Positions 1 through 64,000 of a stretch of DNA of 64,000 bases are shown here, piece after piece (the stretch's first letter is position 1; the number at the start of each line of letters is the position of its first letter). Made by a program: the position numbers and the translations under genes. The stretch spans positions 4,030,001 through 4,094,000 of the forward strand of contig NZ_CP030050.1 of assembly GCF_015291705.1 (NCBI RefSeq), read 5' to 3'. The notes beneath the pieces are model-generated. The model saw only the letters and a list, made by a program, of their open reading frames with translations. It did not search any database and had not been told where the DNA came from. This stretch comes from Bradyrhizobium arachidis (GTDB taxonomy: Bacteria > Pseudomonadota > Alphaproteobacteria > Rhizobiales > Xanthobacteraceae).

Positions 1-648
1 GGGTGCCGGCATCTCATCTTCGCATCCTCTTCGTCGGTGTACGGCGCGAATACGAAGCTGCCCTTTTCGGTGCGGGACAATGTCGACCATCCGATCAGCC
101 TCTATGCCGCCTCTAAGAAGGCCAACGAACTGATGGCACATGCCTACAGCCATCTCTATCGCATTCCAGCGACCGGCCTACGGTTCTTCACGGTCTATGG
201 TCCCTGGGGCCGGCCGGACATGGCGATGTTCATCTTTGCCAAGGCAATCCTTGCCGGTGAACCGATCAAGCTGTTTAACCATGGCGCGATGCGGCGCGAC
301 TTCACTTATGTCGATGACGTGAGCCAGGCGATCATGCGCCTGATCGACCGTCCACCCCAGGGACAGCCGGGGCCGCCCGCCGATCCTGCGACCAGCAGCG
401 CCCCTTGGAAAATTTACAACGTCGGTAACAACCGTCCTGAAGATCTGATCGACGTGGTATCGCTGCTGGAGAAGGAATTCGGCAGGACGGCAATCAAGGA
501 AATGCTTCCGATGCAGCCCGGCGACGTTGAGGCGACCTACGCCGATATTGCCGAGCTCGAACGCGACATCGGATTCCGCCCGTCGACGACGATCGGCGAG
601 GGCATCGCATGGTTCGCGAAATGGTATCGCGAGTATCACCGGCTTTAG
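1..648 (+). CDS. NAD-dependent epimerase, UDP-glucuronate 4-epimerase type (5' end outside window)
   Basis: The reading frame is open from the first base, so this is the C-terminal part (about 215 residues) of a short-chain epimerase. The SSSVYG segment (catalytic Ser/Thr region) is followed by the YAASKK motif with the catalytic Tyr and Lys, then RFFTVYGPWGRPDMA and RRDFTYVDDV. These are hallmarks of UDP-glucuronate/UDP-galacturonate 4-epimerases used for exopolysaccharide or LPS sugars. The N-terminal Rossmann glycine motif lies outside the window. A GTG at 37 is internal to the conserved SSSVYG motif and is not a real start. The protein ends at TAG 648 and faces the convergent asparagine synthetase. 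The family call is firm; the exact sugar substrate is inferred. Confidence 0.88.
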   Translation, partial: GCRHLIFASSSSVYGANTKLPFSVRDNVDHPISLYAASKKANELMAHAYSHLYRIPATGLRFFTVYGPWGRPDMAMFIFAKAILAGEPIKLFNHGAMRRDFTYVDDVSQAIMRLIDRPPQGQPGPPADPATSSAPWKIYNVGNNRPEDLIDVVSLLEKEFGRTAIKEMLPMQPGDVEATYADIAELERDIGFRPSTTIGEGIAWFAKWYREYHRL

Positions 649-1032
649 CAGGTCGCGATCAGTGAAATGACAAGCACTGATCAAGTATGGGCGCCGGCAC
701 ACGATTGGAGTCCGCCTCGCGCGGTCGGGCTGAAGCAGTTCTTGCCGTGTTCGGACCGCGCTCGATCCTTCAGGATACGCCGATCTCGTGTTCGAATCCT
801 CAGCCTTTCGATCGTCCGATCTTTATTAGCAGCATCCCGATCGCCGTCAGCGCGGCGCGAACCGCACTGCGGTTTGTCGTCCCGGCACGGACGGTCGCGA
901 TGATCGCGCAAAGGATAGGCGGCGCGCGCTCTGTCGGCGTCACCGTAAAAGCCGAGGGGCGCGAGGGAAAGGAGCTTGCGCGCACCAACTCGGCGATGAC
1001 GGCGCGGCCACGCCGCAGATCGGTGCCTGCGA
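649..1032. other. Convergent intergenic gap, no gene seen
   Basis: This stretch lies between the converging 3' ends of the epimerase and the asparagine synthetase. Overlapping frames exist on both strands but none has a recognisable motif or a good ribosome binding site. A tRNA T-loop-like string near 790 does not pair into an arm. No convincing terminator hairpin was found. Confidence 0.5.
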
Positions 1033-2724
1033 TCAGGCCAGCGCCTGCTCGTGCACGCCGGCCACGGCGCGCCCGGAGGGGTCGGCCATCGCTGCAAAAC
1101 TGGCGTCCCAAGCGATCGCCGCCGGCGAGGAGCAGGCGATCGACTTGCCACTCGGCACGGTTGCGGCCGCCGCCTGGGTTGGGAAGAACTGCTCGAACAG
1201 GTGGCGATAGTAATACGCCTCCTTGGTCTGCGGCGGGTTGTGCACGAAGCGCTTGTCGGCTGCTGCCATCACCCGGGCGCTGACCTGCGATTCGGCGTGT
1301 GCCTTCAGCCCGTCGATCCAACCGTAGCCTACGCCATCGCTGAATTGTTCCTTCTGCCGCCACAAGATCGAATCCGGCAGATAGCCTTCGAATGCTTCAC
1401 GCAGCAGTGCCTTCTCGATCCGCCGCGCGCCGTCGGCGCCTTTGCCGACCATCTTGTGCTTGGCATCGATGCGCATCGCCACGTCGAGGAACTCGCGGTC
1501 CAGGAACGGCACGCGCGGTTCCACGCCCCAGGCCATCATCGACTTGTTGGCGCGCAGGCAGTCGTAGTTATTGAGCGCGTTGAGCTTGCGCACGAGCTCT
1601 TCGTGAAATTCGCGCGCATTGGGCGCCTTGTGAAAGTACAGATAGCCGCCGAAGATTTCGTCGCTGCCCTCGCCGGATAGCACCATCTTCACCCCCATCG
1701 CCTTGATCCGGCGTGCCAATAGGAACATCGGCGTGGAGGCGCGGATGGTGGTTACATCGTAAGTTTCGACGTGGCGGATCACTTGCGGCAGGGCGTCCAG
1801 GCCTTCTTCGAAGGTATATTCGAAGCCGTGGTGTACGGTGCCCAACGCCTTGGCGGCGATCGCCGCGGCGGCCAGGTCGGGCGAGCCCTTCAGACCGATG
1901 GCGAACGAATGCAGGCGCGGCCACCATGCCTCGCTCTGGTCGTCATCCTCGATGCGGTGGCGTGCGTAGCGCGCGGCTACGGCGGCGACTAGCGACGAAT
2001 CGAGGCCGCCGGACAGCAGCACCCCGTACGGCACATCGGTCATCAGCTGGCGATGTACCGCACGTTCGAAAGCTTCGCGCAGCGCGGTACGATCGGCTGC
2101 CACGCCTTCGACCGCGTCGTAGTCGCGCCACGGGCGCTCGTAGTAACGGGTCAGCGTATCCGCGGCGCTGTCGTACCAGTGGCCCGGCGGGAACTGCGCG
2201 GCGTCGGCGCAGATGTCGACCAGCGACTTCAACTCGGAGGCGACCACAAGGCGCCCGTCCTTGTCATGACCCCAGTACAGCGGCACCACGCCGATCGGAT
2301 CGCGCGCGATTAGCGCGCGTTGCTGCCCGCGGTCCCACAGCGCAAATGCGAAGATGCCGTTGAGGCGGTTCAGGAAAGAGGCCGGGGTGTCTTCGCGGTA
2401 GAGCGCGTTGATCACCTCGCAGTCCGAGCCGGTCTGGAAGGCGTAGGGCTGCGCCAGTTCGGCCTTTAGTTCGCGGTGGTTATAGATCTCGCCGTTGACT
2501 GCCAAGGCCAGGCCGCCATCCTCGGAGAGGAGCGGCTGTGAGCCGCCGGCCGGGTCGACGATGGCCAGGCGCTCATGGACGAGAATGGCCCCCGCATCCG
2601 CGTAGACGCCGCTCCAGTCCGGGCCGCGATGGCGCTGGCGTTGGGACAGATCAAGGCAATGGCGGCGCAGCGCTGGGAGGTCGTCGCCGGCCTGCAGGCC
2701 GAAAATGCCGAAGATCGAACACAT
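1033..2724 (-). CDS. asnB: Asparagine synthetase, glutamine-hydrolysing
   Basis: Makes L-asparagine from L-aspartate, ATP and glutamine in the cytoplasm. The 563-residue protein starts MCSIFG, giving the Cys2 nucleophile of a class II glutamine amidotransferase; RHRGPD (about 32-36) and AVNGEIYNH (about 75-83) complete that site. The synthetase domain has the PP-loop SGGLDSS at 238-244 and SGEGSDE further on. The ATG at 2724 was chosen over an upstream in-frame ATG at 2751 because Cys must follow Met and an AGGAGCGG ribosome site lies just upstream. It is the last gene of a minus-strand set (PPTase, NRPS, acyl-CoA dehydrogenase, asnB). Because the NRPS adenylation domain reads as asparagine-specific, this copy probably supplies a dedicated precursor. 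That is inference; a housekeeping role is possible. Confidence 0.93.
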   Translation of the reverse strand: MCSIFGIFGLQAGDDLPALRRHCLDLSQRQRHRGPDWSGVYADAGAILVHERLAIVDPAGGSQPLLSEDGGLALAVNGEIYNHRELKAELAQPYAFQTGSDCEVINALYREDTPASFLNRLNGIFAFALWDRGQQRALIARDPIGVVPLYWGHDKDGRLVVASELKSLVDICADAAQFPPGHWYDSAADTLTRYYERPWRDYDAVEGVAADRTALREAFERAVHRQLMTDVPYGVLLSGGLDSSLVAAVAARYARHRIEDDDQSEAWWPRLHSFAIGLKGSPDLAAAAIAAKALGTVHHGFEYTFEEGLDALPQVIRHVETYDVTTIRASTPMFLLARRIKAMGVKMVLSGEGSDEIFGGYLYFHKAPNAREFHEELVRKLNALNNYDCLRANKSMMAWGVEPRVPFLDREFLDVAMRIDAKHKMVGKGADGARRIEKALLREAFEGYLPDSILWRQKEQFSDGVGYGWIDGLKAHAESQVSARVMAAADKRFVHNPPQTKEAYYYRHLFEQFFPTQAAAATVPSGKSIACSSPAAIAWDASFAAMADPSGRAVAGVHEQALA

Positions 2725-2829
2725 GAACCGCTCCTGGTGATGAGGAGACAAACCAATCGTCTAGGAACTAACGCCTGTTGTGATCCGCTTCATGGCAAGC
2801 CCGCTACAATCAACGCCAGTGCGATGTCC

Positions 2830-4008
2830 TCAGGACATCGACGCGACCACCTCCAGCATCACCTCCGTCGCGCCGCCGGCGATGGACAGGATGCGGGCGT
2901 CACGTGCTATGCGCTCGATCGGACTCTCGCGCATTACGCCCATAGCTCCGTGGAACTGCACGCACGTATACACGACCTCGTTGACGAGTTCGCCGCAGAT
3001 GGCCTTCAACATCGAGATCTCGCGCATGCAATCTTCGTCCGCCGCCATGCGCCAAGCAGTGGCATAGAGAAACTGGCGGTTCGCCTCCACCTTCGCAGAG
3101 AGCATCGCGAGACGTTGCCGGATCGCCTGCATGTCCCATAGGACGGCTCCGAATGCGCGGCGAGCTTTCACCCAAGTGAGGGTCATTTCGATCGCCGCCT
3201 CGGCAGTCCCTATCGCCAGGGCGGCAAGCACAAGGCGCTCGTTCTGGAGGTTGCGCATCATGGAGTAGAAGCCCTGTCCCTCCGTGCCGAGCACGTTTTC
3301 GGCCGGGATATGGCAACCGTCGAAGACGAGCTCCGCCGTATCGGAGGACCGCCAGCCGTGCTTGTCCAACTTGCGCGCGACGCGGAAGCCCGGCGTTCCT
3401 TTCTCGATTAGGAACATCGTTATCCCGTTGCTTCCTGCCGAAAGATCGGTCTTTGCGGCGACGCAGTAAAGATCCGCGTGGACTCCGTTCGTGATGTAGA
3501 GCTTCGTGCCGTCGATGACGTAGGAGTCGCCTTCGCGGCGCGCGCGCGTGCGGATGGCCTTCATGTCCGAGCCCGCATCCGGCTCCGTGATGGCGACCGC
3601 GGTGATCAGATCGCCGCTGATAATGCCCGGCATCCAGCGGGCGCGCTGGGCATTGGTCCCGTCGTGAAAGACGTACCCGGAAGCCATGTCGGTATGGACC
3701 AGTATCGCATCGGCCGCGCCGCCATAGGTCGAGCGCCCAAGCTCCTCGGCGAAGACCGTCGATGCGACCGCGTCCATCTCGGCACCACCATACTCGGCCG
3801 GGTAGCGGATGCCGAAGAAGCCCAGTTCGCCCATGCGGCGCAGGACCGGGCGGGGAATGAACCCGTCTTCTTCCCAGCGATCCGCACAGGGCTTGATCTC
3901 TTCCTCGACGAACCGGCGGACTTGGTCCCGTAGGGACTCGTACTCCTCCGCCACCCAAGGCAGCCCCGGTCCTCGCACCGGTACCCAAGCTTTGTCCATC
4001 ATCTTCAT
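2830..4008 (-). CDS. Acyl-CoA dehydrogenase family flavoprotein (NRPS cluster)
   Basis: FAD-dependent acyl dehydrogenase fold of about 390 residues. It has the N-terminal helical domain, the AITEPDAGSD motif of the beta domain and a C-terminal helical domain with FHGAMGVMRES. The usual MCAD catalytic Glu in IYEGT is replaced (IAGGATE). A Glu in NERLVLAA sits at the place used by isovaleryl-CoA dehydrogenases, so the base is probably there. The gene lies about 70 bp downstream of the NRPS on the same strand and before asnB. Known relatives oxidise carrier-bound aminoacyl groups (for example prolyl-carrier dehydrogenases in pyrrole biosynthesis), so oxidation of the aminoacyl thioester on the neighbouring carrier domain is a reasonable inference. 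The start is uncertain: the frame extends to a TTG at 4029, with ATGs at 4008, 4002 and 3999. Confidence 0.85.
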   Translation of the reverse strand: MKMMDKAWVPVRGPGLPWVAEEYESLRDQVRRFVEEEIKPCADRWEEDGFIPRPVLRRMGELGFFGIRYPAEYGGAEMDAVASTVFAEELGRSTYGGAADAILVHTDMASGYVFHDGTNAQRARWMPGIISGDLITAVAITEPDAGSDMKAIRTRARREGDSYVIDGTKLYITNGVHADLYCVAAKTDLSAGSNGITMFLIEKGTPGFRVARKLDKHGWRSSDTAELVFDGCHIPAENVLGTEGQGFYSMMRNLQNERLVLAALAIGTAEAAIEMTLTWVKARRAFGAVLWDMQAIRQRLAMLSAKVEANRQFLYATAWRMAADEDCMREISMLKAICGELVNEVVYTCVQFHGAMGVMRESPIERIARDARILSIAGGATEVMLEVVASMS

Positions 4009-4077
4009 CCGCTCGGCTATGAGGCCCAACGCAGAAGCTTCCGTTCAGAAGCTGTCAGTTTTGGTCGTTTCAAAGAT

Positions 4078-6984
4078 CTACGGGCCCCGATCGTTGTTCG
4101 ATAGCATGGCGCCGACAATTGGCTGCCGGCTCGGGCTGGACGTGCCCTTTCGCAACCCCTGCCTCTCAGCAGGCGTCGGCGGGCGCGTGCGGTTCATTGA
4201 CCGAGGTGCGCTATCAGTCAGAACGTCAATCCGGTGCCGCAGATGATCGACCAGCCGATCTGCGCCAGAGGTCAGTATGTCGCTGTGTTCCCCAGCCATC
4301 TCAGTTACTTCAAGCCGGGAGCTGAGGCGCCACGCTCGACCATTGGAGCCGGCCGCGTAGAAACTCACAGGCACCTCGAGCGGCTCAGGAAGATATTGCG
4401 CCATTGCGCCTGAATAAGCGCCCCATAACGCCGGCGGGATATCAACATTGGGATTGGACAAGCCGTCATACAGCTTCCCGATCCGCAGCCGCTTCAGCAG
4501 TTTGGTGATTTTCTTGCTAGCTGACGCTGTGGAGAAGATTTCCAGATGGACCAACAGTTGATAGGTCCAGCGCAGACGGTAAGGCGAAACCACCGGCTTC
4601 ATCAGCCTCATGATCGCCCGCGTCACCGGACGGGCATTGATGGTCGGCGGATCAACCATCGCGACCATATCGACCTTGTGGCCGGCTGCCATCAGCAGGC
4701 GGGCTGCCTCGAACGCCACCAAGGCGCCGTTGCATTTGCCGCCCAGGAGGAAGGGGCCGCTCGCCTGCCTTTCCAGGATCAGCGGTAGGCGGTCCGCGGC
4801 CATCTCCTCGATCGACGGCGGAATCTGATCCCCGTGAAGACCGTGGGGATCGATGGAGACGATCGGATAATCAGGCCCGAAAACCTCCGCCATCCGCCGC
4901 ACAGTCAAGTGGCCGCCGATCAGGTCCCCATTGAAGAAATACAGGGGAGGCCTACCGCCACGGGTATGGAACTGGAGGATCTCCTCCCTCGGTTTCTCCG
5001 AGATTGAAGGGGTATCGGCCGCCATGCGCATTTCGTCGATCAATTCCGCCAGTTCGGCCACGGTTGGGCGCTCGAACAGAATGCGAAGCTGCATGTCGAC
5101 GCCGAAGGTCTTTCGCATGCGTGACACCGCCCGCATGACCAGGAGTGAGTGTCCGCCCAGGTCGAAGAAGTTGTCGCGACATCCGATCGATTTGATCTTC
5201 AAGAGATCGCACCACAGCGCGGCCAGCGTCTTCTCGGTCTCGGTGGAGGGAGCGGCGAAGTCTTGTGCAGGCTGGACGTTTTCCGCCGTCGGCTCGGGTA
5301 GCGAGGAGCGGTCGATCTTGCCGTTGGACGTGAGTGGCATCCGTTCGAGGCGAATATAGTGCGTTGGAATCATGGACTCCAAGAGTTCTTCGGCGAGGTG
5401 GGCGCGCAGGTCTGACACGGCCAGGAGCTTCGATGAGACATAGTAGGCGACAAGTCGTGCGAGGCCGTCTTCGGCCGCTGGCGGTTCGACATGGCCGACT
5501 TGGGGCATTATTTGTGTCGCTGGCTTCGCCACCGAGGTGGCAATGGCAGCGACAGCGCATTCCTGAACGTGCGGATGCCTGAGAAGCCGTGCTTCGATCT
5601 CGCCCAGTTCGATACGCGTGCCACCGATCTTCACCTGATGGTCGGCGCGGCCGAGAAATTCCAGGCGCCCTTGCGAGTTCCAGCGGGCTAGATCTCCCGT
5701 CTTATAAAGCCGCAGGTCAGAAGACCCACCTCGGGGATCGGCGGCCATGTGGAAACGCTCATCGGTCAGGTCAGGGCGATTGAAATAACCTCTCGCCAGA
5801 CCGTCGCCGGCAATGAACATCTCTCCGATGATGCCGGGGCCGATGGGATGATATGCCTTGCTGAGGATGTAGATCCCCGCATTGGCGGCTGGAACGCCCA
5901 CCGGCACCGACGCGGATCGATCCCGGTCAATGTCGAAACGGTGAATCATGCAGCCCACGGTGGCTTCGGTTGGCCCGTATTCGTTGTAGATCTCGGTGGG
6001 ATGGGGGATAGCTTTCGTGATATCGCGGGCCAACTCGGTCTTGAAATCCTCGCCGCCCACGATGAACTTTCGCAGTCTTGTGGTCGCAAGATTGCGGTCG
6101 CGGACCATCGCCAGATGTGCCGGCGTCAGCTTCATGATGTCGACGGCATTGTCGTCGACGACCTTGAGCACCACCATGCTCTGCGCTCCGGGATCGCCAA
6201 GATAGACCACGATGCGGCCGCCGGTGATGAGCGGTGTGAACAGTGTTGTGACGGTAAGGTCGAAGGCGAGAGATGAGAAAAGAGGCCATGCGAGACGTTC
6301 GCCGGAACTGTAGACCCGAGCCGCCCACCAGATGTAGTTCACCAGGCTGCGGTGCTCGATCTCGACGCCCTTGGGAGTGCCGGTCGAGCCGGAGGTGAAG
6401 ATGATATAGGCTGTGCCGTCCGGCGTAGCGGCGGACGGTCGGGCCGAATCCGGCTGATTCAAAATCGAACCAAAATCGGCGTCGAGCACGAAGATGTCGG
6501 CAAGGTTCGGGGAAATGACCGATTGCAGGCGCGCCTGAGTGATCACAACCGGCGCCCGCCCGTCGGTCCCGTTGGAAATGTCCTTCAGGATCGTTGCGAT
6601 ACGTCCCTTCGGCGTTGCCGCATCCAGCGGCACGTAGGCTGCGCCGGACTTTAGGATGCCCAAGATCGCGACGACAACTTCAATGGAGTGCTCCATGAAC
6701 ACCACGGCAATCCGACCCGGTCCTACGCCGGTCGAGCTCAAATGCGTGGCCATCTGGTCAGAGTGTTGGTCGAGCTGTCGGTACGTCAGCGTTGCATCAC
6801 CGAAGCGGATCGCTTCGGCATCGGGACTCCGCGTCACCTGATCGCGGAACAGATCGACGATCGTCCTGTCCGACGGGTAGGGCGCCGCCGTGGCGTTGTA
6901 GTCGACAACCAACGCCTGATGGTCGGCCTCTTTCAGCAGCGCAAGCGGTACGCCCTCTGCCGGGATGGGTAGGACTTCATTCAT
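4078..6984 (-). CDS. Single-module NRPS: adenylation-thiolation-thioesterase, predicted Asn-specific
   Basis: A 968-residue peptide synthetase without a condensation domain. The adenylation domain (about 35-560) has FTSGSTGTPKG near 196, YGPTE, YKTGD and the A10 lysine in NGKID near 556. Aligned by eye to GrsA, the ten specificity positions read D-L-T-K-I-G-E-V-G-K, one change from the published asparagine code DLTKLGEVGK. The carrier domain has LGGHSL with the phosphopantetheine Ser near 613. The thioesterase (about 675-925) has GGKCNG, a Cys near 751 in place of the usual Ser, with a later VDPP Asp and GEHSD His. The start at 6984 is preceded by GGGAG at good spacing; the ATG at 6999 has none. 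A PPTase gene lies upstream; an acyl dehydrogenase and asnB lie downstream. The product is likely a modified asparagine or asparaginyl derivative (inference). Confidence 0.9.
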   Translation of the reverse strand: MNEVLPIPAEGVPLALLKEADHQALVVDYNATAAPYPSDRTIVDLFRDQVTRSPDAEAIRFGDATLTYRQLDQHSDQMATHLSSTGVGPGRIAVVFMEHSIEVVVAILGILKSGAAYVPLDAATPKGRIATILKDISNGTDGRAPVVITQARLQSVISPNLADIFVLDADFGSILNQPDSARPSAATPDGTAYIIFTSGSTGTPKGVEIEHRSLVNYIWWAARVYSSGERLAWPLFSSLAFDLTVTTLFTPLITGGRIVVYLGDPGAQSMVVLKVVDDNAVDIMKLTPAHLAMVRDRNLATTRLRKFIVGGEDFKTELARDITKAIPHPTEIYNEYGPTEATVGCMIHRFDIDRDRSASVPVGVPAANAGIYILSKAYHPIGPGIIGEMFIAGDGLARGYFNRPDLTDERFHMAADPRGGSSDLRLYKTGDLARWNSQGRLEFLGRADHQVKIGGTRIELGEIEARLLRHPHVQECAVAAIATSVAKPATQIMPQVGHVEPPAAEDGLARLVAYYVSSKLLAVSDLRAHLAEELLESMIPTHYIRLERMPLTSNGKIDRSSLPEPTAENVQPAQDFAAPSTETEKTLAALWCDLLKIKSIGCRDNFFDLGGHSLLVMRAVSRMRKTFGVDMQLRILFERPTVAELAELIDEMRMAADTPSISEKPREEILQFHTRGGRPPLYFFNGDLIGGHLTVRRMAEVFGPDYPIVSIDPHGLHGDQIPPSIEEMAADRLPLILERQASGPFLLGGKCNGALVAFEAARLLMAAGHKVDMVAMVDPPTINARPVTRAIMRLMKPVVSPYRLRWTYQLLVHLEIFSTASASKKITKLLKRLRIGKLYDGLSNPNVDIPPALWGAYSGAMAQYLPEPLEVPVSFYAAGSNGRAWRLSSRLEVTEMAGEHSDILTSGADRLVDHLRHRIDVLTDSAPRSMNRTRPPTPAERQGLRKGTSSPSRQPIVGAMLSNNDRGP

Positions 6985-7039
6985 GAGATGGGCTCCCATC
7001 GGGCAAAATAAAAATCAAATCAAGTCACCGGATGATCAT

Positions 7040-7819
7040 TCATTTCCGAACGACCATGTTCCCGATGTATCCAGATTTCGGTACGAACGTTCGGACAACC
7101 CAATCCTTTTCATCCCAGGAAATGCGCTGTCCTAAGCCGCACCCCAGGGCCTTGGAGATTGCCTCCAGCCGGGTCCAATGCCGGAGGAAGTCTTCCAGAC
7201 GGTCTTCCGGACCAAGGGCGGTGTAGGACTCGTACTCGGAGGCGGAAAGACAGAGCGCCGCGATCTCGTCCGCTTCGGGCACCGGGAGAATTGCCTCGAT
7301 GTCCACCCCGATCTCTTGCCTGGTCGAGAGCGCTATGACCGCCACATCTGCGGATCGTGAGACGCTGAAGTGCAAATCGCGCGCAGGCATACGGTGCGAG
7401 AGGTGAGGTTTGCCCAATCGTCCATACTCTAGTTCGACGTCGGACGGCGAAATTCCCAGTTTGGAAGCGAGGACCCGGCGCAGTTGCCCCCGGGTAACAA
7501 TAAAGCGGCGGCGGTCCTGCTCCAATCTTAAACGCTGGGCGCGCCGACGTTCCTCGTCGTTGAGGCAAGCGCCTGTCCGCCGGATGGTGTCCGGCTCCAC
7601 ATCGAGCATGAATGTCAGGATCTCCAATCCATCATTCTCGAAAACCGGCATTTCGGTCCGGGGTCTCAGCTCGACCGCTTTGTCCAAAAGGCTCGAGAGG
7701 GCCGTGTTGGATTTGCGCGCCCCGCGTTCAGGCTTGTGGCCCGGCCGGTCCTGGCCACCAACGCCATAACGATCCTTCTCCCACTCGTTCTGCGCGCGGG
7801 CCTTGATGCGAAAACTCAT
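7040..7819 (-). CDS. 4'-phosphopantetheinyl transferase, Sfp type
   Basis: Transfers phosphopantetheine from CoA to the serine of carrier domains. It contains the GKPHL region, HFSVSRS, the magnesium-binding IGVDIE motif and the WTRLEAISKALGCGL segment corresponding to the WxxKEA motif, with Leu where Lys is common. Length (about 259 residues) fits the Sfp/EntD-like family plus a charged N-terminal extension. It ends about 55 bp before the NRPS start on the same strand, so it almost certainly activates that carrier domain and heads this small operon. The start is GTG 7822 or ATG 7819, with AAGG just upstream. The first ~45 residues are not conserved-looking, so a later start is possible. Confidence 0.88.
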   Translation of the reverse strand: MSFRIKARAQNEWEKDRYGVGGQDRPGHKPERGARKSNTALSSLLDKAVELRPRTEMPVFENDGLEILTFMLDVEPDTIRRTGACLNDEERRRAQRLRLEQDRRRFIVTRGQLRRVLASKLGISPSDVELEYGRLGKPHLSHRMPARDLHFSVSRSADVAVIALSTRQEIGVDIEAILPVPEADEIAALCLSASEYESYTALGPEDRLEDFLRHWTRLEAISKALGCGLGQRISWDEKDWVVRTFVPKSGYIGNMVVRK

Positions 7820-8483
7820 CACGCCTTACTTTCTGCGCCCAAATTCTGATTTCGGATCGCCAGCAGTAGAGTTGGAACGGCATTTGAACGGTTGCGGATC
7901 GGAAGTTTAATCCCGCAGTGCGATGGCTCAATGGACCATCGTAATTACCCATTTGTTGCCGCTTCCCATCCAGCGGCCCGGGGATTGCACAGGCGGCGGA
8001 GCTCATCGCGGAGCATGCTCCTCGAGCAAGGCGATGTAGAGGGCGCGGATTGTTCCGGCGCGCCCCGTCCAGATTAGCTGCGCTCAGGCGAGCTTCGCGC
8101 TCGCGGAGAGCTACGGACCCTTGGGTCCTGCGGAGTGGGGGGAGTTACGGGACGCGCGGCGACGCAATCAACACGCAGAATCTCTATGCGAGGGCTGCCG
8201 AATCAAGAAAGGCGAAAGAACGAAACGCGGCGCGGCGTCGGCGAGCGAAGCCAAAGGAGGTAATCCCTCGGCGTCGTTGCACTCAGCTGTGGCGACAAGT
8301 CAGTTGGACGCGCGAGAAGTCTGGCAAAGCTGCTGAGGAGCTGACACTCGCTTCAGGCGATCTGCGGCGAAGCCTCTTGCCGCAGTCGCGTTGCAGCATC
8401 CGCTATCAGGGTCGAGTTTTGAGAGCATAGACGTTGGATGCGCAGGAATAGGGCCGGTTGTGTAAACACAGGAACTGTCCACG
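7820..8483. other. Divergent intergenic region, PPTase operon / galE
   Basis: About 660 bp between the divergent PPTase and galE genes. It must hold promoters for both, but no confident -35/-10 pair could be assigned. Arg-rich open frames around 8050-8430 show no motif and are probably random or decayed sequence. Confidence 0.45.
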
Positions 8484-9509
8484 ATGATTCTTTTGACTGG
8501 CGGCGCTGGCTATATTGGATCCCATGTGTGCATTGCCTTACTGGATGCTGGGTTCGATGTCGTCGTAGTTGACAATCTCTCGAACAGCAACAAAGCCTCC
8601 CTTGAGCGGGTACAACTCATCTGCGGGCGATCCCTCACCTTTCGGCAGGTCGACATTTTGGATGAAGAGGCCATCTACGAAACACTATGTTCGTACGAAG
8701 TATCGGCGGTTATCCATCTTGCGGGCTTGAAGGCGGTAGGCGAATCCAGCATTCGTCCAATGACCTATTACGAAAACAACCTGCTCGGAAGCATGCGCCT
8801 CGTTTCGGCGATGAACAGGGCAAGTGTAAAGACGCTCGTCTTTAGCTCGTCCGCCACCGTTTACGGTGTACCTACGTACCTGCCGCTCGACGAGCACCAC
8901 CCTCTTGGGCCGACAAACCCATACGGCCGTACTAAACTCTTCATCGAAGAAATGTTGAAGGACCTCTATCGGTCCGACAATGATTGGCGAATTGGGATTC
9001 TCCGATATTTCAATCCCGTCGGCGCACATGAAAGCGGGCTGATCGGTGAGGACCCGAAGGGCGTCCCGAACAATCTGCTGCCATTTGTCGCGCAAGTGGC
9101 GATCGGAAAACGAGAGAAGCTGCGGATTTGGGGAAACGATTACGACACGCCGGACGGCACTGGGATCCGCGACTTCATTCATGTCGTTGATCTTGCGTCT
9201 GGTCATCTGAGTGTTTTGAATAGCCTGAAGCAGCCCGGACTCCTTACGGCGAACTTTGGAACGGGCAATGGCAGCAGCGTTCTGGACGTTGTTCGGACGT
9301 TTGAAGCCGTGAGCGGTAGGTCAGTTCCATTTGAGATTGACAAGCGCCGGATCGGTGATGTCGCTGTCTGTTTTGCCGATCCCACGTTTGCCGAAAGGGT
9401 GCTGGGGTGGAGATCGGTGCGATCACTGGAGGAAATGTGCGCAGACCATTGGCGCTGGCAATGCAAGTGTCCCGACGGTTATCGTGGTACAAACTCTGAA
9501 GGCCGTTAG
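8484..9509 (+). CDS. galE: UDP-glucose 4-epimerase
   Basis: Interconverts UDP-glucose and UDP-galactose with bound NAD. The 341-residue protein opens with the Rossmann motif TGGAGYIGSH and VDNLSNS. It carries HLAGLKAVGES, the SSSATVYG segment (catalytic Ser/Thr), the NPYGRTK motif with Tyr-x3-Lys, RYFNPVGAHESGLIGEDP and RDFIHVVDLA. All are diagnostic for GalE rather than for uronate epimerases, and the length is normal. The gene is monocistronic by spacing. The ribosome site is weak (AGGAACTG upstream). The product would feed galactose into surface polysaccharides, consistent with the other sugar-nucleotide epimerase at the window start. Confidence 0.93.
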   Translation: MILLTGGAGYIGSHVCIALLDAGFDVVVVDNLSNSNKASLERVQLICGRSLTFRQVDILDEEAIYETLCSYEVSAVIHLAGLKAVGESSIRPMTYYENNLLGSMRLVSAMNRASVKTLVFSSSATVYGVPTYLPLDEHHPLGPTNPYGRTKLFIEEMLKDLYRSDNDWRIGILRYFNPVGAHESGLIGEDPKGVPNNLLPFVAQVAIGKREKLRIWGNDYDTPDGTGIRDFIHVVDLASGHLSVLNSLKQPGLLTANFGTGNGSSVLDVVRTFEAVSGRSVPFEIDKRRIGDVAVCFADPTFAERVLGWRSVRSLEEMCADHWRWQCKCPDGYRGTNSEGR

Positions 9510-9893
9510 ATCGCGCCGCGATTGGACGATGTCAGGCGCACAAGTCGTCGACCGCGTGTGGCTGTGGTGTCGCTGTAAGCCGAACGCCGCCCATCACGAG
9601 AGCCGCCCCAACAAGATCCAGCCACAAATGTCGACTGATGATGCGAACTGCGATGTCGCTGCCATCATACCAGCGAGCGGAGTGCGCAACAATATAGGAT
9701 CCTACCGCGACAACGACATGCTCGGGCGCGGAAATGCCGCGCCACTGCGTCAATATCCGAGACCGCGAGCGCGGCAATAACTGTCTGGCTGCTGATTTCC
9801 GGAAGGTATGGTGAAGACGGACCTTGGTGGTCCCATCGCCCAAATGTTCAGTCGGCGCGCAATGTCCGTCCCGGTCTGGGCTTTCATCGCTGT
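9510..9893. other. Gap with one doubtful minus-strand frame (9532-9843)
   Basis: A 103-codon minus-strand frame at 9532-9843 encodes hydrophobic stretches (for example LWLDLVGAALVMGG) and could be a small membrane protein or the relic of one. I recognise no family and no good start. Nothing else is visible here. Confidence 0.25.
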
Positions 9894-10049
9894 TTATTCC
9901 ACCGACGGATCGTCGCGGAGCAGCTCTTTCTTCAACTGCCGCTCCGCTTCCAAATAGAACTCTTGGTCTCGCCCCTTAGGCATCCCGGCTTGCTCCCACA
10001 GCCGATACGCGCGGCACTCGATCTGCTTCTGGCTTGGAAGAACCCCCAT
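9894..10049 (-). CDS. DUF2934 small protein
   Basis: Short protein with the DUF2934 pattern: a Tyr-x-Leu-Trp-Glu segment (CRAYRLWEQAGMPKGRDQEFY) followed by an AERQLKKEL helix. The family is common in rhizobia and has no established function. The ATG at 10049 has AAGG at proper spacing and gives 51 residues. An in-frame TTG at 10109 would add 20 residues with no visible ribosome site. No operon partner is apparent. Confidence 0.6.
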   Translation of the reverse strand: MGVLPSQKQIECRAYRLWEQAGMPKGRDQEFYLEAERQLKKELLRDDPSVE

Positions 10050-10830
10050 CTGCCTTAATCCCGAGGGGCTTTGACCGTGAGATTGGCCGCCTCTGCTCGT
10101 ATCGATCAACCCGTTGTCTCCTCAGCTAATCCCTGGTTCTATCGCCCACAAACATCCAACTGCCGCCCGCTTGATGGTCGCTGATGCGAACTAACAGGCG
10201 CCAAGCGTGATCCGGACCTCGTGAAGTCCGCCGCGCAGAAGTCCACGGAATCATGTGGGCGGTGCCGTGGCGTTGGGAGTGGAGAAAACTGCTCGCGTTT
10301 CCCGGAGCGAGCTCGACCGGATCGCGCGGTAGGCCGGGGCCAAGTACTCCCTGGGTCAGGCGGTCTAGGAACACGCCTCGTAGCGGATGACCTTTGCTGG
10401 CGCGGCTGTTGGAACACGGGCAATCCATCCGAAATTCGATGCGAGAGTCCGATGGGGAAGATAGGGCATCATCACCGACGGGCAATGTTCCGCCAAGAGG
10501 TCACGGTGAGCGGCCGACACCCGCCGTCTGATGTCGTTCCATTCCGGCTCCAGTGCGATCGCAATCGAGTGTCGGATACTGCGTGCAGGCGAGTGAGCGC
10601 GACGGCGATCGCTATGGAGCTGTCATGGCTGGCGTGTCAAACGCGCGAAGATCAAAACACATTCTGTGCGCTGTGGTCGAGGTCTGTGCAAGGAGATAGG
10701 CCACAGCAGCGTGGCCGCTGTGGCTTATCGAAGATTGCGAGCTGCGTGACGGTTACCGTGCCGTGGGAGTAGTCTTTCATCAGGTCAGACACGCCGTTGC
10801 GATGAGGTGCTAGACACGGAACGATGCCCA
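10050..10830. other. Long gap without a recognisable gene
   Basis: About 780 bp between the DUF2934 gene and the 3' end of the first LuxR gene. Open frames on both strands (for example 10221-10772 plus, 10126-10485 minus) are Arg/Pro-rich, contain no motif and lack plausible starts. It may be decayed accessory DNA. Confidence 0.4.
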
Positions 10831-11637
10831 TTAATCGAGTTTAGTGACCCCGGGACCTTGATTGACATGAGCCTGGCGATCGGGTCGCAAGGCGCCGAGA
10901 CCTGTGGGGTGAGGGATGATCGAGGGCAAGGTGTGTCCATCTGCAGAATGCATCAGTGATCCGTTGTTCATTCCCCAGATCGCGGCCTGCGTCCGGTTCT
11001 GGACGCGGATCTTGCGCAGAATCGCCTTGACGTGAACCTTGACCGTCGCCTCAGCTATGTCGATCTTTCGGGCAATGGACTTGTTGGAATTGCCCTCGAT
11101 CAAACAAGACAAGATCGCCTTCTCGCGGGGAGAAAGATGTGGTGCGACCGGCTCATCCGTCGTGAGCACGATGCCATGCTCGACCTCTTCGGCTGGTGTT
11201 GCTTCGCGCTCAAGAATGCCGTCAAGCGCGAACGACAGAAAAGCCGGCGGAAAGACCGCCTCTCCCATCGTCACGAGTTCGATGGACTTGATGAAGGCGT
11301 CGCAAGAATTGACGTTCACGAAATAGCCGCTCGCACCAGCTCGATATGCCGAGACAAGTTCATCCGGGCGATAATGATCCGATACGACTGCGACACGCGC
11401 ATCAGGACGCTGACCCCTGACGAAACGTATCTGGTCCAATGCGACATCGAAACTGTCGCCGTTGTGGATGATGAGAAACAGTAGTTGATGTGACTGGAGC
11501 TCGTTTGGCAATTCTTCAGCGCTCGAAACAGAGAGCAGGATCCGGAAACTCGCAGCATGTAGGATCCGTGAAATTCCCTCTCTGACTAAAATGTTCTTTC
11601 CAATAAGAATAGTTTCGAAAGATTGACGCCTCGGCAT
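10831..11637 (-). CDS. LuxR/NarL-type regulator with pseudo-receiver domain (copy 1a)
   Basis: About 268 residues: an N-terminal receiver-like domain (about 5-120) and a C-terminal LuxR helix-turn-helix (about 165-230: HLSPREKAILSCLIEGNSNK then TVKVHVKAILRKI). The receiver lacks the usual acidic pair (IGKN instead of a DD/DE pair) and has Asn (IIHN) where the phosphoacceptor Asp is expected, so phosphorylation control looks lost. The ATG at 11637 has a strong GGAGGG site; a TTG at 11649 is unlikely. It is divergent from regulator 1b across a 398-bp AT-richer region. Its closest visible relative is the regulator at 15951-16751; the HTH regions differ at only a few positions. Confidence 0.85.
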   Translation of the reverse strand: MPRRQSFETILIGKNILVREGISRILHAASFRILLSVSSAEELPNELQSHQLLFLIIHNGDSFDVALDQIRFVRGQRPDARVAVVSDHYRPDELVSAYRAGASGYFVNVNSCDAFIKSIELVTMGEAVFPPAFLSFALDGILEREATPAEEVEHGIVLTTDEPVAPHLSPREKAILSCLIEGNSNKSIARKIDIAEATVKVHVKAILRKIRVQNRTQAAIWGMNNGSLMHSADGHTLPSIIPHPTGLGALRPDRQAHVNQGPGVTKLD

Positions 11638-11797
11638 TGTACCCTCCAACGACGTACGCTACGCAATTACACGACTGCAATGGAAGATCTTGAAGTCAAA
11701 GTTACCTGCGCCGGCGCTGCCTCCTAACAGGCCGCCAGTTGATCGCCTTTTTCGGCGGGATATCCTTTCGTGCTACCTCGGCTGTGTGCTTCCAGCC

Positions 11798-11846
11798 TTT
11801 GCCATTGTTTGGCAGGTTTTTGCCATCATTTGGCGGGTTTCCCGCC
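11798..11846. promoter_or_regulatory. Tandem dyads between divergent LuxR genes
   Basis: Two copies of TGCCA-N5-TGGC(A/G) begin at 11800 and 11821, 21 bp apart (two helical turns), each an inverted repeat. A third perfect dyad GGCGGG-TTT-CCCGCC follows at 11832-11846. They are a candidate operator for the neighbouring regulators. Copy 2 does not show them. Confidence 0.45.
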
Positions 11847-11882
11847 TTCAAGTGGTTAAGCTTTTCCTAACGTTAAATCCGG

Positions 11883-11920
11883 ACTTCCGATTTCGATATA
11901 TACCGTTCGTTATAGGTTTA
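11883..11920. promoter_or_regulatory. Conserved intergenic element (copy 1)
   Basis: This stretch contains TATATACCGTTCGTTATAGG and matches 16888-16923 in the second copy, which has TATATACCTTTGGTTATAGG. The copy-2 version is an imperfect palindrome (CCTATATACC/GGTTATAGG). Preservation in otherwise diverged spacer suggests a promoter or regulator site. Confidence 0.5.
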
Positions 11921-12035
11921 CTCCCGGAAACTACTGGCGTCCCGGGGCGGGCTGCACAATCTACAGATGAATCAGCCATAGAATATTTCCGCACGTTGAG
12001 TTAATCCGTAGGGCTACGCGGGGACTGAGGAGCCA

Positions 12036-12695
12036 ATGAATTGCACAAGGGTGGTAATTGCAGACCGGCATCCGATGGTCTTGCAGGGTCTGAGCAGCCT
12101 GCTCGGCGCGGAAGGCGACTTCGAAGTTGTTGCATCTTGTAGCGATGCTGCGAGTTGCGTGCAGGCGATCGAGAGGCTCGCGCCCGACATCGCGATTCTC
12201 GATTCAACAATGCCCGAGCTGATCGCACTGAGCTCCTCCGTCCTCAATCCGGCCGATCGCTCGATCCGCTTGGCGTTTTTCATGCCTTCAGAAGACTACG
12301 ACCTTTTGTTGCCGGACGCGTTAGATGGCTGCAGCGTGGTCCTGAAGGAAACCTTGTCCGAAGTGCTGGTGCAGTCCTTGCGACAAATCGCGCGCGGTGA
12401 ACGAATATTACCGCAGCCTTCGATTGATCAGGCTACACCGGCTGGCCATGGGGTGACCTCGGACAGTGCGCTGGCCATGCTGACGGACCGGGAGCGTCAG
12501 ATCATGCGCCTGGTATCGGAAGGACTGTCAAACAAGCAAATTGGACGCCGCTTGAACATTGCCGACGGCACAATCAAAGTCCATCTTCACCATGTCTTTC
12601 AGAAGCTGGAGATCAGCAACCGAACAGCGCTTGCGGCTCTCGCCATTTCGCAAAATGATCGGGGCACTCCGGTCAAGTCGACGGAGTCCGAATGA
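12036..12695 (+). CDS. NarL/FixJ-type response regulator (copy 1b)
   Basis: 219 residues: receiver domain (1-120) with an acidic Asp10, phosphoacceptor Asp56 in DIAILDSTMPE and the conserved Lys in VVLKE, then a LuxR-type HTH (about 145-205: LTDRERQIMRLVSEGLSNKQ, TIKVHLHHVFQKLEI). Unlike its divergent neighbour 1a, it keeps the phosphorylation site. GAGGAG precedes the ATG at good spacing. No cognate histidine kinase is adjacent, so the partner is unknown. Paralogue of 17300-17962. Confidence 0.87.
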   Translation: MNCTRVVIADRHPMVLQGLSSLLGAEGDFEVVASCSDAASCVQAIERLAPDIAILDSTMPELIALSSSVLNPADRSIRLAFFMPSEDYDLLLPDALDGCSVVLKETLSEVLVQSLRQIARGERILPQPSIDQATPAGHGVTSDSALAMLTDRERQIMRLVSEGLSNKQIGRRLNIADGTIKVHLHHVFQKLEISNRTALAALAISQNDRGTPVKSTESE

Positions 12696-12811
12696 GCCGA
12701 GAGCGCTGAGCGCCCGTGTTGCGTCGCCGGGCTGCCAAGGCCAACTGAAGTTCGAGCGGAATGATCCGACACCAGTGGGGTTCTAGAAGATCAGCAGGCG
12801 CTTGCCGCGGG

Positions 12812-13048
12812 TTATTCCGTGAGCGAGAAGTGGAGGACAAACAGCGGCTCACTGTTCGGTTCAGGGCTCTTGCTAACCTCGATCCGCCAGGACGGATGGT
12901 CCTCAAATGGTCCGACGTGCTCGCTTCGAAGGATCTCGCGGCTCAACTCGATGGCTGCCGCCCGCGCGGCGTCGATGTCGGGCAGATTCAAGCCGAGGTC
13001 ATCGGGTACTGACCCGCCGTCGTGGACGTGGAAAAAATAGCGAGGCAT
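12812..13048 (-). CDS. DUF6894 small protein (copy 1)
   Basis: 78 residues beginning MPRYFFHVHDG, with D-LGLNLPDIDAARAAAIEL in the middle and a C-terminal beta-type PLFVLHFSL segment. This is the small rhizobial DUF6894 family, whose function is unknown. The frame continues upstream to 13171, but homology with the second copy (18077-18313, starting MPRYFFHIHDG) fixes the start at 13048. It sits between regulator 1b and glmS, on the opposite strand. Confidence 0.75.
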   Translation of the reverse strand: MPRYFFHVHDGGSVPDDLGLNLPDIDAARAAAIELSREILRSEHVGPFEDHPSWRIEVSKSPEPNSEPLFVLHFSLTE

Positions 13049-13668
13049 TGGAGCATCCGGAAAACGAGGTGCATCCGCGCGACAAGACCAAGCGGATGTC
13101 GCAGTAGCGTCCCGGAGTGGGACTATGACGAGCGGACAGTCCCGGTCCATGAGCATTGTTGAGTACCTCAACGTCGAACGGGATCCTCTTAGTTGACATG
13201 GACAATTGCGCGTTGCGGTCTAGAGTCTCGTTACGCCGCAATTGTCCACTTCGGCGTGTTCGACGACCCTGGCATTCCTGCAAATCAACCCCCGCCGGGC
13301 CGCGATCGCCTCGCCTCGACGGTATGAGGTCGGCTGAGGGCTTGCCCTCCTGGTTCACTTGCCCGCGTCCGCGCCTGCTTCGGGCTGCAATCATTGAGCC
13401 TCTGCGCGTGAGGCGCCTGGATGCGCGGCTCGGTTTCGGATCGCGCATCGAGCCGCGGTAATCGCATTCATGACATTGACCCGCGCCGCCGGGGGGCTCG
13501 AAAGCAGGAGGACGCTTGCTACATTCACCCGCTCAAGCGGAGTACCCCGCGTTTGTTGCAGCGCTTCTCCCGATTCGACCGCCCCAATCTGTACCAACCG
13601 TGTATTGGGCGTTGATGATCATCGTGTGCGTGCATTTGTGATTGTCGACGAGGCGAGAGATCTGACAG
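13049..13668. other. Gap upstream of glmS with a perfect inverted repeat
   Basis: About 620 bp, including the glmS upstream region. The clearest structure is a perfect 12-bp inverted repeat (TGGACAATTGCG at 13199-13210 and its complement at 13237-13248), directly preceded by TTGACA at 13193-13198. It could be a promoter with an operator. No canonical nod box was found. Short frames here have no motifs. Confidence 0.5.
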
Positions 13669-15495
13669 ATGTGCGGAATTATCGGCATTCTAGGACAATC
13701 CGCGGTATCGGGGCGATTGATCGACGCGCTCAGACGGCTCGAGTATCGGGGTTACGACTCGACGGGAGTGGCCACCCTCGATGATGGTCATCTCGAGCGT
13801 CGGCGTGCCGAAGGTAAGCTCAAGAACCTGGAGGTGCGGCTGCGTGCTGAGCCGCTGAGCGGGGATGCCGGAATCGGTCACACGCGCTGGGCCACGCACG
13901 GCAAGCCGACGGAATACAATGCCCATCCACACGCGACCGAGCGCGTCGCAGTGGTCCATAATGGCATCATCGAGAATTTTCGAACGTTGCGCCACGGGCT
14001 CGAAGCGAAGGGCGCGAAATTCGCGAGCGACACGGATAGTGAAGTCGTAGCACACCTCGTTCATTCCTACCTGTTGATGGGCTATTCGCCCCAGGAAGCC
14101 GTCAAAGCGTCGTTGCCGCAGCTGCGCGGCGCCTTCGCACTTGTGTTTCTATTCAAGGGATATCGCGATCTTCTGATTGGAGCGCGCAGGGGGTCGCCAC
14201 TGGCGGTGGGCTATGGCGACGGTGAGACCTATCTCGGCTCCGATGCGATTGCCCTCGCTCCGTTCGCCCAGGGCATCAGCTACCTCGAAGACGGTGACTG
14301 GGTGGTGCTGTCACGCCAGAGAGGAGTGATCCGGGACGCGAATGACGCGGTCGTTACGCGCGAGGTGCTCGAGCCGGGTGGGGCGTCGTTCGTCGCCGAC
14401 AAGGCCAACTATCGGCATTTCATGGCTAAGGAGATTTGCGAGCAACCGGACGTAGTGGGCCGCACGCTCGCCCATTATGTGGATATGAGAACCGAACGAG
14501 TCGCACTGCCGATCAAGCTGCCGTTCGATTTCAGCAATGTCAGGCGCGTTACGATCACGGCCTGCGGCACCGCAAGTTATGCGGGGGCTATCGCAAAGTA
14601 CTGGTTCGAACGGCTGGCACATATCCCTGTTGATGTCGATATCGCCTCCGAATTCCGCTATCGCGAAGCGCCGCTTCGCAAGGGCGACCTCGCGCTCTTC
14701 ATCTCGCAATCGGGCGAAACCGCCGACACGCTCGCAGCACTTCGGTACGCCAAGGAGAGGGGAGCCCACACGGTCTCTGTCGTGAACGTGCCGACCTCCA
14801 CTATCGCGCGTGAAAGTGAAACGGTGCTGCCGACCCTGGCCGGTCCGGAAATAGGTGTTGCCTCCACCAAGGCCTTCACTTGTCAGTTGATGGCGCTCGC
14901 CGCCCTCGCGGTCGCTGCTGGAACAGAGCGTGGCGAGATCTCCGTGAGCGAGGAGAGAAAGCTCGTGAGCGCGCTGATTGAGGTTCCGCGTTTGATGGGC
15001 GCCGCGCTTGCCAGCGAGCCGCAGATCGAGAAGCTGGCTCGCTATGTCGCAAAGGCACGTGATGTCCTCTATCTGGGGCGAGGCACCAGTTATCCGCTTG
15101 CGCTGGAAGGCGCGCTGAAGCTGAAGGAAATCTCCTATATCCATGCCGAGGGCTATGCCGCGGGTGAGCTCAAACACGGCCCGATCGCCCTGATCGACGA
15201 GAACATGCCCGTCGTGGTCATCGCGCCTTTCGACGGCGTCTTCGAAAAGACCGTGTCGAACATGCAAGAGGTCGTGGCGCGCGGCGGCAAGATCATTCTG
15301 ATCACGGACGCCAAAGGTGCGGCGGAATCAGCCATCGAGCCCGTAGCTACGGTACTGCTGCCTGACATGGCGCCGACCTTCGCGCCGATCGTCTACTCGG
15401 TTCCGATCCAGTTGCTCGCTTATCATGCGGCCGTGATCATGGGCACCGATGTGGACCAGCCGCGCAATCTCGCCAAATCAGTGACGGTCGAATAG
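13669..15495 (+). CDS. glmS: Glutamine-fructose-6-phosphate aminotransferase (isomerising)
   Basis: Makes glucosamine-6-phosphate from fructose-6-phosphate and glutamine, the first step to UDP-GlcNAc. The 608-residue protein is full length. The glutaminase domain starts MCGIIG (Cys2 nucleophile after Met removal) with YRGYDS, GHTRWATHG and HNGIIEN. Two SIS domains follow with ITACGTASYAG, SQSGETADT and STKAF. The C-terminus DQPRNLAKSVTVE is the conserved end that contributes to the active site. GAGAG lies upstream. In rhizobia an extra copy called nodM serves Nod-factor synthesis. The accessory setting makes that possible here, but no nod box or nod gene is visible, so I keep the general name. 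Its 3' third is duplicated as a remnant at 18731-19149. Confidence 0.95.
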   Translation: MCGIIGILGQSAVSGRLIDALRRLEYRGYDSTGVATLDDGHLERRRAEGKLKNLEVRLRAEPLSGDAGIGHTRWATHGKPTEYNAHPHATERVAVVHNGIIENFRTLRHGLEAKGAKFASDTDSEVVAHLVHSYLLMGYSPQEAVKASLPQLRGAFALVFLFKGYRDLLIGARRGSPLAVGYGDGETYLGSDAIALAPFAQGISYLEDGDWVVLSRQRGVIRDANDAVVTREVLEPGGASFVADKANYRHFMAKEICEQPDVVGRTLAHYVDMRTERVALPIKLPFDFSNVRRVTITACGTASYAGAIAKYWFERLAHIPVDVDIASEFRYREAPLRKGDLALFISQSGETADTLAALRYAKERGAHTVSVVNVPTSTIARESETVLPTLAGPEIGVASTKAFTCQLMALAALAVAAGTERGEISVSEERKLVSALIEVPRLMGAALASEPQIEKLARYVAKARDVLYLGRGTSYPLALEGALKLKEISYIHAEGYAAGELKHGPIALIDENMPVVVIAPFDGVFEKTVSNMQEVVARGGKIILITDAKGAAESAIEPVATVLLPDMAPTFAPIVYSVPIQLLAYHAAVIMGTDVDQPRNLAKSVTVE

Positions 15496-15950
15496 CAGCG
15501 AATGTCGTGGCAGGTTATGGTCGCTCGCCGTCCGCGGATGCCGTGATCAAGGATCCGTCCGGAAACATCATCGATCATGCGGCCATCCTCATCCAGGTTG
15601 ACCACGAGGAGCGGGAAGCGGACACTCCGATTTCGTGAGGGAGTACCCGTCTGCGACGGCAGACTGGTCTGTCGATGGAGACATCGTATCATGCCTCACG
15701 ACAACCTGCGGACTCGGGCGCTTCGAGTTGACAGACGGCCGACGTTCGGGGCCCCTTCCGATCATGACGATCTTGCAGGGGCCACGGATGTCGATGATGT
15801 ATCGATCCTCTAGGTCCTAGCGCACATCATCTAAACGCAGGAGGCCTCGCGGAGCGTTGGTGATCTTCGCGCAATCTCGAAGTCATTTTGGTTGCGCAGT
15901 CATCTGGCGCGCGTCTCAAACGATCGACGCGCTAGAACGGCCTGCGTGGT
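15496..15950. other. Spacer between the two duplicated segments, no gene seen
   Basis: About 455 bp between glmS and the converging second pseudo-receiver regulator. Small overlapping frames (15577-15820) have no recognised motif. This is the junction of the duplication. Confidence 0.4.
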
Positions 15951-16751
15951 CTAGTGGATGTCCGAGATCTCGGCCTCCTGATGACCGCGCCCATTCGGGG
16001 CCTGGTTCGGAGCCGCCGCCCGATCGATTGACAGCGTCAGCGCGTGCCCATTGGACGGCCGGACCAGTGGTCCGTTGTTCATTCCCCAAATTGCGGCCTG
16101 CGTTCTATTCTGGACTCGTATCTTGCGCAGGATCGCCTTGACGTGAACTTTCACCGTCGCTTCGGCAATATCGATCTTTCGTGCAATGGATTTGTTGGAA
16201 TTGCCTTCAACCAAAAAGGAGAGAATCGCCTGCTCGCGCGGTGACAGATGGGGGGCGATCCGTTCCTTAGCCGGAGCGAGGACGCTTGATCGCTCTTCGC
16301 TCGCCGGCGGCTGGGCCTTGCGGTTAGGCTCGAGATCGAGCACGAACGACAGAAATGCGGGCGGAAATACCGTTTCGCCCATTGTCACAAGCTCGATCGA
16401 CTTTGTGAAGGTGGCGCATGAATTGACGTCGGCGAAGTAGCCGCTGGCGCCCGCCCTGTAGGCCGAAATCAATTGTTCCGGCCGATAGTGGTCCGAAACG
16501 ATCGCGACGCGGGCGTCTGGATAGTGCTCCCTTACAAACCCGATGTGCTTCAGGGTGAGATGGAACTCGTCGGTGTCATGGACAATTACAAACAGAAGCT
16601 GGTCTGCTTGGAGTGTGCTCGGCAATTCGTCGGGACCCAAGGCCGACATTACGATGTGAAAATCTGCCGCATGCAGGATTCGGGAAATACCCTCTCGCAG
16701 TAGAATATGTCGTCCAATCAAAACCACTTTGCAGGATTGTCGCCTCCTCAT
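15951..16751 (-). CDS. LuxR/NarL-type regulator with degenerate receiver (copy 2a)
   Basis: About 266 residues, paralogous along its whole length to the regulator at 10831-11637. The receiver-like N-terminus lacks the usual acidic pair (LIGRH). It does have Asp (VIVHD) at the position where copy 1a has Asn, so the copies differ at the would-be phosphoacceptor. The LuxR HTH (HLSPREQAILSFLVEGNSNK, TVKVHVKAILRKI) is nearly identical to copy 1a. The ATG at 16751 has GGAGGG upstream; an in-frame start at 16781 is less likely. The two C-terminal tails are unrelated. The gene is divergent from 17300-17962. Confidence 0.85.
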   Translation of the reverse strand: MRRRQSCKVVLIGRHILLREGISRILHAADFHIVMSALGPDELPSTLQADQLLFVIVHDTDEFHLTLKHIGFVREHYPDARVAIVSDHYRPEQLISAYRAGASGYFADVNSCATFTKSIELVTMGETVFPPAFLSFVLDLEPNRKAQPPASEERSSVLAPAKERIAPHLSPREQAILSFLVEGNSNKSIARKIDIAEATVKVHVKAILRKIRVQNRTQAAIWGMNNGPLVRPSNGHALTLSIDRAAAPNQAPNGRGHQEAEISDIH

Positions 16752-17299
16752 ATCACCCTCCGCGTCAACGCAACGATACAACTTGAACGAATAAGGCTTG
16801 GGAAAAGACAGTTGAGTAGGAAAAGCTCGAGCGCGTGTAGGCCTCCCGATTTTGTTTCGATAGCATTTGCTGAAGGTTAGATTTGAATCTTCGGTTTTGC
16901 CTATATACCTTTGGTTATAGGTTGACCGGCGGCGACGCGGTCGAATGACGCGGCGTTGCAGCTGCTGGAGATGCGCGAGAACGCGCCAGCAATCTCAAAT
17001 GCGCGTTTACGATGCACTGCAGCACGCTGTCATTCCAGGTTCGCAAATGGATAGAACACTTGTGCCCTCTTGAGTATTGACCACCGGAGTCCTACGGGCC
17101 TCGGCGCGGCAAACTTGCTGTATACTGGAGCTTCAGACTCGTGCGATCATCTACCTTATGGTTTACGCGTTTTGCTCTTGTGACTGACACTTCGGAATAT
17201 TGATGAGGTTTTTGGTGTTCAAGCAATATTGGAGCGGCCAGGGCGGGGGCCCGTAGCTTCAATCACAGAAATGGGGGGCGGCTGGTTAGGGAGCGCCCG
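16752..17299. other. Divergent promoter region between regulators 2a and 2b
   Basis: About 550 bp. It contains the conserved element at 16888-16923. No gene was seen. The stretch 17040-17260 has no counterpart noticed in copy 1 and could be an insertion. Confidence 0.5.
16888..16923. promoter_or_regulatory. Conserved intergenic element (copy 2)
   Basis: Counterpart of 11883-11920. It contains the imperfect palindrome CCTATATACC-TTT-GGTTATAGG. It lies about 137 bp upstream of regulator 2a and 377 bp upstream of 2b, against 246 and 116 bp in copy 1. Confidence 0.5.
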
Positions 17300-17962
17300 A
17301 TGCGTCGTGCGACTGTGGTGATTGCGGATCGACATCCGGTAGTCTTGTACGGTCTCGCAAATCTACTCGGGTCAGAACCTGATTTCGAGGTCATTGCATC
17401 CTGCGGTGACGCCGGGAATTGCATCGCGGCGGTTCTAGACCTTGCTCCCGACATTGCGATCATCGATGCGGCAATGCCGGAGTTGATCGCGCTGCTGAAC
17501 GATTCGCTCGACCGCTCGCAGAATCGATCGACCCGCCTGGTGTTCTTCGCAGCCAGCGAAGATTGCGATCTCATCTCAGCGGGGCTCCCCGCGGGGCACA
17601 GTGTTCTTCTAAAGGAGATGGCGGGCCAGGCGCTGGTGCAGTGCTTACGTGAGGTTATTCATGGTGCGACTGTCGTCCCGGGAGCGCCTATAGATCAGGT
17701 CGCACCTCAGGAGCAGAGCGCAAATCCGGAAAATGCACTCGCTGTGCTCACTGAGCGAGAGCGGCAAATCATCCGCCTTGTCTCTCGCGGTCTCTCCAAC
17801 AAGGAGATTGGCCGCCTGCTCAACATTGCTGATGGCACCATCAAGGTGCACCTCCACAAGATCTTCCAAAAGCTCGAGGTCGGCAATCGCACGGCGCTTG
17901 CTGCGCTCGCCATCTCGCAGGATGAGGGCGCAAATTCAATGCAGGACAGGCAGCGCAAATAG
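17300..17962 (+). CDS. NarL/FixJ-type response regulator (copy 2b)
   Basis: 220 residues, paralogue of 12036-12695. The receiver keeps the phosphoacceptor Asp in DIAIIDAAMPE and the Lys in VLLKE. The LuxR HTH reads LTERERQIIRLVSRGLSNKE and TIKVHLHKIFQKLEV. The ATG follows GGGAG at good spacing. The regulator pair 2a/2b repeats the arrangement of 1a/1b: one partner with an intact receiver, one with a degenerate receiver. This suggests the two proteins act together, possibly as heterodimers or antagonists (inference). Confidence 0.87.
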   Translation: MRRATVVIADRHPVVLYGLANLLGSEPDFEVIASCGDAGNCIAAVLDLAPDIAIIDAAMPELIALLNDSLDRSQNRSTRLVFFAASEDCDLISAGLPAGHSVLLKEMAGQALVQCLREVIHGATVVPGAPIDQVAPQEQSANPENALAVLTERERQIIRLVSRGLSNKEIGRLLNIADGTIKVHLHKIFQKLEVGNRTALAALAISQDEGANSMQDRQRK

Positions 17963-18076
17963 GGTCAAGCCCGCTGGGCCTAGGACTGCGAGATCATCCC
18001 GCGATGATTGCAGCGCGATATGCTGGAAGCGCGGCTGAAGAATTGTCTCTCGCGTCCGGCCAGCGAGAGGGGGCGC

Positions 18077-18313
18077 TCATTCTGCCACAGAGAACTGAAG
18101 AACGAATAGCGAGCGGCCGCCAAGTGCGGGGCTGTCGCTGACCTCCACCCGCCAGAAGACGTGAGGCAAGTGCCGTTCCGTCAAGTCATGCTTGAGGATC
18201 TCGCCGCTCAGTTCGATCGCTGCGGTGCGCGCTGCGACAATGTCAGGGAGGTCCAGCCCGACGTCGTCGAGAACTGAATTCCCATCGTGGATATGGAAGA
18301 AATATCGCGGCAT
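18077..18313 (-). CDS. DUF6894 small protein (copy 2)
   Basis: 78 residues starting MPRYFFHIHDGNS, with DDVGLDLPDIVAARTAAIEL and a SLFVLQFSVAE end. It is the paralogue of 12812-13048 and its position relative to the regulators is the same. GGAG with 7-nt spacing precedes the ATG. Function unknown. Confidence 0.78.
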   Translation of the reverse strand: MPRYFFHIHDGNSVLDDVGLDLPDIVAARTAAIELSGEILKHDLTERHLPHVFWRVEVSDSPALGGRSLFVLQFSVAE

Positions 18314-18730
18314 TGGTGTCTCCGGACAACGCGAAGAGTCCGATGACTGCAGCGAGCCCCGCGCATCACAACTGGGTCATCGGACCCACAATGAACAGAT
18401 AGCAGGCCGCCGTTGCAGGAGGATACATCATCATTGATGGGTACCTCGACGTTGATCTGATTGATCACGAATCCAAGGTGATTGATCGCTTGGTTATCGT
18501 TACGATTGTGGTGCGTCGACGGAGCCCACTTCGGCGCAGCGTTGCGGCCCCGGCTCCCTGCGAATCCTAGCCCCCCGCCGGGGCCGCGATCTTTTGGGCG
18601 ACTCATGTCGTCCCGTCACGAGCCATCACGCAGATCGTTCGGTCTGATGCTCTTTTGCTCGGGCGACATATCGGGCTGTGATGATGGTGCGCTCGAACTG
18701 GAGCCGAAAGTCCGCGAGCAAGCTTTGTAA
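18314..18730. other. Diverged spacer of the duplicated segment
   Basis: Aligns in patches with 13049-13330 of copy 1, so it is duplicated non-coding DNA. The perfect inverted repeat of copy 1 (13199-13248) is not preserved. A short DDGALE-coding string near 18678 may be a relic of the glmS 5' region, but the match is too short to be sure. Confidence 0.45.
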
Positions 18731-19149
18731 GGCGAGCGCCTTGTTTATCCGCTGGCCCTGGAAGGGCCCTCAAGCTCAAAGAGATAACCTACATACACGC
18801 CGAGGGATATGCGGCGGGCGAGCTCAAACATGGGCCAATCGCGCTGATAGATCAGGACCTGCCTGTCATCGTCATAGCGCCGAGCGACGCGACGTTCGGG
18901 AAGACCATATCGAACATGCAGGAGGTCATCCCCTGTGGAGGTCGCATCATCCTGTTGACCGATCAGAGAGGCGCTTCACTCGGCGCATCCGGTGCTTGCG
19001 CGACGTTGAGCTTGCCCGAGATGCCCGACGTCGTAGCGCCGCTGGCTTTTGCTGTGGCGCTACAGCTCCTGGCCTATCACAGCGCCGCAGCTCTGGGGAC
19101 CGACGTAGACCAACCGCGCAATCTCGCAAAGTCCGTGACGGTCGAATAG
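18731..19149 (+). pseudogene. glmS C-terminal remnant
   Basis: Encodes the last ~135 residues of a glmS paralogue. YPLALEG is followed by a one-base deletion that shifts frame at about 18765. LKLKEITYIHAEGYAAGELK and onward to DQPRNLAKSVTVE and the stop then match glmS at 13669-15495 position by position. The glutaminase domain and first SIS domain are missing. No start codon serves it, so it cannot make a working enzyme. It closes the second copy of the duplicated segment and marks where its 5' part was deleted. Confidence 0.85.
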
Positions 19150-19615
19150 TCCGTCAGGCGCGCAGCCTCTGTTCGTACACTTCAGGACGATGTCCGATGA
19201 TGCTGGTGTGACAGACGTGCGCTCCAGACTGGGTGCCTCTTTAGAGCAATCCCCATCATCGGCGGTCCTGCGTAAAATCCTCCGGCCTTCGGACTGAAGC
19301 TCAGCGCCGAGGTCCGCAGAGCAGGCGGCCTCGCCATCTTGTAACAGCGTTGGCGGGGTCGCTGCTGCTCAAAAAAACAGCTAGGACCGGCAGCGGTCCC
19401 CGCTGGCGCAGCAGAACAATCTGCCGGGGCGTAGAGAGAGTTCTCGTGTGCGCATCCATTCGGATCGATACAGCATCGCGCGGAAGCGTTGGTGATCCGT
19501 CAGGGGAGTAGCCCTTACGTGTATTGGAACACAGATCGGCTTGGAGATAGCCTCAGATCAAGCCTGTCCCGTCGATGGGCTCATTCGGCATTTGCGTCCG
19601 CTTTCGCGAGGAACC
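19150..19615. other. Gap after the glmS remnant, no gene seen
   Basis: About 465 bp without a recognisable coding region. A small dyad GGACCG-GCAG-CGGTCC lies near 19390 and an A7 run precedes it. No function can be assigned. Confidence 0.4.
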
Positions 19616-19816
19616 ATGTCTGTTTCGACCAGAACGGCCGGCGCCGACATTCGACGTGGCGATATGGTCAAAATTGTCAACGGCGAGCTGTTCCCGGCGC
19701 TCCTCTATGAGCCATACGACGGAAGCGCCGGCGAAGACATTCCTGAGGGCGCTCGAGCCTATTGTCGCAACGACAGAGTCTGGCGAGCGATGCCGCCGGG
19801 CTTTCGCCCTTCCTAG
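19616..19816 (+). CDS. Hypothetical small protein
   Basis: 66 residues starting MSVSTRTAGADIRRGDMVKI, acidic in the middle (DGSAGEDIPEGARAY) and ending MPPGFRPS. GAGGA lies at proper spacing before the ATG at 19616, which supports translation. I recognise no family. It converges on the minus-strand gene at 19850. It could be a conserved rhizobial small protein or a chance frame. Confidence 0.4.
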   Translation: MSVSTRTAGADIRRGDMVKIVNGELFPALLYEPYDGSAGEDIPEGARAYCRNDRVWRAMPPGFRPS

Positions 19817-19849
19817 AGTCGGTTGGCCCGCTTACTGATGGTGCGACGG

Positions 19850-20194
19850 CTAGGAAAGCGGATGCTTCGGCCGATATGGGCTCTGCGGGTTCACATCGAG
19901 CTCGACGATCTCGACGCAGCCTTGTGGCTGGGTATGGCTGGAGCCGGTTCGCCAGGGCCCATCGTGCAGCTGGGGAGCGCTTACCTTTGCAAGCCATAGA
20001 CAACGCCACTCGCCTTGCGGCGGGAGACCCGATTTGCTTTGGCCGCCAAACTGATAGGTGAGCGCCTTCTCCTGCTGTTGCGAATGGCCGAGGATGATGG
20101 GACAGAGTTCGCGGGGATAGCCGTCATATACGCAGAAGACCGGCTTGCGCTTGCGTATGGCTTGTTCGAACAAGCGGTAGTTGGAGCTCGGCAT
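19850..20194 (-). CDS. Conserved hypothetical protein (WYL-like fragment)
   Basis: 114 residues with AIRKRKPVFCVYDGYPREL near the start, then LTYQFGGQSKSG, GEWRCLWLAKVS and SHTQPQGCVEIVELDVN. The pattern of a short beta-rich domain with YDG and WRCLWL resembles part of WYL-type ligand-binding domains, but the assignment is tentative. A clear AAGGAGAG ribosome site precedes the ATG. It is the last minus-strand gene, 26 bp downstream of the flavin reductase, so it may belong to the end of the large catabolic gene run. Confidence 0.6.
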   Translation of the reverse strand: MPSSNYRLFEQAIRKRKPVFCVYDGYPRELCPIILGHSQQQEKALTYQFGGQSKSGLPPQGEWRCLWLAKVSAPQLHDGPWRTGSSHTQPQGCVEIVELDVNPQSPYRPKHPLS

Positions 20195-20220
20195 CGCTCT
20201 CTCCTTTACACCATCCCGCT

Positions 20221-20847
20221 CTAGAAGGTCGCGGCCATTGCCGCGAGGCGTCGATGGGCCCTTTCACGGGCAGCATCGATCGGCTGCTGCGGTCCGGTGG
20301 TTGGACCGATCGCCAGGAAGCGGACATCGCTGATTCCAACAAAGCGCAGGATTTCCCGCAGGTAGGGCGTTGCCATGTCGATGCGGCCGCGGTTCATGCC
20401 GGTGGCGAAGTCGCTGCCGCTGGCGAGGATGACCAGCGTCGGCCGGTCCGGCAGCAGCGGGAAATAGCCCTGCGACGGATCGAACCGAAAGGTGAGCCCG
20501 GGCTGCACGATGATGTCGAACCACTGCTTGAGCTTATAGGGGATGCCGAAGTTCCACATCGGGGTCGAGATCAACACCCGATCGGCGAGCGAGAAGCGCA
20601 GCGCCATGCGCTCGGCCTCGGCGAAGCTCTCGCGCTGCGCCTCGTTAAAGGCCTGAGCTTTCATGCGCGCGTATTTAGCATCGACGATGGGGCCCATGAA
20701 CTCCGGCATCCGGTCACGCCAGATGTCAACGACATCAATGTCCCAATCCGGCCGAGCCTGGCGGAAGCCGTCAAGAAAGACGCGCGCGCCGGCCGTCGAG
20801 ACGGACTCGGGGCGGGGCGAGCAGGACAGATGCAGGAGCTTTGCCAC
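20221..20847 (-). CDS. FMN-dependent NADH:quinone / azo reductase
   Basis: 208-residue flavodoxin-fold reductase. It has the FMN phosphate loop near the N-terminus (SCSPRPESVS), PMWNFGIPYKLKQWFD near residue 97 (the PMYNF motif of AzoR) and a TFRFDPSQGYFPLL segment. The family reduces quinones or azo bonds with NAD(P)H in the cytoplasm. The start is GTG 20847, three bases after the stop of the upstream fusion gene. It probably handles a quinone-like intermediate or protects against one in the putative catabolic pathway (inference). Confidence 0.82.
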   Translation of the reverse strand: MAKLLHLSCSPRPESVSTAGARVFLDGFRQARPDWDIDVVDIWRDRMPEFMGPIVDAKYARMKAQAFNEAQRESFAEAERMALRFSLADRVLISTPMWNFGIPYKLKQWFDIIVQPGLTFRFDPSQGYFPLLPDRPTLVILASGSDFATGMNRGRIDMATPYLREILRFVGISDVRFLAIGPTTGPQQPIDAARERAHRRLAAMAATF

Positions 20848-20850
20848 AGC

Positions 20851-22425
20851 TCATCCCAGCGCTCTGATGACGGTATCGGCCCTGGTTACGACCGCGACGT
20901 TCTGCATGGCAAAATTGATCGAGGCGTTGTGCCAGTCGGCGTTCATGGTCGAGCAGCAATCCTCGGGCACGATCATGAAGTAGCCCTTGTCGGCACCGGT
21001 GCGCGCGGTGTGCTCGACCGACATGTTGGTCCATGCGCCGGTATTGATGATCATGTCGCGGCCGGTGGCCTTCAGGATGGTCTCCAGCCGCGTGCCTTCC
21101 CAGGCGCTCATCCGCATCTTCTCGACGACGAAGTCGCCGGGCCGCGGCTCGAGGCCGGAGACCGGAGCCGCGCCCCAGCTTCCCCGCACCATCGCCTTGC
21201 TATCGACGAGACCCTCGAACAGCGGTGCATTCAGCGTGACGCCGGGTGCGCCGGGCTCGACCACGAACCAGACATGGATGATGGCGACGCCGCGGGCGCG
21301 CGCGGCCTCCGCGAGGCGCCGCACGTTCTCCACGACATGCTGTTGCTTCGCGTGCCCCGGCGCGCCTGATTCAGCGAAGGCGCCGCCGTCCATGATGACG
21401 TCGTTCTGGAGATCCTGGATGATCATGGCGCAGCGCTGCGGATCGAGCCGCATCTCGCCCTCGGCGAGAATAGGCGAGGCCGGAGCTGAACTCGGGCTCG
21501 CTCCGCCGCCGGCGCGCCGGCCGCTCATATAGGGCTCGTGACGCGGGCCGACCCTGGTCGGGATCGCATATACCGAACGGGTCGAGGTGAGGTAGAGCGT
21601 GCGGAAATCCGGCCCGCCCCAGGCGAGGTTGGCGACCAGCTCCGGCACGCGGACCTTGCCGAGCAGCTCGGCGCGCGGGGAATAGACCCAGACGCCGCCG
21701 GGGGCGGTGACCCAGACATTGCCGTGCTGGTCGCATTTCATGCCGTCGGGCAGGCCCGGTTCGAGCTCGGACTTGATGCCGCTCGCGAACACGCGTGCGT
21801 TCGAGAGCGTTCCGTCGGCATTGACGTCGAACACGCGGATCAGCGCCTGCACGGTATCGTTGACATAGAGCAGCTTCTCGTCGGGCGAGAAGCACAGTCC
21901 GTTCGGCTGGTCGAACAGGTTCCGCTCGACCAACAGCTTCGGCTCGCCGCCTGGCAGGACGCGGTAGACGCCCTGGAAGCCGAGCTGGCGCGGCCGCTCG
22001 ACGCCATACACCGGCATCCGCCCATACCAGGGATCCGAGAAATAGATTGCACCAGAAGAATGCACGCAGACGTCGTTCGGGCTGTTGAGCTCCTGGCCGC
22101 CGAAATGCGAAGCCAGCACCTCACGCCGTCCGTCCGGGCGTTCGCGGACGAGCGACGAGGTCGCGTGCTCGCAGACGATCAGGTTGAGCTCGGCGTCATA
22201 GGTCATGCCGTTGCATTTGTTCGAAGGGCGCTTGACCTCGACGACGCCGCGCCGCGCATCCCAGCGCCGGCGCACGTCGCCGGGCATGTCCGAGAACAGC
22301 AGATAATGATCGACCGGATGCCAGATCGGCCCTTCCGTGAAATCAAAGCCGGTGCCGATCTGTGCGACCGGCGCATAGGGGTCGATCAGGTTCTCGAACT
22401 CGCTTCGCAGGGTGACATGCGTCAT
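20851..22425 (-). CDS. SMP-30/gluconolactonase fused to isochorismatase-like domain
   Basis: 524 residues with two domains. The N-terminal six-bladed propeller (about 1-300) has SMP-30 metal-site motifs: EGPIWHP, NSPNDVCV, PNGLCFSPDEKLLYVNDT and PDGMKCDQHGNVWV. It would act as a calcium-dependent lactonase or esterase. A Gly/Ser/Pro-rich linker (about 305-325) leads to an isochorismatase-like hydrolase domain with QDLQND (Asp) and VEKMRMSAWEGT (Lys). The normal cysteine nucleophile is replaced: TNMSVEHTAR where relatives have TN-x-C-V. The second domain may therefore be inactive as a cysteine hydrolase, or use other chemistry. Neighbours are lactonase-like and amidohydrolase genes, supporting a hydrolytic pathway. 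The fusion itself is unusual. Confidence 0.85.
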   Translation of the reverse strand: MTHVTLRSEFENLIDPYAPVAQIGTGFDFTEGPIWHPVDHYLLFSDMPGDVRRRWDARRGVVEVKRPSNKCNGMTYDAELNLIVCEHATSSLVRERPDGRREVLASHFGGQELNSPNDVCVHSSGAIYFSDPWYGRMPVYGVERPRQLGFQGVYRVLPGGEPKLLVERNLFDQPNGLCFSPDEKLLYVNDTVQALIRVFDVNADGTLSNARVFASGIKSELEPGLPDGMKCDQHGNVWVTAPGGVWVYSPRAELLGKVRVPELVANLAWGGPDFRTLYLTSTRSVYAIPTRVGPRHEPYMSGRRAGGGASPSSAPASPILAEGEMRLDPQRCAMIIQDLQNDVIMDGGAFAESGAPGHAKQQHVVENVRRLAEAARARGVAIIHVWFVVEPGAPGVTLNAPLFEGLVDSKAMVRGSWGAAPVSGLEPRPGDFVVEKMRMSAWEGTRLETILKATGRDMIINTGAWTNMSVEHTARTGADKGYFMIVPEDCCSTMNADWHNASINFAMQNVAVVTRADTVIRALG

Positions 22426-22519
22426 CGGTCGATCCTCGGACGCATGATCCGGACCCGAAGGGCCGCGTTAGCGCAAAGTGTGAAGCGGCTTTCCGAAAGG
22501 ATCATGCGCAAAAAGAACC

Positions 22520-23368
22520 TCACGCAGGGAACCAGTTGCGCTGGGGAAGGGACTGAACAATAGGGCCAGGAACCTGGTCGTGCAGTCGTCCGACCACGTT
22601 GCCGCCTTCGATCTTGGCGGGCCGGTCGTGCACGGGAAGGAGATAGCGCGAACTGCTCAGCAGCTTCTTGATCGCCGCCTTCTCCGCGCGCTTGCTGGTG
22701 CCATGGTTGCCGGTGGTGCGTGGTTCCCAGTCGTGGATCTCGTGGAAGGGCGTGACGATCTGGTCGTTGAAGTCGTAGATCACGTCGCCGCAGATGGTCG
22801 CAATGCCGTCGGCGGTGTGGACGATGATGTTCATCGATCCCTCGGTATGGGCGTTGGCCGCATCGCAATAGACGCCGGGCATCAGCTCGATCGGACCGGT
22901 GATCTCCAGGTCGAGGAAGCGCAGCGCGCTCTTGGTGTGCAGGCGGTCGATCAGGTGCTTGATGTCGGGCGCTGGATATTGCGGATGCATCAGGCCGGAG
23001 ACGGAATATTCGAGCTCCTTGCGATTGACGACGACGGTCGTGTTCATCGGGAACAGATCGTCCTTGCCGGCATGATCGATGTGCAGATGGGTGTGGCAGA
23101 CGAAGCGCACATCGCCCATGCGCACGCCGTGTCGCGCGAGCTGGTTCTCGATCATGTGCTCATGGTACTGAAGCCCGCGCATCCCCAGAGTCTCCATGAT
23201 CTGGTTGGAGCGATAGCCGGTGTCGACCACGACCGGATAGGGGCCGCCGAGGATCAGGAAGCCGAGGGTGAGGACGCGGCGGGTGCGGCCGCAGTCGCGG
23301 CCGAGCACCAGGAAGCTCGATTCCAGCTCGATATCGCCATAGTCCAGGATCTTGATCTCCAGCGCCAT
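22520..23368 (-). CDS. Metallo-beta-lactamase fold hydrolase, AHL-lactonase-like
   Basis: 282 residues with the zinc-site HTHLHIDHAG (HxHxDH) near residue 93. The downstream His and Asp ligands follow in ANAHTEGS and CGDVIYDFND. The overall layout is that of N-acyl-homoserine lactonases and related ring-opening hydrolases. GGAGGG precedes the ATG. It sits between an amidohydrolase and the SMP-30 fusion in one direction, so its natural substrate is more likely a lactone or cyclic amide of the catabolic pathway than a quorum signal (inference). Confidence 0.82.
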   Translation of the reverse strand: MALEIKILDYGDIELESSFLVLGRDCGRTRRVLTLGFLILGGPYPVVVDTGYRSNQIMETLGMRGLQYHEHMIENQLARHGVRMGDVRFVCHTHLHIDHAGKDDLFPMNTTVVVNRKELEYSVSGLMHPQYPAPDIKHLIDRLHTKSALRFLDLEITGPIELMPGVYCDAANAHTEGSMNIIVHTADGIATICGDVIYDFNDQIVTPFHEIHDWEPRTTGNHGTSKRAEKAAIKKLLSSSRYLLPVHDRPAKIEGGNVVGRLHDQVPGPIVQSLPQRNWFPA

Positions 23369-23398
23369 TCCTTGCCCTCCTGTCTCGTGTCTCGTCTG

Positions 23399-24283
23399 TC
23401 AAAGCCGGTAGACGCGCGCAGCCGTCGTCCGGAAGATCGCGTCCTGCTGCTCGGCGCTGAAAGGCGCGGCGGCGCTGCGAAAGGCACCGACGAGCTCGCG
23501 ATAGCTGGTCCACAATTTCTCGATCGGGAAATTGGAGCCGAACAGGCAGCGCTCGGCGCCGAAGATCGCGACCGTATCGGCGAGCACGGCCGCGATGTGC
23601 GCGGGGTCGTTGCGATGGATGAAGGTGCCGAGCCCGGACAGCTTCGAGACCACGTTCGGGCAGGTGGCGAGGCGGGCCATCCCGGCGCGCCAGGCCGCGC
23701 GTCCCGCCGGCGAGAGATCCTCCGGCATGCCGGCATGCTGGAGGACGAACGTCACCTTGGGGCAGGACTCGGCGAGCAGTGCGGCATCCGGCATCTGCGG
23801 CGTGAAGACCTGCAGGTCGAAGCTCCAGCCGTAATCGGCGAGATGCGCGACGTTGCGACGGATCACGGGGTCTGCGCACAGGTCCTGACGAGCCGCGAAG
23901 CGGTACAGCGGGTTTTCGTGCCAGTGCAGCTGCATGCGCACGCCGCGCAGCAGCGGGTAGCGCTTGAGCCGGTCGAGCTGCGGGCGCACGTCGTCGGCCG
24001 CGAAATTGGCGTAGGCGACGATGGCATGCGGCCAGCCGTGCTCTTCGGCGGTCCGCTGCACCCAGGCGGCCTCGTCCTCGAAATGCTCGGGCGCCCAATT
24101 GGTCTGCACATAGACCGAGCGTGTGACGCCGGTGCCCTTGAGATCGTCGAGATATTCCTCGATCGGATAATCGCGGCGGATCGGCTCGTACGGTCCGAAG
24201 ATGCGCGGCTGCATGGGGCCGGTCAGCCAGGGCAGGTCAGCCTGCCGCCAGATGTGGTGATGGCCGTCGACTATATCGTTCAC
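23399..24283 (-). CDS. Amidohydrolase family (TIM-barrel, amidohydrolase 2 / PDC-hydrolase-like)
   Basis: 294 residues starting VNDIVDGHHHIWR, where HHH supplies the first metal-site histidines. YVQTNWAPEHFEDE, GVRMQLHW, FDLQVF, VLQHAGMP and CLFGSNFPIEKL follow. This matches the amidohydrolase-2 group that includes 2-pyrone-4,6-dicarboxylate hydrolase and L-fucono-lactonase-like enzymes, which hydrolyse lactones or decarboxylate. The start is GTG 24283 with AAGGAGAG upstream. The GTGA overlap with the VWA gene suggests coupled translation. Upstream in-frame codons to 24451 are within the VWA gene and are not used. Confidence 0.85.
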   Translation of the reverse strand: MNDIVDGHHHIWRQADLPWLTGPMQPRIFGPYEPIRRDYPIEEYLDDLKGTGVTRSVYVQTNWAPEHFEDEAAWVQRTAEEHGWPHAIVAYANFAADDVRPQLDRLKRYPLLRGVRMQLHWHENPLYRFAARQDLCADPVIRRNVAHLADYGWSFDLQVFTPQMPDAALLAESCPKVTFVLQHAGMPEDLSPAGRAAWRAGMARLATCPNVVSKLSGLGTFIHRNDPAHIAAVLADTVAIFGAERCLFGSNFPIEKLWTSYRELVGAFRSAAAPFSAEQQDAIFRTTAARVYRL

Positions 24284-25398
24284 GCAGCTCTCCTTCCCAG
24301 TGCCAGTACATGGGCGACGATCGAGGCGCTCGATCCGCCGTCCACGAGATCGTCGACAAAGCGTTCGATCGCGACGAGCGCTTCGGTCTGTGGGCGAAAG
24401 CCTGGTCCAGTTGCGAGCGGCGTCAGCCAGCTCAGGCGCCAGGCCCGCCACGACAATTTCGCGACGGCGTCGCGAAGAGCGTCAAGCTCGCCGCGTTCGA
24501 GCCCATCGGACACGATGACCACGGCGGCGCCGCGGGCATAGCCGCCGAACCGAGGGACCGCCAGGAACGCTTGCAGCGCATCGCCGATGCGGGTGCCGCC
24601 GTCCCAATCGCTGACGAGATGTGCGGCCGCGCTCAAGGCCTGTTCGCGTCGCTTCAGCCGCAGCGCGCGGGTGACACGGGTCAGGCGGGTGCCGAAGGTG
24701 AAGACCTCGGCATTCGGCGCGGCCTGCACCAGCACGTGGGCGAGCTTCATGTTCTCCTCGGTGCGGCTCTTCATCGAGCCGGAGACGTCGATCAGCAGCA
24801 GGATCTTGCGGGGACGCTGGCGCCGCTTGAGGTGGCCGAGACGCAGGATTTCGCCGTCGCTGCGGACGCTGTCGCGCAAGGTGCGGCGTAGATCGGCAAA
24901 GGGGCCGCGGCGGGCCCGCATGCGGCGGTGGCCGCGCCGCCGCGGCAAACGCCGCGGGGCCTCGCGCGCCAGGCGGCGGAGCGGATCGGAGGTGGAGAGC
25001 TGGGCGAAGCGGCGCTCGACCAACGCCTCGGTGCGCGTCGCGGTGAGGCCGGACTCGTTGGCCTCATCGGAGAGCAGGGGCTCCTCGTCGCCGCGACCCT
25101 CTTCCTGGAGCCGGACGGTCTCGTCGTCCTCGCCGTCGTCGGCGTGCTCGATGGCCTCGCCGCCGCGGAAATGCAGGTCGAACAGCCGGTCGAAGGTGGC
25201 GCGGCGCTCTGGGGGCGGGGCGAGGGTGGCAAGCGCAGACTGCCTGATATCCCTGAGGTCGCGCGGACCCAGCAGTTCGATCGCTGCCAGGAACGCTGTG
25301 GTCTGTTCCGGCGCAACGGCAAAGCCGTTGGCGCGCAGCAGCGCGACGAAGGAAATGAAGATCCTGGCAGCGCGCGGGAGCTGCAGCTCGGTGCTCAT
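24280..25398 (-). CDS. CoxE-like VWA-domain protein
   Basis: 372 residues. An N-terminal helical region is followed by an acidic and Arg-rich middle, then a von Willebrand A domain with LLLIDVSGSMKS (MIDAS DxSGS) and IVSDGLERGE. This is the CoxE group, which partners with a MoxR-type AAA ATPase in maturation of molybdenum hydroxylases: copper/sulfur insertion in CO dehydrogenase, or general chaperone work. The start at 25398 overlaps the MoxR stop as ATGA, a sign of translational coupling. The pair sits directly downstream of the Mo-hydroxylase subunits. Confidence 0.85.
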   Translation of the reverse strand: MSTELQLPRAARIFISFVALLRANGFAVAPEQTTAFLAAIELLGPRDLRDIRQSALATLAPPPERRATFDRLFDLHFRGGEAIEHADDGEDDETVRLQEEGRGDEEPLLSDEANESGLTATRTEALVERRFAQLSTSDPLRRLAREAPRRLPRRRGHRRMRARRGPFADLRRTLRDSVRSDGEILRLGHLKRRQRPRKILLLIDVSGSMKSRTEENMKLAHVLVQAAPNAEVFTFGTRLTRVTRALRLKRREQALSAAAHLVSDWDGGTRIGDALQAFLAVPRFGGYARGAAVVIVSDGLERGELDALRDAVAKLSWRAWRLSWLTPLATGPGFRPQTEALVAIERFVDDLVDGGSSASIVAHVLALGRRAA

Positions 25399-26276
25399 GC
25401 GGTCGCCTCCGCCAGCATGGCATCGAGCCGCGGCGCGACGAAGTGCAGGTCCTCCTCGTCCTTCAGCGCCACGCCGATCGAGCGCTTGAAGGCGTCGGGC
25501 CAGCGCGCGCCCCCCTTGTTGAGCAGCGTCGCGGCCTCCGCCCAATCGACGGCCTCGGCGATGCCGGGCGCCTTGCTCAACGGCTCGCGTCGCAATTTCT
25601 CGACGGCCGCGACGACGGCGCGGGCCGTGGCTTCGGCGACGCTGGACGCGCGCATCATGATGATCCGCGCCTCCCGCTCGGCCGTGGGATAGTCGATCCA
25701 GTGATAAACGCAGCGGCGTCGCAGGGCTTCGTGCAGATCGCGCGTGCGGTTCGAGGTCAGCACGACTACGGGTCGCTCGGCCGCGCGGACCGTGCCGCGC
25801 TCGGGAATGGAGATCTGGAAGTCGGAGAGGAATTCGAGCAGGAACGCCTCGAACTCCTGGTCGGCGCGGTCGATCTCGTCAATCAGCAGCACGGTGGAAT
25901 CTGGCGCGCGCAGCGCCGCCAGCATCGGCCGTTCGATCAGGAAGGTCTCGCCGTAGATGTCGATGCTATCATCGCCGGCCTGGCGGATCGCGAGCATCTG
26001 GCGCGGATAGTTCCATTCATAGAGTGCGGCCGACGCGTCGATGCCTTCATAGCATTGCAGGCGGATCAATTGCCGGCCGAGCACGGCCGCGATGGCCTTC
26101 GCCGCTTCCGTCTTGCCGACGCCTGGTGCGCCTTCCAGCAGCAGCGGCTTGCCGAGGGCAAGGCCGAGATAGGCGGCGGTCGCGAGCCCTTCGTCGGCGA
26201 GGTAATAGGCCGCCCGCAGAGCCTTCTCCAGCGCCTCCGGGCTGTCGATGCCGACGATGTTGCTGCGAACGGCCAC
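25395..26276 (-). CDS. MoxR/CoxD-type AAA+ ATPase
   Basis: 293-residue AAA+ ATPase with Walker A GAPGVGKTEAAK, Walker B VLLIDEIDRADQ and sensor region VLTSNRTRDL. It belongs to the MoxR/CoxD branch that works with VWA proteins in cofactor maturation. The start GTG 26276 has GGAG at good spacing, 10 bp after the molybdopterin C-terminal subunit. The frame open further upstream to 26492 overlaps that gene and is not used. The stop overlaps the VWA start. Activating this molybdenum hydroxylase is the likely job. Confidence 0.88.
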   Translation of the reverse strand: MAVRSNIVGIDSPEALEKALRAAYYLADEGLATAAYLGLALGKPLLLEGAPGVGKTEAAKAIAAVLGRQLIRLQCYEGIDASAALYEWNYPRQMLAIRQAGDDSIDIYGETFLIERPMLAALRAPDSTVLLIDEIDRADQEFEAFLLEFLSDFQISIPERGTVRAAERPVVVLTSNRTRDLHEALRRRCVYHWIDYPTAEREARIIMMRASSVAEATARAVVAAVEKLRREPLSKAPGIAEAVDWAEAATLLNKGGARWPDAFKRSIGVALKDEEDLHFVAPRLDAMLAEATA

Positions 26277-26286
26277 GATGTCTCCT

Positions 26287-27309
26287 TCAGCGACGTGCCT
26301 GCGGCCGCGCGCCGCCCTGTGACCTGATCGCCCTAAGCACCTTTTCCGGCGTGATCGGGAGATCGTCGATGCGGACGCCGACGGCGTTGAAGATCGCATT
26401 GGCAACGGCGGGCAGCACCGGGTTGGCGCACATCTCGCCGGGGCCCTTTGCACCGAAAGGACCATCGGGCGCTGGACGCTCCAGCACGGCAATGTCGTGC
26501 GGACAGATGTCGCCGGGCCCGGGCATCAGATATTCGACGAAGTCGCGGGGCCCGTGAACGGGCTCGGGATAGTAGGGCTCGGGGGTCTCGTAGAGCGCGT
26601 GACTGACGCCCATCCAGGCACCGCCGACCAGCTGCTGCTCGACGAGGCGCGGATTGAGCGCGCGGCCGAGCTCATAGGCGGAGTCCATGCGGACCATCGC
26701 AACCTCGCCGGTCTCGTCGTCGACCTCGACCTCGGCGACGAGGCAGGCGTGGGCGTAGCAGGTCGCAGGCGACATCTCGCCGGTCTCGGGGTCGACGTCC
26801 GACAGCGGCACGAGGAAGATGCCGCGGCCGGAGATGGTCTTGCCCTGCTTGAACTGCGCCGCGATCGCGACATCCTTGGTCGAGATCGAGCGGTGCGGCG
26901 CGCCCTTGACGTGGATGTTGCCGCGGCCGTCGGTCTCGAGATCGGCGGCGTTGACCTCGAGCTCCTCGGCCGCCGCTTCCATCATCACGCCGCGCGCCTC
27001 GCGGGCGGCGGCCATCACCGCATTGCCGACGCGATGAGTGCCGCGCGAAGCGAACGAGCCCATGCAGTGCGGGCCGGTGTCGGAATCGGCAGTGTCGACG
27101 TAGACGTCCTCGACCGGCACACCCAGCGTCTCCGCGCAGATTTGCCGCGTCACAGATTTCATGCCCTGCCCAAGATCGATCGACGACAGCGCCACCGTGA
27201 ACTTGCCGCTTGGGTTGGAATGCACCAGCGCCTGGCTCGGATCGCCGCCGAGATTCATGCCGATGGGATAGTTGATCGACGCCATGCCGCGTCCGCGGTG
27301 CCTGGTCAT
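26287..27309 (-). CDS. Molybdenum hydroxylase, molybdopterin subunit C-terminal half
   Basis: 340 residues corresponding to the C-terminal molybdopterin-binding domain of xanthine-dehydrogenase-family large subunits. SSIDLGQGMKS, FASRGTHRVGNAV and the active-site loop FGAKGPGEM are visible; the Glu in the last is the expected catalytic base. Full-length relatives carry this domain on the same chain as the N-terminal half. Here the ATG at 27309 follows the upstream stop after a single base. Function therefore requires assembly with the 27311-28903 product. Reading the boundary as a sequencing frameshift is possible, but the Pro-rich tail upstream argues for a real split. Confidence 0.85.
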   Translation of the reverse strand: MTRHRGRGMASINYPIGMNLGGDPSQALVHSNPSGKFTVALSSIDLGQGMKSVTRQICAETLGVPVEDVYVDTADSDTGPHCMGSFASRGTHRVGNAVMAAAREARGVMMEAAAEELEVNAADLETDGRGNIHVKGAPHRSISTKDVAIAAQFKQGKTISGRGIFLVPLSDVDPETGEMSPATCYAHACLVAEVEVDDETGEVAMVRMDSAYELGRALNPRLVEQQLVGGAWMGVSHALYETPEPYYPEPVHGPRDFVEYLMPGPGDICPHDIAVLERPAPDGPFGAKGPGEMCANPVLPAVANAIFNAVGVRIDDLPITPEKVLRAIRSQGGARPQARR

Positions 27310-27310
27310 C

Positions 27311-28903
27311 TCAGCGCCTCCTGGTGCCGAAGACGGAGGAGAAACGGGTTGCGCCGTGCGAGGGAGCCGCTGGCCGTGGCGGGGGTGGCGGCGGAGCCGG
27401 CGGTGGGGGCTCGCGCGGCGGTTCGCGGGTGACGGTAGGCGGAAGTCGGTCATAGCTCGTGCGTTGCTGCGCCGGAGCCGTCGGCCGGCTGCGCGCGTCC
27501 GCCGGCGTCGGCGGGATCACAGCGCGGCTGCCGCCACCATCCTTGCGCGAGGAGGCGCGCTTGAATTCCTCGCGGAGCGGCCACTTGGCCTTTTCGGCGG
27601 CGACCTGCACGCATTCGATCAGCGCGGTGTTCTTGGCCTCGCGCCGGTGGGCCTTCATGTCGCCGTCGCGATAGGCGTTGAGGATGCGGAACTCCATCGG
27701 GTCCATGCCGACGAGGTTGGCCAGCTTGTCCATCTGGCACTCGATGGCGAAATCCATCGCGGTGACGCCGAAGCCGCGCATGGCGGTCGCCGGCGTCCGG
27801 TTGGTGAAGACGCAATAGACGTCGCCGTAGACGTTCGGAATGGTATAGGGACCCGGTAGATGCGCAGCGCACTTCACCGCCGCGTAGCTCGACAGCCGCG
27901 TATAGGCGCCGCTGTCGAAATAGGCACGGATCTTGCGTGCGACGATACGGCCATCGCGCATCACGCCGTCCTTGATGTAGATGCGCTCGGCGCCGCGGGG
28001 CGGGCCGTACTGCATCTCCTCCTCGCGCCCGAACACGTAGCGGACGGGACGTCCCGTCAGCATGGCGCCGAGGATCGCGAGCGGCTCGGTCAAGGTGTCC
28101 ACCTTGCCGCCGAACCCGCCGCCGACGGTGCCTCCGATGAAGTGGAAGGTGTTGGACGGCACGTCCAGGATCTTGGCGCAGGTGTCGACCGAGAAGAACA
28201 GCGCCTGGGTCGAGGTGTAGACGACGTAACGGCCGTTGGTGTCGGGAGCTGCGATCGCGCCATTGGTTTCGGTCGGCGCATGCTCGATCGGCGACATCTG
28301 GTAGCGCTGCTCTAGCACGTGATCGGCGGTCGCGAGCGCCGCATCCGCATCGCCAAAGCGCAGCTTCTGGTGGTCGTAGACGTCGTGATAAGTAAAGGTG
28401 TTCTTGGGATAGGTCTCGTTGACCACGGGCGCACCGGGTTTCAGCGCATCCTCGACGTCGAACACGGCCGGTAGCGGCTCGTAGTCGATCCTGACCTTGG
28501 CGACCGCCTCGAAGGCCTCGCGCTCGCTATCGGCGACGATGGCGACGATCGGTTCGCCCTTGTAGCGGACCTTGTCGACCGCAAGCGACGGCTCGTCGTC
28601 CTTGCCGAAGTTGATCAGGCTCAGCAGCGTATTGAGGTTGCGCGGCACATCGGCCCCGCGAATGATCCGGCGCACGCCCGCCGAGCGCTCCGCATCCGCG
28701 GTGTCGATGCGGCGAAGCCTTGCATGTGCGTGCGCCGAGCGCACGACCTTCAGGTGCAGCATGCCTTGCAGCTTGTGGTCGTTGAAATAGCTGGACGTGC
28801 CCGTGACATGGCCGAGCATGTCCTGGCGCTGGGTGCCCTTGCCGATCTCCTTCAAATTATCGTCGCGCTCGTCGGCAAAAATGTCCTTGCGCAGTTCCAG
28901 CAT
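27311..28903 (-). CDS. Molybdenum hydroxylase, molybdopterin subunit N-terminal half with Pro-rich tail
   Basis: 530 residues. Residues about 20-450 match the N-terminal half of CoxL/XdhB-like subunits: GTSSYFNDH, VRYKGEPIVAIVA, molybdopterin motif GGTVGGGFGGK and the active-site loop ATAMRGFGV. The loop lacks the AYxCSFR motif of true CO dehydrogenase, so this is another hydroxylase. The last ~75 residues are a disordered Pro/Arg-rich tail (PPREPPPPAPPPPPP) sitting exactly where the two molybdopterin domains would normally join. The catalytic Glu is on the separate downstream protein. It follows the 2Fe-2S subunit by 12 bp; a weak AGGGA site precedes ATG 28903. Confidence 0.87.
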   Translation of the reverse strand: MLELRKDIFADERDDNLKEIGKGTQRQDMLGHVTGTSSYFNDHKLQGMLHLKVVRSAHAHARLRRIDTADAERSAGVRRIIRGADVPRNLNTLLSLINFGKDDEPSLAVDKVRYKGEPIVAIVADSEREAFEAVAKVRIDYEPLPAVFDVEDALKPGAPVVNETYPKNTFTYHDVYDHQKLRFGDADAALATADHVLEQRYQMSPIEHAPTETNGAIAAPDTNGRYVVYTSTQALFFSVDTCAKILDVPSNTFHFIGGTVGGGFGGKVDTLTEPLAILGAMLTGRPVRYVFGREEEMQYGPPRGAERIYIKDGVMRDGRIVARKIRAYFDSGAYTRLSSYAAVKCAAHLPGPYTIPNVYGDVYCVFTNRTPATAMRGFGVTAMDFAIECQMDKLANLVGMDPMEFRILNAYRDGDMKAHRREAKNTALIECVQVAAEKAKWPLREEFKRASSRKDGGGSRAVIPPTPADARSRPTAPAQQRTSYDRLPPTVTREPPREPPPPAPPPPPPRPAAPSHGATRFSSVFGTRRR

Positions 28904-28915
28904 GGTCGCGTTCCC

Positions 28916-29392
28916 TTACGCGCTGACCCGGCCGCTCGCGGCGGCGAGGATGGCATTGATGATCGGCTCATAGCCGGTGCAGCGGCAGATGTTGCCGGAG
29001 ATCGCCTCGACGACCTCGTCGCGGCTCGGCGACGGGTTGCGGTCGAGCAGGGCCTTGGCGGCCATCAGCATGCCCGGCGTGCAATAGCCGCACTGGGCGG
29101 CGAAATGGTCGGCGAAAGCGCGCTGCAGCGGATGCAGGTTCGGGCCCTGCTTCATGCCGTCGAGCGTCTCGACCGAGCGGCCGGCGACCGTCTCGGCGAG
29201 AGTCAGGCAGGAGAGGTGCAGCTCGCCTTCGACCAGCACGCTGCAAGTGCCGCAGCCGCCCTGGCCGCAGCCGAATTTCGGCGTCATGTCGCCGATCAGC
29301 TCGCGAAGTGCAACGAGGAGATTGGTGCCACCGTCGACGAAGATTGCGACGTCGCGGCCGTTGTGGCGAAATTGCAGGGGGATCTTCGACAT
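28916..29392 (-). CDS. Molybdenum hydroxylase 2Fe-2S subunit (CoxS-like)
   Basis: 158 residues. It carries the plant-ferredoxin-type cluster (CGQGGCGTCSV then LSCL) in the N-terminal domain and the second [2Fe-2S] helical domain with QCGYCTPGM and ICRCTGY. It passes electrons from the molybdenum site to the FAD subunit encoded six bases upstream. Length and motifs are typical for the small subunit of the xanthine-oxidase family. Confidence 0.93.
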   Translation of the reverse strand: MSKIPLQFRHNGRDVAIFVDGGTNLLVALRELIGDMTPKFGCGQGGCGTCSVLVEGELHLSCLTLAETVAGRSVETLDGMKQGPNLHPLQRAFADHFAAQCGYCTPGMLMAAKALLDRNPSPSRDEVVEAISGNICRCTGYEPIINAILAAASGRVSA

Positions 29393-29398
29393 GGCGAT

Positions 29399-30217
29399 CT
29401 ATTCCTGTCCGGACAGCAGACGCCGCAGATGCACGCCGACGATCTCGCGGCGGTACCAGGCGCTGCCGAGCGCGTTGTCCGATGGTGATGTTCCTTCGCT
29501 CGCGGCGGATGCCGCGGTCGCGATGGTCGCGGCATCCAGCGAGCGGCCCTCCAGTGCGCGTTCGGCGGCGCGAGCGCGGATCTGCGTCGGCGCCATCGAG
29601 CCCAGCGCGATCCGCGCGCCCGCAATCCGGCCGCCAGAGATCGGCAGGTGCGCGGCGAGCGTGATCACCGAGCCGCCCTTCGGCTTGATGCGCGCGATCT
29701 TGCGATAGCGGAAGGCCTCCGTGCTGGCCGGCCGGGTGCAGGACACCGAGAGCACCAGCGTGCCGGCCTGCCGGTCGCGCGCCTGCAAAAACTCCTCGAT
29801 CGGGATGTCGCGTGTGCCGAAGCCGCCTGCGACAGCGATGGTGGCGTCGAGCGCGAGCAACGCCACGGTGAAATCGCCGTAAGGGCTCGGCGCGAACAGA
29901 TTGCCGCCAATGGTCCCCATGTTGCGCACGGCCGGACCGCCGATCGAGCGGGCAGGGGCGTGCAGGAAGGCGAGATCGCGTTCGGCGAGCACGCGCGCGA
30001 AGGTGACGCCGGCCCCCAGCGTCACGCGCGGGCCGGAAGCATCGATCCGGCTCAGCGCCTGGTCGCTGGCGCGAACGATCGTCGAGATCGAGACGTCGCC
30101 CTCGTTCAGCGCCCGCATCACCAGCGTGCCGCCGCCGAGATAGCGCGCGCTGCGGTCCGAGGACAGCGCGCCGGCCGCTTCGCTCGCATTCGCAAAGGTC
30201 TTTACCGTCACGGCCAT
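29399..30217 (-). CDS. Molybdenum hydroxylase FAD subunit (CoxM-like)
   Basis: 272 residues with the FAD-binding motifs YLGGGT and NMGTIGGNLF of the medium subunit, then the C-terminal CO-dehydrogenase flavoprotein domain (FRYRKIARIKPKGGSVIT). It accepts electrons from the 2Fe-2S subunit. It directly precedes the small subunit, the gene order of cox-type operons (M-S-L). It starts three bases after the second SRPBCC gene. Confidence 0.92.
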   Translation of the reverse strand: MAVTVKTFANASEAAGALSSDRSARYLGGGTLVMRALNEGDVSISTIVRASDQALSRIDASGPRVTLGAGVTFARVLAERDLAFLHAPARSIGGPAVRNMGTIGGNLFAPSPYGDFTVALLALDATIAVAGGFGTRDIPIEEFLQARDRQAGTLVLSVSCTRPASTEAFRYRKIARIKPKGGSVITLAAHLPISGGRIAGARIALGSMAPTQIRARAAERALEGRSLDAATIATAASAASEGTSPSDNALGSAWYRREIVGVHLRRLLSGQE

Positions 30218-30220
30218 GGC

Positions 30221-30664
30221 TTAAGCGGCCTCCTTCATGTGCCGGCGGATTGCCTCGAACCCGACCTGATAAATGTCCTCGGCAACCATGTGGGTGATAC
30301 GGTCCCGGTCCTCGGACCTGGTCGTGAACCGCGACTCCCAGTGCCAGAAGGTGCGGTCACCGTCGGTCACCGGCAGCAGGCGGACGTGGGCGACGTAGTT
30401 GAACATCGGGATCGGCGTATCCAGCAGGCAATAGCTGAAGGTCTGTTCGAGGTCGGACAGCGCCAGCAATTGCTCGCGCAGCTCGGAGCCGTCCTTGAGC
30501 TTGAACCGCCTGACGCAGCCGATCTTGTCGGCGGACTGCGCGCGTTCGATCGAGGAGGTCGCAACTGCCGGATGCCAGCGGTCATGGCCGTTGAAATCGC
30601 GCAGCACCTCCCACACCGCGTCGGTCGGCGCGTTCAGGATCGTGCTCTTGACAACATGCGGCAC
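30221..30664 (-). CDS. SRPBCC-domain protein (second of pair)
   Basis: 147 residues starting VPHVVKSTILNAP (GTG 30664). This is a START/Bet v1-like hydrophobic-ligand fold with DFNGHDRWHPAV and RRFKLKDGSELREQLLALSD. It is about half identical by eye to the gene just upstream (30667-31104), so it is a tandem duplicate. Such proteins bind or cyclise small hydrophobic molecules. Placement just before the hydroxylase subunits suggests substrate or intermediate binding, or a CoxG-like membrane/recruitment role (inference). Confidence 0.78.
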   Translation of the reverse strand: MPHVVKSTILNAPTDAVWEVLRDFNGHDRWHPAVATSSIERAQSADKIGCVRRFKLKDGSELREQLLALSDLEQTFSYCLLDTPIPMFNYVAHVRLLPVTDGDRTFWHWESRFTTRSEDRDRITHMVAEDIYQVGFEAIRRHMKEAA

Positions 30665-30666
30665 GG

Positions 30667-31104
30667 CTAGCCTCCGAACACACGCTTCAGGGCGTCGAAG
30701 CCGCCCTGGAACACGCCGCCGCCGATATTGCTCACGAGCTCGTTCTCCCGTTCCGGCGCGCAGTCGAATTCCGCGGTCCATTCCATGAAAGTCTGGTCGC
30801 CGTCGGTAACGGGCGTGAGCCGCAGGGTTGCCACGTAGTTCTCGACGCCCATCGGCGATTCCAGGATCGAATAGGTGCAGAACATGTCGTAGTCGGAGAG
30901 GCCGAGCAGCTTCTCGCGGATGCGGTCGCCGTTGCGGAGGCGAAAGTCCCTGACGCAGCCGATCTTGTCGGAGGGCTCGCCGCCCTCGATGCGGCTCTCG
31001 GCGATGGCCGGGTGCCAGTTCGGCATGCCATTGAAATCGCGCACCCGTGCCCAGACTCGGTCGTTGCGGGCATTGACGACGGTGGAGACGTAGACGCGGG
31101 CCAT
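30667..31104 (-). CDS. SRPBCC-domain protein (first of pair)
   Basis: 145 residues starting MARVYVSTVVNA. It has the pattern DFNGMPNWHPAI, DKIGCVRDFRLRNGDRIREK and YVATLRLTPVTDGDQTF shared with its downstream neighbour. The fold is the SRPBCC ligand-binding barrel. It lies 10 bp after the flotillin gene and its stop is 2 bp from the next start, so the two are cotranscribed. The ligand is unknown. Confidence 0.78.
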   Translation of the reverse strand: MARVYVSTVVNARNDRVWARVRDFNGMPNWHPAIAESRIEGGEPSDKIGCVRDFRLRNGDRIREKLLGLSDYDMFCTYSILESPMGVENYVATLRLTPVTDGDQTFMEWTAEFDCAPERENELVSNIGGGVFQGGFDALKRVFGG

Positions 31105-31114
31105 GACCTAGACC

Positions 31115-34024
31115 TCAGCTCTTCTTCCGCGGACCGCGCTCGGCCGGCGGCTCGCCGCTGCCCTCGGCCGCCGGCGGGGAGGCCGCCGGCTTGTCGCCGC
31201 CACCGCCACCCTTGCGCGCGGAATCCTTGATGCCCTGCATGTCGCGGGCCTCGCGGATCAGTCCGGGCATCTTTGCCAGGCTGCCGCCCTCGACGCCGAT
31301 GTCGGACAGGATGGAATCGATCAGCGGCGCCTGGACGCGGTAGCGCAGGGCGGAGTCGATCACCTCGTCGGTGGCGCTGCGGCCGCCATTGCCGCCGCCA
31401 TGTCCGTTGCCGTTGAGGCCGTCGACCTGGAGGATGCGGATGCCCTCGATCTTCTCCATCGGCTTGACGCTCTCGCGCACGATGCCCTCGATGCGGTCGA
31501 GCAGCTTGCGGCGGAACAGCGAGTAGCGCGCCTGGTCGGTCAGCACGTTCTCGGCCTCGTTGAGCATCCGCTGGGCCTCGGCCTCGACAGCGGCGCGCAC
31601 ACGCTCGGCTTCGGCCGCGATCCGGGTCTCCTCGGCCTGCTTCTCGGCCAGCAGCACTTCGACGGTCTTGCGACGCTTGGCGATCTCGCTCTCGCGCGCG
31701 GTGACGACGCGCTCGGCCGCTTCGGTGGCTCGCATCCGCGCTTCCTCGGCGGCTGCGCGCGCCGCCGACTCCTCCAGCGACTTTTGATGGATGGCGATCG
31801 CTTTCTCCATCAGCACGGTCTCGACATCCTTCTCGCGGTTGACCTCGAGCTTGCGCAGCTCGCGCTCGCGCCCGATGCGGGCCTCGTCCAGCCCGCGGTC
31901 GGAGGCGATGCGGGCACGCTCGACCTCCTCGCGCGCGGCGATTTCGGCCTCCTGTAGCGACTGGACGCGGGCGACCTCGAGCTGCTCGATCGCACGCCGC
32001 CGCTCGATACGGGCGGCCTCGAGCGCCTGCTCGCGCGAGACGTCGGTGGTCTCGACCTCCTTGCGCGCGACGATCTCGGCCTGCTTGACCTGGCGGTCGG
32101 CATCGATGCGCTCGGAGCGTTTGCTGGAGAGAGCGATGACGCGGTCCTCGTCCGCGATCTCGACGGCCTTCTTCTGCTCGATGTTGAGCACTTCGCGTTT
32201 CTTGGAGGAATTGATGCGCTCGGCCTCGAGCGCCAGATCGACCGTGATGCGCTGGCGCTCGATGGCGTCGCGCCGCTTCAGCTCGGCTGCCTCCAATGTG
32301 CCGGTCCGCTCGATCTCGAGCGCCCTGGTCTCCCGGTCGGCCTGGATGCGCTCGGCCGCGACCGCCTTCTCTTGGGCGATGCGGGCCGCCTCGATCGCCT
32401 CGCGCGAGGCGATGTCGGCTTCCTCGACGGCGCGGTTGCGGGCAATCTCGAGCGACCGCACGCGCTCCTCCTGCGCAATACGGGAGGCTTCCGTCGCTTC
32501 GCGGGCCGCGATGCCGGCGACGTCCAGCGTCTGGTTGCGCTCGATCTCCAGCTGCCGGGTGTTCTGTTCGGCGGCGATGCGCTCTGCGGCGAGCGTCCGC
32601 TCGCGGGCGATGCGGGCGGCTTCGACCGCGCGCTGCGCCTCGATCTCGGCTTCCTGGATGGTGCGCACCTGCTGGATCTCCAGCGCGCGGGTGCGCTCGT
32701 CCGAGGAGATGCGCTCGACATTGACCGTCATGGTCTGGGCAATGCGGGCCTTTTCGGTGGCCTCGCGCGCGGCGATCTCGGCCTCGTCGACGGCGCGGGT
32801 GCGCTCGATCTCGCGGCGGCGTGTCTCTTCTTCATTGGCGATGCGGGCGTCGGTGACGACGCGATCCTGCTGGATCCGGGCCTTCTCGATGGCTTCGCGG
32901 GCGGCGATCTCGGCTTCCTCGACCGTGCGCATGCGCTCGATCTCGCGCTGGCGGACCTCACGCTCGGAGGCGATGCGGGTGGTGTCGATCGAGCGCTGGT
33001 TCGCGATCCGAGTCTTCTCGATCTCCTCCCGAGCCAGCAGCTCCTTCTCCTCGATCGTCCGGGTTCGCTCGATCTCCCTCTGGCGGGTCTCGCGCTCCGA
33101 GGCGATGCGCGCCTCCGCAATCGCCTGGTCGTTGGCGATGCGGGCGCGCTCGATGGCCTCGCGTGCCGAGATCTGCGCTTGCTCGGCCTCGGTCTCGCGC
33201 AGCGCACGCTCGCGGGCCACTTCGGTGCGCTGCAGCGCGCGGCGCATCTCGATGTCGCGCTCCTGCTCCAGCCGCGCGGTCTCGCTCTCGCGCTCGATTT
33301 CCAGCGCCTGCCGCTCGGCTTCCAGGTTGCGGGAGCGGATCTTGATCATCGAGTCCTGCTCGATGTCGTTGCGCAGCTTGCGCCTCGCCTCGATATCCTC
33401 CATCAGGCGCGTCAGACCTTCGGCATCGAAGCGGTTCGAGGGGTTGAAGAATTCGAGGTCGGTCTGGTCGAGATCGGTGATCGCGACCGACTCCAGCTCG
33501 AGCCCGTTCTGCGCGAGCGCCTCGGCCGCGTTGGTCTTGACCCGCGCGACATAGTCGCCGCGCCGCTCATGCATCTCCTCCATCGTCATTTCGGAGGCGA
33601 CCGAACGGATCGCCGAGATGAACTTGCCGGCGAGCAGGGCATGTAGCTGCCCCGGTTCCATGGTGCGGCGGCCGAGCGTTGCGGCAGCAATCGAGACGGC
33701 TTCGCGAGTCGGCTGCACCCGGACATAAAAATCCGCCTCGATGTCGACGCGCATGCGGTCGCGGGTGATCACGGCATCCTGCTTCGAACGCACGATGCCC
33801 ATCGGCAGCACGTTCATGTTGACCGGCGTGTAGTCGTGGATGAACGGCAGCACGAAGGCGCCGCCATTGATCACCACACGCTCGCCGAGGAAGCCGGTCC
33901 GGACGAACGAGGTCTCCTTGGAGGAGCGGTGGTAGAGCCAGTTCACGATGTAGACGCCGACCACGATCACGATGATCGCGACGATCAGCCAGAGGATCAA
34001 TTCACCGACGAGTATCCCTGACAT
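31115..34024 (-). CDS. Flotillin-like SPFH membrane protein with giant repeat coiled coil
   Basis: 969 residues. One transmembrane helix lies at about 6-28, followed by an SPFH/band-7 domain (about 35-210). A very long charged alpha-helical region (about 210-830) includes 44-residue repeats (four hendecads) from residue 288 to about 590. A flotillin-type C-terminus and a Gly/Pro-rich tail complete it. Typical bacterial flotillins are 500-680 residues, so the repeat region makes this one long. It should form membrane-anchored oligomeric scaffolds. GGGAG before ATG 34024 sets the start; upstream in-frame codons to 34150 overlap the preceding gene. Scaffolding the hydroxylase system at the membrane is an inference from position. 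Confidence 0.87.
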   Translation of the reverse strand: MSGILVGELILWLIVAIIVIVVGVYIVNWLYHRSSKETSFVRTGFLGERVVINGGAFVLPFIHDYTPVNMNVLPMGIVRSKQDAVITRDRMRVDIEADFYVRVQPTREAVSIAAATLGRRTMEPGQLHALLAGKFISAIRSVASEMTMEEMHERRGDYVARVKTNAAEALAQNGLELESVAITDLDQTDLEFFNPSNRFDAEGLTRLMEDIEARRKLRNDIEQDSMIKIRSRNLEAERQALEIERESETARLEQERDIEMRRALQRTEVARERALRETEAEQAQISAREAIERARIANDQAIAEARIASERETRQREIERTRTIEEKELLAREEIEKTRIANQRSIDTTRIASEREVRQREIERMRTVEEAEIAAREAIEKARIQQDRVVTDARIANEEETRRREIERTRAVDEAEIAAREATEKARIAQTMTVNVERISSDERTRALEIQQVRTIQEAEIEAQRAVEAARIARERTLAAERIAAEQNTRQLEIERNQTLDVAGIAAREATEASRIAQEERVRSLEIARNRAVEEADIASREAIEAARIAQEKAVAAERIQADRETRALEIERTGTLEAAELKRRDAIERQRITVDLALEAERINSSKKREVLNIEQKKAVEIADEDRVIALSSKRSERIDADRQVKQAEIVARKEVETTDVSREQALEAARIERRRAIEQLEVARVQSLQEAEIAAREEVERARIASDRGLDEARIGRERELRKLEVNREKDVETVLMEKAIAIHQKSLEESAARAAAEEARMRATEAAERVVTARESEIAKRRKTVEVLLAEKQAEETRIAAEAERVRAAVEAEAQRMLNEAENVLTDQARYSLFRRKLLDRIEGIVRESVKPMEKIEGIRILQVDGLNGNGHGGGNGGRSATDEVIDSALRYRVQAPLIDSILSDIGVEGGSLAKMPGLIREARDMQGIKDSARKGGGGGDKPAASPPAAEGSGEPPAERGPRKKS
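32273..33163. repeat. 132-bp tandem repeats within the flotillin gene
   Basis: Encodes successive 44-residue units of the form RE(A/E)IE-x-ARIA-(10)-RIA-(10)-REIERTRT(I/V)EEAE(I/L)-A. At least five full units run in phase (protein residues 288-507), then a 33-residue unit missing one hendecad, then further full units. The shortened unit shows that gain and loss occurs in 11-residue steps. Confidence 0.8.
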
Positions 34025-34050
34025 CTTTCTCTCCCTCGAACCTTCCGGCG

Positions 34051-34884
34051 TTACCGCGCGCCGATCGCCTTGAATTGACGTACCTGTTCCGTCAGCGCCC
34101 GCTCCACCGGCAGCCGCTCCATCGAGGAAGCGCCGTAGAAGCCGTGGCAATGGCGGGTGTTCTTCATGATGAAATCGGCATCGGCGGGATCGGCGATCGG
34201 ACCGCCATGGGCCAGCACCAGGATGTCCGGATTGACACTGAGCGCTGCTGTGGCCCAGGTGTCGATCCGCGCGGGGCAGTCCTTGAGCTTCAGGGCCGTC
34301 TGCGCGCCGATCGTGCCGCCCGTCGTCAGGCCCATGTGGCAGACAATGATGTCGGCGCCGGCGATCGCCATCGCGGCGGCTTCCTTCTCGCTGAACACGT
34401 AGGGGGTGGTCAGCATGTCCTTGTCGTGCGCCTTCGCGATCATGTCGATCTCGAGCGCATAGGACATGCCGGTCTCTTCGAGATTGGCGCGGAAGGTGCC
34501 GTCGATCAGGCCGACCGTCGGGAAGTTCTGGACGCCCGCAAACCCGAGTGCCTTGAGCTGGTCGAGGAAGACATCCATGTCGCGGAACGGATCGGTGCCG
34601 TTGACGCCCGCAAGCACCGGGGTCTGGTCGACCACCGGGAGCACTTCACTGGCCATTTCGAGCACGATGGCGTTGGCATCGCCGTACGCCATCAGGCCGG
34701 CGAGCGAGCCGCGGCCGGCCATGCGGTAGCGCCCGGAATTGTAGATCACGATGAGATCGACGCCGCCGGCTTCCTCGCATTTGGCCGACAGGCCGGTGCC
34801 GGCACCGCCGCCGACGATCGGCTCGCCTCGCCTCGCCATGTCGCGGAATTTCTTCAGGAGGGCTGCGCGTTCAAACCTGGCCAT
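34051..34884 (-). CDS. PEP-hydrolase family TIM-barrel protein
   Basis: 277 residues of the phosphoenolpyruvate-hydrolase/TIM-barrel 'signal transduction' family. [53 protein letters not shown] and LAHGGPI are visible. The family is related to PEP mutase/isocitrate lyase-like barrels and is regularly paired with UPF0261 proteins; here that partner is the fused gene three bases upstream. The true reaction is not established. It may cleave or hydrate a small acid intermediate of the pathway. Confidence 0.83.
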
Positions 34885-34887
34885 CGG

Positions 34888-37098
34888 TCACCTCGCTAAT
34901 CTCCGCCGCGCGCCGGTGCGGCCGAACAGAGTTCGGAACGCACTGACGATGGCGGCGGCGAAGTCGGGATCGTTGATGTTCTTAGGCGTGCGAATGAGCT
35001 GGCGGTTGCTGGTCTGGCGCACGTCGCGCTCCAGCGCGCGGAACAGCGCCGCGTCGGCGTCCGGATCCCAGAACGGCTGGCCTCGCGCATCGAGCGCAGA
35101 GACGCCGCCCTCGGGCAGGAAGAAGCGGACAGGGCCGTCCATCTGGTTCAGCCGCTCGGCGATCCAGCGGCCCATGCGCTCGTTCTCCTCAGCCGTGGTC
35201 CGCATCAACGTCACCTGCGGATTGTGGACGTGGAACTTGCGGCCGCGGTAGCGTTCGGGAATGGTGTCGGGCGCGCCGAAATTGACCATGTCGAGCGCGC
35301 CGACCGAGCCGACATAGGGCAGCCGGCTGCGGATGACCGCGCCAAAGCGGTCTTCGGTCGCCGGAAACACGCCGCCCATCAGCAGGTCGCAGATCTCGGT
35401 CGTGGTGAGGTCGATGACGCCGGCAAGCTGACCAGACTCGACGAGCTTTTCCATGGAGCGGCCGCCAACGCCGGTGGCGTGGAAGACGAGACATTCGAAG
35501 TCGTCGCGCAGCTCGGCCGCGATCTTCTGCACCGCCGGTGTGGTGACGCCAAACATGGTGATGCCGACCGAGGGCAGGCCGCCGGCCTCTCGCCCTGTGG
35601 CGGCACGCGCATCGAGCCTTGCCTTGACCATGCCGGCGAGCGCATTGGCGCCATTGCCCAGCACGGCGCGCGAGATCGCATTCAGCCCCTGCACGTCGGT
35701 GACCGAGTACATCATGGCGATGTCGGCGGGGCCGACATAGGGCCCGACATCGCCTGAGGCGACGGACGAAATGATCAGTTTTGGCACGCCGACGGGCAGG
35801 GCACGCATGCCCGGCGCAACCAGCGACGCCGCGCCCGAGCCGCCGGCCGAGATCACGCCGGCGACATTGCCCTGGCGCCGCAGCCAGCTGGCGAACGCAT
35901 CGGCCATCGCGGTCACAGCGGCGCCGCGGTCAGGGCCGAACACGGCCGCACCGCCGCGGCCGTGGTTCAGCGCGATCTCCTGCGCAGAGACATCGCAGCT
36001 GGAATGCTTGCCGCTGGTCGAGACGTCGACCAGCCGCGTGCGAAGGCCGGTTGCTGCGATGATGTCGCGGATGAAGCGCAGCTCCTGGCCCTTGGTATCG
36101 AGCGTGCCGACGACCAGCACGACAGGCGGTCCTGCGGTCTGCGCCGCTATCGGCTCGCGCCTGCGCCGCGTCGTCTCCTCCAGCCGCGTGACCTCTGTCG
36201 ACCGTGTGCGGGCCGCTGCCTCGATGCGCGCGATCGGCACCGGCTGCGACCATCGCGTCGGTGGCGCGGGGTTGGAGATGTAGATGCGGATCGGCCCGCC
36301 TGGGCGTGGCGCCGGCGCCGGTTTCGGGCCGGCAGCGGCCGTAGATATATCGACATCTGGTTCCAGCTCCGCATGAAGCCCGACGCCGAGCAGGCGCTGC
36401 TGCAGCTCGCGGTCGGCAGCGAGCCGCGCGGAGTCAATGATCCGGTGGACGCGGCCGTTGACCATGATCGCGACGTTGCGCGAGATCGCGGTGGCAACAC
36501 CGATGTTCTGCTCGATCACGAGCACGGACATGTCACCGTCCTCGCCCAGCCGCAGCAGCATCTCCTCGACCTGGGCGACGATGACGGGCGCAAGGCCCTC
36601 GGTCGGCTCGTCCATGATCAGGAGATGCGGATTGGTGAGCAGCGCGCGCGAGATCGCCAGCATTTGCTGCTCTCCGCCGGAAAGCTGGCCGCCGCCGTGA
36701 TCCTTGCGTTCAGCGAGCCGCGGGAAGGTGTCGTAGATGCGCTCGACGGTCCAGGCGCCGGAGCGCAGCCCGCCGGCGAGCCGCAAATGCTCGTCGACGC
36801 TGAGCGAGCGCCAGAGACGGCGACCTTGCGGCACATAACCGACGCCGAGCCGGGCGATCTGGGCCGGTGGCCGCCGCGTGACATCCTCGCCGCGGACGCG
36901 GATCGATCCGCCACTCACGCCGACCAGCCCCATGATCGCCTTGCACAGCGTGGTCTTGCCCATGCCGTTGCGGCCGACGACGGAGAACACGCCGCTCTCC
37001 AGCGTGAGGTCGACGCCCTGCAGCGCGTGCGAGTGGCCGTAATAGACGTCGAGGCCACGGACCTCGAGCGCGGCGGAAGTTCGGCGAGCCTCATTCAT
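34888..37098 (-). CDS. LivF-type ABC ATPase fused to UPF0261 (Tm-1-like) domain
   Basis: 736 residues. Residues 1-240 are a LivF-type ATPase (GRNGMGKTT Walker A, LSGGEQQ signature, LLIMDEP Walker B). A Pro/Arg-rich linker (about 255-320) joins it to a complete UPF0261/Tm-1-like domain (about 330-730: [48 protein letters not shown]). UPF0261 proteins are nucleotide-binding enzymes of unclear function, usually encoded separately beside a PEP-hydrolase-like gene. Here that gene is next. The fusion ties an importer ATPase to a metabolic protein. Starts overlap livG by 8 bp. Confidence 0.87.
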
Positions 37099-37873
37099 GG
37101 CCGCCTCCGAGATAGAGCTCCTGCACCTCGGGATCGGACTGGATCTCCTGCGGCAAGCCTTCCTTGAAGACGCGTCCGTTGTGCATCATCGTGACGCTCT
37201 CGACGACGCGCAGCGCGACGTCCATGTCGTGCTCGATGATGATGTAGCCGATGTGGGCCGGCAGAGAGGTCAGGATCTCGATCAGCTCGGCCCGCTCGGT
37301 CGGCGACAGGCCCGCGGCCGGCTCGTCGAACAGGACGAAGCGCGGGGCGCCGGCCAGCGCGAGCGCGATTTCGAGCTGGCGCTGCTGGCCGTGCGCGAGC
37401 TCGGCCACGCGCTGGTCCTTCACGGCCGACAGATGCACGGCCTGGACGAGGTTGTCGGCGGCATGCATCAGCGCGTCGTTCTGCCCCGGGCGCAGGAACG
37501 AGAAACGTCCGCGCGAGACGCCGCGGCAGGCGAGATAGACGTTGTCCTGAACGGTGAGGCCCGGGAACAGCGCCGAGATCTGGTAGGTCCGGCGCAGCCC
37601 GCGGCGGATGCGTTCATAGGGCGGGAAGTGGGTGACGTCCTCGCCGAAGAAGCGAATGGTGCCGGAGGATGGCGGGAAGTCGCCGGTGATGCAGTTGAAC
37701 AGCGTGGTCTTGCCGGCGCCGTTTGAACCGAGCACGGCACGCCGCTCACCCGGCTTTACCGTGATGGTGACGTCGGTCAGCGCGGCGAGCGCGCCGAACA
37801 GCCGGGTCACGCCGCGTAGTTCCAGCGCGGCGCCGGCGCCGACGGCGGAAAGGCGATGAGCGACGCTATCCAT
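37091..37873 (-). CDS. livG: Branched-chain-type ABC transporter ATPase LivG
   Basis: 260-residue ATPase with [20 protein letters not shown] (Walker A), the [15 protein letters not shown] signature region, [13 protein letters not shown] (Walker B) and IIEHDMD. This is the LivG subtype, pairing with the LivF half of the neighbouring fusion. The start overlaps the livM stop and its own stop overlaps the next start (8 bp each), showing tight coupling. The real substrate is unknown; the family imports amino acids, amides, aromatic acids and similar compounds. Confidence 0.9.
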
Positions 37874-38948
37874 GACCGCGCCCTCCGCCTGGGCGGTCCG
37901 CGCGAGGACGCTGACTCTGACGCCAGCGCTGCCACAGGCCGACGACGCCGTCGGAAGACCAGAACACGATGGCGAGGAAGCCGAGCCCGATCAGCAGGCG
38001 GAAGCGGTTGCCGTCGAGCCCGAGCCGGACCAGGAAGTCGAGTGCGAAGGTGCGCAGCAGCACGAAGATCAGCGCGCCGATGAAGGGGCCGATCGGGCGG
38101 GTGATGCCTCCGACCACGGCGATGATCAGCACGTCGATGCAGGCCCCGACGCTGACCGAGCCCGGCGAGATCTGCCGGTAGTTCCAGACCTGGAGCACGC
38201 CGGCGAGCGCGGCGACGAAGGACGCAAAGGCATAGGCGGCGACGCGATGGGCGTTGACGTTGAAGCCCAGCGCAGCCATGCGCCGCGGATTGTCGCGGAC
38301 GCCCTGAAGCGCAAGGCCGAAGGGTGCGCGCGAGAGATATTCGACGGCGAAATAGCAGAGCGCGGCAACCGCGAGCACCACATAGTAGAAGGGGATGTCG
38401 GCGCGCCAGTTGACGCCCCAGAAGTGCGGCGTTGCCACGGTGTTGATGCCGGTATGGCCGTTGAAGATCGCCCAGTTCTGGTTGGTGAAATAGTAGAAGG
38501 CAGCTCCAATCGCGAGCGTGATCATGATGGTGTAGATGCCTTCAGTGCGCACCGCGAGCGCGCCGCCGAGCGTGCCGAAGGCAGTCGCCAGTGCGAGCGC
38601 CATGGGAACGGCGAGCCACCAGGGCCAGCCCAGGCTGATATTGGCGTTGCCGCTGACGCCGAACACGGCGACCATGTAGGCCGAGAAGCCCGCGATGGTG
38701 AGCTGCATCAGGCTGACCATGCCGCCATAACCGGCGAGGAACATCAGGCTCAGCGCCATTGTGCCGAGGATCAGCGTGGTCGCGAAGATCTCGATCAGGA
38801 AGAAGCCGTTGGCAATCAGCGGCATGATGACAAGAATGGCCGCAACGACCCAGGCGGCGGGATTGTCGATCTCCGGCCAGGTCCGCGCGGGGCGCTCTGC
38901 TCCGGCGGCAGAACGAACGGCAACGCGGGCATCGTGCGCGAGCGACAT
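37866..38948 (-). CDS. livM: Branched-chain-type ABC permease LivM
   Basis: 360 residues with about ten hydrophobic helices and the LivM signature near GVRDNPRRMAALGFNVNAHR (EAA-like loop contacting LivG). The N-terminal 30 residues are hydrophilic. It forms the transmembrane channel with the LivH gene immediately upstream (1-bp gap). Substrate unknown. Confidence 0.9.
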   Translation of the reverse strand: MSLAHDARVAVRSAAGAERPARTWPEIDNPAAWVVAAILVIMPLIANGFFLIEIFATTLILGTMALSLMFLAGYGGMVSLMQLTIAGFSAYMVAVFGVSGNANISLGWPWWLAVPMALALATAFGTLGGALAVRTEGIYTIMITLAIGAAFYYFTNQNWAIFNGHTGINTVATPHFWGVNWRADIPFYYVVLAVAALCYFAVEYLSRAPFGLALQGVRDNPRRMAALGFNVNAHRVAAYAFASFVAALAGVLQVWNYRQISPGSVSVGACIDVLIIAVVGGITRPIGPFIGALIFVLLRTFALDFLVRLGLDGNRFRLLIGLGFLAIVFWSSDGVVGLWQRWRQSQRPRADRPGGGRGHG

Positions 38949-38949
38949 G

Positions 38950-39960
38950 TCAGCGCCTCGCCAACAGGCCTTGCGGCCGGATCGCCAGCACCAGCACCAT
39001 GATCAGGAAGGTCACGACGATGGCGTAGGTCGGGATGTAGACCGAGCCGAGCTGCTCGGCGAGGCCGATGATCAGCGCGCCGAGCGCCGCACCGGGGATC
39101 GAGCCCATGCCGCCGACGATCACGACCACGAGCGAGGCCAGCAGGAAGCGGATGTCCTCGCCCGGCGACAACGACTGGAACGTGCCGCCGACCACGCCGG
39201 CGATGCCGGCAAGGCCAGCGCCAAATGCGAACACCAGGACGAAGACGAGCTGGATGCGCACACCGGTCGCAGCCAGGATGTCGCGATCATCGACGCCGGC
39301 GCGGATGATCATGCCGATCCGGGTGCGGTTGAGCGCGAGCCACATCGCAACGCCAATGACCACGGACGCGGCGAAGATCACGAGCCGGACCATCGGATAT
39401 CTGAGATAGACCGGCTCGCCCGAGGACTTCACCGCCGTGATCAACGGCAGGTCTATGGGCCCGATCAGCCAGCTCGGGGTCTGGATCTGATAGAAATCAC
39501 CGCCGCAGGCCCACAGCATGAGATCGGCAAACACGATCGACAGCCCGATCGTCACCATGGTCTGCCTGAGGTCCTGACCCTCCATGCGCCGGAACACGAT
39601 CACCTGCAGCAGCACGCCGACCAGGGCCGTCAGGACGAAGGCGACGATGAAGCTGAGCAGCCAGGAGCCGGTCGCCGTGCTGATGGCGTAGCCGACATAG
39701 CCGCCGAACAGATAGAGCGAGCCGTGCGCGAGATTGACGTTGCGCATCAGGCCGAAGATCAGCGTGAAGCCGCTGGCGACGAGGAAGTAGAGGCCCCCGA
39801 GCGTGATGCCGTTGAAGACGGCGTTGAGGAAGACGCGCTTGCGGCCGATCACCTCTTCGAGACCCGGCGGCCAGACCGCGAAGACCAGCCAGAGCACGAC
39901 GGCAACGGCGATGATCGTGATCAGCGCCCAGGCGGGATGGCGTTCGATGAAACGGCTCAT
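38950..39960 (-). CDS. livH: Branched-chain-type ABC permease LivH
   Basis: 336-residue membrane protein. It has the LivH hallmark GITLGGLYFLVASGFTLIFG and VNLAHGSLYLFGGYVGY near residue 70-110 and the coupling loop AGVDDRDILAATG. It is a little longer than usual at the N-terminus (one extra helix). It is the first of the membrane components after the AraC regulator gene. Confidence 0.9.
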   Translation of the reverse strand: MSRFIERHPAWALITIIAVAVVLWLVFAVWPPGLEEVIGRKRVFLNAVFNGITLGGLYFLVASGFTLIFGLMRNVNLAHGSLYLFGGYVGYAISTATGSWLLSFIVAFVLTALVGVLLQVIVFRRMEGQDLRQTMVTIGLSIVFADLMLWACGGDFYQIQTPSWLIGPIDLPLITAVKSSGEPVYLRYPMVRLVIFAASVVIGVAMWLALNRTRIGMIIRAGVDDRDILAATGVRIQLVFVLVFAFGAGLAGIAGVVGGTFQSLSPGEDIRFLLASLVVVIVGGMGSIPGAALGALIIGLAEQLGSVYIPTYAIVVTFLIMVLVLAIRPQGLLARR

Positions 39961-40151
39961 GTGCGCCGTCCGCTTGTCCGGGCGACACGCCGAAAGTTCG
40001 TAAAATGCAGGTCGGACAGCCCTACAGCGGCTGCAGGCCTTGCCATGGACGTGCGCTCCCGTCGGTCGCGATCATCTCTGGATCGCGTTGCCCGCATCCT
40101 AGCCGGGCGGCGAGGGCGACGTTTGATCGTGAGTATCTTTTCGTGCAGCGG

Positions 40152-40979
40152 TCAGGCCCGCAAAACCTTGGCTGCGCGGCGATAATCGGTCGGGGCCATT
40201 CCCACATTGGCGGCGAAGAAGCGGGTGAAACCGCTCTGCGAGGAGAAGCCGAGATCGAAGCCGATGTCGGCGATCGGCGTCTCGCTGGCTACCAGCGCTT
40301 CGAGCGCCTGTTCCATGATCAGTGTGTTGAGGTAGAGGTTCGGGGTGACGCCGGTCTGGACACGGAACAATCGGTAGAAGTGCGGCCGCGACAGGCCGGA
40401 CTCGCGGGCGATCGTATCGAGCTCGATCTCGGCGCCGGGGCTTTCCGACATCATCTTGATGCATTTGCGCACGCGGAAATCGGTGACGGAGCCGCTTGCG
40501 CGCGGATCGCGCGCGATCTCGGCCTGCTGCCAGCTTTCGTCGTAGCAGATGTCGATCAGCCGCCTCAGCTCGGAATCGAGACTGGAGAGGGATGGTGCGC
40601 CGCACACAAGCGCGGCGGTCCGTCTGATGTGCTTGTCGAGTGCAGGCGTGCGCCTGAAATGGGTGCGGCCGAACCGTAGGCGGTCGGTGCCCGGGGTATC
40701 GGGCGCGAACCATTCGGCGTTGACATAGAGCACGAAGAAGATGGCGCCGCCATCGAGATCGGTCGGCAGGAAGTTGTGTGGCTCCCACGGATTGACGGCG
40801 ACCACGGAGGTCTCGGTGAGATCATAGTGTCCGTCTGAGACATCAATGCATGCAGACATGCCGCCGACATGGAAGATCAGATGACCTTCACGATGGGCGT
40901 GGATATTGAAAGGGCGGTTCAATTGATAAACCGTCGCCCGGCCGAACCGGCCGTGGAAGACGGCGAGCGCACGGCTCAT
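40152..40979 (-). CDS. AraC-family transcriptional regulator
   Basis: 275 residues. An N-terminal cupin-like sensing domain (HAHREGHLIFHVGG, NPWEPHNFLP) is followed by a C-terminal AraC double HTH (about 170-270: IARESGLSRPHFYRLFRVQT and IADIGFDLGFSSQSGFTRFF). It lies between the binding-protein gene and the permeases of the Liv transporter on the same strand. It probably controls the long catabolic run in response to the transported compound. GGAGGGG precedes ATG 40979. Confidence 0.9.
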   Translation of the reverse strand: MSRALAVFHGRFGRATVYQLNRPFNIHAHREGHLIFHVGGMSACIDVSDGHYDLTETSVVAVNPWEPHNFLPTDLDGGAIFFVLYVNAEWFAPDTPGTDRLRFGRTHFRRTPALDKHIRRTAALVCGAPSLSSLDSELRRLIDICYDESWQQAEIARDPRASGSVTDFRVRKCIKMMSESPGAEIELDTIARESGLSRPHFYRLFRVQTGVTPNLYLNTLIMEQALEALVASETPIADIGFDLGFSSQSGFTRFFAANVGMAPTDYRRAAKVLRA

Positions 40980-41046
40980 GCCTTCCCCTCCCGAATGTTT
41001 CTTATTTTCAGCCAGCGTTCAACAACGCCGCCGAGATTGCAAGAGC

Positions 41047-41077
41047 GGAGAGCGACCGCGTCAGCGAGTCGCTCCCC
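41047..41077 (-). terminator. Hairpin after livK-like gene
   Basis: GGAGAGCGAC and GTCGCTCCCC form a 10-bp stem with one mismatch around an 11-nt loop, 25 bp after the binding-protein stop. No T-run follows. It is more likely an mRNA-stabilising or attenuating element than a full terminator. Confidence 0.5.
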
Positions 41078-41101
41078 GGTTGCGTCCTTGCCTGCGATGC
41101 G

Positions 41102-42352
41102 TCAGTACTTCTTACATTCCGGTACGGTGCGGCTCGGCAGGCCGATCTTCGAGAACACTGCAGGATCATAGCCGAGCGTCTGGTTCACGTTCGGGATCAC
41201 CTTCACGACCTTGCTGAACAGCGCGCCCTTGCCGTCATCGACAACCTCGGTGACGAAATTGGTGCCGATCGCCTGGCGGTTGGAGTCGAGCTTGATCTTG
41301 CCGTTCGGCGCGTCGAGCTCGATCTTCGCCAGCGCAGCCTTGAATTTCGACTGATTGTCGCTGAGATCGCCGTTGACCTCACGCAGTGCGAGGATCAAGG
41401 CCATCGTCGAGCCGTAGTAGTTGGTGGCCAGCAGCGAGGGGCTCGGGAAGCGCTTGTTCGGCGGGAACGCGTCCTGATAGGCCTTCACGAATTTCTGCCA
41501 GCCCGGATCCTCCCAGGTGTCGGCCTGGCCGCTCGCCGCGATGGTGCCGATCAGGGCGTTCTTGGCATTGCCCTTTGACGACAGGATGGTCTGGTCGATC
41601 ATGATGGAACCGCCCATCAGATGCGCCTTGCCGCCGGCCTGCTGATACTGGTTGAGGAAGTTGACGGCATCCGCGCCGCCGAGGCCGAGATAGATGGCAT
41701 CGACATCGTCGGGCAGGGCGGCGATCACCGAGGCGAAGTCCTTGGTTCCGAGCGGCACCCATTGCCGGTTGGTCACCTGTCCGCCCATGCCGCAGAATTC
41801 GAGCACCAGCCCGAACACCTGGGTATAGATGAAGGAATAGTCCTCGCCGACGGTCGCGATCTTGCGATACTTCTTGTCCTCATAGGCGTATTTGCCGAGG
41901 CCGACCTGCCACTGGGCGCCGTCCATGTTGTAGCGGAAGAAGTTCGGGGCAGGATCGACATAGGTCGTTTCCTGCGCGCCCGATGCGGCATTGATGAAGG
42001 TCAGCTCGGGGTGGGTCTTGGCAAAGTTCTTCACCGCGATGCCTTCGTCGCCGGAGAGCGGCGACAGCAGGATCTGCACCTTGTCCTGTTCGATCAGCTT
42101 GCGGACTGCGCGCACTGCGGAGTCCGGCGTCGCATCGGTCGAGGCGACGATGAATTCGAGCTCCTTGTCGCCGATCTTCTTGCCCAGCACGTTGAGCGCC
42201 GTCTGATGGCCGCGCATGCCGTCCTCGCCGAGCACCGTATAGGTGCCTTCGAGGGTCGCGGTCACGCCCACCTTGATTTTTTCCTGGGCTATCGCCGCGC
42301 CTGAAAGAAACAGGCTGCTCAGCGCGAGCAGTCCGATACTGCATTTCGACAT
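41102..42352 (-). CDS. Liv-type ABC transporter periplasmic binding protein
   Basis: 416 residues with a Sec signal peptide (about 1-22, LSSLFLSGAAIAQ). The mature part opens EKIKVGVTATLEGTYTVLGE, typical of type-I LivK-like binding proteins, and has SGDEGIAVKNFAK and INAASGAQ in the ligand cleft. Family members bind amino acids, amides or aromatic acids. The ligand here is unknown and is the key to the pathway. GGGAGGAG precedes ATG 42352. It is the first gene of the 22-kb minus-strand run. Confidence 0.9.
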   Translation of the reverse strand: MSKCSIGLLALSSLFLSGAAIAQEKIKVGVTATLEGTYTVLGEDGMRGHQTALNVLGKKIGDKELEFIVASTDATPDSAVRAVRKLIEQDKVQILLSPLSGDEGIAVKNFAKTHPELTFINAASGAQETTYVDPAPNFFRYNMDGAQWQVGLGKYAYEDKKYRKIATVGEDYSFIYTQVFGLVLEFCGMGGQVTNRQWVPLGTKDFASVIAALPDDVDAIYLGLGGADAVNFLNQYQQAGGKAHLMGGSIMIDQTILSSKGNAKNALIGTIAASGQADTWEDPGWQKFVKAYQDAFPPNKRFPSPSLLATNYYGSTMALILALREVNGDLSDNQSKFKAALAKIELDAPNGKIKLDSNRQAIGTNFVTEVVDDGKGALFSKVVKVIPNVNQTLGYDPAVFSKIGLPSRTVPECKKY

Positions 42353-42662
42353 TGTGCTCCTCCCTGTGTCGTCGATTTGTGCCGCGCCAAACCAGCGCGA
42401 CGCCCGTGGCTCTCAGCGGCCCGCGGCTTTCGAGGGAAGCTATCCGAAGTCGAATGCGGTGCCTGCGCGGAGGCCTCGTCCGGCTTGACGGGCAGTCTCA
42501 TTTTTGAATGTTGCGGCGCAGATGGTTTCGCGCTGCAGCAGAAGCCCGCGCCGGAAAAGGGCCTGTCGCGGCTGGCTTCCACCTGCACGATTATCCGGGA
42601 GACGACTGCTGCGCACGGCTCAGGCTGGTATCTCGTCGGAACGCTCGCGCGACGCGCCTCTC
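42353..42662. other. Upstream region of the large catabolic run
   Basis: 310 bp between the response regulator stop and the binding-protein start. It should carry the promoter of the downstream run. No clear -35/-10 or palindrome was recognised, and no gene is supported. Confidence 0.45.
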
Positions 42663-43589
42663 TTACTTCAAATCTTTGGCCTTGACCGCGATCGCGGCCG
42701 CCGCGGTGCGATTCTCGACGCCCAGCTTGGAATAGATTTGCTCGAGATGCTTGTCGACCGTCCGCGGGCTCAAACCCAGGATTTGCGCGATATCCCGGTT
42801 GGTCTTTCCTTTGGACAGCCAGGACAGCACTTCCGCTTCACGTGCGGTAAGGCCTAGCTCTCTTGAAAACTCCACCGGCGTATCGGCGCCGGAATCCTTG
42901 GCAAGACGAAGCAGGAATTCGTTCGGACCGAGCTTGCCCATATATTGCAGCCGCAATTGCTCGTTGCCGGGGAGAGCGGGCATGGTCGTGGTCTTCGGGG
43001 CGGATTTGCCCTTCTGGACCTGGTCGAGCCATTGCGGCATAGGGTCGGGCAGCACGAACTCGTCGATGGTGTCGTCGGCCAGCGTATCCGCGAGAAGCCT
43101 TTGGGCCTGCGGCGTCGCCCATAACAGCTTGCCCTTGCTGTTGACCGCGAGCAGATAGCGGCCGGAGACATCGAGGGCAGCGCGCGCGCTCTGGGTCATC
43201 CGGGCATTGGCGAGGTGGACGCGGATCCGCGCCAGCATCTCCTCGACCACGATCGGCTTCGTCACATAGTCGACCCCGCCGGCTTCGAGCCCGCGCACGA
43301 TGTGCTCGGTCTCGGCAAGGCCCGTCATGAAGATAATCGGCACGCCGTCGAGCCCGGCATCGCGCTTCAGCCGCTTGCAGGTCTCAAACCCGTCCATGCC
43401 GGGCATCACCGCATCGAGCAGCACGATGTCGGGCGTGATCTGGTCGACGATCCGCATTGCGGATACGCCATCGAGCGCGACCATGACGGTCATGCCTGCG
43501 CCGTCCAGCGCGTCGGTCAGGAGCCGCAGCGTCTCGGGAGAGTCGTCGACGACGAGGGCGACGTCGCGTTTTCTGGGATCAGTGATCAT
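42663..43589 (-). CDS. Response regulator, REC plus LuxR-type HTH
   Basis: 308 residues. The receiver domain (about 8-125) has the acidic pair VVDDS, phosphoacceptor Asp59 (IVLLDAVMPGMDG) and KPI. A PAS-like linker (about 140-220) precedes a LuxR HTH (about 245-300: LTAREAEVLSWLSKGKTNRD, TVDKHLEQIYSKLGV). The start overlaps the stop of the hybrid kinase gene by 11 bp, so kinase and regulator form one operon. Likely target: the divergent urt/fmd/ami genes (inference). Confidence 0.92.
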   Translation of the reverse strand: MITDPRKRDVALVVDDSPETLRLLTDALDGAGMTVMVALDGVSAMRIVDQITPDIVLLDAVMPGMDGFETCKRLKRDAGLDGVPIIFMTGLAETEHIVRGLEAGGVDYVTKPIVVEEMLARIRVHLANARMTQSARAALDVSGRYLLAVNSKGKLLWATPQAQRLLADTLADDTIDEFVLPDPMPQWLDQVQKGKSAPKTTTMPALPGNEQLRLQYMGKLGPNEFLLRLAKDSGADTPVEFSRELGLTAREAEVLSWLSKGKTNRDIAQILGLSPRTVDKHLEQIYSKLGVENRTAAAAIAVKAKDLK

Positions 43590-46500
43590 AGCTGTGCAAG
43601 GTTTTCAGCGTCGCCATGTATTGGTCGAGATCGAAGCGGTCGAGCAGGGCGCGCATGTGGGTGACAAAGTCGGCGTGCTCCGGCAGCTCGGTGCCGATTT
43701 CGTCGAGCTTGAGCTGGATCGCCCGGACATAGCCGAGCCGGCCAAGGTCGATCAGCTCCTCGACATATTTCACCGGAGGGCGCGAGCCGCTCTCCGGCTT
43801 CCACAGCGGCACCGGCACCTGGTCGGCCTCGTACTGCCATTCGAGCTTGAGCAACTGGCGGATGGTTTCCAGCAGCCGCGGGATGTCGATCGGCTTCATC
43901 AGATAGCCGTCATGAAACGGCTGCGCCAGCGGCGCGCCATGCGCCTCCAGCGCGCTGGCCGACACCATCAGGATGCGCGCTGTGTGATGGCCGTCGGCAC
44001 GCAAGGTCTCCGCCACCGCCCAGCCGTCCATGCCTGCCATGGAGATGTCGAGCAGGAACAGATCGGGCCGGCAGTGCTGCGCCAGCGCGAGGCAGCCGGG
44101 GCCGTCGGGAGCGCTGAGCAGGATGAAGCCGAGCGGCGCCAGCACCTCGCGCAGCAGATCGCGATGGGTCGGATCGTCATCGGTGATCAGGATCGTCTTG
44201 CGCGGGCCGAGATAGCCGTAGATCGGCGCCTCCACCGGGGCATCACGCCGGGGATTGGTGACCTCGGAGAGCAGGAGTTTCACGCGGAAGGTCGCGCCGG
44301 CGCCGACCGTGCTCGTCACCTTGATGTCGCCGCCCATCACGCCCGCGAGGAGGCGGCTGATGGTGAGGCCGAGACCTGTACCGGTCTGGGGCTGCGCCAC
44401 GCCGAGCGCGCCGCGCTCGAAGGGGGCGAAGATGCGTTCGAGATCGTCCGGCTGGATGCCGGGGCCGGTATCGACGACCTCGAACTCGGCCACGGGGCTG
44501 CGATAATGCACGACGAACTTGACGCTGCCGGTTTGCGTGAACTTGATCGCGTTCGACAGCAGGTTGATCAGGATCTGCCGCAGCCGCTTTTCGTCCGCAT
44601 AGACCACGACCGGCAGCACCGCCGGCCGCTTGAACACGAAGTCGATGCCTTTGGCGGCCGCCTGCAGGCGGAACATGCCGACGAGCTGATCGAGGAAATC
44701 GTTGAGGCGAACTTCGTCGCGGGACAGATAGAGCCGTCCGGCCTCGATCTTGGAGATGTCGAGGATGCCGTCGATCAATCCCGACAGATGATCCGCGCTG
44801 CGGCGGACCACGCGCACCTGATCGCGCGGCCGCGCCTGCAAACTGTTGTCCTGCTCGAGCAACTGCGCATAGCCGGAGATCGCGTTCAGCGGCGAGCGGA
44901 GCTCGTGGCTCAGTCCAACGACATAGCGGCTCTTGGCGAGGTTGGCGGACTCCGCGACCTCCTTGGCGCGCTGCAATTCGGCGTCGGTGCGCTTGTGTGC
45001 GTCGATTTCCTGGATCAAGAGCGCGGTCTGCCGCCGCGTCTCTTCCTCCGCCGCGCGACGGCTCTGCTGCGCCAGCACGAACAGCCAGGCGACAACGCCG
45101 ATGATGATGATCAGCGCGAAGAACACCTTCCATAACACGTCAGCCAGCAGCGCATCGGCATGCACGGTCGCCGAGGTTTGCAGGTAGATCAGTCCGAGCA
45201 CGAGCCCGACGAGACCGGCCGATACCGCGAACACGCCGATATACTGGCCGAACTGCGAGTTGATCCGGGTATGGATCGCCTCGGGCAACATCCTGCCGAG
45301 CGCTTCCGACACCTGCGCGCCGGCCCGTGCGTGCGGCTTGCAGAGATCATGGCACCGGGCATCGAGCGAGCAGCACAGCGAGCAGATTGGCCCGGCATAG
45401 GCGGGGCATGAGGCCATGTCCTCCGGCTCGAACGAATGCTCGCAGATGCAGCACTGGATCGCCTCGACGCTCTGCCAGCTCCGCTTCGGCTTGCGGGCGA
45501 TGTAGTACCTGCCTTCGGTGGCCCACGCGATCAGCGGCGCCGCGATGAAGGCCGCAGCGAGCGCGACGAAAGCCGACAGCGCCTTCGCGGTCGGGCCGAA
45601 CAGGCCATAGAACGCGCTGATCGAAACGATGGTCGCGATGGTCATGGCGCCTACGCCGACCGGGTTGATGTCGTAGAGATGTGCGCGCTTGAACTCGATC
45701 TGCGGCGGGCGGAGGCCGAGCGGCTTGTTGATCACGAGATCGGCGACCAGCGCGCCGACCCAGGCGATCGCGACGTTGGAGTAGAGCGCGAGCGTCTGCT
45801 CCAGCGCCTTGTAGACGCCGATCTCCATCAGCAGCAGCGCCACCATCACGTTGAACACCAGCCAGACCACGCGGCCGGGATGGCTGTGCGTCAACCGCGA
45901 GAAGAAGTTCGACCAGGCGATCGAGCCGGCATAGGCGTTGGTGACGTTGATCTTGACCTGCGAGAGGATGACGAAGGTGCCGGTCAGCGCCAGCGCCAGG
46001 TCCGGCTGCGACAGCACGTAGCGAAACGCTTCCAGATACATGTTGGCGGGCTCGGCAGCTTGTTCGAGCGCGACGCCGTGGCTCAGCGCGAAATAGGCCA
46101 GGAAGGAGCCGACCAGCAGTTTGAGCGCGCCGAAGATGATCCAGCCCGGGCCGGCGCTGAGCAGGGCGATCCACCACGAGGTCTTGGAGGTGCGGCGGTC
46201 GCGCGGCAGAAAGCGCAGGAAGTCGACCTGCTCACCGATCTGCGCCACCAGCGAAAACACCACCGACGCCGCGGTGCCGAACAGCAGGAGATCGAGATGC
46301 CCGTTCGGATCGCCATGCTCGCCGGCGAAGTGTCGCCACTCCGTGAACGAATGCGGATTGGCCCAGGCGATCGCCAGGAACGGAAGGAGATGAAGGACGA
46401 CCCATAGTGGCTGCGTCCAAAGCTGGAAGCGGCTGATCAGGGTGATGCCGTAGGTCACCAGCGGGATGATGACGATGGCGCTGATGAGATAGCCGAGCGG

Positions 46501-46947
46501 ACGGGGAATGCCGAAGCACATCTCCAGCGCCGCTGCCAGAATGACCGCCTCGAAGGCGAAGAAGATAAAAGTGAAGGAGGCGTAGATCAGCGAAGTGATC
46601 GTCGAGCCGATATAGCCAAAACCGGCGCCGCGGGTCAGCAGGTCGATATCGATGCCGCATTTGGCGGCATAATAGGCAATCGGCAGTCCGCACAGGAAGA
46701 TGATGACGCTGACGACCAGGATCGCTGCGGTTGCGTTGCTGGCGCCGTAATTCAGCGTGATGGTGCCGCCGATCGCTTCAAGCGCAAGGAAGGAGATTGC
46801 GCCCAGCGCGGTGTTGGCGACGCGGGCGGCGGACCAGCGCCGCGCGCTCTTGGCGGTGAAGCGCAGCGCGTAGTCTTCCAGCGTCTGGTTGGCAACCCAT
46901 TGGTTGTATTGGCGCCTGACGCGGTCTATTCGCTGCCGCCCTGCCAC
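43579..46947 (-). CDS. Hybrid sensor kinase fused to NCS1-type transporter domain
   Basis: 1122 residues. About 1-480 is a 12-helix NCS1-type (nucleobase/allantoin-cytosine permease-like) transporter module. A Cys/His-rich cytoplasmic segment follows (499-540, CC-x-C then CSLCC and CHDLC), likely a zinc site. Two further transmembrane helices (about 568-588, 606-625) precede a coiled coil, HisKA with His681 (GLSHELRSPLNA), HATPase (VVDTGPGI, GTGLGLTISRL) and a receiver with Asp967. A C-terminal ~90-residue region completes it. Transporter-linked kinases such as CbrA sense flux of a substrate. Here the neighbours point to urea, formamide or short amides. GTG start with GGGG upstream. The 3' end overlaps the response regulator gene. 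Confidence 0.9.
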   Translation of the reverse strand: MAGRQRIDRVRRQYNQWVANQTLEDYALRFTAKSARRWSAARVANTALGAISFLALEAIGGTITLNYGASNATAAILVVSVIIFLCGLPIAYYAAKCGIDIDLLTRGAGFGYIGSTITSLIYASFTFIFFAFEAVILAAALEMCFGIPRPLGYLISAIVIIPLVTYGITLISRFQLWTQPLWVVLHLLPFLAIAWANPHSFTEWRHFAGEHGDPNGHLDLLLFGTAASVVFSLVAQIGEQVDFLRFLPRDRRTSKTSWWIALLSAGPGWIIFGALKLLVGSFLAYFALSHGVALEQAAEPANMYLEAFRYVLSQPDLALALTGTFVILSQVKINVTNAYAGSIAWSNFFSRLTHSHPGRVVWLVFNVMVALLLMEIGVYKALEQTLALYSNVAIAWVGALVADLVINKPLGLRPPQIEFKRAHLYDINPVGVGAMTIATIVSISAFYGLFGPTAKALSAFVALAAAFIAAPLIAWATEGRYYIARKPKRSWQSVEAIQCCICEHSFEPEDMASCPAYAGPICSLCCSLDARCHDLCKPHARAGAQVSEALGRMLPEAIHTRINSQFGQYIGVFAVSAGLVGLVLGLIYLQTSATVHADALLADVLWKVFFALIIIIGVVAWLFVLAQQSRRAAEEETRRQTALLIQEIDAHKRTDAELQRAKEVAESANLAKSRYVVGLSHELRSPLNAISGYAQLLEQDNSLQARPRDQVRVVRRSADHLSGLIDGILDISKIEAGRLYLSRDEVRLNDFLDQLVGMFRLQAAAKGIDFVFKRPAVLPVVVYADEKRLRQILINLLSNAIKFTQTGSVKFVVHYRSPVAEFEVVDTGPGIQPDDLERIFAPFERGALGVAQPQTGTGLGLTISRLLAGVMGGDIKVTSTVGAGATFRVKLLLSEVTNPRRDAPVEAPIYGYLGPRKTILITDDDPTHRDLLREVLAPLGFILLSAPDGPGCLALAQHCRPDLFLLDISMAGMDGWAVAETLRADGHHTARILMVSASALEAHGAPLAQPFHDGYLMKPIDIPRLLETIRQLLKLEWQYEADQVPVPLWKPESGSRPPVKYVEELIDLGRLGYVRAIQLKLDEIGTELPEHADFVTHMRALLDRFDLDQYMATLKTLHSYDH

Positions 46948-47019
46948 TTAACCCCACTCCCGATACGGACCCGCAAGCCACGCAAATCCCGTACCAAAAG
47001 CCTACGTCGGCATTTTGCG

Positions 47020-47057
47020 GTGCAGTATACGCGATCTTGCGTATGCTTGCGCTGCAC
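47020..47057. promoter_or_regulatory. Dyad upstream of urtA-like gene
   Basis: ATACGC-GATCTT-GCGTAT is a perfect 6-bp dyad at 47027-47044, nested in outer GTGCAG (47020-47025) and CTGCAC (47052-47057). It lies in the 171-bp divergent gap between the kinase gene and the transporter operon. It is a candidate binding site for the LuxR-type response regulator. Confidence 0.45.
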
Positions 47058-47118
47058 AAATTCGAGCCATCCTCACGGCACCAATCGCGTGTCCTCGAAA
47101 ACAAACAGTGGGGTGCTC

Positions 47119-48378
47119 ATGTCAGAAGACGCAAATAAAGGCTTGTTGTCGCCGCTTCGGCGCAAACTATTGATGGGAATGGCCGCTGTGCCGGCCATCA
47201 CGATGCTGCCGAAGGCGTCCTTCGCGCAGGCTCCGGCGACCCCGGCAGTCAACACCACGGGTCTCGCGGTCACCGATACCGAAGTCACCGTCGGCATCCT
47301 GCACTCGGCCACCGGCACGATGGCGATCTCGGAGACCGGCTCGATCGAAGCCGAGAAGCTCGCGATCGAGCAGATCAACGCTGCCGGCGGTGTGCTCGGC
47401 CGCAAGATCAAGGTCATCCAGGAAGACGGCGCCAGCGACTGGCCGACCTTCGCGGAGAAGGCCAAGAAGCTCCTCGTCAACGACAAGGTCGCGGCCATCA
47501 TGGGCTGCTGGACCTCGGCCTCACGCAAGGCGGTGCTGCCGGTCGTCGAGCAGTACAACGGCATGCTCTACTACCCGACCTTCTACGAAGGCCTCGAGCA
47601 GTCCAAGAACGTGATCTACACCGGCCAGGAAGCCACCCAGCAGATCCTCGCTGGCCTGAACTGGATCGCCAAGGAGAAGGGCGCCAAATCGTTCTTCTTC
47701 GTCGGCTCCGACTACATCTGGCCCCGTACCTCGAACAAGATCGCGCGCAAGCACGTCGAGAACGTGCTGAAGGGCAAGGTGGTCGGCGAGGAATATTACC
47801 CGCTCGGCAACACCCAGTTCAATTCGGTCATCAACAAGATCAAGCTGACCAAGCCGGACGTGATCTTCACCGACGTGGTCGGCGGCTCGAACGTCGCCTT
47901 CTACAAGCAGCTCAAGGCAGCCGGCATCGATCTCTCCAAGCAGGCGCTGCTGACGATCTCGGTGACCGAGGACGAGATTGACGGCATCGGCGGCGAGAAC
48001 ATCGCGGGTGCCTACGCCTGCATGAAGTACTTCCAGTCGCTCGACAATGCCAACAACAAGGCGTTCGTCGCCGCCTTCAAGAAGATCTGGGGCGAGAAGA
48101 CCGTGATTGGTGACGTGACGCAGGCGGCCTATCTCGGCCCATGGCTCTGGAAATTGACGGTCGAAAAGGCCGGCAGTTTCGATGTCGACAAGATCGCGGC
48201 CGCCTCGCCGGGCGTGGAATTCAAGGGCGCGCCCGAGGGCTATGTGCGCATCCACGAGAACCATCACCTCTGGTCGAAAACCCGCGTCGGTCGCGCCAAG
48301 CTCGATGGTCAGTTCGAGCTGATCTACGAGACCGCCGATCTGGTCGAGCCGGATCCGTTCCCGAAGGGCTACCAGTAA
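47119..48378 (+). CDS. urtA: Urea/short-chain-amide ABC binding protein, UrtA-like
   Basis: 419 residues with a twin-arginine-type signal (LRRKLLMGMAAVPAITML to SFAQA). The mature body is UrtA/FmdD-like: VTVGILHSATGTMAISE, GCWTSASRKAVLPVVEQYNG and LLYYP-type MLYYPTFYEG. UrtA binds urea; the FmdD branch of Methylophilus binds formamide and urea. With formamidase and amidase downstream, an amide ligand is likely here. The start at 47119 was chosen for its signal peptide; the frame is open upstream but would overlap the kinase gene. A strong hairpin follows the gene. Confidence 0.9.
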   Translation: MSEDANKGLLSPLRRKLLMGMAAVPAITMLPKASFAQAPATPAVNTTGLAVTDTEVTVGILHSATGTMAISETGSIEAEKLAIEQINAAGGVLGRKIKVIQEDGASDWPTFAEKAKKLLVNDKVAAIMGCWTSASRKAVLPVVEQYNGMLYYPTFYEGLEQSKNVIYTGQEATQQILAGLNWIAKEKGAKSFFFVGSDYIWPRTSNKIARKHVENVLKGKVVGEEYYPLGNTQFNSVINKIKLTKPDVIFTDVVGGSNVAFYKQLKAAGIDLSKQALLTISVTEDEIDGIGGENIAGAYACMKYFQSLDNANNKAFVAAFKKIWGEKTVIGDVTQAAYLGPWLWKLTVEKAGSFDVDKIAAASPGVEFKGAPEGYVRIHENHHLWSKTRVGRAKLDGQFELIYETADLVEPDPFPKGYQ

Positions 48379-48451
48379 GCGCGCAAGCCTTCCGCGAACT
48401 TTCCCCAAGCAAGAGCTCCCTGACGCGGGCCGTCAATCCGCGTCTCACGAC

Positions 48452-48482
48452 CCCGCGTCGCGATTTTCAATCGCGACGCGGG
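48452..48482 (+). terminator. Strong hairpin between urtA and urtB
   Basis: CCCGCGTCGCGATT, loop TTC, then its exact complement: a perfect 14-bp stem with a 3-nt loop and no T-run. It is placed to stabilise the binding-protein mRNA or attenuate read-through into the permease genes. Confidence 0.7.
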
Positions 48483-48529
48483 ACCCTGTGCCCTCGGACG
48501 CGAGACGCTGTTCTCGACGGAGAAACCAG

Positions 48530-49456
48530 ATGTTCGGCGACTATTCGATTGGCGACCTCGGCTCGATCTTCGTCATGCAGGGCTTTGCCGGCCTGATCCT
48601 GTTTTCCGTCTACGTGCTGATGGCGCTGGGGCTGGCGATCATCTTCGGCCAGATGGGCGTCATCAACATGGCCCATGGCGAGTTCATGATCCTGGGCGCC
48701 TACGTCACCTGGATGACGTCGAATTTCTTCCAGTCCTACCTTCCAAGCCTGTTCAGCGGCTACTTCTTCCTCGCGATGATATTGGCCTTTCTGGCTTCCG
48801 GCGCACTCGGGATGCTGGTCGAATGGGTGCTGATCCGGCACCTCTACAAGCGGCCGCTCGACACGCTGCTTGCGACCTGGGGGCTCAGCCTCATGTTGCA
48901 GCAGGCCTATCGCTCGATCTTCGGCGCGCGCGAGGTCGGCGTCGAGCTGCCGCAGTGGATGCTCGGCTCGCTCCATGTCACGGACTCCATCGAAGTTCCG
49001 ATCAACGGCGTCTTCGTGATGGGCCTGACGGTGCTGATCACGATCGGCGTCGCCTACATCATGTTCCGCTCGCGCTGGGGCCGCCAGGTTCGCGCCGTGG
49101 TGCAGAACCGTATCATGGCGGGCGCCGTCGGTATCAATACTGCGAAGGTCGACCGCTACACCTTCGCGCTCGGCTGCGGCATCGCCGGCGTCGCCGGCTC
49201 CGCCTTCACCATGATCGGCTCGACCGGGCCGACGTCGGGCCAGCTCTACATCGTCGACACCTTCCTGGTCGTCGTGTTCGGCGGCGCCGCCAGCCTGCTC
49301 GGCACCATCGCATCGGCCTTCTCGATCTCGCAGACCCAGTCGACGCTCGAATTCTTCATGTCGGGCTCGATGGCGAAGGTGCTGACGCTGCTTGCGGTGG
49401 TCGGAATTCTGATGCTGCGGCCGCAGGGACTGTTCGCCCTCAAGGTCCGCAAATAA
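48530..49456 (+). CDS. urtB: Urea/amide ABC permease UrtB-like
   Basis: 308-residue LivH/UrtB permease with ALGLAIIFGQMGVINMAHGE and GAYVTW in the N-terminal half. A coupling loop (RAVVQNRIMAGAVGINTAK) and ARRAV-type contacts follow, ending LRPQGLFALKVRK. Start ATG 48530 has GGAG upstream. The next permease begins 23 bp later. Confidence 0.9.
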   Translation: MFGDYSIGDLGSIFVMQGFAGLILFSVYVLMALGLAIIFGQMGVINMAHGEFMILGAYVTWMTSNFFQSYLPSLFSGYFFLAMILAFLASGALGMLVEWVLIRHLYKRPLDTLLATWGLSLMLQQAYRSIFGAREVGVELPQWMLGSLHVTDSIEVPINGVFVMGLTVLITIGVAYIMFRSRWGRQVRAVVQNRIMAGAVGINTAKVDRYTFALGCGIAGVAGSAFTMIGSTGPTSGQLYIVDTFLVVVFGGAASLLGTIASAFSISQTQSTLEFFMSGSMAKVLTLLAVVGILMLRPQGLFALKVRK

Positions 49457-49479
49457 CGAAAGCGCAGGGGGCTGAACCC

Positions 49480-50619
49480 ATGAACGACAGTCGTTTTGCC
49501 ACGCGTTCGGAGTTGATCGGCATCCTGGTGCTCGCGGTCTTTCTGGTCGTGATCCTGCCGCTCTGCCTCGACGTCTTCCGCCTCAACCTGGTCGCCAAAT
49601 ATCTTACCTACGCCTTCGTCGCGCTGGGACTGGTGATCTGCTGGGGCTATGGCGGCATCCTGAGCTTGGGGCAGGGCGTATTCTTCGGTCTCGGCGGCTA
49701 CTGCATGGCGATGTTCCTCAAGCTCGAGGCGTCGAGCGTCGAGAACACCAAGATCCAGTCGACGCCGGGCATCCCCGACTTCATGGACTGGAATCAGATC
49801 ACCGCGCTGCCGTTCTTCTGGAAGCCGTTCCACAGCCTGACCTTCACCATCGCTGCCGTCATCCTGGTACCGGGCCTCTTCGCCCTGATCATCGGTGCTG
49901 CGATGTTCAAGCGCCGCGTTGGCGGCACCTACTTCGCGATCATCACGCAGGCGGTCGCTGCGATCCTCACCATCCTGATCGTGGGACAGCAGGGCTATAC
50001 CGGCGGCATCAACGGTATGACGGATCTCCGCACGCTGAAGGGCTGGGACATCCGTCCCGACCACGCCAAGATCGTGCTCTACTTCTTCGAGGTCGGCCTG
50101 CTGTTCGCTTGCATCTTCATCGCACAGTTCGTCCGCCACTCGAAGCTCGGCCGCATCCTAGTGGCGATGCGCGACCGGGAGGACCGGGTCCGCTTCTCTG
50201 GCTACAGCGTCGCCAATTTCAAGATCTTCGCCTTCTGCATCGCCGCGATCTTCGCCGCGATCGGCGGCGCGATGTTCGCGCTCAACGTCGGCTTCATGTC
50301 CCCGTCCTTTGTCGGCATCGTGCCCTCGATCGAGATGGTGATCTACACCGCGGTCGGCGGCCGGCTGTCGATCCTCGGCGCGGTCTACGGCACCATCCTC
50401 GTCAACTTCGCCAAGACCAGCCTCTCCGAGTCGTTCCCCGAGCTCTGGCTGTTCGGCCTCGGCGGCCTGTTCATTGCCGTGGTGCTCGCATTCCCGAATG
50501 GCCTCGCCGGCATCTGGGGAGACTACGTCCAGCCGCGGATCAGCAAGCTGATCGGCACGCGCAAGCCGAAGGCGGGCTGGACCGACAGCTCGGTCGCCGA
50601 CGGCGCACCGGCAGAGTGA
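49480..50619 (+). CDS. urtC: Urea/amide ABC permease UrtC-like
   Basis: 379-residue LivM/UrtC permease. An N-terminal helix is followed by LTYAFVALGLVICWGYGGIL and GQGVFFGLGGYCMAMFLKLE, then a coupling loop near MRDREDRVRFSGYSVANFK. AGGGGG precedes ATG 49480. The insertion after GGYCMAMFLK with several charged residues is typical of UrtC. Cotranscribed with the ATPase genes downstream. Confidence 0.9.
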   Translation: MNDSRFATRSELIGILVLAVFLVVILPLCLDVFRLNLVAKYLTYAFVALGLVICWGYGGILSLGQGVFFGLGGYCMAMFLKLEASSVENTKIQSTPGIPDFMDWNQITALPFFWKPFHSLTFTIAAVILVPGLFALIIGAAMFKRRVGGTYFAIITQAVAAILTILIVGQQGYTGGINGMTDLRTLKGWDIRPDHAKIVLYFFEVGLLFACIFIAQFVRHSKLGRILVAMRDREDRVRFSGYSVANFKIFAFCIAAIFAAIGGAMFALNVGFMSPSFVGIVPSIEMVIYTAVGGRLSILGAVYGTILVNFAKTSLSESFPELWLFGLGGLFIAVVLAFPNGLAGIWGDYVQPRISKLIGTRKPKAGWTDSSVADGAPAE

Positions 50620-50629
50620 GGAGGATCTT

Positions 50630-51385
50630 ATGCTCGTCGGTCACCAGCCCAAACCCTTCCTGCTCTCGGTCGAAGGGCTCACCGTGTCCTTCGACGGCTT
50701 CAAGGCGGTCAACGATCTCTCGTTTTATGTCGAGGAGAACGAGATCCGCGTCATCATCGGTCCCAATGGCGCCGGCAAGACCACCGTGCTCGACCTGATT
50801 TGCGGAAAGACCAAGGCCACCTCAGGCTCGATCGAATTCCGCGGCAAGGACCTGACCAAGCTGAAGGAGAACCAGATCGTCAAGGCCGGCGTCGGCCGCA
50901 AATTCCAGACCCCGTCGATCTACGACGACCTCACGGTGTTCGAGAATCTGGAGATCTCCTATCCGCGCGGCCGCACCGTGTTCGGTGCGCTGACCTTTAC
51001 CCGCGACGCCGCCGTACGCGATCGGGTCCATGAGGTGGCTGAGATGATCTTCCTTAGGGATCGCCTCAACATGAGCGCGGCGCTGCTTAGCCACGGCCAG
51101 AAGCAGTGGCTCGAGATCGGCATGCTCCTGATCCAGGACCCGGACCTGCTGATGCTCGATGAGCCGGTCGCCGGAATGAGCGTGTCGGAACGCGCCAAAA
51201 CCGCCGAGCTGCTCAACCGCATCATCAAGGACCGCTCGGTGCTGGTCATCGAGCACGACATGAAATTCGTCGAGGACATCGCCCACAAGGTCACGGTGCT
51301 GCACCAGGGTCAGATTCTCTCCGAGGGCACGATGGAGAAGGTGAAGAACGATCCGAAAGTGATCGAAGTTTACCTCGGACATTAA
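50630..51385 (+). CDS. urtD: Urea/amide ABC ATPase UrtD-like
   Basis: 251 residues: VSFDGFKAVNDLSFYVEENE, Walker A GPNGAGKTTVLDLICGKTKA, a LLSHGQKQWLEIGMLL signature region, LLMLDEPVAGMS and VIEHDM. The GFKAVNDL opening and GKTK after Walker A are the UrtD pattern rather than generic LivG. GGAGG precedes ATG 50630. Confidence 0.9.
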   Translation: MLVGHQPKPFLLSVEGLTVSFDGFKAVNDLSFYVEENEIRVIIGPNGAGKTTVLDLICGKTKATSGSIEFRGKDLTKLKENQIVKAGVGRKFQTPSIYDDLTVFENLEISYPRGRTVFGALTFTRDAAVRDRVHEVAEMIFLRDRLNMSAALLSHGQKQWLEIGMLLIQDPDLLMLDEPVAGMSVSERAKTAELLNRIIKDRSVLVIEHDMKFVEDIAHKVTVLHQGQILSEGTMEKVKNDPKVIEVYLGH

Positions 51386-51396
51386 GGAGCGCGTCG

Positions 51397-52086
51397 ATGC
51401 TGGCAATCAATGATCTTCACGTCGCCTACGGCCAGAGTGAGGTACTGCATGGCCTCAACGTGTCGGTCGCGCCCAACGAGATCGTCGCGATCATGGGGCG
51501 CAACGGCATGGGCAAGACCACGCTGATGAAGTCCCTGATGGGGATCGTGCCGACCAAAAGCGGTTCGGTGACCATGGACGGCACCGAGCTCGGATCGCTG
51601 CCGAGCTACGATCGCGTCGCCAAGGGGCTCGCTTATGTACCGCAGGGGCGGATGATCTTCTCGACCATGACGGTGAAGGAGAACATCGAGACCGGCCTCG
51701 TCGTCTCCGGCGGCTCCGAGGTACCGGAGGATATCTACGAGCTGTTTCCGGTGCTGCTGGAGATGAAGGGACGTCGCGGCGGCAATCTCTCCGGTGGGCA
51801 GCAGCAGCAGCTGGCGATCGCGCGGGCGCTCGCGACCAAACCGAAAGTGTTGCTGCTGGATGAGCCGACCGAAGGCATCCAGCCGTCGATCATCAAGGAG
51901 ATGGCGCGCACCTTGAAGCGCATCCGCGACGAGCGCGGCCTGTCGATCGTCGTCTCCGAGCAGGTTCTGAGCTTCGCGCTCGACATCGCTGACCGCGTGC
52001 TCGTGATCGAGAACGGCGAGATCGTGCGTGACGATCCGCGCGACAGCGTCGATGCCGCGCAGATCTCGAAATTCCTGTCCGTCTAA
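51397..52086 (+). CDS. urtE: Urea/amide ABC ATPase UrtE-like
   Basis: 229 residues: YGQSEVLHGLNV, Walker [36 protein letters not shown] signature, LLLDEPTEGIQPS and the YVPQGRMIF segment of UrtE/LivF ATPases. AAGGAG precedes the ATG. It completes a five-gene importer and is followed 25 bp later by formamidase, so import and hydrolysis are in one operon. Confidence 0.92.
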   Translation: MLAINDLHVAYGQSEVLHGLNVSVAPNEIVAIMGRNGMGKTTLMKSLMGIVPTKSGSVTMDGTELGSLPSYDRVAKGLAYVPQGRMIFSTMTVKENIETGLVVSGGSEVPEDIYELFPVLLEMKGRRGGNLSGGQQQQLAIARALATKPKVLLLDEPTEGIQPSIIKEMARTLKRIRDERGLSIVVSEQVLSFALDIADRVLVIENGEIVRDDPRDSVDAAQISKFLSV

Positions 52087-52111
52087 TCAGTAAACCAAGG
52101 GGAGCATCTCG

Positions 52112-53341
52112 ATGCCAGATACGCTGATCAAGGTCGATCTCACCAAGTCGGCCTATGAAAACGACAAGATCCACAACCGCTGGCATCCGGAGGTTCCGAT
52201 CGTCGAATGGGTCAGCCCCGGCGACGACTTCATCATCGAGACCGTCGACTGGACCGGCGGCTTCATCAAGAACAACGACTCGGCGGACGACGTGCGCGAT
52301 ATCGACCTGTCGATCGTGCACTTCCTGTCCGGTCCGATCGGCGTCAAGGGTGCCGAGCCCGGCGATCTGCTCGTGGTCGACCTGCTCGACGTCGGTCCTC
52401 TCAAGGAGAGCCTGTGGGGCTTCAACGGCTTCTTTTCCAAGCAGAATGGCGGCGGCTTCCTGACCGATCACTTCCCGCTGGCGCAGAAGTCGATCTGGGA
52501 CATCAAGGGCCTTTATACATCGTCGCGCCACGTACCCGGTGTCAATTTCGCCGGCCTGATCCATCCCGGTCTGATCGGCTGTCTGCCCGATGCCAAGATG
52601 CTCGCGGCCTGGAACGCGCGCGAAGCCGAGCTGATTGCGACCAATCCGACCCGTGTACCCGGCCTTGCCAATCCGCCGTTCGCACCGACCGCGCATGCCG
52701 GACAGGCCAAGGGTGACGTCAAGGCCAAGATCGGTCTCGAGGGGGCCCGCACCGTGCCGCCGCGCGAGCATGGCGGCAATTGCGATATCAAGGACCTGTC
52801 GCGTGGCTCGAAGATCTACTTCCCGGTCTATGTACCGGGCGGCGGCCTCTCGATGGGCGATCTGCATTTCAGCCAGGGCGACGGCGAGATCACCTTCTGC
52901 GGCGCGATCGAAATGGCGGGCTGGCTGCACATCAAGGTCGACGTCATCAAGGACGGCGTGGCGAAATACGGCATCAAGAACCCCGTGTTCAAGCCGTCGC
53001 CGATCACTCCGAACTACAAGGACTATCTGATCTTCGAGGGTATCTCGGTCGACGAGGCCGGCAAGCAGCATTACCTCGACGTTCACATCGCCTACCGCCA
53101 GGCATGCCTGAACGCCATCGAGTACCTGAAGAAGTTCGGCTACTCCGGGGCCCAGGCCTATTCGATCCTCGGCACCGCGCCATGTCAGGGCCACATCTCC
53201 GGCGTGGTCGACGTGCCCAACGCCTGCGCCACATTGTGGCTGCCGACAGAGATCTTCGACTTCGACGTGATGCCGTCGGCGGCAGGGCCCGTGAAGCATA
53301 TCACGGGCGACATCCAGATGCCGATCTCGCCGGACAAGTGA
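52112..53341 (+). CDS. fmdA: Formamidase
   Basis: Hydrolyses formamide (and acetamide weakly) to ammonia and formate. The 409-residue protein has the acetamidase/formamidase family signatures: HNRWHPE, PGDDFIIETVDWTGG, GLIHPGLIGCLP, PPREHGGNCDIKDLSRGSKI, GDLHFSQGDGEITFCGAIEM and CQGHISG. Length matches FmdA of Methylophilus. Start ATG 52112 has AAGGGGAG upstream. It is the enzyme that most directly names the operon's substrate class. Confidence 0.95.
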   Translation: MPDTLIKVDLTKSAYENDKIHNRWHPEVPIVEWVSPGDDFIIETVDWTGGFIKNNDSADDVRDIDLSIVHFLSGPIGVKGAEPGDLLVVDLLDVGPLKESLWGFNGFFSKQNGGGFLTDHFPLAQKSIWDIKGLYTSSRHVPGVNFAGLIHPGLIGCLPDAKMLAAWNAREAELIATNPTRVPGLANPPFAPTAHAGQAKGDVKAKIGLEGARTVPPREHGGNCDIKDLSRGSKIYFPVYVPGGGLSMGDLHFSQGDGEITFCGAIEMAGWLHIKVDVIKDGVAKYGIKNPVFKPSPITPNYKDYLIFEGISVDEAGKQHYLDVHIAYRQACLNAIEYLKKFGYSGAQAYSILGTAPCQGHISGVVDVPNACATLWLPTEIFDFDVMPSAAGPVKHITGDIQMPISPDK

Positions 53342-53354
53342 TGCCAGCGCGAGG

Positions 53355-53379
53355 GATGCGGGGCGATGCGCCCCGCGTC
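53355..53379 (+). terminator. Hairpin between fmdA and fmdB
   Basis: GATGCGGGGC and GCCCCGCGTC form a 10-bp stem with one wobble pair around a 5-nt loop, 14 bp after the formamidase stop. No T-run; likely a processing or stability element. Confidence 0.55.
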
Positions 53380-53405
53380 CGGCGTCAACAGCGAAGGGAG
53401 CGACG

Positions 53406-53756
53406 ATGCCCGTCTATGACTATCTCTGCAATGATTGCGGTCCGTTCACCGACATGCGGCCGATGGCCGAATGCGACGACCCGCAGGACTGTCCGCGCTG
53501 CGAGATGGAATCGCCGCGTGTGATCCTCACCGCGCCGGCGTTCTTCTGCATGCCCACAGACAAGCGCAAGGCGCACGCCACCAACGAGCGCAGCAAGCAC
53601 GCGCCGAAGACGCTCGACCAGTACAAGGCCGCGCACGGTCCGGGCTGCGGCTGTTGCGGGACCGGCAGCAGGAAGAAACCGGGACGGCTCGTCACCAAAA
53701 GCAAGAGCGGCGCCGTCGGCTTCCCGACCGCGCGGCCATGGATGATCAGCCACTGA
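53406..53756 (+). CDS. fmdB: FmdB-type zinc-ribbon protein
   Basis: 116 residues. The N-terminal FmdB zinc ribbon reads MPVYDYLCNDCGPF with a second Cys pair in CPRCE. A basic middle and a further Cys cluster (GCGCCG) follow. FmdB proteins accompany formamidase genes and were proposed as regulators; the molecular role is unproven. GAAGGGAG precedes the ATG. It lies between fmdA and amiE. Confidence 0.85.
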   Translation: MPVYDYLCNDCGPFTDMRPMAECDDPQDCPRCEMESPRVILTAPAFFCMPTDKRKAHATNERSKHAPKTLDQYKAAHGPGCGCCGTGSRKKPGRLVTKSKSGAVGFPTARPWMISH

Positions 53757-53801
53757 CGCTGCGAGCTGAAGAACTCAAACCAGAACAGAAGGGCGTTTCA
53801 A

Positions 53802-54842
53802 ATGCTTCACGGTGACATCTCCTCCAGCAATGACGTCGTCGGCGTCGCGGTCGTCAATTACAAGATGCCGCGGCTGCACACCAAGGCTGAGGTGCTCGAC
53901 AACGCCCGCAAGATTGCCGACATGGTCGTCGGCATGAAGCTCGGCCTACCGGGCATGGACCTCGTCATCTTCCCGGAATATTCGACCCACGGCATCATGT
54001 ACGACTCCAAGGAGATGTACGAGACCGCTTCGCAGGTGCCGGGCGAGGAGACTGCGATCTTTGCTGAAGCCTGTCGCAAGGCCAAGGTATGGGGCGTATT
54101 TTCGCTGACCGGCGAGCGCCATGAGGAGCATCCGCGCAAGGCGCCCTACAACACGCTGATCCTCATGAACGACAAGGGCGAGATCGTGCAGAAGTATCGC
54201 AAGATCATGCCTTGGGTGCCGATCGAGGGCTGGTATCCCGGTAATTGCACCTATGTGTCCGAGGGCCCCAAGGGCCTGAAGATCAGCCTGATCATCTGCG
54301 ATGACGGCAACTATCCGGAGATCTGGCGCGACTGTGCGATGAAGGGCGCCGAGCTGATCGTGCGCTGCCAGGGCTATATGTATCCGGCCAAGGAGCAGCA
54401 GGTGATGATCTCCAAGGCGATGGCCTGGGCGAACAATGTCTATGTCGCGGTGGCCAACGCCGCGGGCTTTGACGGCGTCTACTCTTATTTCGGCCACTCC
54501 GCGATCGTCGGCTTTGATGGCCGTACGCTGGGCGAGACTGGCGAAGAGGAATACGGCATCCAGTACGCCGGCCTTTCGAAGAGCCTGATCCGCGATGCCC
54601 GCCGCAACAACCAGTCGCAGAACCATCTCTTCAAGCTCTTGCATCGCGGTTACACCGGCATGATCAATTCCGGCGAAAGCGCCAAAGGCCTCGCTGCCTG
54701 TCCCTACGATTTCTACGCGAAGTGGATCGCCGACCCCGAAGGGACACGCGACATGGTCGAGGCGATGACCCGCCCGATGGTCGGCACCGAGGAATGCCCG
54801 ATCGACGGGATTCCGAACGAGAAGTCCGCGACGAATTACTAG
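53802..54842 (+). CDS. amiE: Aliphatic amidase
   Basis: Nitrilase-superfamily amidase hydrolysing short aliphatic amides to acid and ammonia. The 346-residue length equals that of Pseudomonas AmiE. The catalytic triad is visible: Glu in [10 protein letters not shown] (about 59), Lys in QKYRKIMPW (about 134) and Cys in [11 protein letters not shown] (about 166). [11 protein letters not shown] is the AmiE-type N-terminus. It is the last gene of the plus-strand amide operon and widens the substrate range beyond formamide. It converges on the next transporter gene about 90 bp away. Confidence 0.94.
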
Positions 54843-54931
54843 ATCATCTAGCGGCGGGCTTCGGCGAGCGCCGGGGAAATGAGGAAGTTTGCGCCGCGGT
54901 AATTGGTGACAACATCAACTCGAGTAGGTCG

Positions 54932-57472
54932 TCACAGCCACAGGACTTGCTTGCGGTAGGTCAGATCGTTGAGCAGCGGCGCGGCGGGGCCCTCGTGGAA
55001 CACGGCGCCGCGTTCCAGCGCAAAGACGCGGTCGGCCAGCGCCAACACGAGGTCGAGGTTATGCTCGACGATCACGATCGACATGTGTCGGCGGAGTGCG
55101 TCGAACACTTTGAACAGCTCCAGCGTCACCGCCGGTGCGAGACCTTCGAAAGGCTCGTCGAGCAGCAGCAGGCGGACATTGCCCGACATCGCGCGCGCGA
55201 CCGCAACCATCTGCTGCTCGCCACCTGAGAGATAGTCGGCCGCGACGTTCATGCGCTCCTTAAGGCGTGGGAAGTGGTGCAGGATCTGCTCCTCGTCCCA
55301 GACCACGCCGTCGCTGCCGTCGGTCTTGCGGGCGAGGCGGCCGAGCGCGAGGTTTTCCCGCACCGTCATACCGGCGAACAGGCCGCGTCCCTGCGGCACA
55401 TAGCCGACGCCGCGCCGCGCGATATCGGGGGCGGGAAGGCGCGCGATGTCGGTGCCGCGATAGTCGATGCTGCCTGAGGCCGCCGGCACAAGCCCGGCGA
55501 TGGATTTGAGCAGCGTCGACTTGCCGGCGCCGTTGCGGCCGAGCAGGGCGACGATCTCGCCTTCGCGCACATCGAGCGCGGCGTCGTTGAGGATATGGCT
55601 CTTGCCGTAAAAGGTATTGACGCCGTCGAGCCGCAGCACGGTCGCGTGGTCGCCGGCGTCCGCGTCGCTGCGGCGGTGCTCGACGGCGGGAATGCCCTTG
55701 CCGGTATAGATCTCCTGTACCCGCAGGTCGGCCCGCACCGCCTTGGGGCAGTCCGACATCAGGACTTCGCCCTGGTTCATCACTGTCACGACCTGCGAGA
55801 AGCCGAGCACGCGGTCGATGTCGTGCTCGACGATCAGCACCGGAATGTTGGCCGCGATGTTCTTGACCAGGTTGGAGACGCGCTCGCGTTCGGCCGCGGC
55901 AAGGCCGGCGAGCGGCTCGTCGAGCAGCAGCACCTGCGGCTTGGAGCCGAGCGCGATGCCGAGATCGACCAGCCGCTGCCCGCCATAGGACAGCTCGCCG
56001 CCCTCGATCTCCTCGATGCCTTCGAGCCCGAGGAATTTTGTCAGCGCGGCGGTCTCGGCGTGAATGTCCTTGTAAGCGTCGATGTCGTTCCAGATGTTGA
56101 AGCGCATCGGCCGCCGCGCCTGCAGCGACAGGCGGAGGTTCTCGTAGATGGTCAGGCCGCGGAACAGATTGGTGATCTGAAACGAGCGCGCCAGCCCCTG
56201 ATGGCAGATCAGATTGGCCGGCACACCGGCGATGTCGCGGCCCTGCAGGCGGATCGTGCCCTGGTCGGGCGCATAGAGGCCGGAGACCAGATTGAACAGC
56301 GTGGTCTTGCCGGCGCCGTTCGGGCCGATCAGCGCATGAATCTCGCCGGCGGCGACCGTGATGCTGGCATTCTCGACCGCGCGGATGCCGCCGAACTTTC
56401 GCGAGACGCCGCTGATTTCGAGCACGGTGCCCTTCAACGCCTCCGGCCGCAGGAAGTCGGGCAGCGGCAGGCCGTCATATATCTTGCGCCGGCTCATCGC
56501 CGCCGTCTCTTCCGCGGGAGGACGAAGACGCCGCATGATCAGTGCGCCGATGCCGACGAGGCCGCCGGGCGAGTACATCACGAAGGCCACGAAGGTGAGG
56601 CCGAACCAGAACAGCCAGTCCGACGTCCAGATCGAGAACAGCTCACGGAACAGAATGAAGAACAGCGCGCCGAGAGCAGGCCCGAGCAGGCTGCGCATGC
56701 CGCCGATCACCACCATCGCCAGCAGCTCGCCCGCGAACGGCACCGAGACCGCTTCGGCCGAGACGAGATAGTTGAGGAAGCCGATCAGCGCGCCGGCAAG
56801 GCCGGTGACGACCGCCGAGATCACGAACACCGCGAGCTTGTAGCGTTCGACCGGATAGCCCTGGAAGCTCGCGCGCAGCTGGTTCTCGCGGATCGCGACC
56901 AGCACATGCCCGAACGGCGAGCGCACGAGCCGCATCAGCACATAGAGCACGGCGAGCCCAATCGCTGCGACCATGATGTAATAGTTGAGCGCGCTGTCGA
57001 AGCTGACGGAGCCGATGCCGCCGCGCTTCAACCCGCCGAGCCCGTCCTCGCCGCCGGTGAGGCTCGTCCAGCGGAAGGCGGTGGTATAGACGAGGGCGGC
57101 CAGCGCCAGGGTCAGCAGCGAGAAATAGACGCCGCGACGGCGCAGGATGAGCATGCCGATTACGGTCGACGCCATCGCGACCACGATCATCGATCCCAGC
57201 AGCGGCAGCCAGATCTCGCCGGGAAAGTATCGGAGCTGGATCAGGCCGGCAGCATAGGCGCCGATGCCGAACCAGGCGCTGTGGCCGAACGAGACGAGAC
57301 CGGTATAGCCGATGCAGAGATTGAGCCCCATGGTCGCGATCGCGAGACCGACGATCCAGGTTCCGGTGTTCAAGGACAGGCCGACGGCTCTCAGAAAAAA
57401 GGGCAGGGCGATCACCGCGACGATCGCGATCAGCAGCGGCTTCAACCGGTCGATGGGCGAGGCGGTTCTCAT
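54932..57472 (-). CDS. Three-domain Liv ABC protein: LivM permease-LivG-LivF ATPases in one chain
   Basis: 846 residues. About 1-315 is a LivM-type permease (LNLCIGYTGLVSFGHSAWFG, coupling loop IRENQLRASFQGYPVERYK). About 350-600 is a LivG ATPase ([38 protein letters not shown]). About 615-846 is a LivF ATPase ([47 protein letters not shown]). Normally these are three genes. All nucleotide-site motifs look intact in both ATPases, so the fused protein should work. The start overlaps the livH stop as ATGA. Confidence 0.92.
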   Translation of the reverse strand: MRTASPIDRLKPLLIAIVAVIALPFFLRAVGLSLNTGTWIVGLAIATMGLNLCIGYTGLVSFGHSAWFGIGAYAAGLIQLRYFPGEIWLPLLGSMIVVAMASTVIGMLILRRRGVYFSLLTLALAALVYTTAFRWTSLTGGEDGLGGLKRGGIGSVSFDSALNYYIMVAAIGLAVLYVLMRLVRSPFGHVLVAIRENQLRASFQGYPVERYKLAVFVISAVVTGLAGALIGFLNYLVSAEAVSVPFAGELLAMVVIGGMRSLLGPALGALFFILFRELFSIWTSDWLFWFGLTFVAFVMYSPGGLVGIGALIMRRLRPPAEETAAMSRRKIYDGLPLPDFLRPEALKGTVLEISGVSRKFGGIRAVENASITVAAGEIHALIGPNGAGKTTLFNLVSGLYAPDQGTIRLQGRDIAGVPANLICHQGLARSFQITNLFRGLTIYENLRLSLQARRPMRFNIWNDIDAYKDIHAETAALTKFLGLEGIEEIEGGELSYGGQRLVDLGIALGSKPQVLLLDEPLAGLAAAERERVSNLVKNIAANIPVLIVEHDIDRVLGFSQVVTVMNQGEVLMSDCPKAVRADLRVQEIYTGKGIPAVEHRRSDADAGDHATVLRLDGVNTFYGKSHILNDAALDVREGEIVALLGRNGAGKSTLLKSIAGLVPAASGSIDYRGTDIARLPAPDIARRGVGYVPQGRGLFAGMTVRENLALGRLARKTDGSDGVVWDEEQILHHFPRLKERMNVAADYLSGGEQQMVAVARAMSGNVRLLLLDEPFEGLAPAVTLELFKVFDALRRHMSIVIVEHNLDLVLALADRVFALERGAVFHEGPAAPLLNDLTYRKQVLWL

Positions 57473-58344
57473 TCGAATTTCTCGATACGCTCGCCAAGCA
57501 GGCCGCGCGGGCGCACCAGCAGCACCAGGAACATCAGGATGTAGATCGAGGCCTCGCCGGCGGCGGGCTCGAAGTGAATGGCGATACCGCGCACCACGCC
57601 GACGAGCAGCGCCGAGATGACGACGCCCCAGAAGCTGCCGAGGCCGCCGATCACGACGACGACGAAGGCGATCGTCATGATCTCCGCGCCCATCGCCGGG
57701 TGCACGGTGGTGATCGGCGCGAAGAAGGCGCCGCCGAGCGCTGCCATGCCGACGCCGAGCATCACGATCGCGGTCATGTAGGGCTGCAGTCGGATGCCGA
57801 GGGCTGCAACCATGTCCGGCCGCTGGATGCCGGCGCGCACCACGCGGCCGAACGAGGTCTTCTGCAGCAGCAGCCAGATTCCGAGCAGCACGGCGGCAAC
57901 GACAGCGAGGATCAGCAGGCGATAGCGCGAGAACAGGAAGTCGCCGATGATGACCGAGCCGCGGAAGTTTTGCGGGATCTCGGTCGTAACAGGGGCGGCG
58001 CCCCAGATCATGCGGATCGCCTGCTCGGCGACCATCGCGAGGCCGAAGGTCACGAGCAGGCTCAGGATCGGATCAGCCGTGTAGAAGCGGCGCAGGATGA
58101 AGCGCTCGAACAGGATGCCGAGCAGGGCGACCGCGAACGGCGAGATCACCACGGAGGCGCCGAAGCCGAGGCGCTTGGTCAGCTCGACGCACACATAGGC
58201 ACCTAACGCATAGAAGGCGCCGTGGGCGAGATTGACGATGCCGCCGACGGAGAAGATCAGCGACAGCCCGAGCGCGATGAGCAGGTAATAGCCTCCGAGC
58301 ACGAGGCCATTCACCACCTGTTCCAGCAAGAACTCGAACTGCAT
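57469..58344 (-). CDS. livH: Branched-chain-type ABC permease LivH
   Basis: 291 residues with GLVLGGYYLLIALGLSLIFS, VNLAHGAFYALGAYVCVE and a coupling loop RAGIQRPDMVAALGIRLQPY. It is the partner permease for the fused LivM-LivG-LivF protein whose start overlaps its stop. A strong hairpin separates it from the binding-protein gene upstream. Substrate unknown. Confidence 0.9.
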   Translation of the reverse strand: MQFEFLLEQVVNGLVLGGYYLLIALGLSLIFSVGGIVNLAHGAFYALGAYVCVELTKRLGFGASVVISPFAVALLGILFERFILRRFYTADPILSLLVTFGLAMVAEQAIRMIWGAAPVTTEIPQNFRGSVIIGDFLFSRYRLLILAVVAAVLLGIWLLLQKTSFGRVVRAGIQRPDMVAALGIRLQPYMTAIVMLGVGMAALGGAFFAPITTVHPAMGAEIMTIAFVVVVIGGLGSFWGVVISALLVGVVRGIAIHFEPAAGEASIYILMFLVLLVRPRGLLGERIEKFE

Positions 58345-58370
58345 GTTGCGCCCTTAGCTTTTGATGAAGA

Positions 58371-58395
58371 ACGGCGCCGGCAGGGCCGGCGCCGT
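58371..58395 (-). terminator. Strong hairpin between binding-protein and permease genes
   Basis: ACGGCGCCGGC, loop AGG, then the exact complement: a perfect 11-bp stem, 33 bp after the binding-protein stop. On the minus strand only a short T-rich stretch follows. It is probably a differential-expression or processing element. Confidence 0.65.
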
Positions 58396-58428
58396 CGACG
58401 CCCATCGGCCGTGCCGCGCGGATGCGCG

Positions 58429-59673
58429 TCAGGCTTTCATCTCGCAGGGGTTCTGCTCTTTGGTCGGATAGATCGTCTCCAGCGGATCGTTCGCCGCCGG
58501 CACCGCATCGCCCAGCACCAGCATGTCCCACTGGTCCTTCATCTGGTCCTTTGGCTTGACCGTGAAGGGATAGGCCTCCTGCACCAGCTGGTGGTCCCAG
58601 CTGCGGAAATAAGCCTTGCGCGCCTTCATGATGTCGAACTGGCTCTGCTTCTCGAAATAGGCGATCAGCTCGCTACTGTCGGTCGACTTCGTCGTGTTGA
58701 TCGCCTCCGCCAGCAGCTTGAGCGTGATGTACTCGATCCAGGCGTGGTTCTCCGGCGGCTTGCCGTACTTCTTGCTGAAGGCCGCGACGAAGGCCTGCGA
58801 GGCCGGATTGTTCAGCGTGTGGTACCAGACCGTCGGCCAGGTGCCGCTGAGGTTGCCCGCGCCCGCCGCCCAGGCGTCGCCGGTGTTGAGATTGAAGCCG
58901 ACCAGTGGGTAGGGCAGGCCGAACTCGGCATATTGCTTGACGAGGTTGGTGACCTGGTTGCCGGCGAGGTTGCAGCAGACCACGTCGGGCTTTGCTTGCC
59001 GCACCTTGAGGAGGTAAGGGCTGAAGTCGGTGACGTCGGTCGCAATCAGCTCATCGCCGATCAGGTTCGCCTCATGCGCGCCGAAGAACGACTTTGCCGC
59101 CTTCAAGAGGTCATGACCGAAGATGTAGTCGGCGGTGAGCGTGAAGAACTTCTTGCCCTTCACCATGCCCTTCTGCGACAGCGCGGTGCCGACCGCGTTG
59201 ACCATCACGGTGTTCGGGATGTCGCAGTGGAACGAGTATTTGTTGCAGTTCTTGCCGCGCAGCGCGTCCGAGCGCGCGCCGGTGGAGAAGAACACCTTCT
59301 TGTTGCGCTCGGCGACCTGCATGATGGTGAGCGAGGATGCCGACGAGATCTCGCCGAGCAGCACCACCGCGCCATCCTGCTCCAGCATGCGCTGCGCCTT
59401 GGTGGCGGCGGTCGCCGGATTGATCGAGTCTTCCGAGAGCAGGTCGATCTGCTTGCCCAGGATGCCGCCGGAGGCGTTGATCTCCTCAGTCGCGAGCTTC
59501 ACGCCCAGCTGGGCGTAGCTGCCGATCACGCCGAGAAAGCCGGTGAGCGGCGTCAGGTGTCCGATCCGGATCTTCTCGGCCTGTGCTCTGACGATCGCCG
59601 GAAACCCCAGTGCGGACGCGCCAACGAAGGCTGCGCCCGCCCGTAACAACGTCCGTCGCGGGTAGCGGATCAT
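58429..59673 (-). CDS. Liv-type ABC transporter binding protein
   Basis: 414 residues with a twin-arginine-like signal (PRRTLLRAGAAFVGASALGF to VRAQA). The mature part begins EKIRIGHLTPLTGFLGVIGS, and LLSEDSINPATAATKAQRML follows, as in type-I LivK-like proteins that bind amino acids, aromatic or aliphatic acids. GGAGGAG precedes the ATG. It heads the livKH-livMGF set and is divergent from nothing nearby; the IclR gene upstream is on the same strand. Confidence 0.9.
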   Translation of the reverse strand: MIRYPRRTLLRAGAAFVGASALGFPAIVRAQAEKIRIGHLTPLTGFLGVIGSYAQLGVKLATEEINASGGILGKQIDLLSEDSINPATAATKAQRMLEQDGAVVLLGEISSASSLTIMQVAERNKKVFFSTGARSDALRGKNCNKYSFHCDIPNTVMVNAVGTALSQKGMVKGKKFFTLTADYIFGHDLLKAAKSFFGAHEANLIGDELIATDVTDFSPYLLKVRQAKPDVVCCNLAGNQVTNLVKQYAEFGLPYPLVGFNLNTGDAWAAGAGNLSGTWPTVWYHTLNNPASQAFVAAFSKKYGKPPENHAWIEYITLKLLAEAINTTKSTDSSELIAYFEKQSQFDIMKARKAYFRSWDHQLVQEAYPFTVKPKDQMKDQWDMLVLGDAVPAANDPLETIYPTKEQNPCEMKA

Positions 59674-59722
59674 GTCTGTCTCCTCCCGGGTGCATCGTTC
59701 TCTCTTCCAAATCGAGTATCCG

Positions 59723-59731
59723 ATATTGTGA
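59723..59731. promoter_or_regulatory. Candidate IclR site upstream of livK-like gene
   Basis: ATATTGTGA, 50 bp upstream of the binding-protein start. The same 9-mer in inverted orientation is at 60837-60845 in front of the TPP-enzyme gene. The two flank the iclR gene. Confidence 0.4.
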
Positions 59732-59812
59732 GAGACATTTTTTTAATGCTGGAGGATAATCCCGAACGCCATCGCCGGTGTCAACCGGCAAAATCGCCGC
59801 TTCGCTTGCAGC

Positions 59813-60730
59813 TCAGGCTTTTTGCGAGAACGCCTTGTGCGCCCGGTCCTTGGCGCCGAATTCGGCCGATAGGCGGTCGGCGGCGGCCTGCACGATCTGC
59901 GCGCCGGCGTGCAGCGCCTGGTTGGAGAGCCGCCAGATTGGACCGGAAATGCCGAGCGCGCCGATCACCTGCCCGGTGAAATCGGTCACGGGCACGGCCA
60001 CGCATCGCACCTCGGGATTGAACTCGCCGTCGTCGAACGCAACGCCGGTGCGCTGCACCTCGGCGATCTCGCGCGCGAGCACGCCGGCATCGGTGATGGA
60101 TTTCGGTGTCGACGGTTTGAGCTCTGCGCGCCCCAGGAACCGCTTGAACTGATCGGGACGGAGCGAGGCCAGGATGATCTTGCCGAGCGCGGTGCAATGC
60201 GCGGGCCGAACCACGCCGACACGGTCAGTGAGCTGGAACGCGCCGGGACCGCTGGTGCGCGCGATGACGATCACCGCATCGCCCATCCGCACGGCAAAAT
60301 GGCTGCTTTCGCTGGTCTGGCGCGACAGCTCCTCAAGCACCGGGGTCGCGACATTGACCATCTCGATTTCGTCGAGCGCCGATGCGGCGAGCGCGAACAG
60401 CGGCCGTCCGATGCGGTAGCGCTTGTTATCCTTCTCCTGGCGGAGATAGCCGAGCGAGACCAAGGTCTTTGCCAGATGAAACGTGGTGGAGTTGTGCAGG
60501 CCGACCAGCTTGCTCAGCTCGGCAAGCCCGATACCCTCGCGATGGCGCGCGACCTGCTCGAGGATCGAGAAGGCGCGGCCGAGCGACTGAACGCCGCCGC
60601 TGCGCTGCTTGTCGTCGGCCTCGTCCTCGCCTTCGGCCCCGGGGGCAGGGACCAGTTTGGCAATCGCAGACTTGCGTGCGCTTGCAGGCTTTTCGCTCGT
60701 GCTGGGCTTGGTACGAGATCTCAAGGACAA
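59813..60730 (-). CDS. IclR-family transcriptional regulator
   Basis: About 305 residues. A basic low-complexity N-terminus (about 1-50) precedes an IclR winged HTH (LGRAFSILEQVARHREGIGL, LVGLHNSTTFHLAKTLVSLG) and a C-terminal effector domain (CTALGKIILASL, AVPVTDFTGQVIGALGISGP). The TTG at 60730 has AAGGGGG just upstream and is the best start; a TTG at 60793 would add 21 residues. It lies between the transporter genes and the divergent TPP/SDR/cupin genes, which it probably controls. Confidence 0.87.
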   Translation of the reverse strand: MSLRSRTKPSTSEKPASARKSAIAKLVPAPGAEGEDEADDKQRSGGVQSLGRAFSILEQVARHREGIGLAELSKLVGLHNSTTFHLAKTLVSLGYLRQEKDNKRYRIGRPLFALAASALDEIEMVNVATPVLEELSRQTSESSHFAVRMGDAVIVIARTSGPGAFQLTDRVGVVRPAHCTALGKIILASLRPDQFKRFLGRAELKPSTPKSITDAGVLAREIAEVQRTGVAFDDGEFNPEVRCVAVPVTDFTGQVIGALGISGPIWRLSNQALHAGAQIVQAAADRLSAEFGAKDRAHKAFSQKA

Positions 60731-60836
60731 GGCCCCCTTCAGGTTAAGTCCGTCATGACTCCATTGCTGCGACAGTAGCACGCAACGGCGCAACCGTCGG
60801 AGTTGAGGCTGCGCGTTTCCTCAAGTGAGTAGCCTA

Positions 60837-60877
60837 TCACAATATAAATTGACGTACAGCATTATGAGAAATACTGT
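60837..60877 (+). promoter_or_regulatory. Candidate promoter and IclR site of the TPP-enzyme operon
   Basis: TCACAATAT (60837-60845) is followed by a -35-like TTGACG (60849-60854), a 17-bp spacer and a -10-like TACTGT (60872-60877). The GC drops sharply here. The TCACAATAT string is the inverse of the site upstream of the livK-like gene. Confidence 0.5.
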
Positions 60878-60950
60878 GCCGCGGCCCAGCGACGACCGCC
60901 ATGTTCCCCGCATCGGTCCATAAGAAGTCGTGGGCCGGCAGGAGACGTTG

Positions 60951-62750
60951 ATGTCGAAGAATATGCTCAATGGCGCCCAGGTCATTGTCGACTATCTGAT
61001 CCAGGAGAAGGTGCCGCAGGTGTTCGGGCTCTGCGGCCACGGCAACATCCAGTTCATCGATGCGCTGTATGAGCGCTCGTCCGACATCAAGACGATCTCC
61101 GTGCACCACGAGAGCGTCGCCGGCTTCATGGCGGACGTCTATTACCGCGTCTCGGGAAAGCCGACTGCAACCTTCACCTCATGCGGTCCCGGCTCGGCGA
61201 ACTTGCCGATCTCGCTCGCCAACGCGTTTCTCGATTCCGTGCCGTTCATGGCGATCACCGGCAACGTGCCGACCAGCCAGTTCAACCGCGGTGCGTTCCA
61301 GGAAATGTATCGGCACCACCAGGCCGACTTTCCGTCCACTGTGCGCACGATCTGCAAAAAGGTGTTTCAGCCGACGCGCGGCGAGATGGTGCCGCTCGCC
61401 GTGCGGCAGGCCTGGAAGACGATGGTGACGGGACGGCCGGGACCTGTGGTAGTGGACGTGCCCTTCGACGTCTTCATGGAGTCTGCGGCCGAAGAGGCGC
61501 CCAAGGCGATCGAATGGAACGCCAACATCTCCAGCCGCTGCGGCGCCGATCCGGACGGCGTCGAGAAGGCGGTCGACATGCTGCTTTCGGCCGAACGGCC
61601 GGTGATGCTGGTCGGGCAGGGCGTGCGCTATGGCGGCGCGGCGGAGGAGTTGCGCAAGCTCGCCGAACGGCTTCAGATTCCTGTTGCGGCGTCAGCCAGC
61701 GGGCTCGGCGCACTCGACGTCAACCATCCGCTCGCGCTCGGCCTCGTCGCGCGGGCCGGCCACTACCAGGCCAACCACGCGACACGTCAGGCCGACGTGC
61801 TGCTCGCGCTCGGCGTTCGCTTCGACGACCGCACGTCGAGCTCGTGGATCCCCGGCTATTCCTTCACGATCCCGCCGACGAGATTGATCCATGTCGACAT
61901 CGACCCCGAGGAGATCGGCCGCAACTATCCCGTCGCGCTCGGCCTGATGGCCGATGTGCGCACCTTCCTGCGCCAGGTCCATGCCGAGCTCGACCGCCGC
62001 GACAACCTCTTCAAGAAATCCGATGCACGCAAGAAATGGCTGATGCAAATCGACGGCTATCGCAAGGAGTGGGACAAGTTCGTCGCGCCCGGCTTCTCCG
62101 ATGACTCGACGCCGATCAATCCGCAGCGCGCGGCGGCCGAGATCGACAAGGCGCTGCCGGATGACGCGATCCTCGTCTCCGACATCGGCGTGCATCACAA
62201 CTGGCTGCTCGGCTTCTGCAAGCCGAAGCGGCCCGACTCGCTGATCGGCTCGATGGGGTTCGGCCCGATGGGTTTTGGCGTCGCCGGCGTGATGGGCGCG
62301 AAATTCGCCGCGCCCGATCGTCCCTGCGTGTCAGTATGCGGCGACGGCGCTTTCTTCATGCATGCCAACGTGCTCGGCACGGCGGTGGAATACAATCTGC
62401 CCGTGGTCTGGGTGGTCTGGAACAATTACGCCTATGCCTCGATCCGCGGTCTTCAGCGCGGCTATCTCGGTGGACGCGAGCTTGCGACCGACTTCAGGCA
62501 TCCGGAGACGGGCGAGCGCTACAACCCTGACTTCGCGGCGATGGCGCGCTCCTGCGGTGTCGAGGGCGTGCGGGTCGATCGCGCCGGGGATCTTGGCGAA
62601 GCGATCCGCAAGGGCATCGCCGCCAACAAGCCTTATCTGATCGATGTCGACATCGCCGCCGACGTCAATCCGGCCGGCGCCGGCGTCTGGGAATTGCCGG
62701 GCCTCGGCCAGAGCAAGGCCGGCATCGGCACGCGCTTCCAGCCGGGCTGA
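60951..62750 (+). CDS. Thiamine-diphosphate enzyme, acetolactate-synthase-like
   Basis: 599 residues with three ThDP-family domains. The N-terminal PYR domain has the activating Glu in HHESVAGFMADVYYR. The central domain has QGVRYGGAAEELRKLAERL and HVDIDPEEIGRNYP. The C-terminal PP domain has the ThDP motif GDGAFFMHANVLGTAVEYN through to NN. Relatives include acetolactate synthase, glyoxylate carboligase and benzoylformate-type lyases. Here the reaction is unknown and the context is catabolic. ATG 60951 has GGAG at good spacing; a GTG at 60930 is less likely. An SDR and a cupin follow in the same operon. Confidence 0.88.
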   Translation: MSKNMLNGAQVIVDYLIQEKVPQVFGLCGHGNIQFIDALYERSSDIKTISVHHESVAGFMADVYYRVSGKPTATFTSCGPGSANLPISLANAFLDSVPFMAITGNVPTSQFNRGAFQEMYRHHQADFPSTVRTICKKVFQPTRGEMVPLAVRQAWKTMVTGRPGPVVVDVPFDVFMESAAEEAPKAIEWNANISSRCGADPDGVEKAVDMLLSAERPVMLVGQGVRYGGAAEELRKLAERLQIPVAASASGLGALDVNHPLALGLVARAGHYQANHATRQADVLLALGVRFDDRTSSSWIPGYSFTIPPTRLIHVDIDPEEIGRNYPVALGLMADVRTFLRQVHAELDRRDNLFKKSDARKKWLMQIDGYRKEWDKFVAPGFSDDSTPINPQRAAAEIDKALPDDAILVSDIGVHHNWLLGFCKPKRPDSLIGSMGFGPMGFGVAGVMGAKFAAPDRPCVSVCGDGAFFMHANVLGTAVEYNLPVVWVVWNNYAYASIRGLQRGYLGGRELATDFRHPETGERYNPDFAAMARSCGVEGVRVDRAGDLGEAIRKGIAANKPYLIDVDIAADVNPAGAGVWELPGLGQSKAGIGTRFQPG

Positions 62751-62787
62751 TCCAGATCGTCAATCAAAACGTATCGGGGAGATGAAA

Positions 62788-63492
62788 ATGACGCTCGCAG
62801 GCAAGAAGGTCGTCGTGATCGGCGGCTCCTCAGGCATCGGCCTTGCCACGGCTGAGCTTGCGAAGGGAGAGGGCGCGGACGTCATCATCGCTTCGCGCAG
62901 TGCGGCAAAGCTCGATCCCGTCGCGGAGCGGCTCAAGGTGACGGCGATCCCGGCCGACGTGACCAACGATCAGAGCGTCGCTGACCTGTTCCGCCGCACC
63001 GGCCCGGTCGATCACGTCGTGCTGACGGCCGCGCAGCTTCGCACCGGACCATTCAAGACGGTCTCGATGGAGGATGTGCGCGGCACGATGGAAGGCAAAT
63101 TCTGGGGCGCCTGGCGCGTGGCGCGCGAAGCGGAGATCCGGCCCGGCGGCTCGCTGACATTGGTCACCGGCTTTCTCAGCGTTCGCCCGCGGCCGAACTC
63201 GGCGATCATCAGTGCGGCCAATGGCGCGCTGGAGTCGCTGGCCCGTGCGCTCGCGCTCGAGCTTGCGCCGGTGCGGGTCAATGCGGTCTCGCCGGGCGTG
63301 GTCGATACGCCGATCCGCGCCGCGATGCCGGAATCGGCGCGCAAGGAGATGCTGGCGAAGACGGCGGCCGCATTGCCGGTCGGCCGCGTCGGCGTGGCGG
63401 ATGACATCGCCCGGCAGATCGCGAGCTTCATGTCCAACGGGTTTGCCACGGGTTCGATCGTCTATATCGACGGCGGCGCGCTGGTGAACTAG
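62788..63492 (+). CDS. Atypical short-chain dehydrogenase/reductase
   Basis: 234 residues. The Rossmann start VVVIGGSSGIGLATAELAKG and the C-terminal NAVSPGVVDTPIR and GSIVYIDGGALVN are standard SDR features. The catalytic Tyr-x3-Lys is absent: the segment reads ISAANGALESLARALALEL where YxASK is expected. This atypical SDR group may bind NAD(P) without classic dehydrogenase chemistry. GGGGAG with 6-nt spacing supports ATG 62788 over 62782. Confidence 0.85.
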   Translation: MTLAGKKVVVIGGSSGIGLATAELAKGEGADVIIASRSAAKLDPVAERLKVTAIPADVTNDQSVADLFRRTGPVDHVVLTAAQLRTGPFKTVSMEDVRGTMEGKFWGAWRVAREAEIRPGGSLTLVTGFLSVRPRPNSAIISAANGALESLARALALELAPVRVNAVSPGVVDTPIRAAMPESARKEMLAKTAAALPVGRVGVADDIARQIASFMSNGFATGSIVYIDGGALVN

Positions 63493-63500
63493 GGAGCAGG

Positions 63501-63887
63501 ATGATGATTGAGGAAACTGGCGGCGCCTTCATCCGCAACATCGCCGAGGTGCCCTGGCGCGAATTTCCCAACCATTTCGGCGGCGCGCTGTCAAAGCCGC
63601 TGGTGATGCCGGAGACCGCAGGCTCGCGTCGCATCGACTACCGCATCTCGATGTACCAGCCGATGGCCTATGTCGCGCGGCATCATCACAACGTGCAGGA
63701 GCAGGTCTATCACGTCCTCGACGGCGAGGGGCTGATGGAGATCGCTGGCAAGAATTATGTCGTGCGCAAGCACGACGTGATCTTCCTGCCGCCGGGCGTC
63801 GAGCACGCGATCTCGAATTCGGGCCTGACGGACTTGGTCTTTCTGGTAGTTACCTCACCCGTTACCGACGGTGAGGGGCCAATCTGA
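63501..63887 (+). CDS. Cupin-domain protein
   Basis: 128-residue single-cupin protein. The metal-site motif is RHHHNVQEQVYHVLDGEG, then FLPPGVEHAISN. It could be a dioxygenase, isomerase or binding protein for a pathway intermediate. ATG 63501 (or 63504) follows GGAGCAGG and begins 8 bp after the SDR stop, so it ends the TPP-SDR-cupin operon. A hairpin-forming CCTCACC/GGTGAGG pair overlaps its last codons. Confidence 0.82.
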   Translation: MMIEETGGAFIRNIAEVPWREFPNHFGGALSKPLVMPETAGSRRIDYRISMYQPMAYVARHHHNVQEQVYHVLDGEGLMEIAGKNYVVRKHDVIFLPPGVEHAISNSGLTDLVFLVVTSPVTDGEGPI

Positions 63888-64000
63888 CACAGGTGGTGAA
63901 CGCATTTCCGGAACACGGACAGGCTCCAGCCCAACGAGGCTGCCGTTGACACAAAGCGAACCACCTTTGGTGCTCCTCGACGATCTTCCCTGGTTGTAGT
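63888..64000. other. Window edge, unassigned
   Basis: 113 bp after the cupin stop. A minus-strand frame runs off the edge without recognisable motif. It may be the end of another gene or mobile element, but nothing can be claimed. Confidence 0.3.

Follow-up and report, generated by a model that had tools for sequence, protein, structure and literature searches.

Gene content of the locus

In a window of 64,000 nucleotides from Bradyrhizobium arachidis (the whole stretch of DNA that was analysed), four neighbouring genes, all transcribed in the minus-strand direction, encode a phosphopantetheinyl transferase (PPTase), a non-ribosomal peptide synthetase (NRPS) made of one module with adenylation (A), thiolation (T) and thioesterase (TE) domains, an acyl-CoA-dehydrogenase-like flavoprotein (ACAD) and an asparagine synthetase, AsnB (Table 1). 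The gaps between them are 40 bp (PPTase/NRPS), 48 bp (NRPS/ACAD) and 105 bp (ACAD/asnB), and we treat the four genes as a putative operon. The sequence-only reading had described such a four-gene cluster, and its gene content and domains were borne out by the Pfam and NCBIfam matches. It had also held that there is no condensation domain, and none is found among the Pfam matches of the NRPS, which are AMP-binding, AMP-binding_C, PP-binding and Thioesterase. The best NCBIfam match of the PPTase is HetI, with a score below the HetI cut-off. The longest asnB ORF runs to position 2751 with a TTG start.

Table 1. Positions of the genes, domains and remnant described in the window
Feature	Position	Strand	Evidence
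asnB, glutamine-hydrolysing asparagine synthetase, 563 aa from ATG	1033-2724	minus	NF006949, 861 bits
Acyl-CoA-dehydrogenase-like flavoprotein, 399 aa	2830-4029	minus	PF02771/PF02770/PF00441
Single-module NRPS A-T-TE, 973 aa, predicted Asn-specific	4078-6999	minus	Pfam domains; code DLTKIGEVGK
TE domain, Cys756 (GGKCNG), Asp783 and His905 by eye	4150..4977	minus	PF00975
Thiolation (carrier) domain, Ser618 in GGHSLL	5038..5229	minus	PP-binding, 9.4e-17
Adenylation domain, ~residues 20-570	5290..6942	minus	TIGR01733, 410.9 bits (cut-off 317.4); specificity positions
Scar of deleted AMDH domain, residues 497-512, IMPQVGHVEPPAAEDG	5464..5511	minus	matches C-terminal end of AMDH insertion
Phosphopantetheinyl transferase, 260 aa	7040-7822	minus	PF01648, AASDHPPT_N (Pfam)

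Pattern scans gave no sigma-70 promoter-like sites (shuffle mean 2.0) and four terminator-like sites, below the shuffle mean of 6.0; Rfam had no match over window positions 1-12000. A phage search returned no near match to the operon. In a tblastn search of plasmids, NRPS-type matches occurred in 2611 records; identity was 60-80% in one of them and below 60% in the others.

Relatives of the locus have in common a PPTase, a separate TE, an A-T protein and an ACAD, with asnB optional. A PPTase orthologue lies upstream of the module in all 23 relative loci that reach that far, and the ACAD is present in all 23 that reach its position. The window operon is a derived form of this wider family, with a fused TE. 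The four genes had been proposed to form a complete minimal pathway; that description calls for revision, given the separate TE of the relatives and the AMDH domain that many of them carry.

Predicted substrate of the adenylation domain

The ten specificity positions (residues 247, 248, 251, 290, 313, 315, 340, 348, 349 and 561) read DLTKIGEVGK, with the register set by motifs against a GrsA stretch that is identical to 1amu 232-333. This is the same string as had been read by eye, and it is of the Asp/Asn type; it had been called one change away from the published code, whereas the exact string is already in print. The code is unchanged in 117 of the 120 homologues listed. Activation of Asn, predicted from the code, is well supported. 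It is very unlikely that the code misleads and that the domain loads Asp or beta-cyanoalanine, even though the Asp/Asn section of PMC12283262 gives DLTKIGEVGK as 'also compatible' with beta-cyanoalanine and CysH is described as loading several amino acids in vitro (PMC7966384): against such a substrate stand the constancy of the code among the homologues, the linkage of the module to AsnB, and the lack of an AMDH domain in the module, with none found elsewhere in the genome.

Loss of the AMDH domain and co-variation of the ACAD

Many relatives carry an AMDH domain inserted inside the A domain; the insertion bears SGGKD, the motif given for AMDH in PMC7966384. The window module has in its place a short stretch matching the C-terminal end of the insertion in P0013 (IMAQIGYVEPPAAEDG), and other AMDH-less relatives have remnants of differing length, or none. 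A search of the window's genome that included positive controls found no AMDH beyond this scar. On the sequence evidence the module lost its AMDH domain by deletion. We had considered asnB as a replacement for the lost domain and dropped the idea, as L028 and G523 (L114) have both.

The ACAD places Glu264 in the IVD/LCAD catalytic position in alignments to solved ACADs, and this Glu is conserved in 31 of 31 ACADs aligned; the protein has the ACAD fold and catalytic Glu expected of an aminoacyl-PCP dehydrogenase. Its scores are far below the NCBIfam cut-offs of the prolyl-PCP dehydrogenases (239.7 against 650 for RedW, 198.1 against 500 for PigA), so that family membership alone does not prove action on an aminoacyl carrier. 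A column test covered 27 loci (26 for the discrete TE). Only 2 of the 399 ACAD columns separate AMDH-containing from AMDH-less loci perfectly: 107 (Ile versus Asp) and 384 (Gly versus Ala/Ser), at which the window protein has Asp107 and Ala384. Neither the PPTase (260 columns) nor the discrete TE (343 columns) has a perfect separator, and A-T has one among its 665 columns. All 34 distinct ACAD sequences follow the presence of AMDH at both positions; this co-variation represents about two independent events, one of them the single locus L018, and the paired test cannot reach significance. As these two columns track AMDH, the ACAD probably works on a carrier-bound, Asn-derived group.

Residue 384 aligns with the Tyr that precedes the SCAD/MCAD-type catalytic Glu of 5ol2, and residue 385 with that Glu. 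By inference, 384 would correspond to Tyr411 of LCAD, which is among the residues lining the substrate cavity (PMC11153573). Column 384 is placed by alignment to solved ACADs, column 107 by co-variation. The natural series of loci with AMDH present, with AMDH lost and with TE fused may offer a view of the role of AMDH domains outside antibiotics.

Fused and discrete thioesterases

The operon has no separate TE gene. Its TE is fused after the carrier tail PREEI and is 59-68% identical to the TE of ANL-PCP-TE proteins (L016, L028) and 29% identical to a discrete TE; a search of the window's genome with the relatives' discrete TE gives this fused TE as its best match, at 30%. The fused TE stands in place of the separate one. 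A Cys, the predicted nucleophile, occupies the TE motif in all 12 members of a hand-picked set of fused proteins and in 20 of 20 aligned discrete TEs.

The module might instead only feed a second carrier, its Asn-derived group being shuttled (as by CysB, SyrC or CmaE) and joined to the acyl group of an ANL-PCP-TE protein. CysB shuttles Asn from CysH (PMC7966384); the discrete TE of L017, the single one scanned, has a TubC_N docking domain; and the 20 aligned discrete TEs keep GxCxG and, by eye, lack the canonical Asp and His. An ANL-PCP-TE gene shares the locus in L016, L028, L114 and L115, and an orthologue lies ~50 kb from the window operon. Still, within the DNA examined such a gene occurs in just two of 24 relative loci, the NRPS matches include no condensation domain, and the TE of the window, which is in cis and has a Cys together with an Asp and a His assigned by eye, points to release. 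We regard shuttling as unlikely. An AlphaFold model of the discrete TE (77.2) matches ordinary NRPS/PKS TE domains and does not discriminate between shuttle and hydrolase; the model of the window TE was discarded (mean pLDDT 40.5).

Distribution and linkage of asnB

AsnB scores 861 bits against the NF006949 equivalog (cut-off 499) and matches asparagine synthetase B (1ct9) at 1.7e-220; it has the N-terminal MCSIFG, with its N-terminal Cys, and the PP-loop SGGLDSS. Within the genus, asnB is present in 21 of 265 genomes: in 21 of the 25 with the Asn module and in none of the 240 without it (Fisher p 1.9e-27, with genomes treated as independent and relatedness ignored). Where both share one contig, asnB lies at most 15 kb from the module in 15 of 16 genus cases; in G466 the distance is 6.3 Mb. 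The window asnB is only ~55% identical to other asnBs of the genus, which suggests that two asnB lineages are used.

Outside the genus, asnB is mostly missing next to such modules. Taken over 24 relative loci, only four have it within a few kb (L029 and L048 stop too soon for a verdict). Of 22 module-bearing genomes checked, 13 lack an asnB over the cut-off, including all nine Nitrobacter, Mesorhizobium and Microvirga. In these, as in the four genomes of the genus that have the module but no asnB, Asn must come from elsewhere. Judged by whether homologous modules consistently lack an adjacent asnB, which was to refute the proposal, the outcome is mixed: most relatives lack it, yet in the genus asnB occurs only with this type of module.

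A role for asnB as a mere passenger in polysaccharide clusters, with no relation to the NRPS, would fit these absences and the loci in which it adjoins a GNAT gene instead of the NRPS (G466 (L117) and L118-L120). We consider this distinctly unlikely, as the association with module-bearing genomes in the genus argues against it, as do asnB genes lying downstream of the ACAD and in the same direction in three genera (window, L021, L026) and beside the module in the four clade 2 loci read, which are distant (module ~40% identical).

In the genome of the window no AsnRS passes its cut-off of 342.6 (the best match has 90 bits), and Asn-tRNA formation there probably does not depend on free Asn. Three other proteins of this genome pass the asn_synth_AEB cut-off of 267.1 (480, 454 and 387), and AsnB may therefore not be the sole source of Asn.

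Polysaccharide surroundings

The locus adjoins polysaccharide genes: the left flank carries a UDP-sugar dehydrogenase, an epimerase, glycosyltransferases, a flippase-like protein and a Wzy_C protein. It is conceivable, at somewhat less than even odds, that the Asn-derived group, instead of leaving as a diffusible metabolite, ends up on a surface polysaccharide or polysaccharide precursor, placed there by the Cys-TE or, in the relatives, by a linked GNAT (PF13480). Besides the flank of the window, this is favoured by 117 flank ORFs of 15 relative loci, with Poly_export in five, group-1 glycosyltransferase in five and Polysacc_synt in three, families that are absent among the 25 listed for a control set of 91 ORFs from the same genome as the window; Poly_export taken alone is not significant (5/117 versus at most 1/91, p 0.23). 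GNAT occurs in 18 of 19 clade-1 genomes and 8 of 246 others (Fisher 8e-21, ignoring relatedness), but in only one of six clade-2 genomes, and the window's genome has no orthologue at E 1e-60. Moreover, the three scanned neighbours of the L019 copy are not polysaccharide genes. If true, a tie between NRPS chemistry and rhizobial surface polysaccharide would be of interest.

Proposed chemistry

Our main reading, to which we give a probability of about 0.6, is that Asn is tethered to the carrier, alpha,beta-dehydrogenated by the ACAD and released by the Cys-TE. We infer each chemical step, the product and its destination as follows. AsnB would supply free L-Asn, formed from Asp and Gln; the PPTase would turn the NRPS into its holo form, and the A domain would adenylate Asn and load it onto the T domain. 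The ACAD would then take two hydrogens from carrier-bound Asn, Glu264 removing the alpha proton and FAD the beta hydride, to give 2,3-dehydro-asparaginyl-S-T (2-aminofumaramoyl or 2-aminomaleamoyl). The Cys-TE would accept this group, and hydrolysis, cyclisation or transfer to an acceptor would follow. Cyclisation, by attack of the side-chain amide, would yield 3-aminomaleimide; for transfer, the polysaccharide neighbourhood suggests a surface sugar as a possible acceptor. On this reading the operon is a reduced descendant of the family with PPTase, separate TE, A[AMDH]-T and ACAD, having lost AMDH and exchanged the separate TE for a fused one.

The small, undescribed product from a single activated Asn that had been proposed from the sequence is plausible, as far as that proposal goes beyond Asn activation, which the code upholds, and the asnB link, which holds within the genus. 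A more specific version is rather doubtful: that the desaturated Asn is cyclised or transferred by the Cys-TE to 3-aminomaleimide or a 2-aminofumaramoyl group, perhaps on surface polysaccharide, the ACAD pocket having adapted after loss of a nitrile- or isoasparagine-forming AMDH. Literature searches returned no precedent for ACAD-type oxidation of carrier-bound Asn, no 'dehydroasparagine' and no link between NRPS, exopolysaccharide and asparagine synthetase in Bradyrhizobium; on aminomaleimide biosynthesis they led only to a review of cyclic imide drugs, and no title dealt with AsnRS and free Asn in Bradyrhizobium. The four proteins may thus be a small pathway for chemistry with no description in the literature searched.

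Comparison with known systems

The comparison of the locus with CysH, AlbIV and CysB is by description. CysH and AlbIV (cystobactamid, albicidin) share with the window a stand-alone, Asn-activating A-T module, and with its relatives the SGGKD-bearing insertion in the A domain (AMDH); CysH/CysB resemble the family in having a partner of the alpha/beta-hydrolase type. Unlike CysH and AlbIV, the window module retains only a scar of AMDH and its operon has no assembly line to receive the residue; its cis Cys-TE, ACAD and asnB set it apart from all three.

Indigoidine-type A-Ox-T-TE synthetases are single modules in which one amino acid with a side-chain amide, Gln, undergoes oxidation and cyclisation. 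The window module would do likewise with Asn, but its Pfam domains are A, T and TE, with no inserted oxidase, and oxidation would be carried out in trans by the ACAD. RedW and PigA present the same arrangement, in which a flavoprotein of the ACAD fold accompanies an aminoacyl A-T module, with likely alpha,beta-oxidation on the carrier; the window ACAD differs in its low scores on their models and in a predicted substrate of Asn, not Pro. The solved prolyl-PCP dehydrogenase relatives 4irn and 5zw0 both match it by sequence. Finally, AsnB is a full-length relative of the bacterial enzyme (1ct9), from which it differs in its setting: this biosynthetic asnB is tied to a non-ribosomal module, and the genus is otherwise without asnB.

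An Asn-type operon with a fused thioesterase

The sequence-only reading was right in describing a four-gene NRPS cluster: a PPTase, an A-T-TE NRPS, an acyl-CoA-dehydrogenase-like protein (ACAD) and asnB follow one another with intergenic gaps of 40, 48 and 105 bp.

Genes of the NRPS operon in the window
Gene	Position	Strand	Length
PPTase	7040-7822	-	
A-T-TE NRPS	4078-6999	-	973 aa
ACAD	2830-4029	-	
asnB	1033-2724	-	

The ten specificity positions of the A domain read DLTKIGEVGK, a code named in the Asp/Asn section of PMC12283262 as also compatible with beta-cyanoalanine. The same code is present in 117 of 120 listed homologues; the exceptions are P0087 and P0094 (DLTKVGEVGK) and P0088 (a gap at the last position). 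The window AsnB scores 861 bits with the asparagine synthetase B model NF006949 (cut-off 499), and the solved structure that it matches best is 1ct9, an asparagine synthetase B.

From named genomes we collected 36 loci, of which 24 close relatives (L016-L037, L044 and L048) were used and 12 remote ones left out. The 24 loci span Bradyrhizobium, Mesorhizobium, Nitrobacter, Tardiphaga, Rhodopseudomonas and Microvirga. A PPTase and a separate TE gene are situated upstream of the module in all 23 loci reaching far enough (L031 excluded), and an ACAD is situated downstream in all 23 reaching that far (L048 excluded). The one discrete TE scanned, that of L017, carries a TubC_N docking domain at its N-terminus. 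The discrete-TE gene is absent from the window; a search of the window's genome for it gave the fused TE as the top match (30%). The module family is sporadic: a sample of 391 genomes from the window's taxonomic family contained nine with it (E 1e-150), and in Mesorhizobium, the genus of L018, it was found in 7 of 146 genomes (E 1e-180). The likeness to CysH/AlbIV belongs to this Asn-module family, of which the window operon is a derived variant. Elsewhere in the family, the metagenome protein P0065 is a fusion in which TubC_N-TE precedes an A-T that bears the AMDH insertion, an order opposite to that of the window, and the Rhodopseudomonas copy (L026) is preceded by a C39-peptidase ABC transporter and an HlyD-like protein (3643-7744).

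Linkage of asnB to the module

The proposal that the cluster acts on asparagine with its own asparagine synthetase is strengthened inside the genus, while asnB is no fixed part of the family. A bona fide asnB is located near the module in 4 of the 24 close-relative loci (L029 and L048 do not extend far enough to show it): co-directional after the module set and 92% identical to the window's in L021 and L026, convergent and about 55% identical in L016 and L028. An asnB over the NF006949 cut-off is present in nine of 22 genomes with the module (the window's plus 21 of the named genomes), which counts against a general rule; the 13 without it include every Nitrobacter, Mesorhizobium and Microvirga genome of this set, nine in total. 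Such homologues speak against the reading; yet within Bradyrhizobium asnB was found only with the module. Of 265 genomes searched in this genus, 21 have an asnB over the NF006949 cut-off. In the same 265 genomes we counted the module in clade 1 (19 genomes, at least 994.8 bits) and clade 2 (six genomes, 507.8-538.6 bits, open frames of 653-679 aa), with a cut set after the scores were seen (the next match, at 484.9 bits, comes from a frame of 5541 aa). Every one of the 21 asnB genomes belongs to the 25 module-bearing ones (15/19 in clade 1, 6/6 in clade 2, 0/240 elsewhere; Fisher p 1.9e-27, relatedness ignored). The module is on one contig with asnB in 16 genomes, and in 15 of these the two are within 15 kb, nine at 1.5-3.4 kb and six at 10.7-13.4 kb; in genome G466 they are 6.3 Mb apart on one contig, and in five drafts they are on separate contigs. 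By the NF006949 cut-off asnB is missing in module-bearing G444, G390, G451 and G540.

No AsnRS over cut-off was found in the window's genome (best 90 bits versus 342.6), hence free Asn is probably not needed there for translation. Three further Asn_synthase proteins of this genome exceed the general TIGR01536 cut-off; none of four scanned passes that of NF006949.

Four clade-2 loci (L110-L113) hold Asn module, TE, ACAD and asnB together, so that this set has been kept over a large distance: the modules are about 40% identical, with the code DLTKVGEVGK, the ACADs are 36-38% identical, and the TEs are 34-37% identical to the discrete TE. Scanned neighbours of L110, L112 and L113 include polysaccharide genes (Wzz/kinase, flippase-like, glycosyltransferase and UDP-sugar genes). 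L113 encodes, next to the module, a methyltransferase fusion that includes a TubC_N docking domain (4954-6285).

Probable loss of the AMDH domain and co-variation with ACAD

Modules of about 990 aa carry in the A domain an insertion of about 310 aa bearing SGGKD, a motif of the AMDH domain that turns CysH-bound Asn into beta-cyanoalanine or isoasparagine (PMC7966384). The insertion needs six changes on an A-domain tree of 48 author-chosen rows (15 with insertion), at least three of them forced by well-supported branches, and the window module retains IMPQVGHVEPPAAEDG, the tail of the insertion (IMAQIGYVEPPAAEDG); for these reasons the domain has most likely been lost from the window module. 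Other AMDH-less relatives have remnants of differing lengths, or none visible. A search of the window's genome with an AMDH query found no copy elsewhere; the same query recovered the in-module domain in 8/8 genomes whose modules carry it, and in 13 genomes without it gave nothing in 11 and weak partial matches only in two (those of L016 and L017).

Two positions of the catalytic base of ACADs are described in PMC11153573. Glu264 of the window ACAD, kept in 31/31 loci, matches in alignment the Glu found in IVD-named and similar enzymes; opposite the Glu of YEGT in 5ol2 the window ACAD has Gly385. A scan of 27 loci (9 AMDH+, 18 AMDH-; 26 rows for the discrete TE) found exactly two ACAD columns splitting the classes, 107 (I/D) and 384 (G versus A or S); PPTase and discrete TE have none and A-T has one (residue 658, in the tail). 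With more genomes, 34/34 distinct ACADs follow the AMDH class at both positions (55 rows before duplicate removal, not counting clade 2 and a single truncated row): the nine AMDH+ proteins have I107 and G384, and the 25 AMDH- proteins have D107, with A384 in 24 and S384 in one. Clade-2 ACADs, which have no AMDH partner, show Y384 and, in the two loci with a readable residue 107, Q107. Residue 107 presumably falls in the helix-E stretch. Residue 384 aligns with the Tyr preceding the Glu of 5ol2 and is taken to correspond to LCAD Tyr411, which precedes Gly412 and is listed as cavity-lining (PMC11153573).

Trees require two changes per trait. One of them is L018, where the ACAD clusters with the AMDH+ ones yet has D107/S384; in a paired test the events are too few for significance. 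The co-variation suggests that ACAD sees an Asn-derived group after, or together with, AMDH; ACAD probably oxidises tethered Asn.

Fusion and putative active site of the thioesterase

A-T-only relatives terminate in PREEIEL or a near-identical sequence; the window protein reads PREEI-LQFHTRGG and continues into the TE. In L016 and L028 an ANL-PCP-TE protein is encoded close to the module, and its TE shares 59-68% identity with the window's. The window's own genome encodes a 900-aa ANL-PCP-TE orthologue about 50 kb from the operon (L148, 6458-9160; G000:C1:3978458-3981160), 77% identical to that of L028, with a TE 57% identical to the fused one. Cys occupies the nucleophile motif in 12/12 author-picked fused proteins and in 20/20 aligned discrete TEs; by eye, the usual Asp and His positions are absent from these 20 discrete TEs, while the window TE has Cys756 and, again by eye, Asp783 and His905.

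Genomic neighbourhood

Polysaccharide genes are located left of the window, with an IS66 transposase among them (L052, 7202-8830). Flanks of relatives (15 loci, 117 ORFs drawn from 163 listed, with four loci, long ORFs, GNATs and a few others left out) contain five Poly_export proteins, five group-1 glycosyltransferases and three Polysacc_synt proteins. These three families are missing from the 25 listed for 91 control ORFs (up to 750 aa, taken at 20 places in the window's genome; singletons beyond the listed families are unseen). A PF13480 GNAT is present in 18/19 clade-1, 1/6 clade-2 and 7/240 other genomes; this genus search found none in the window's genome. GerE proteins make up 7 of the 117 flank ORFs. 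In the window, four LuxR/NarL-type regulators are close together (10831-11649, 12036-12695, 15951-16781 and 17300-17962), and a CoxE-like VWA protein, an AAA ATPase and molybdopterin-binding proteins (24280-28903) resemble a carbon monoxide dehydrogenase-type cluster.
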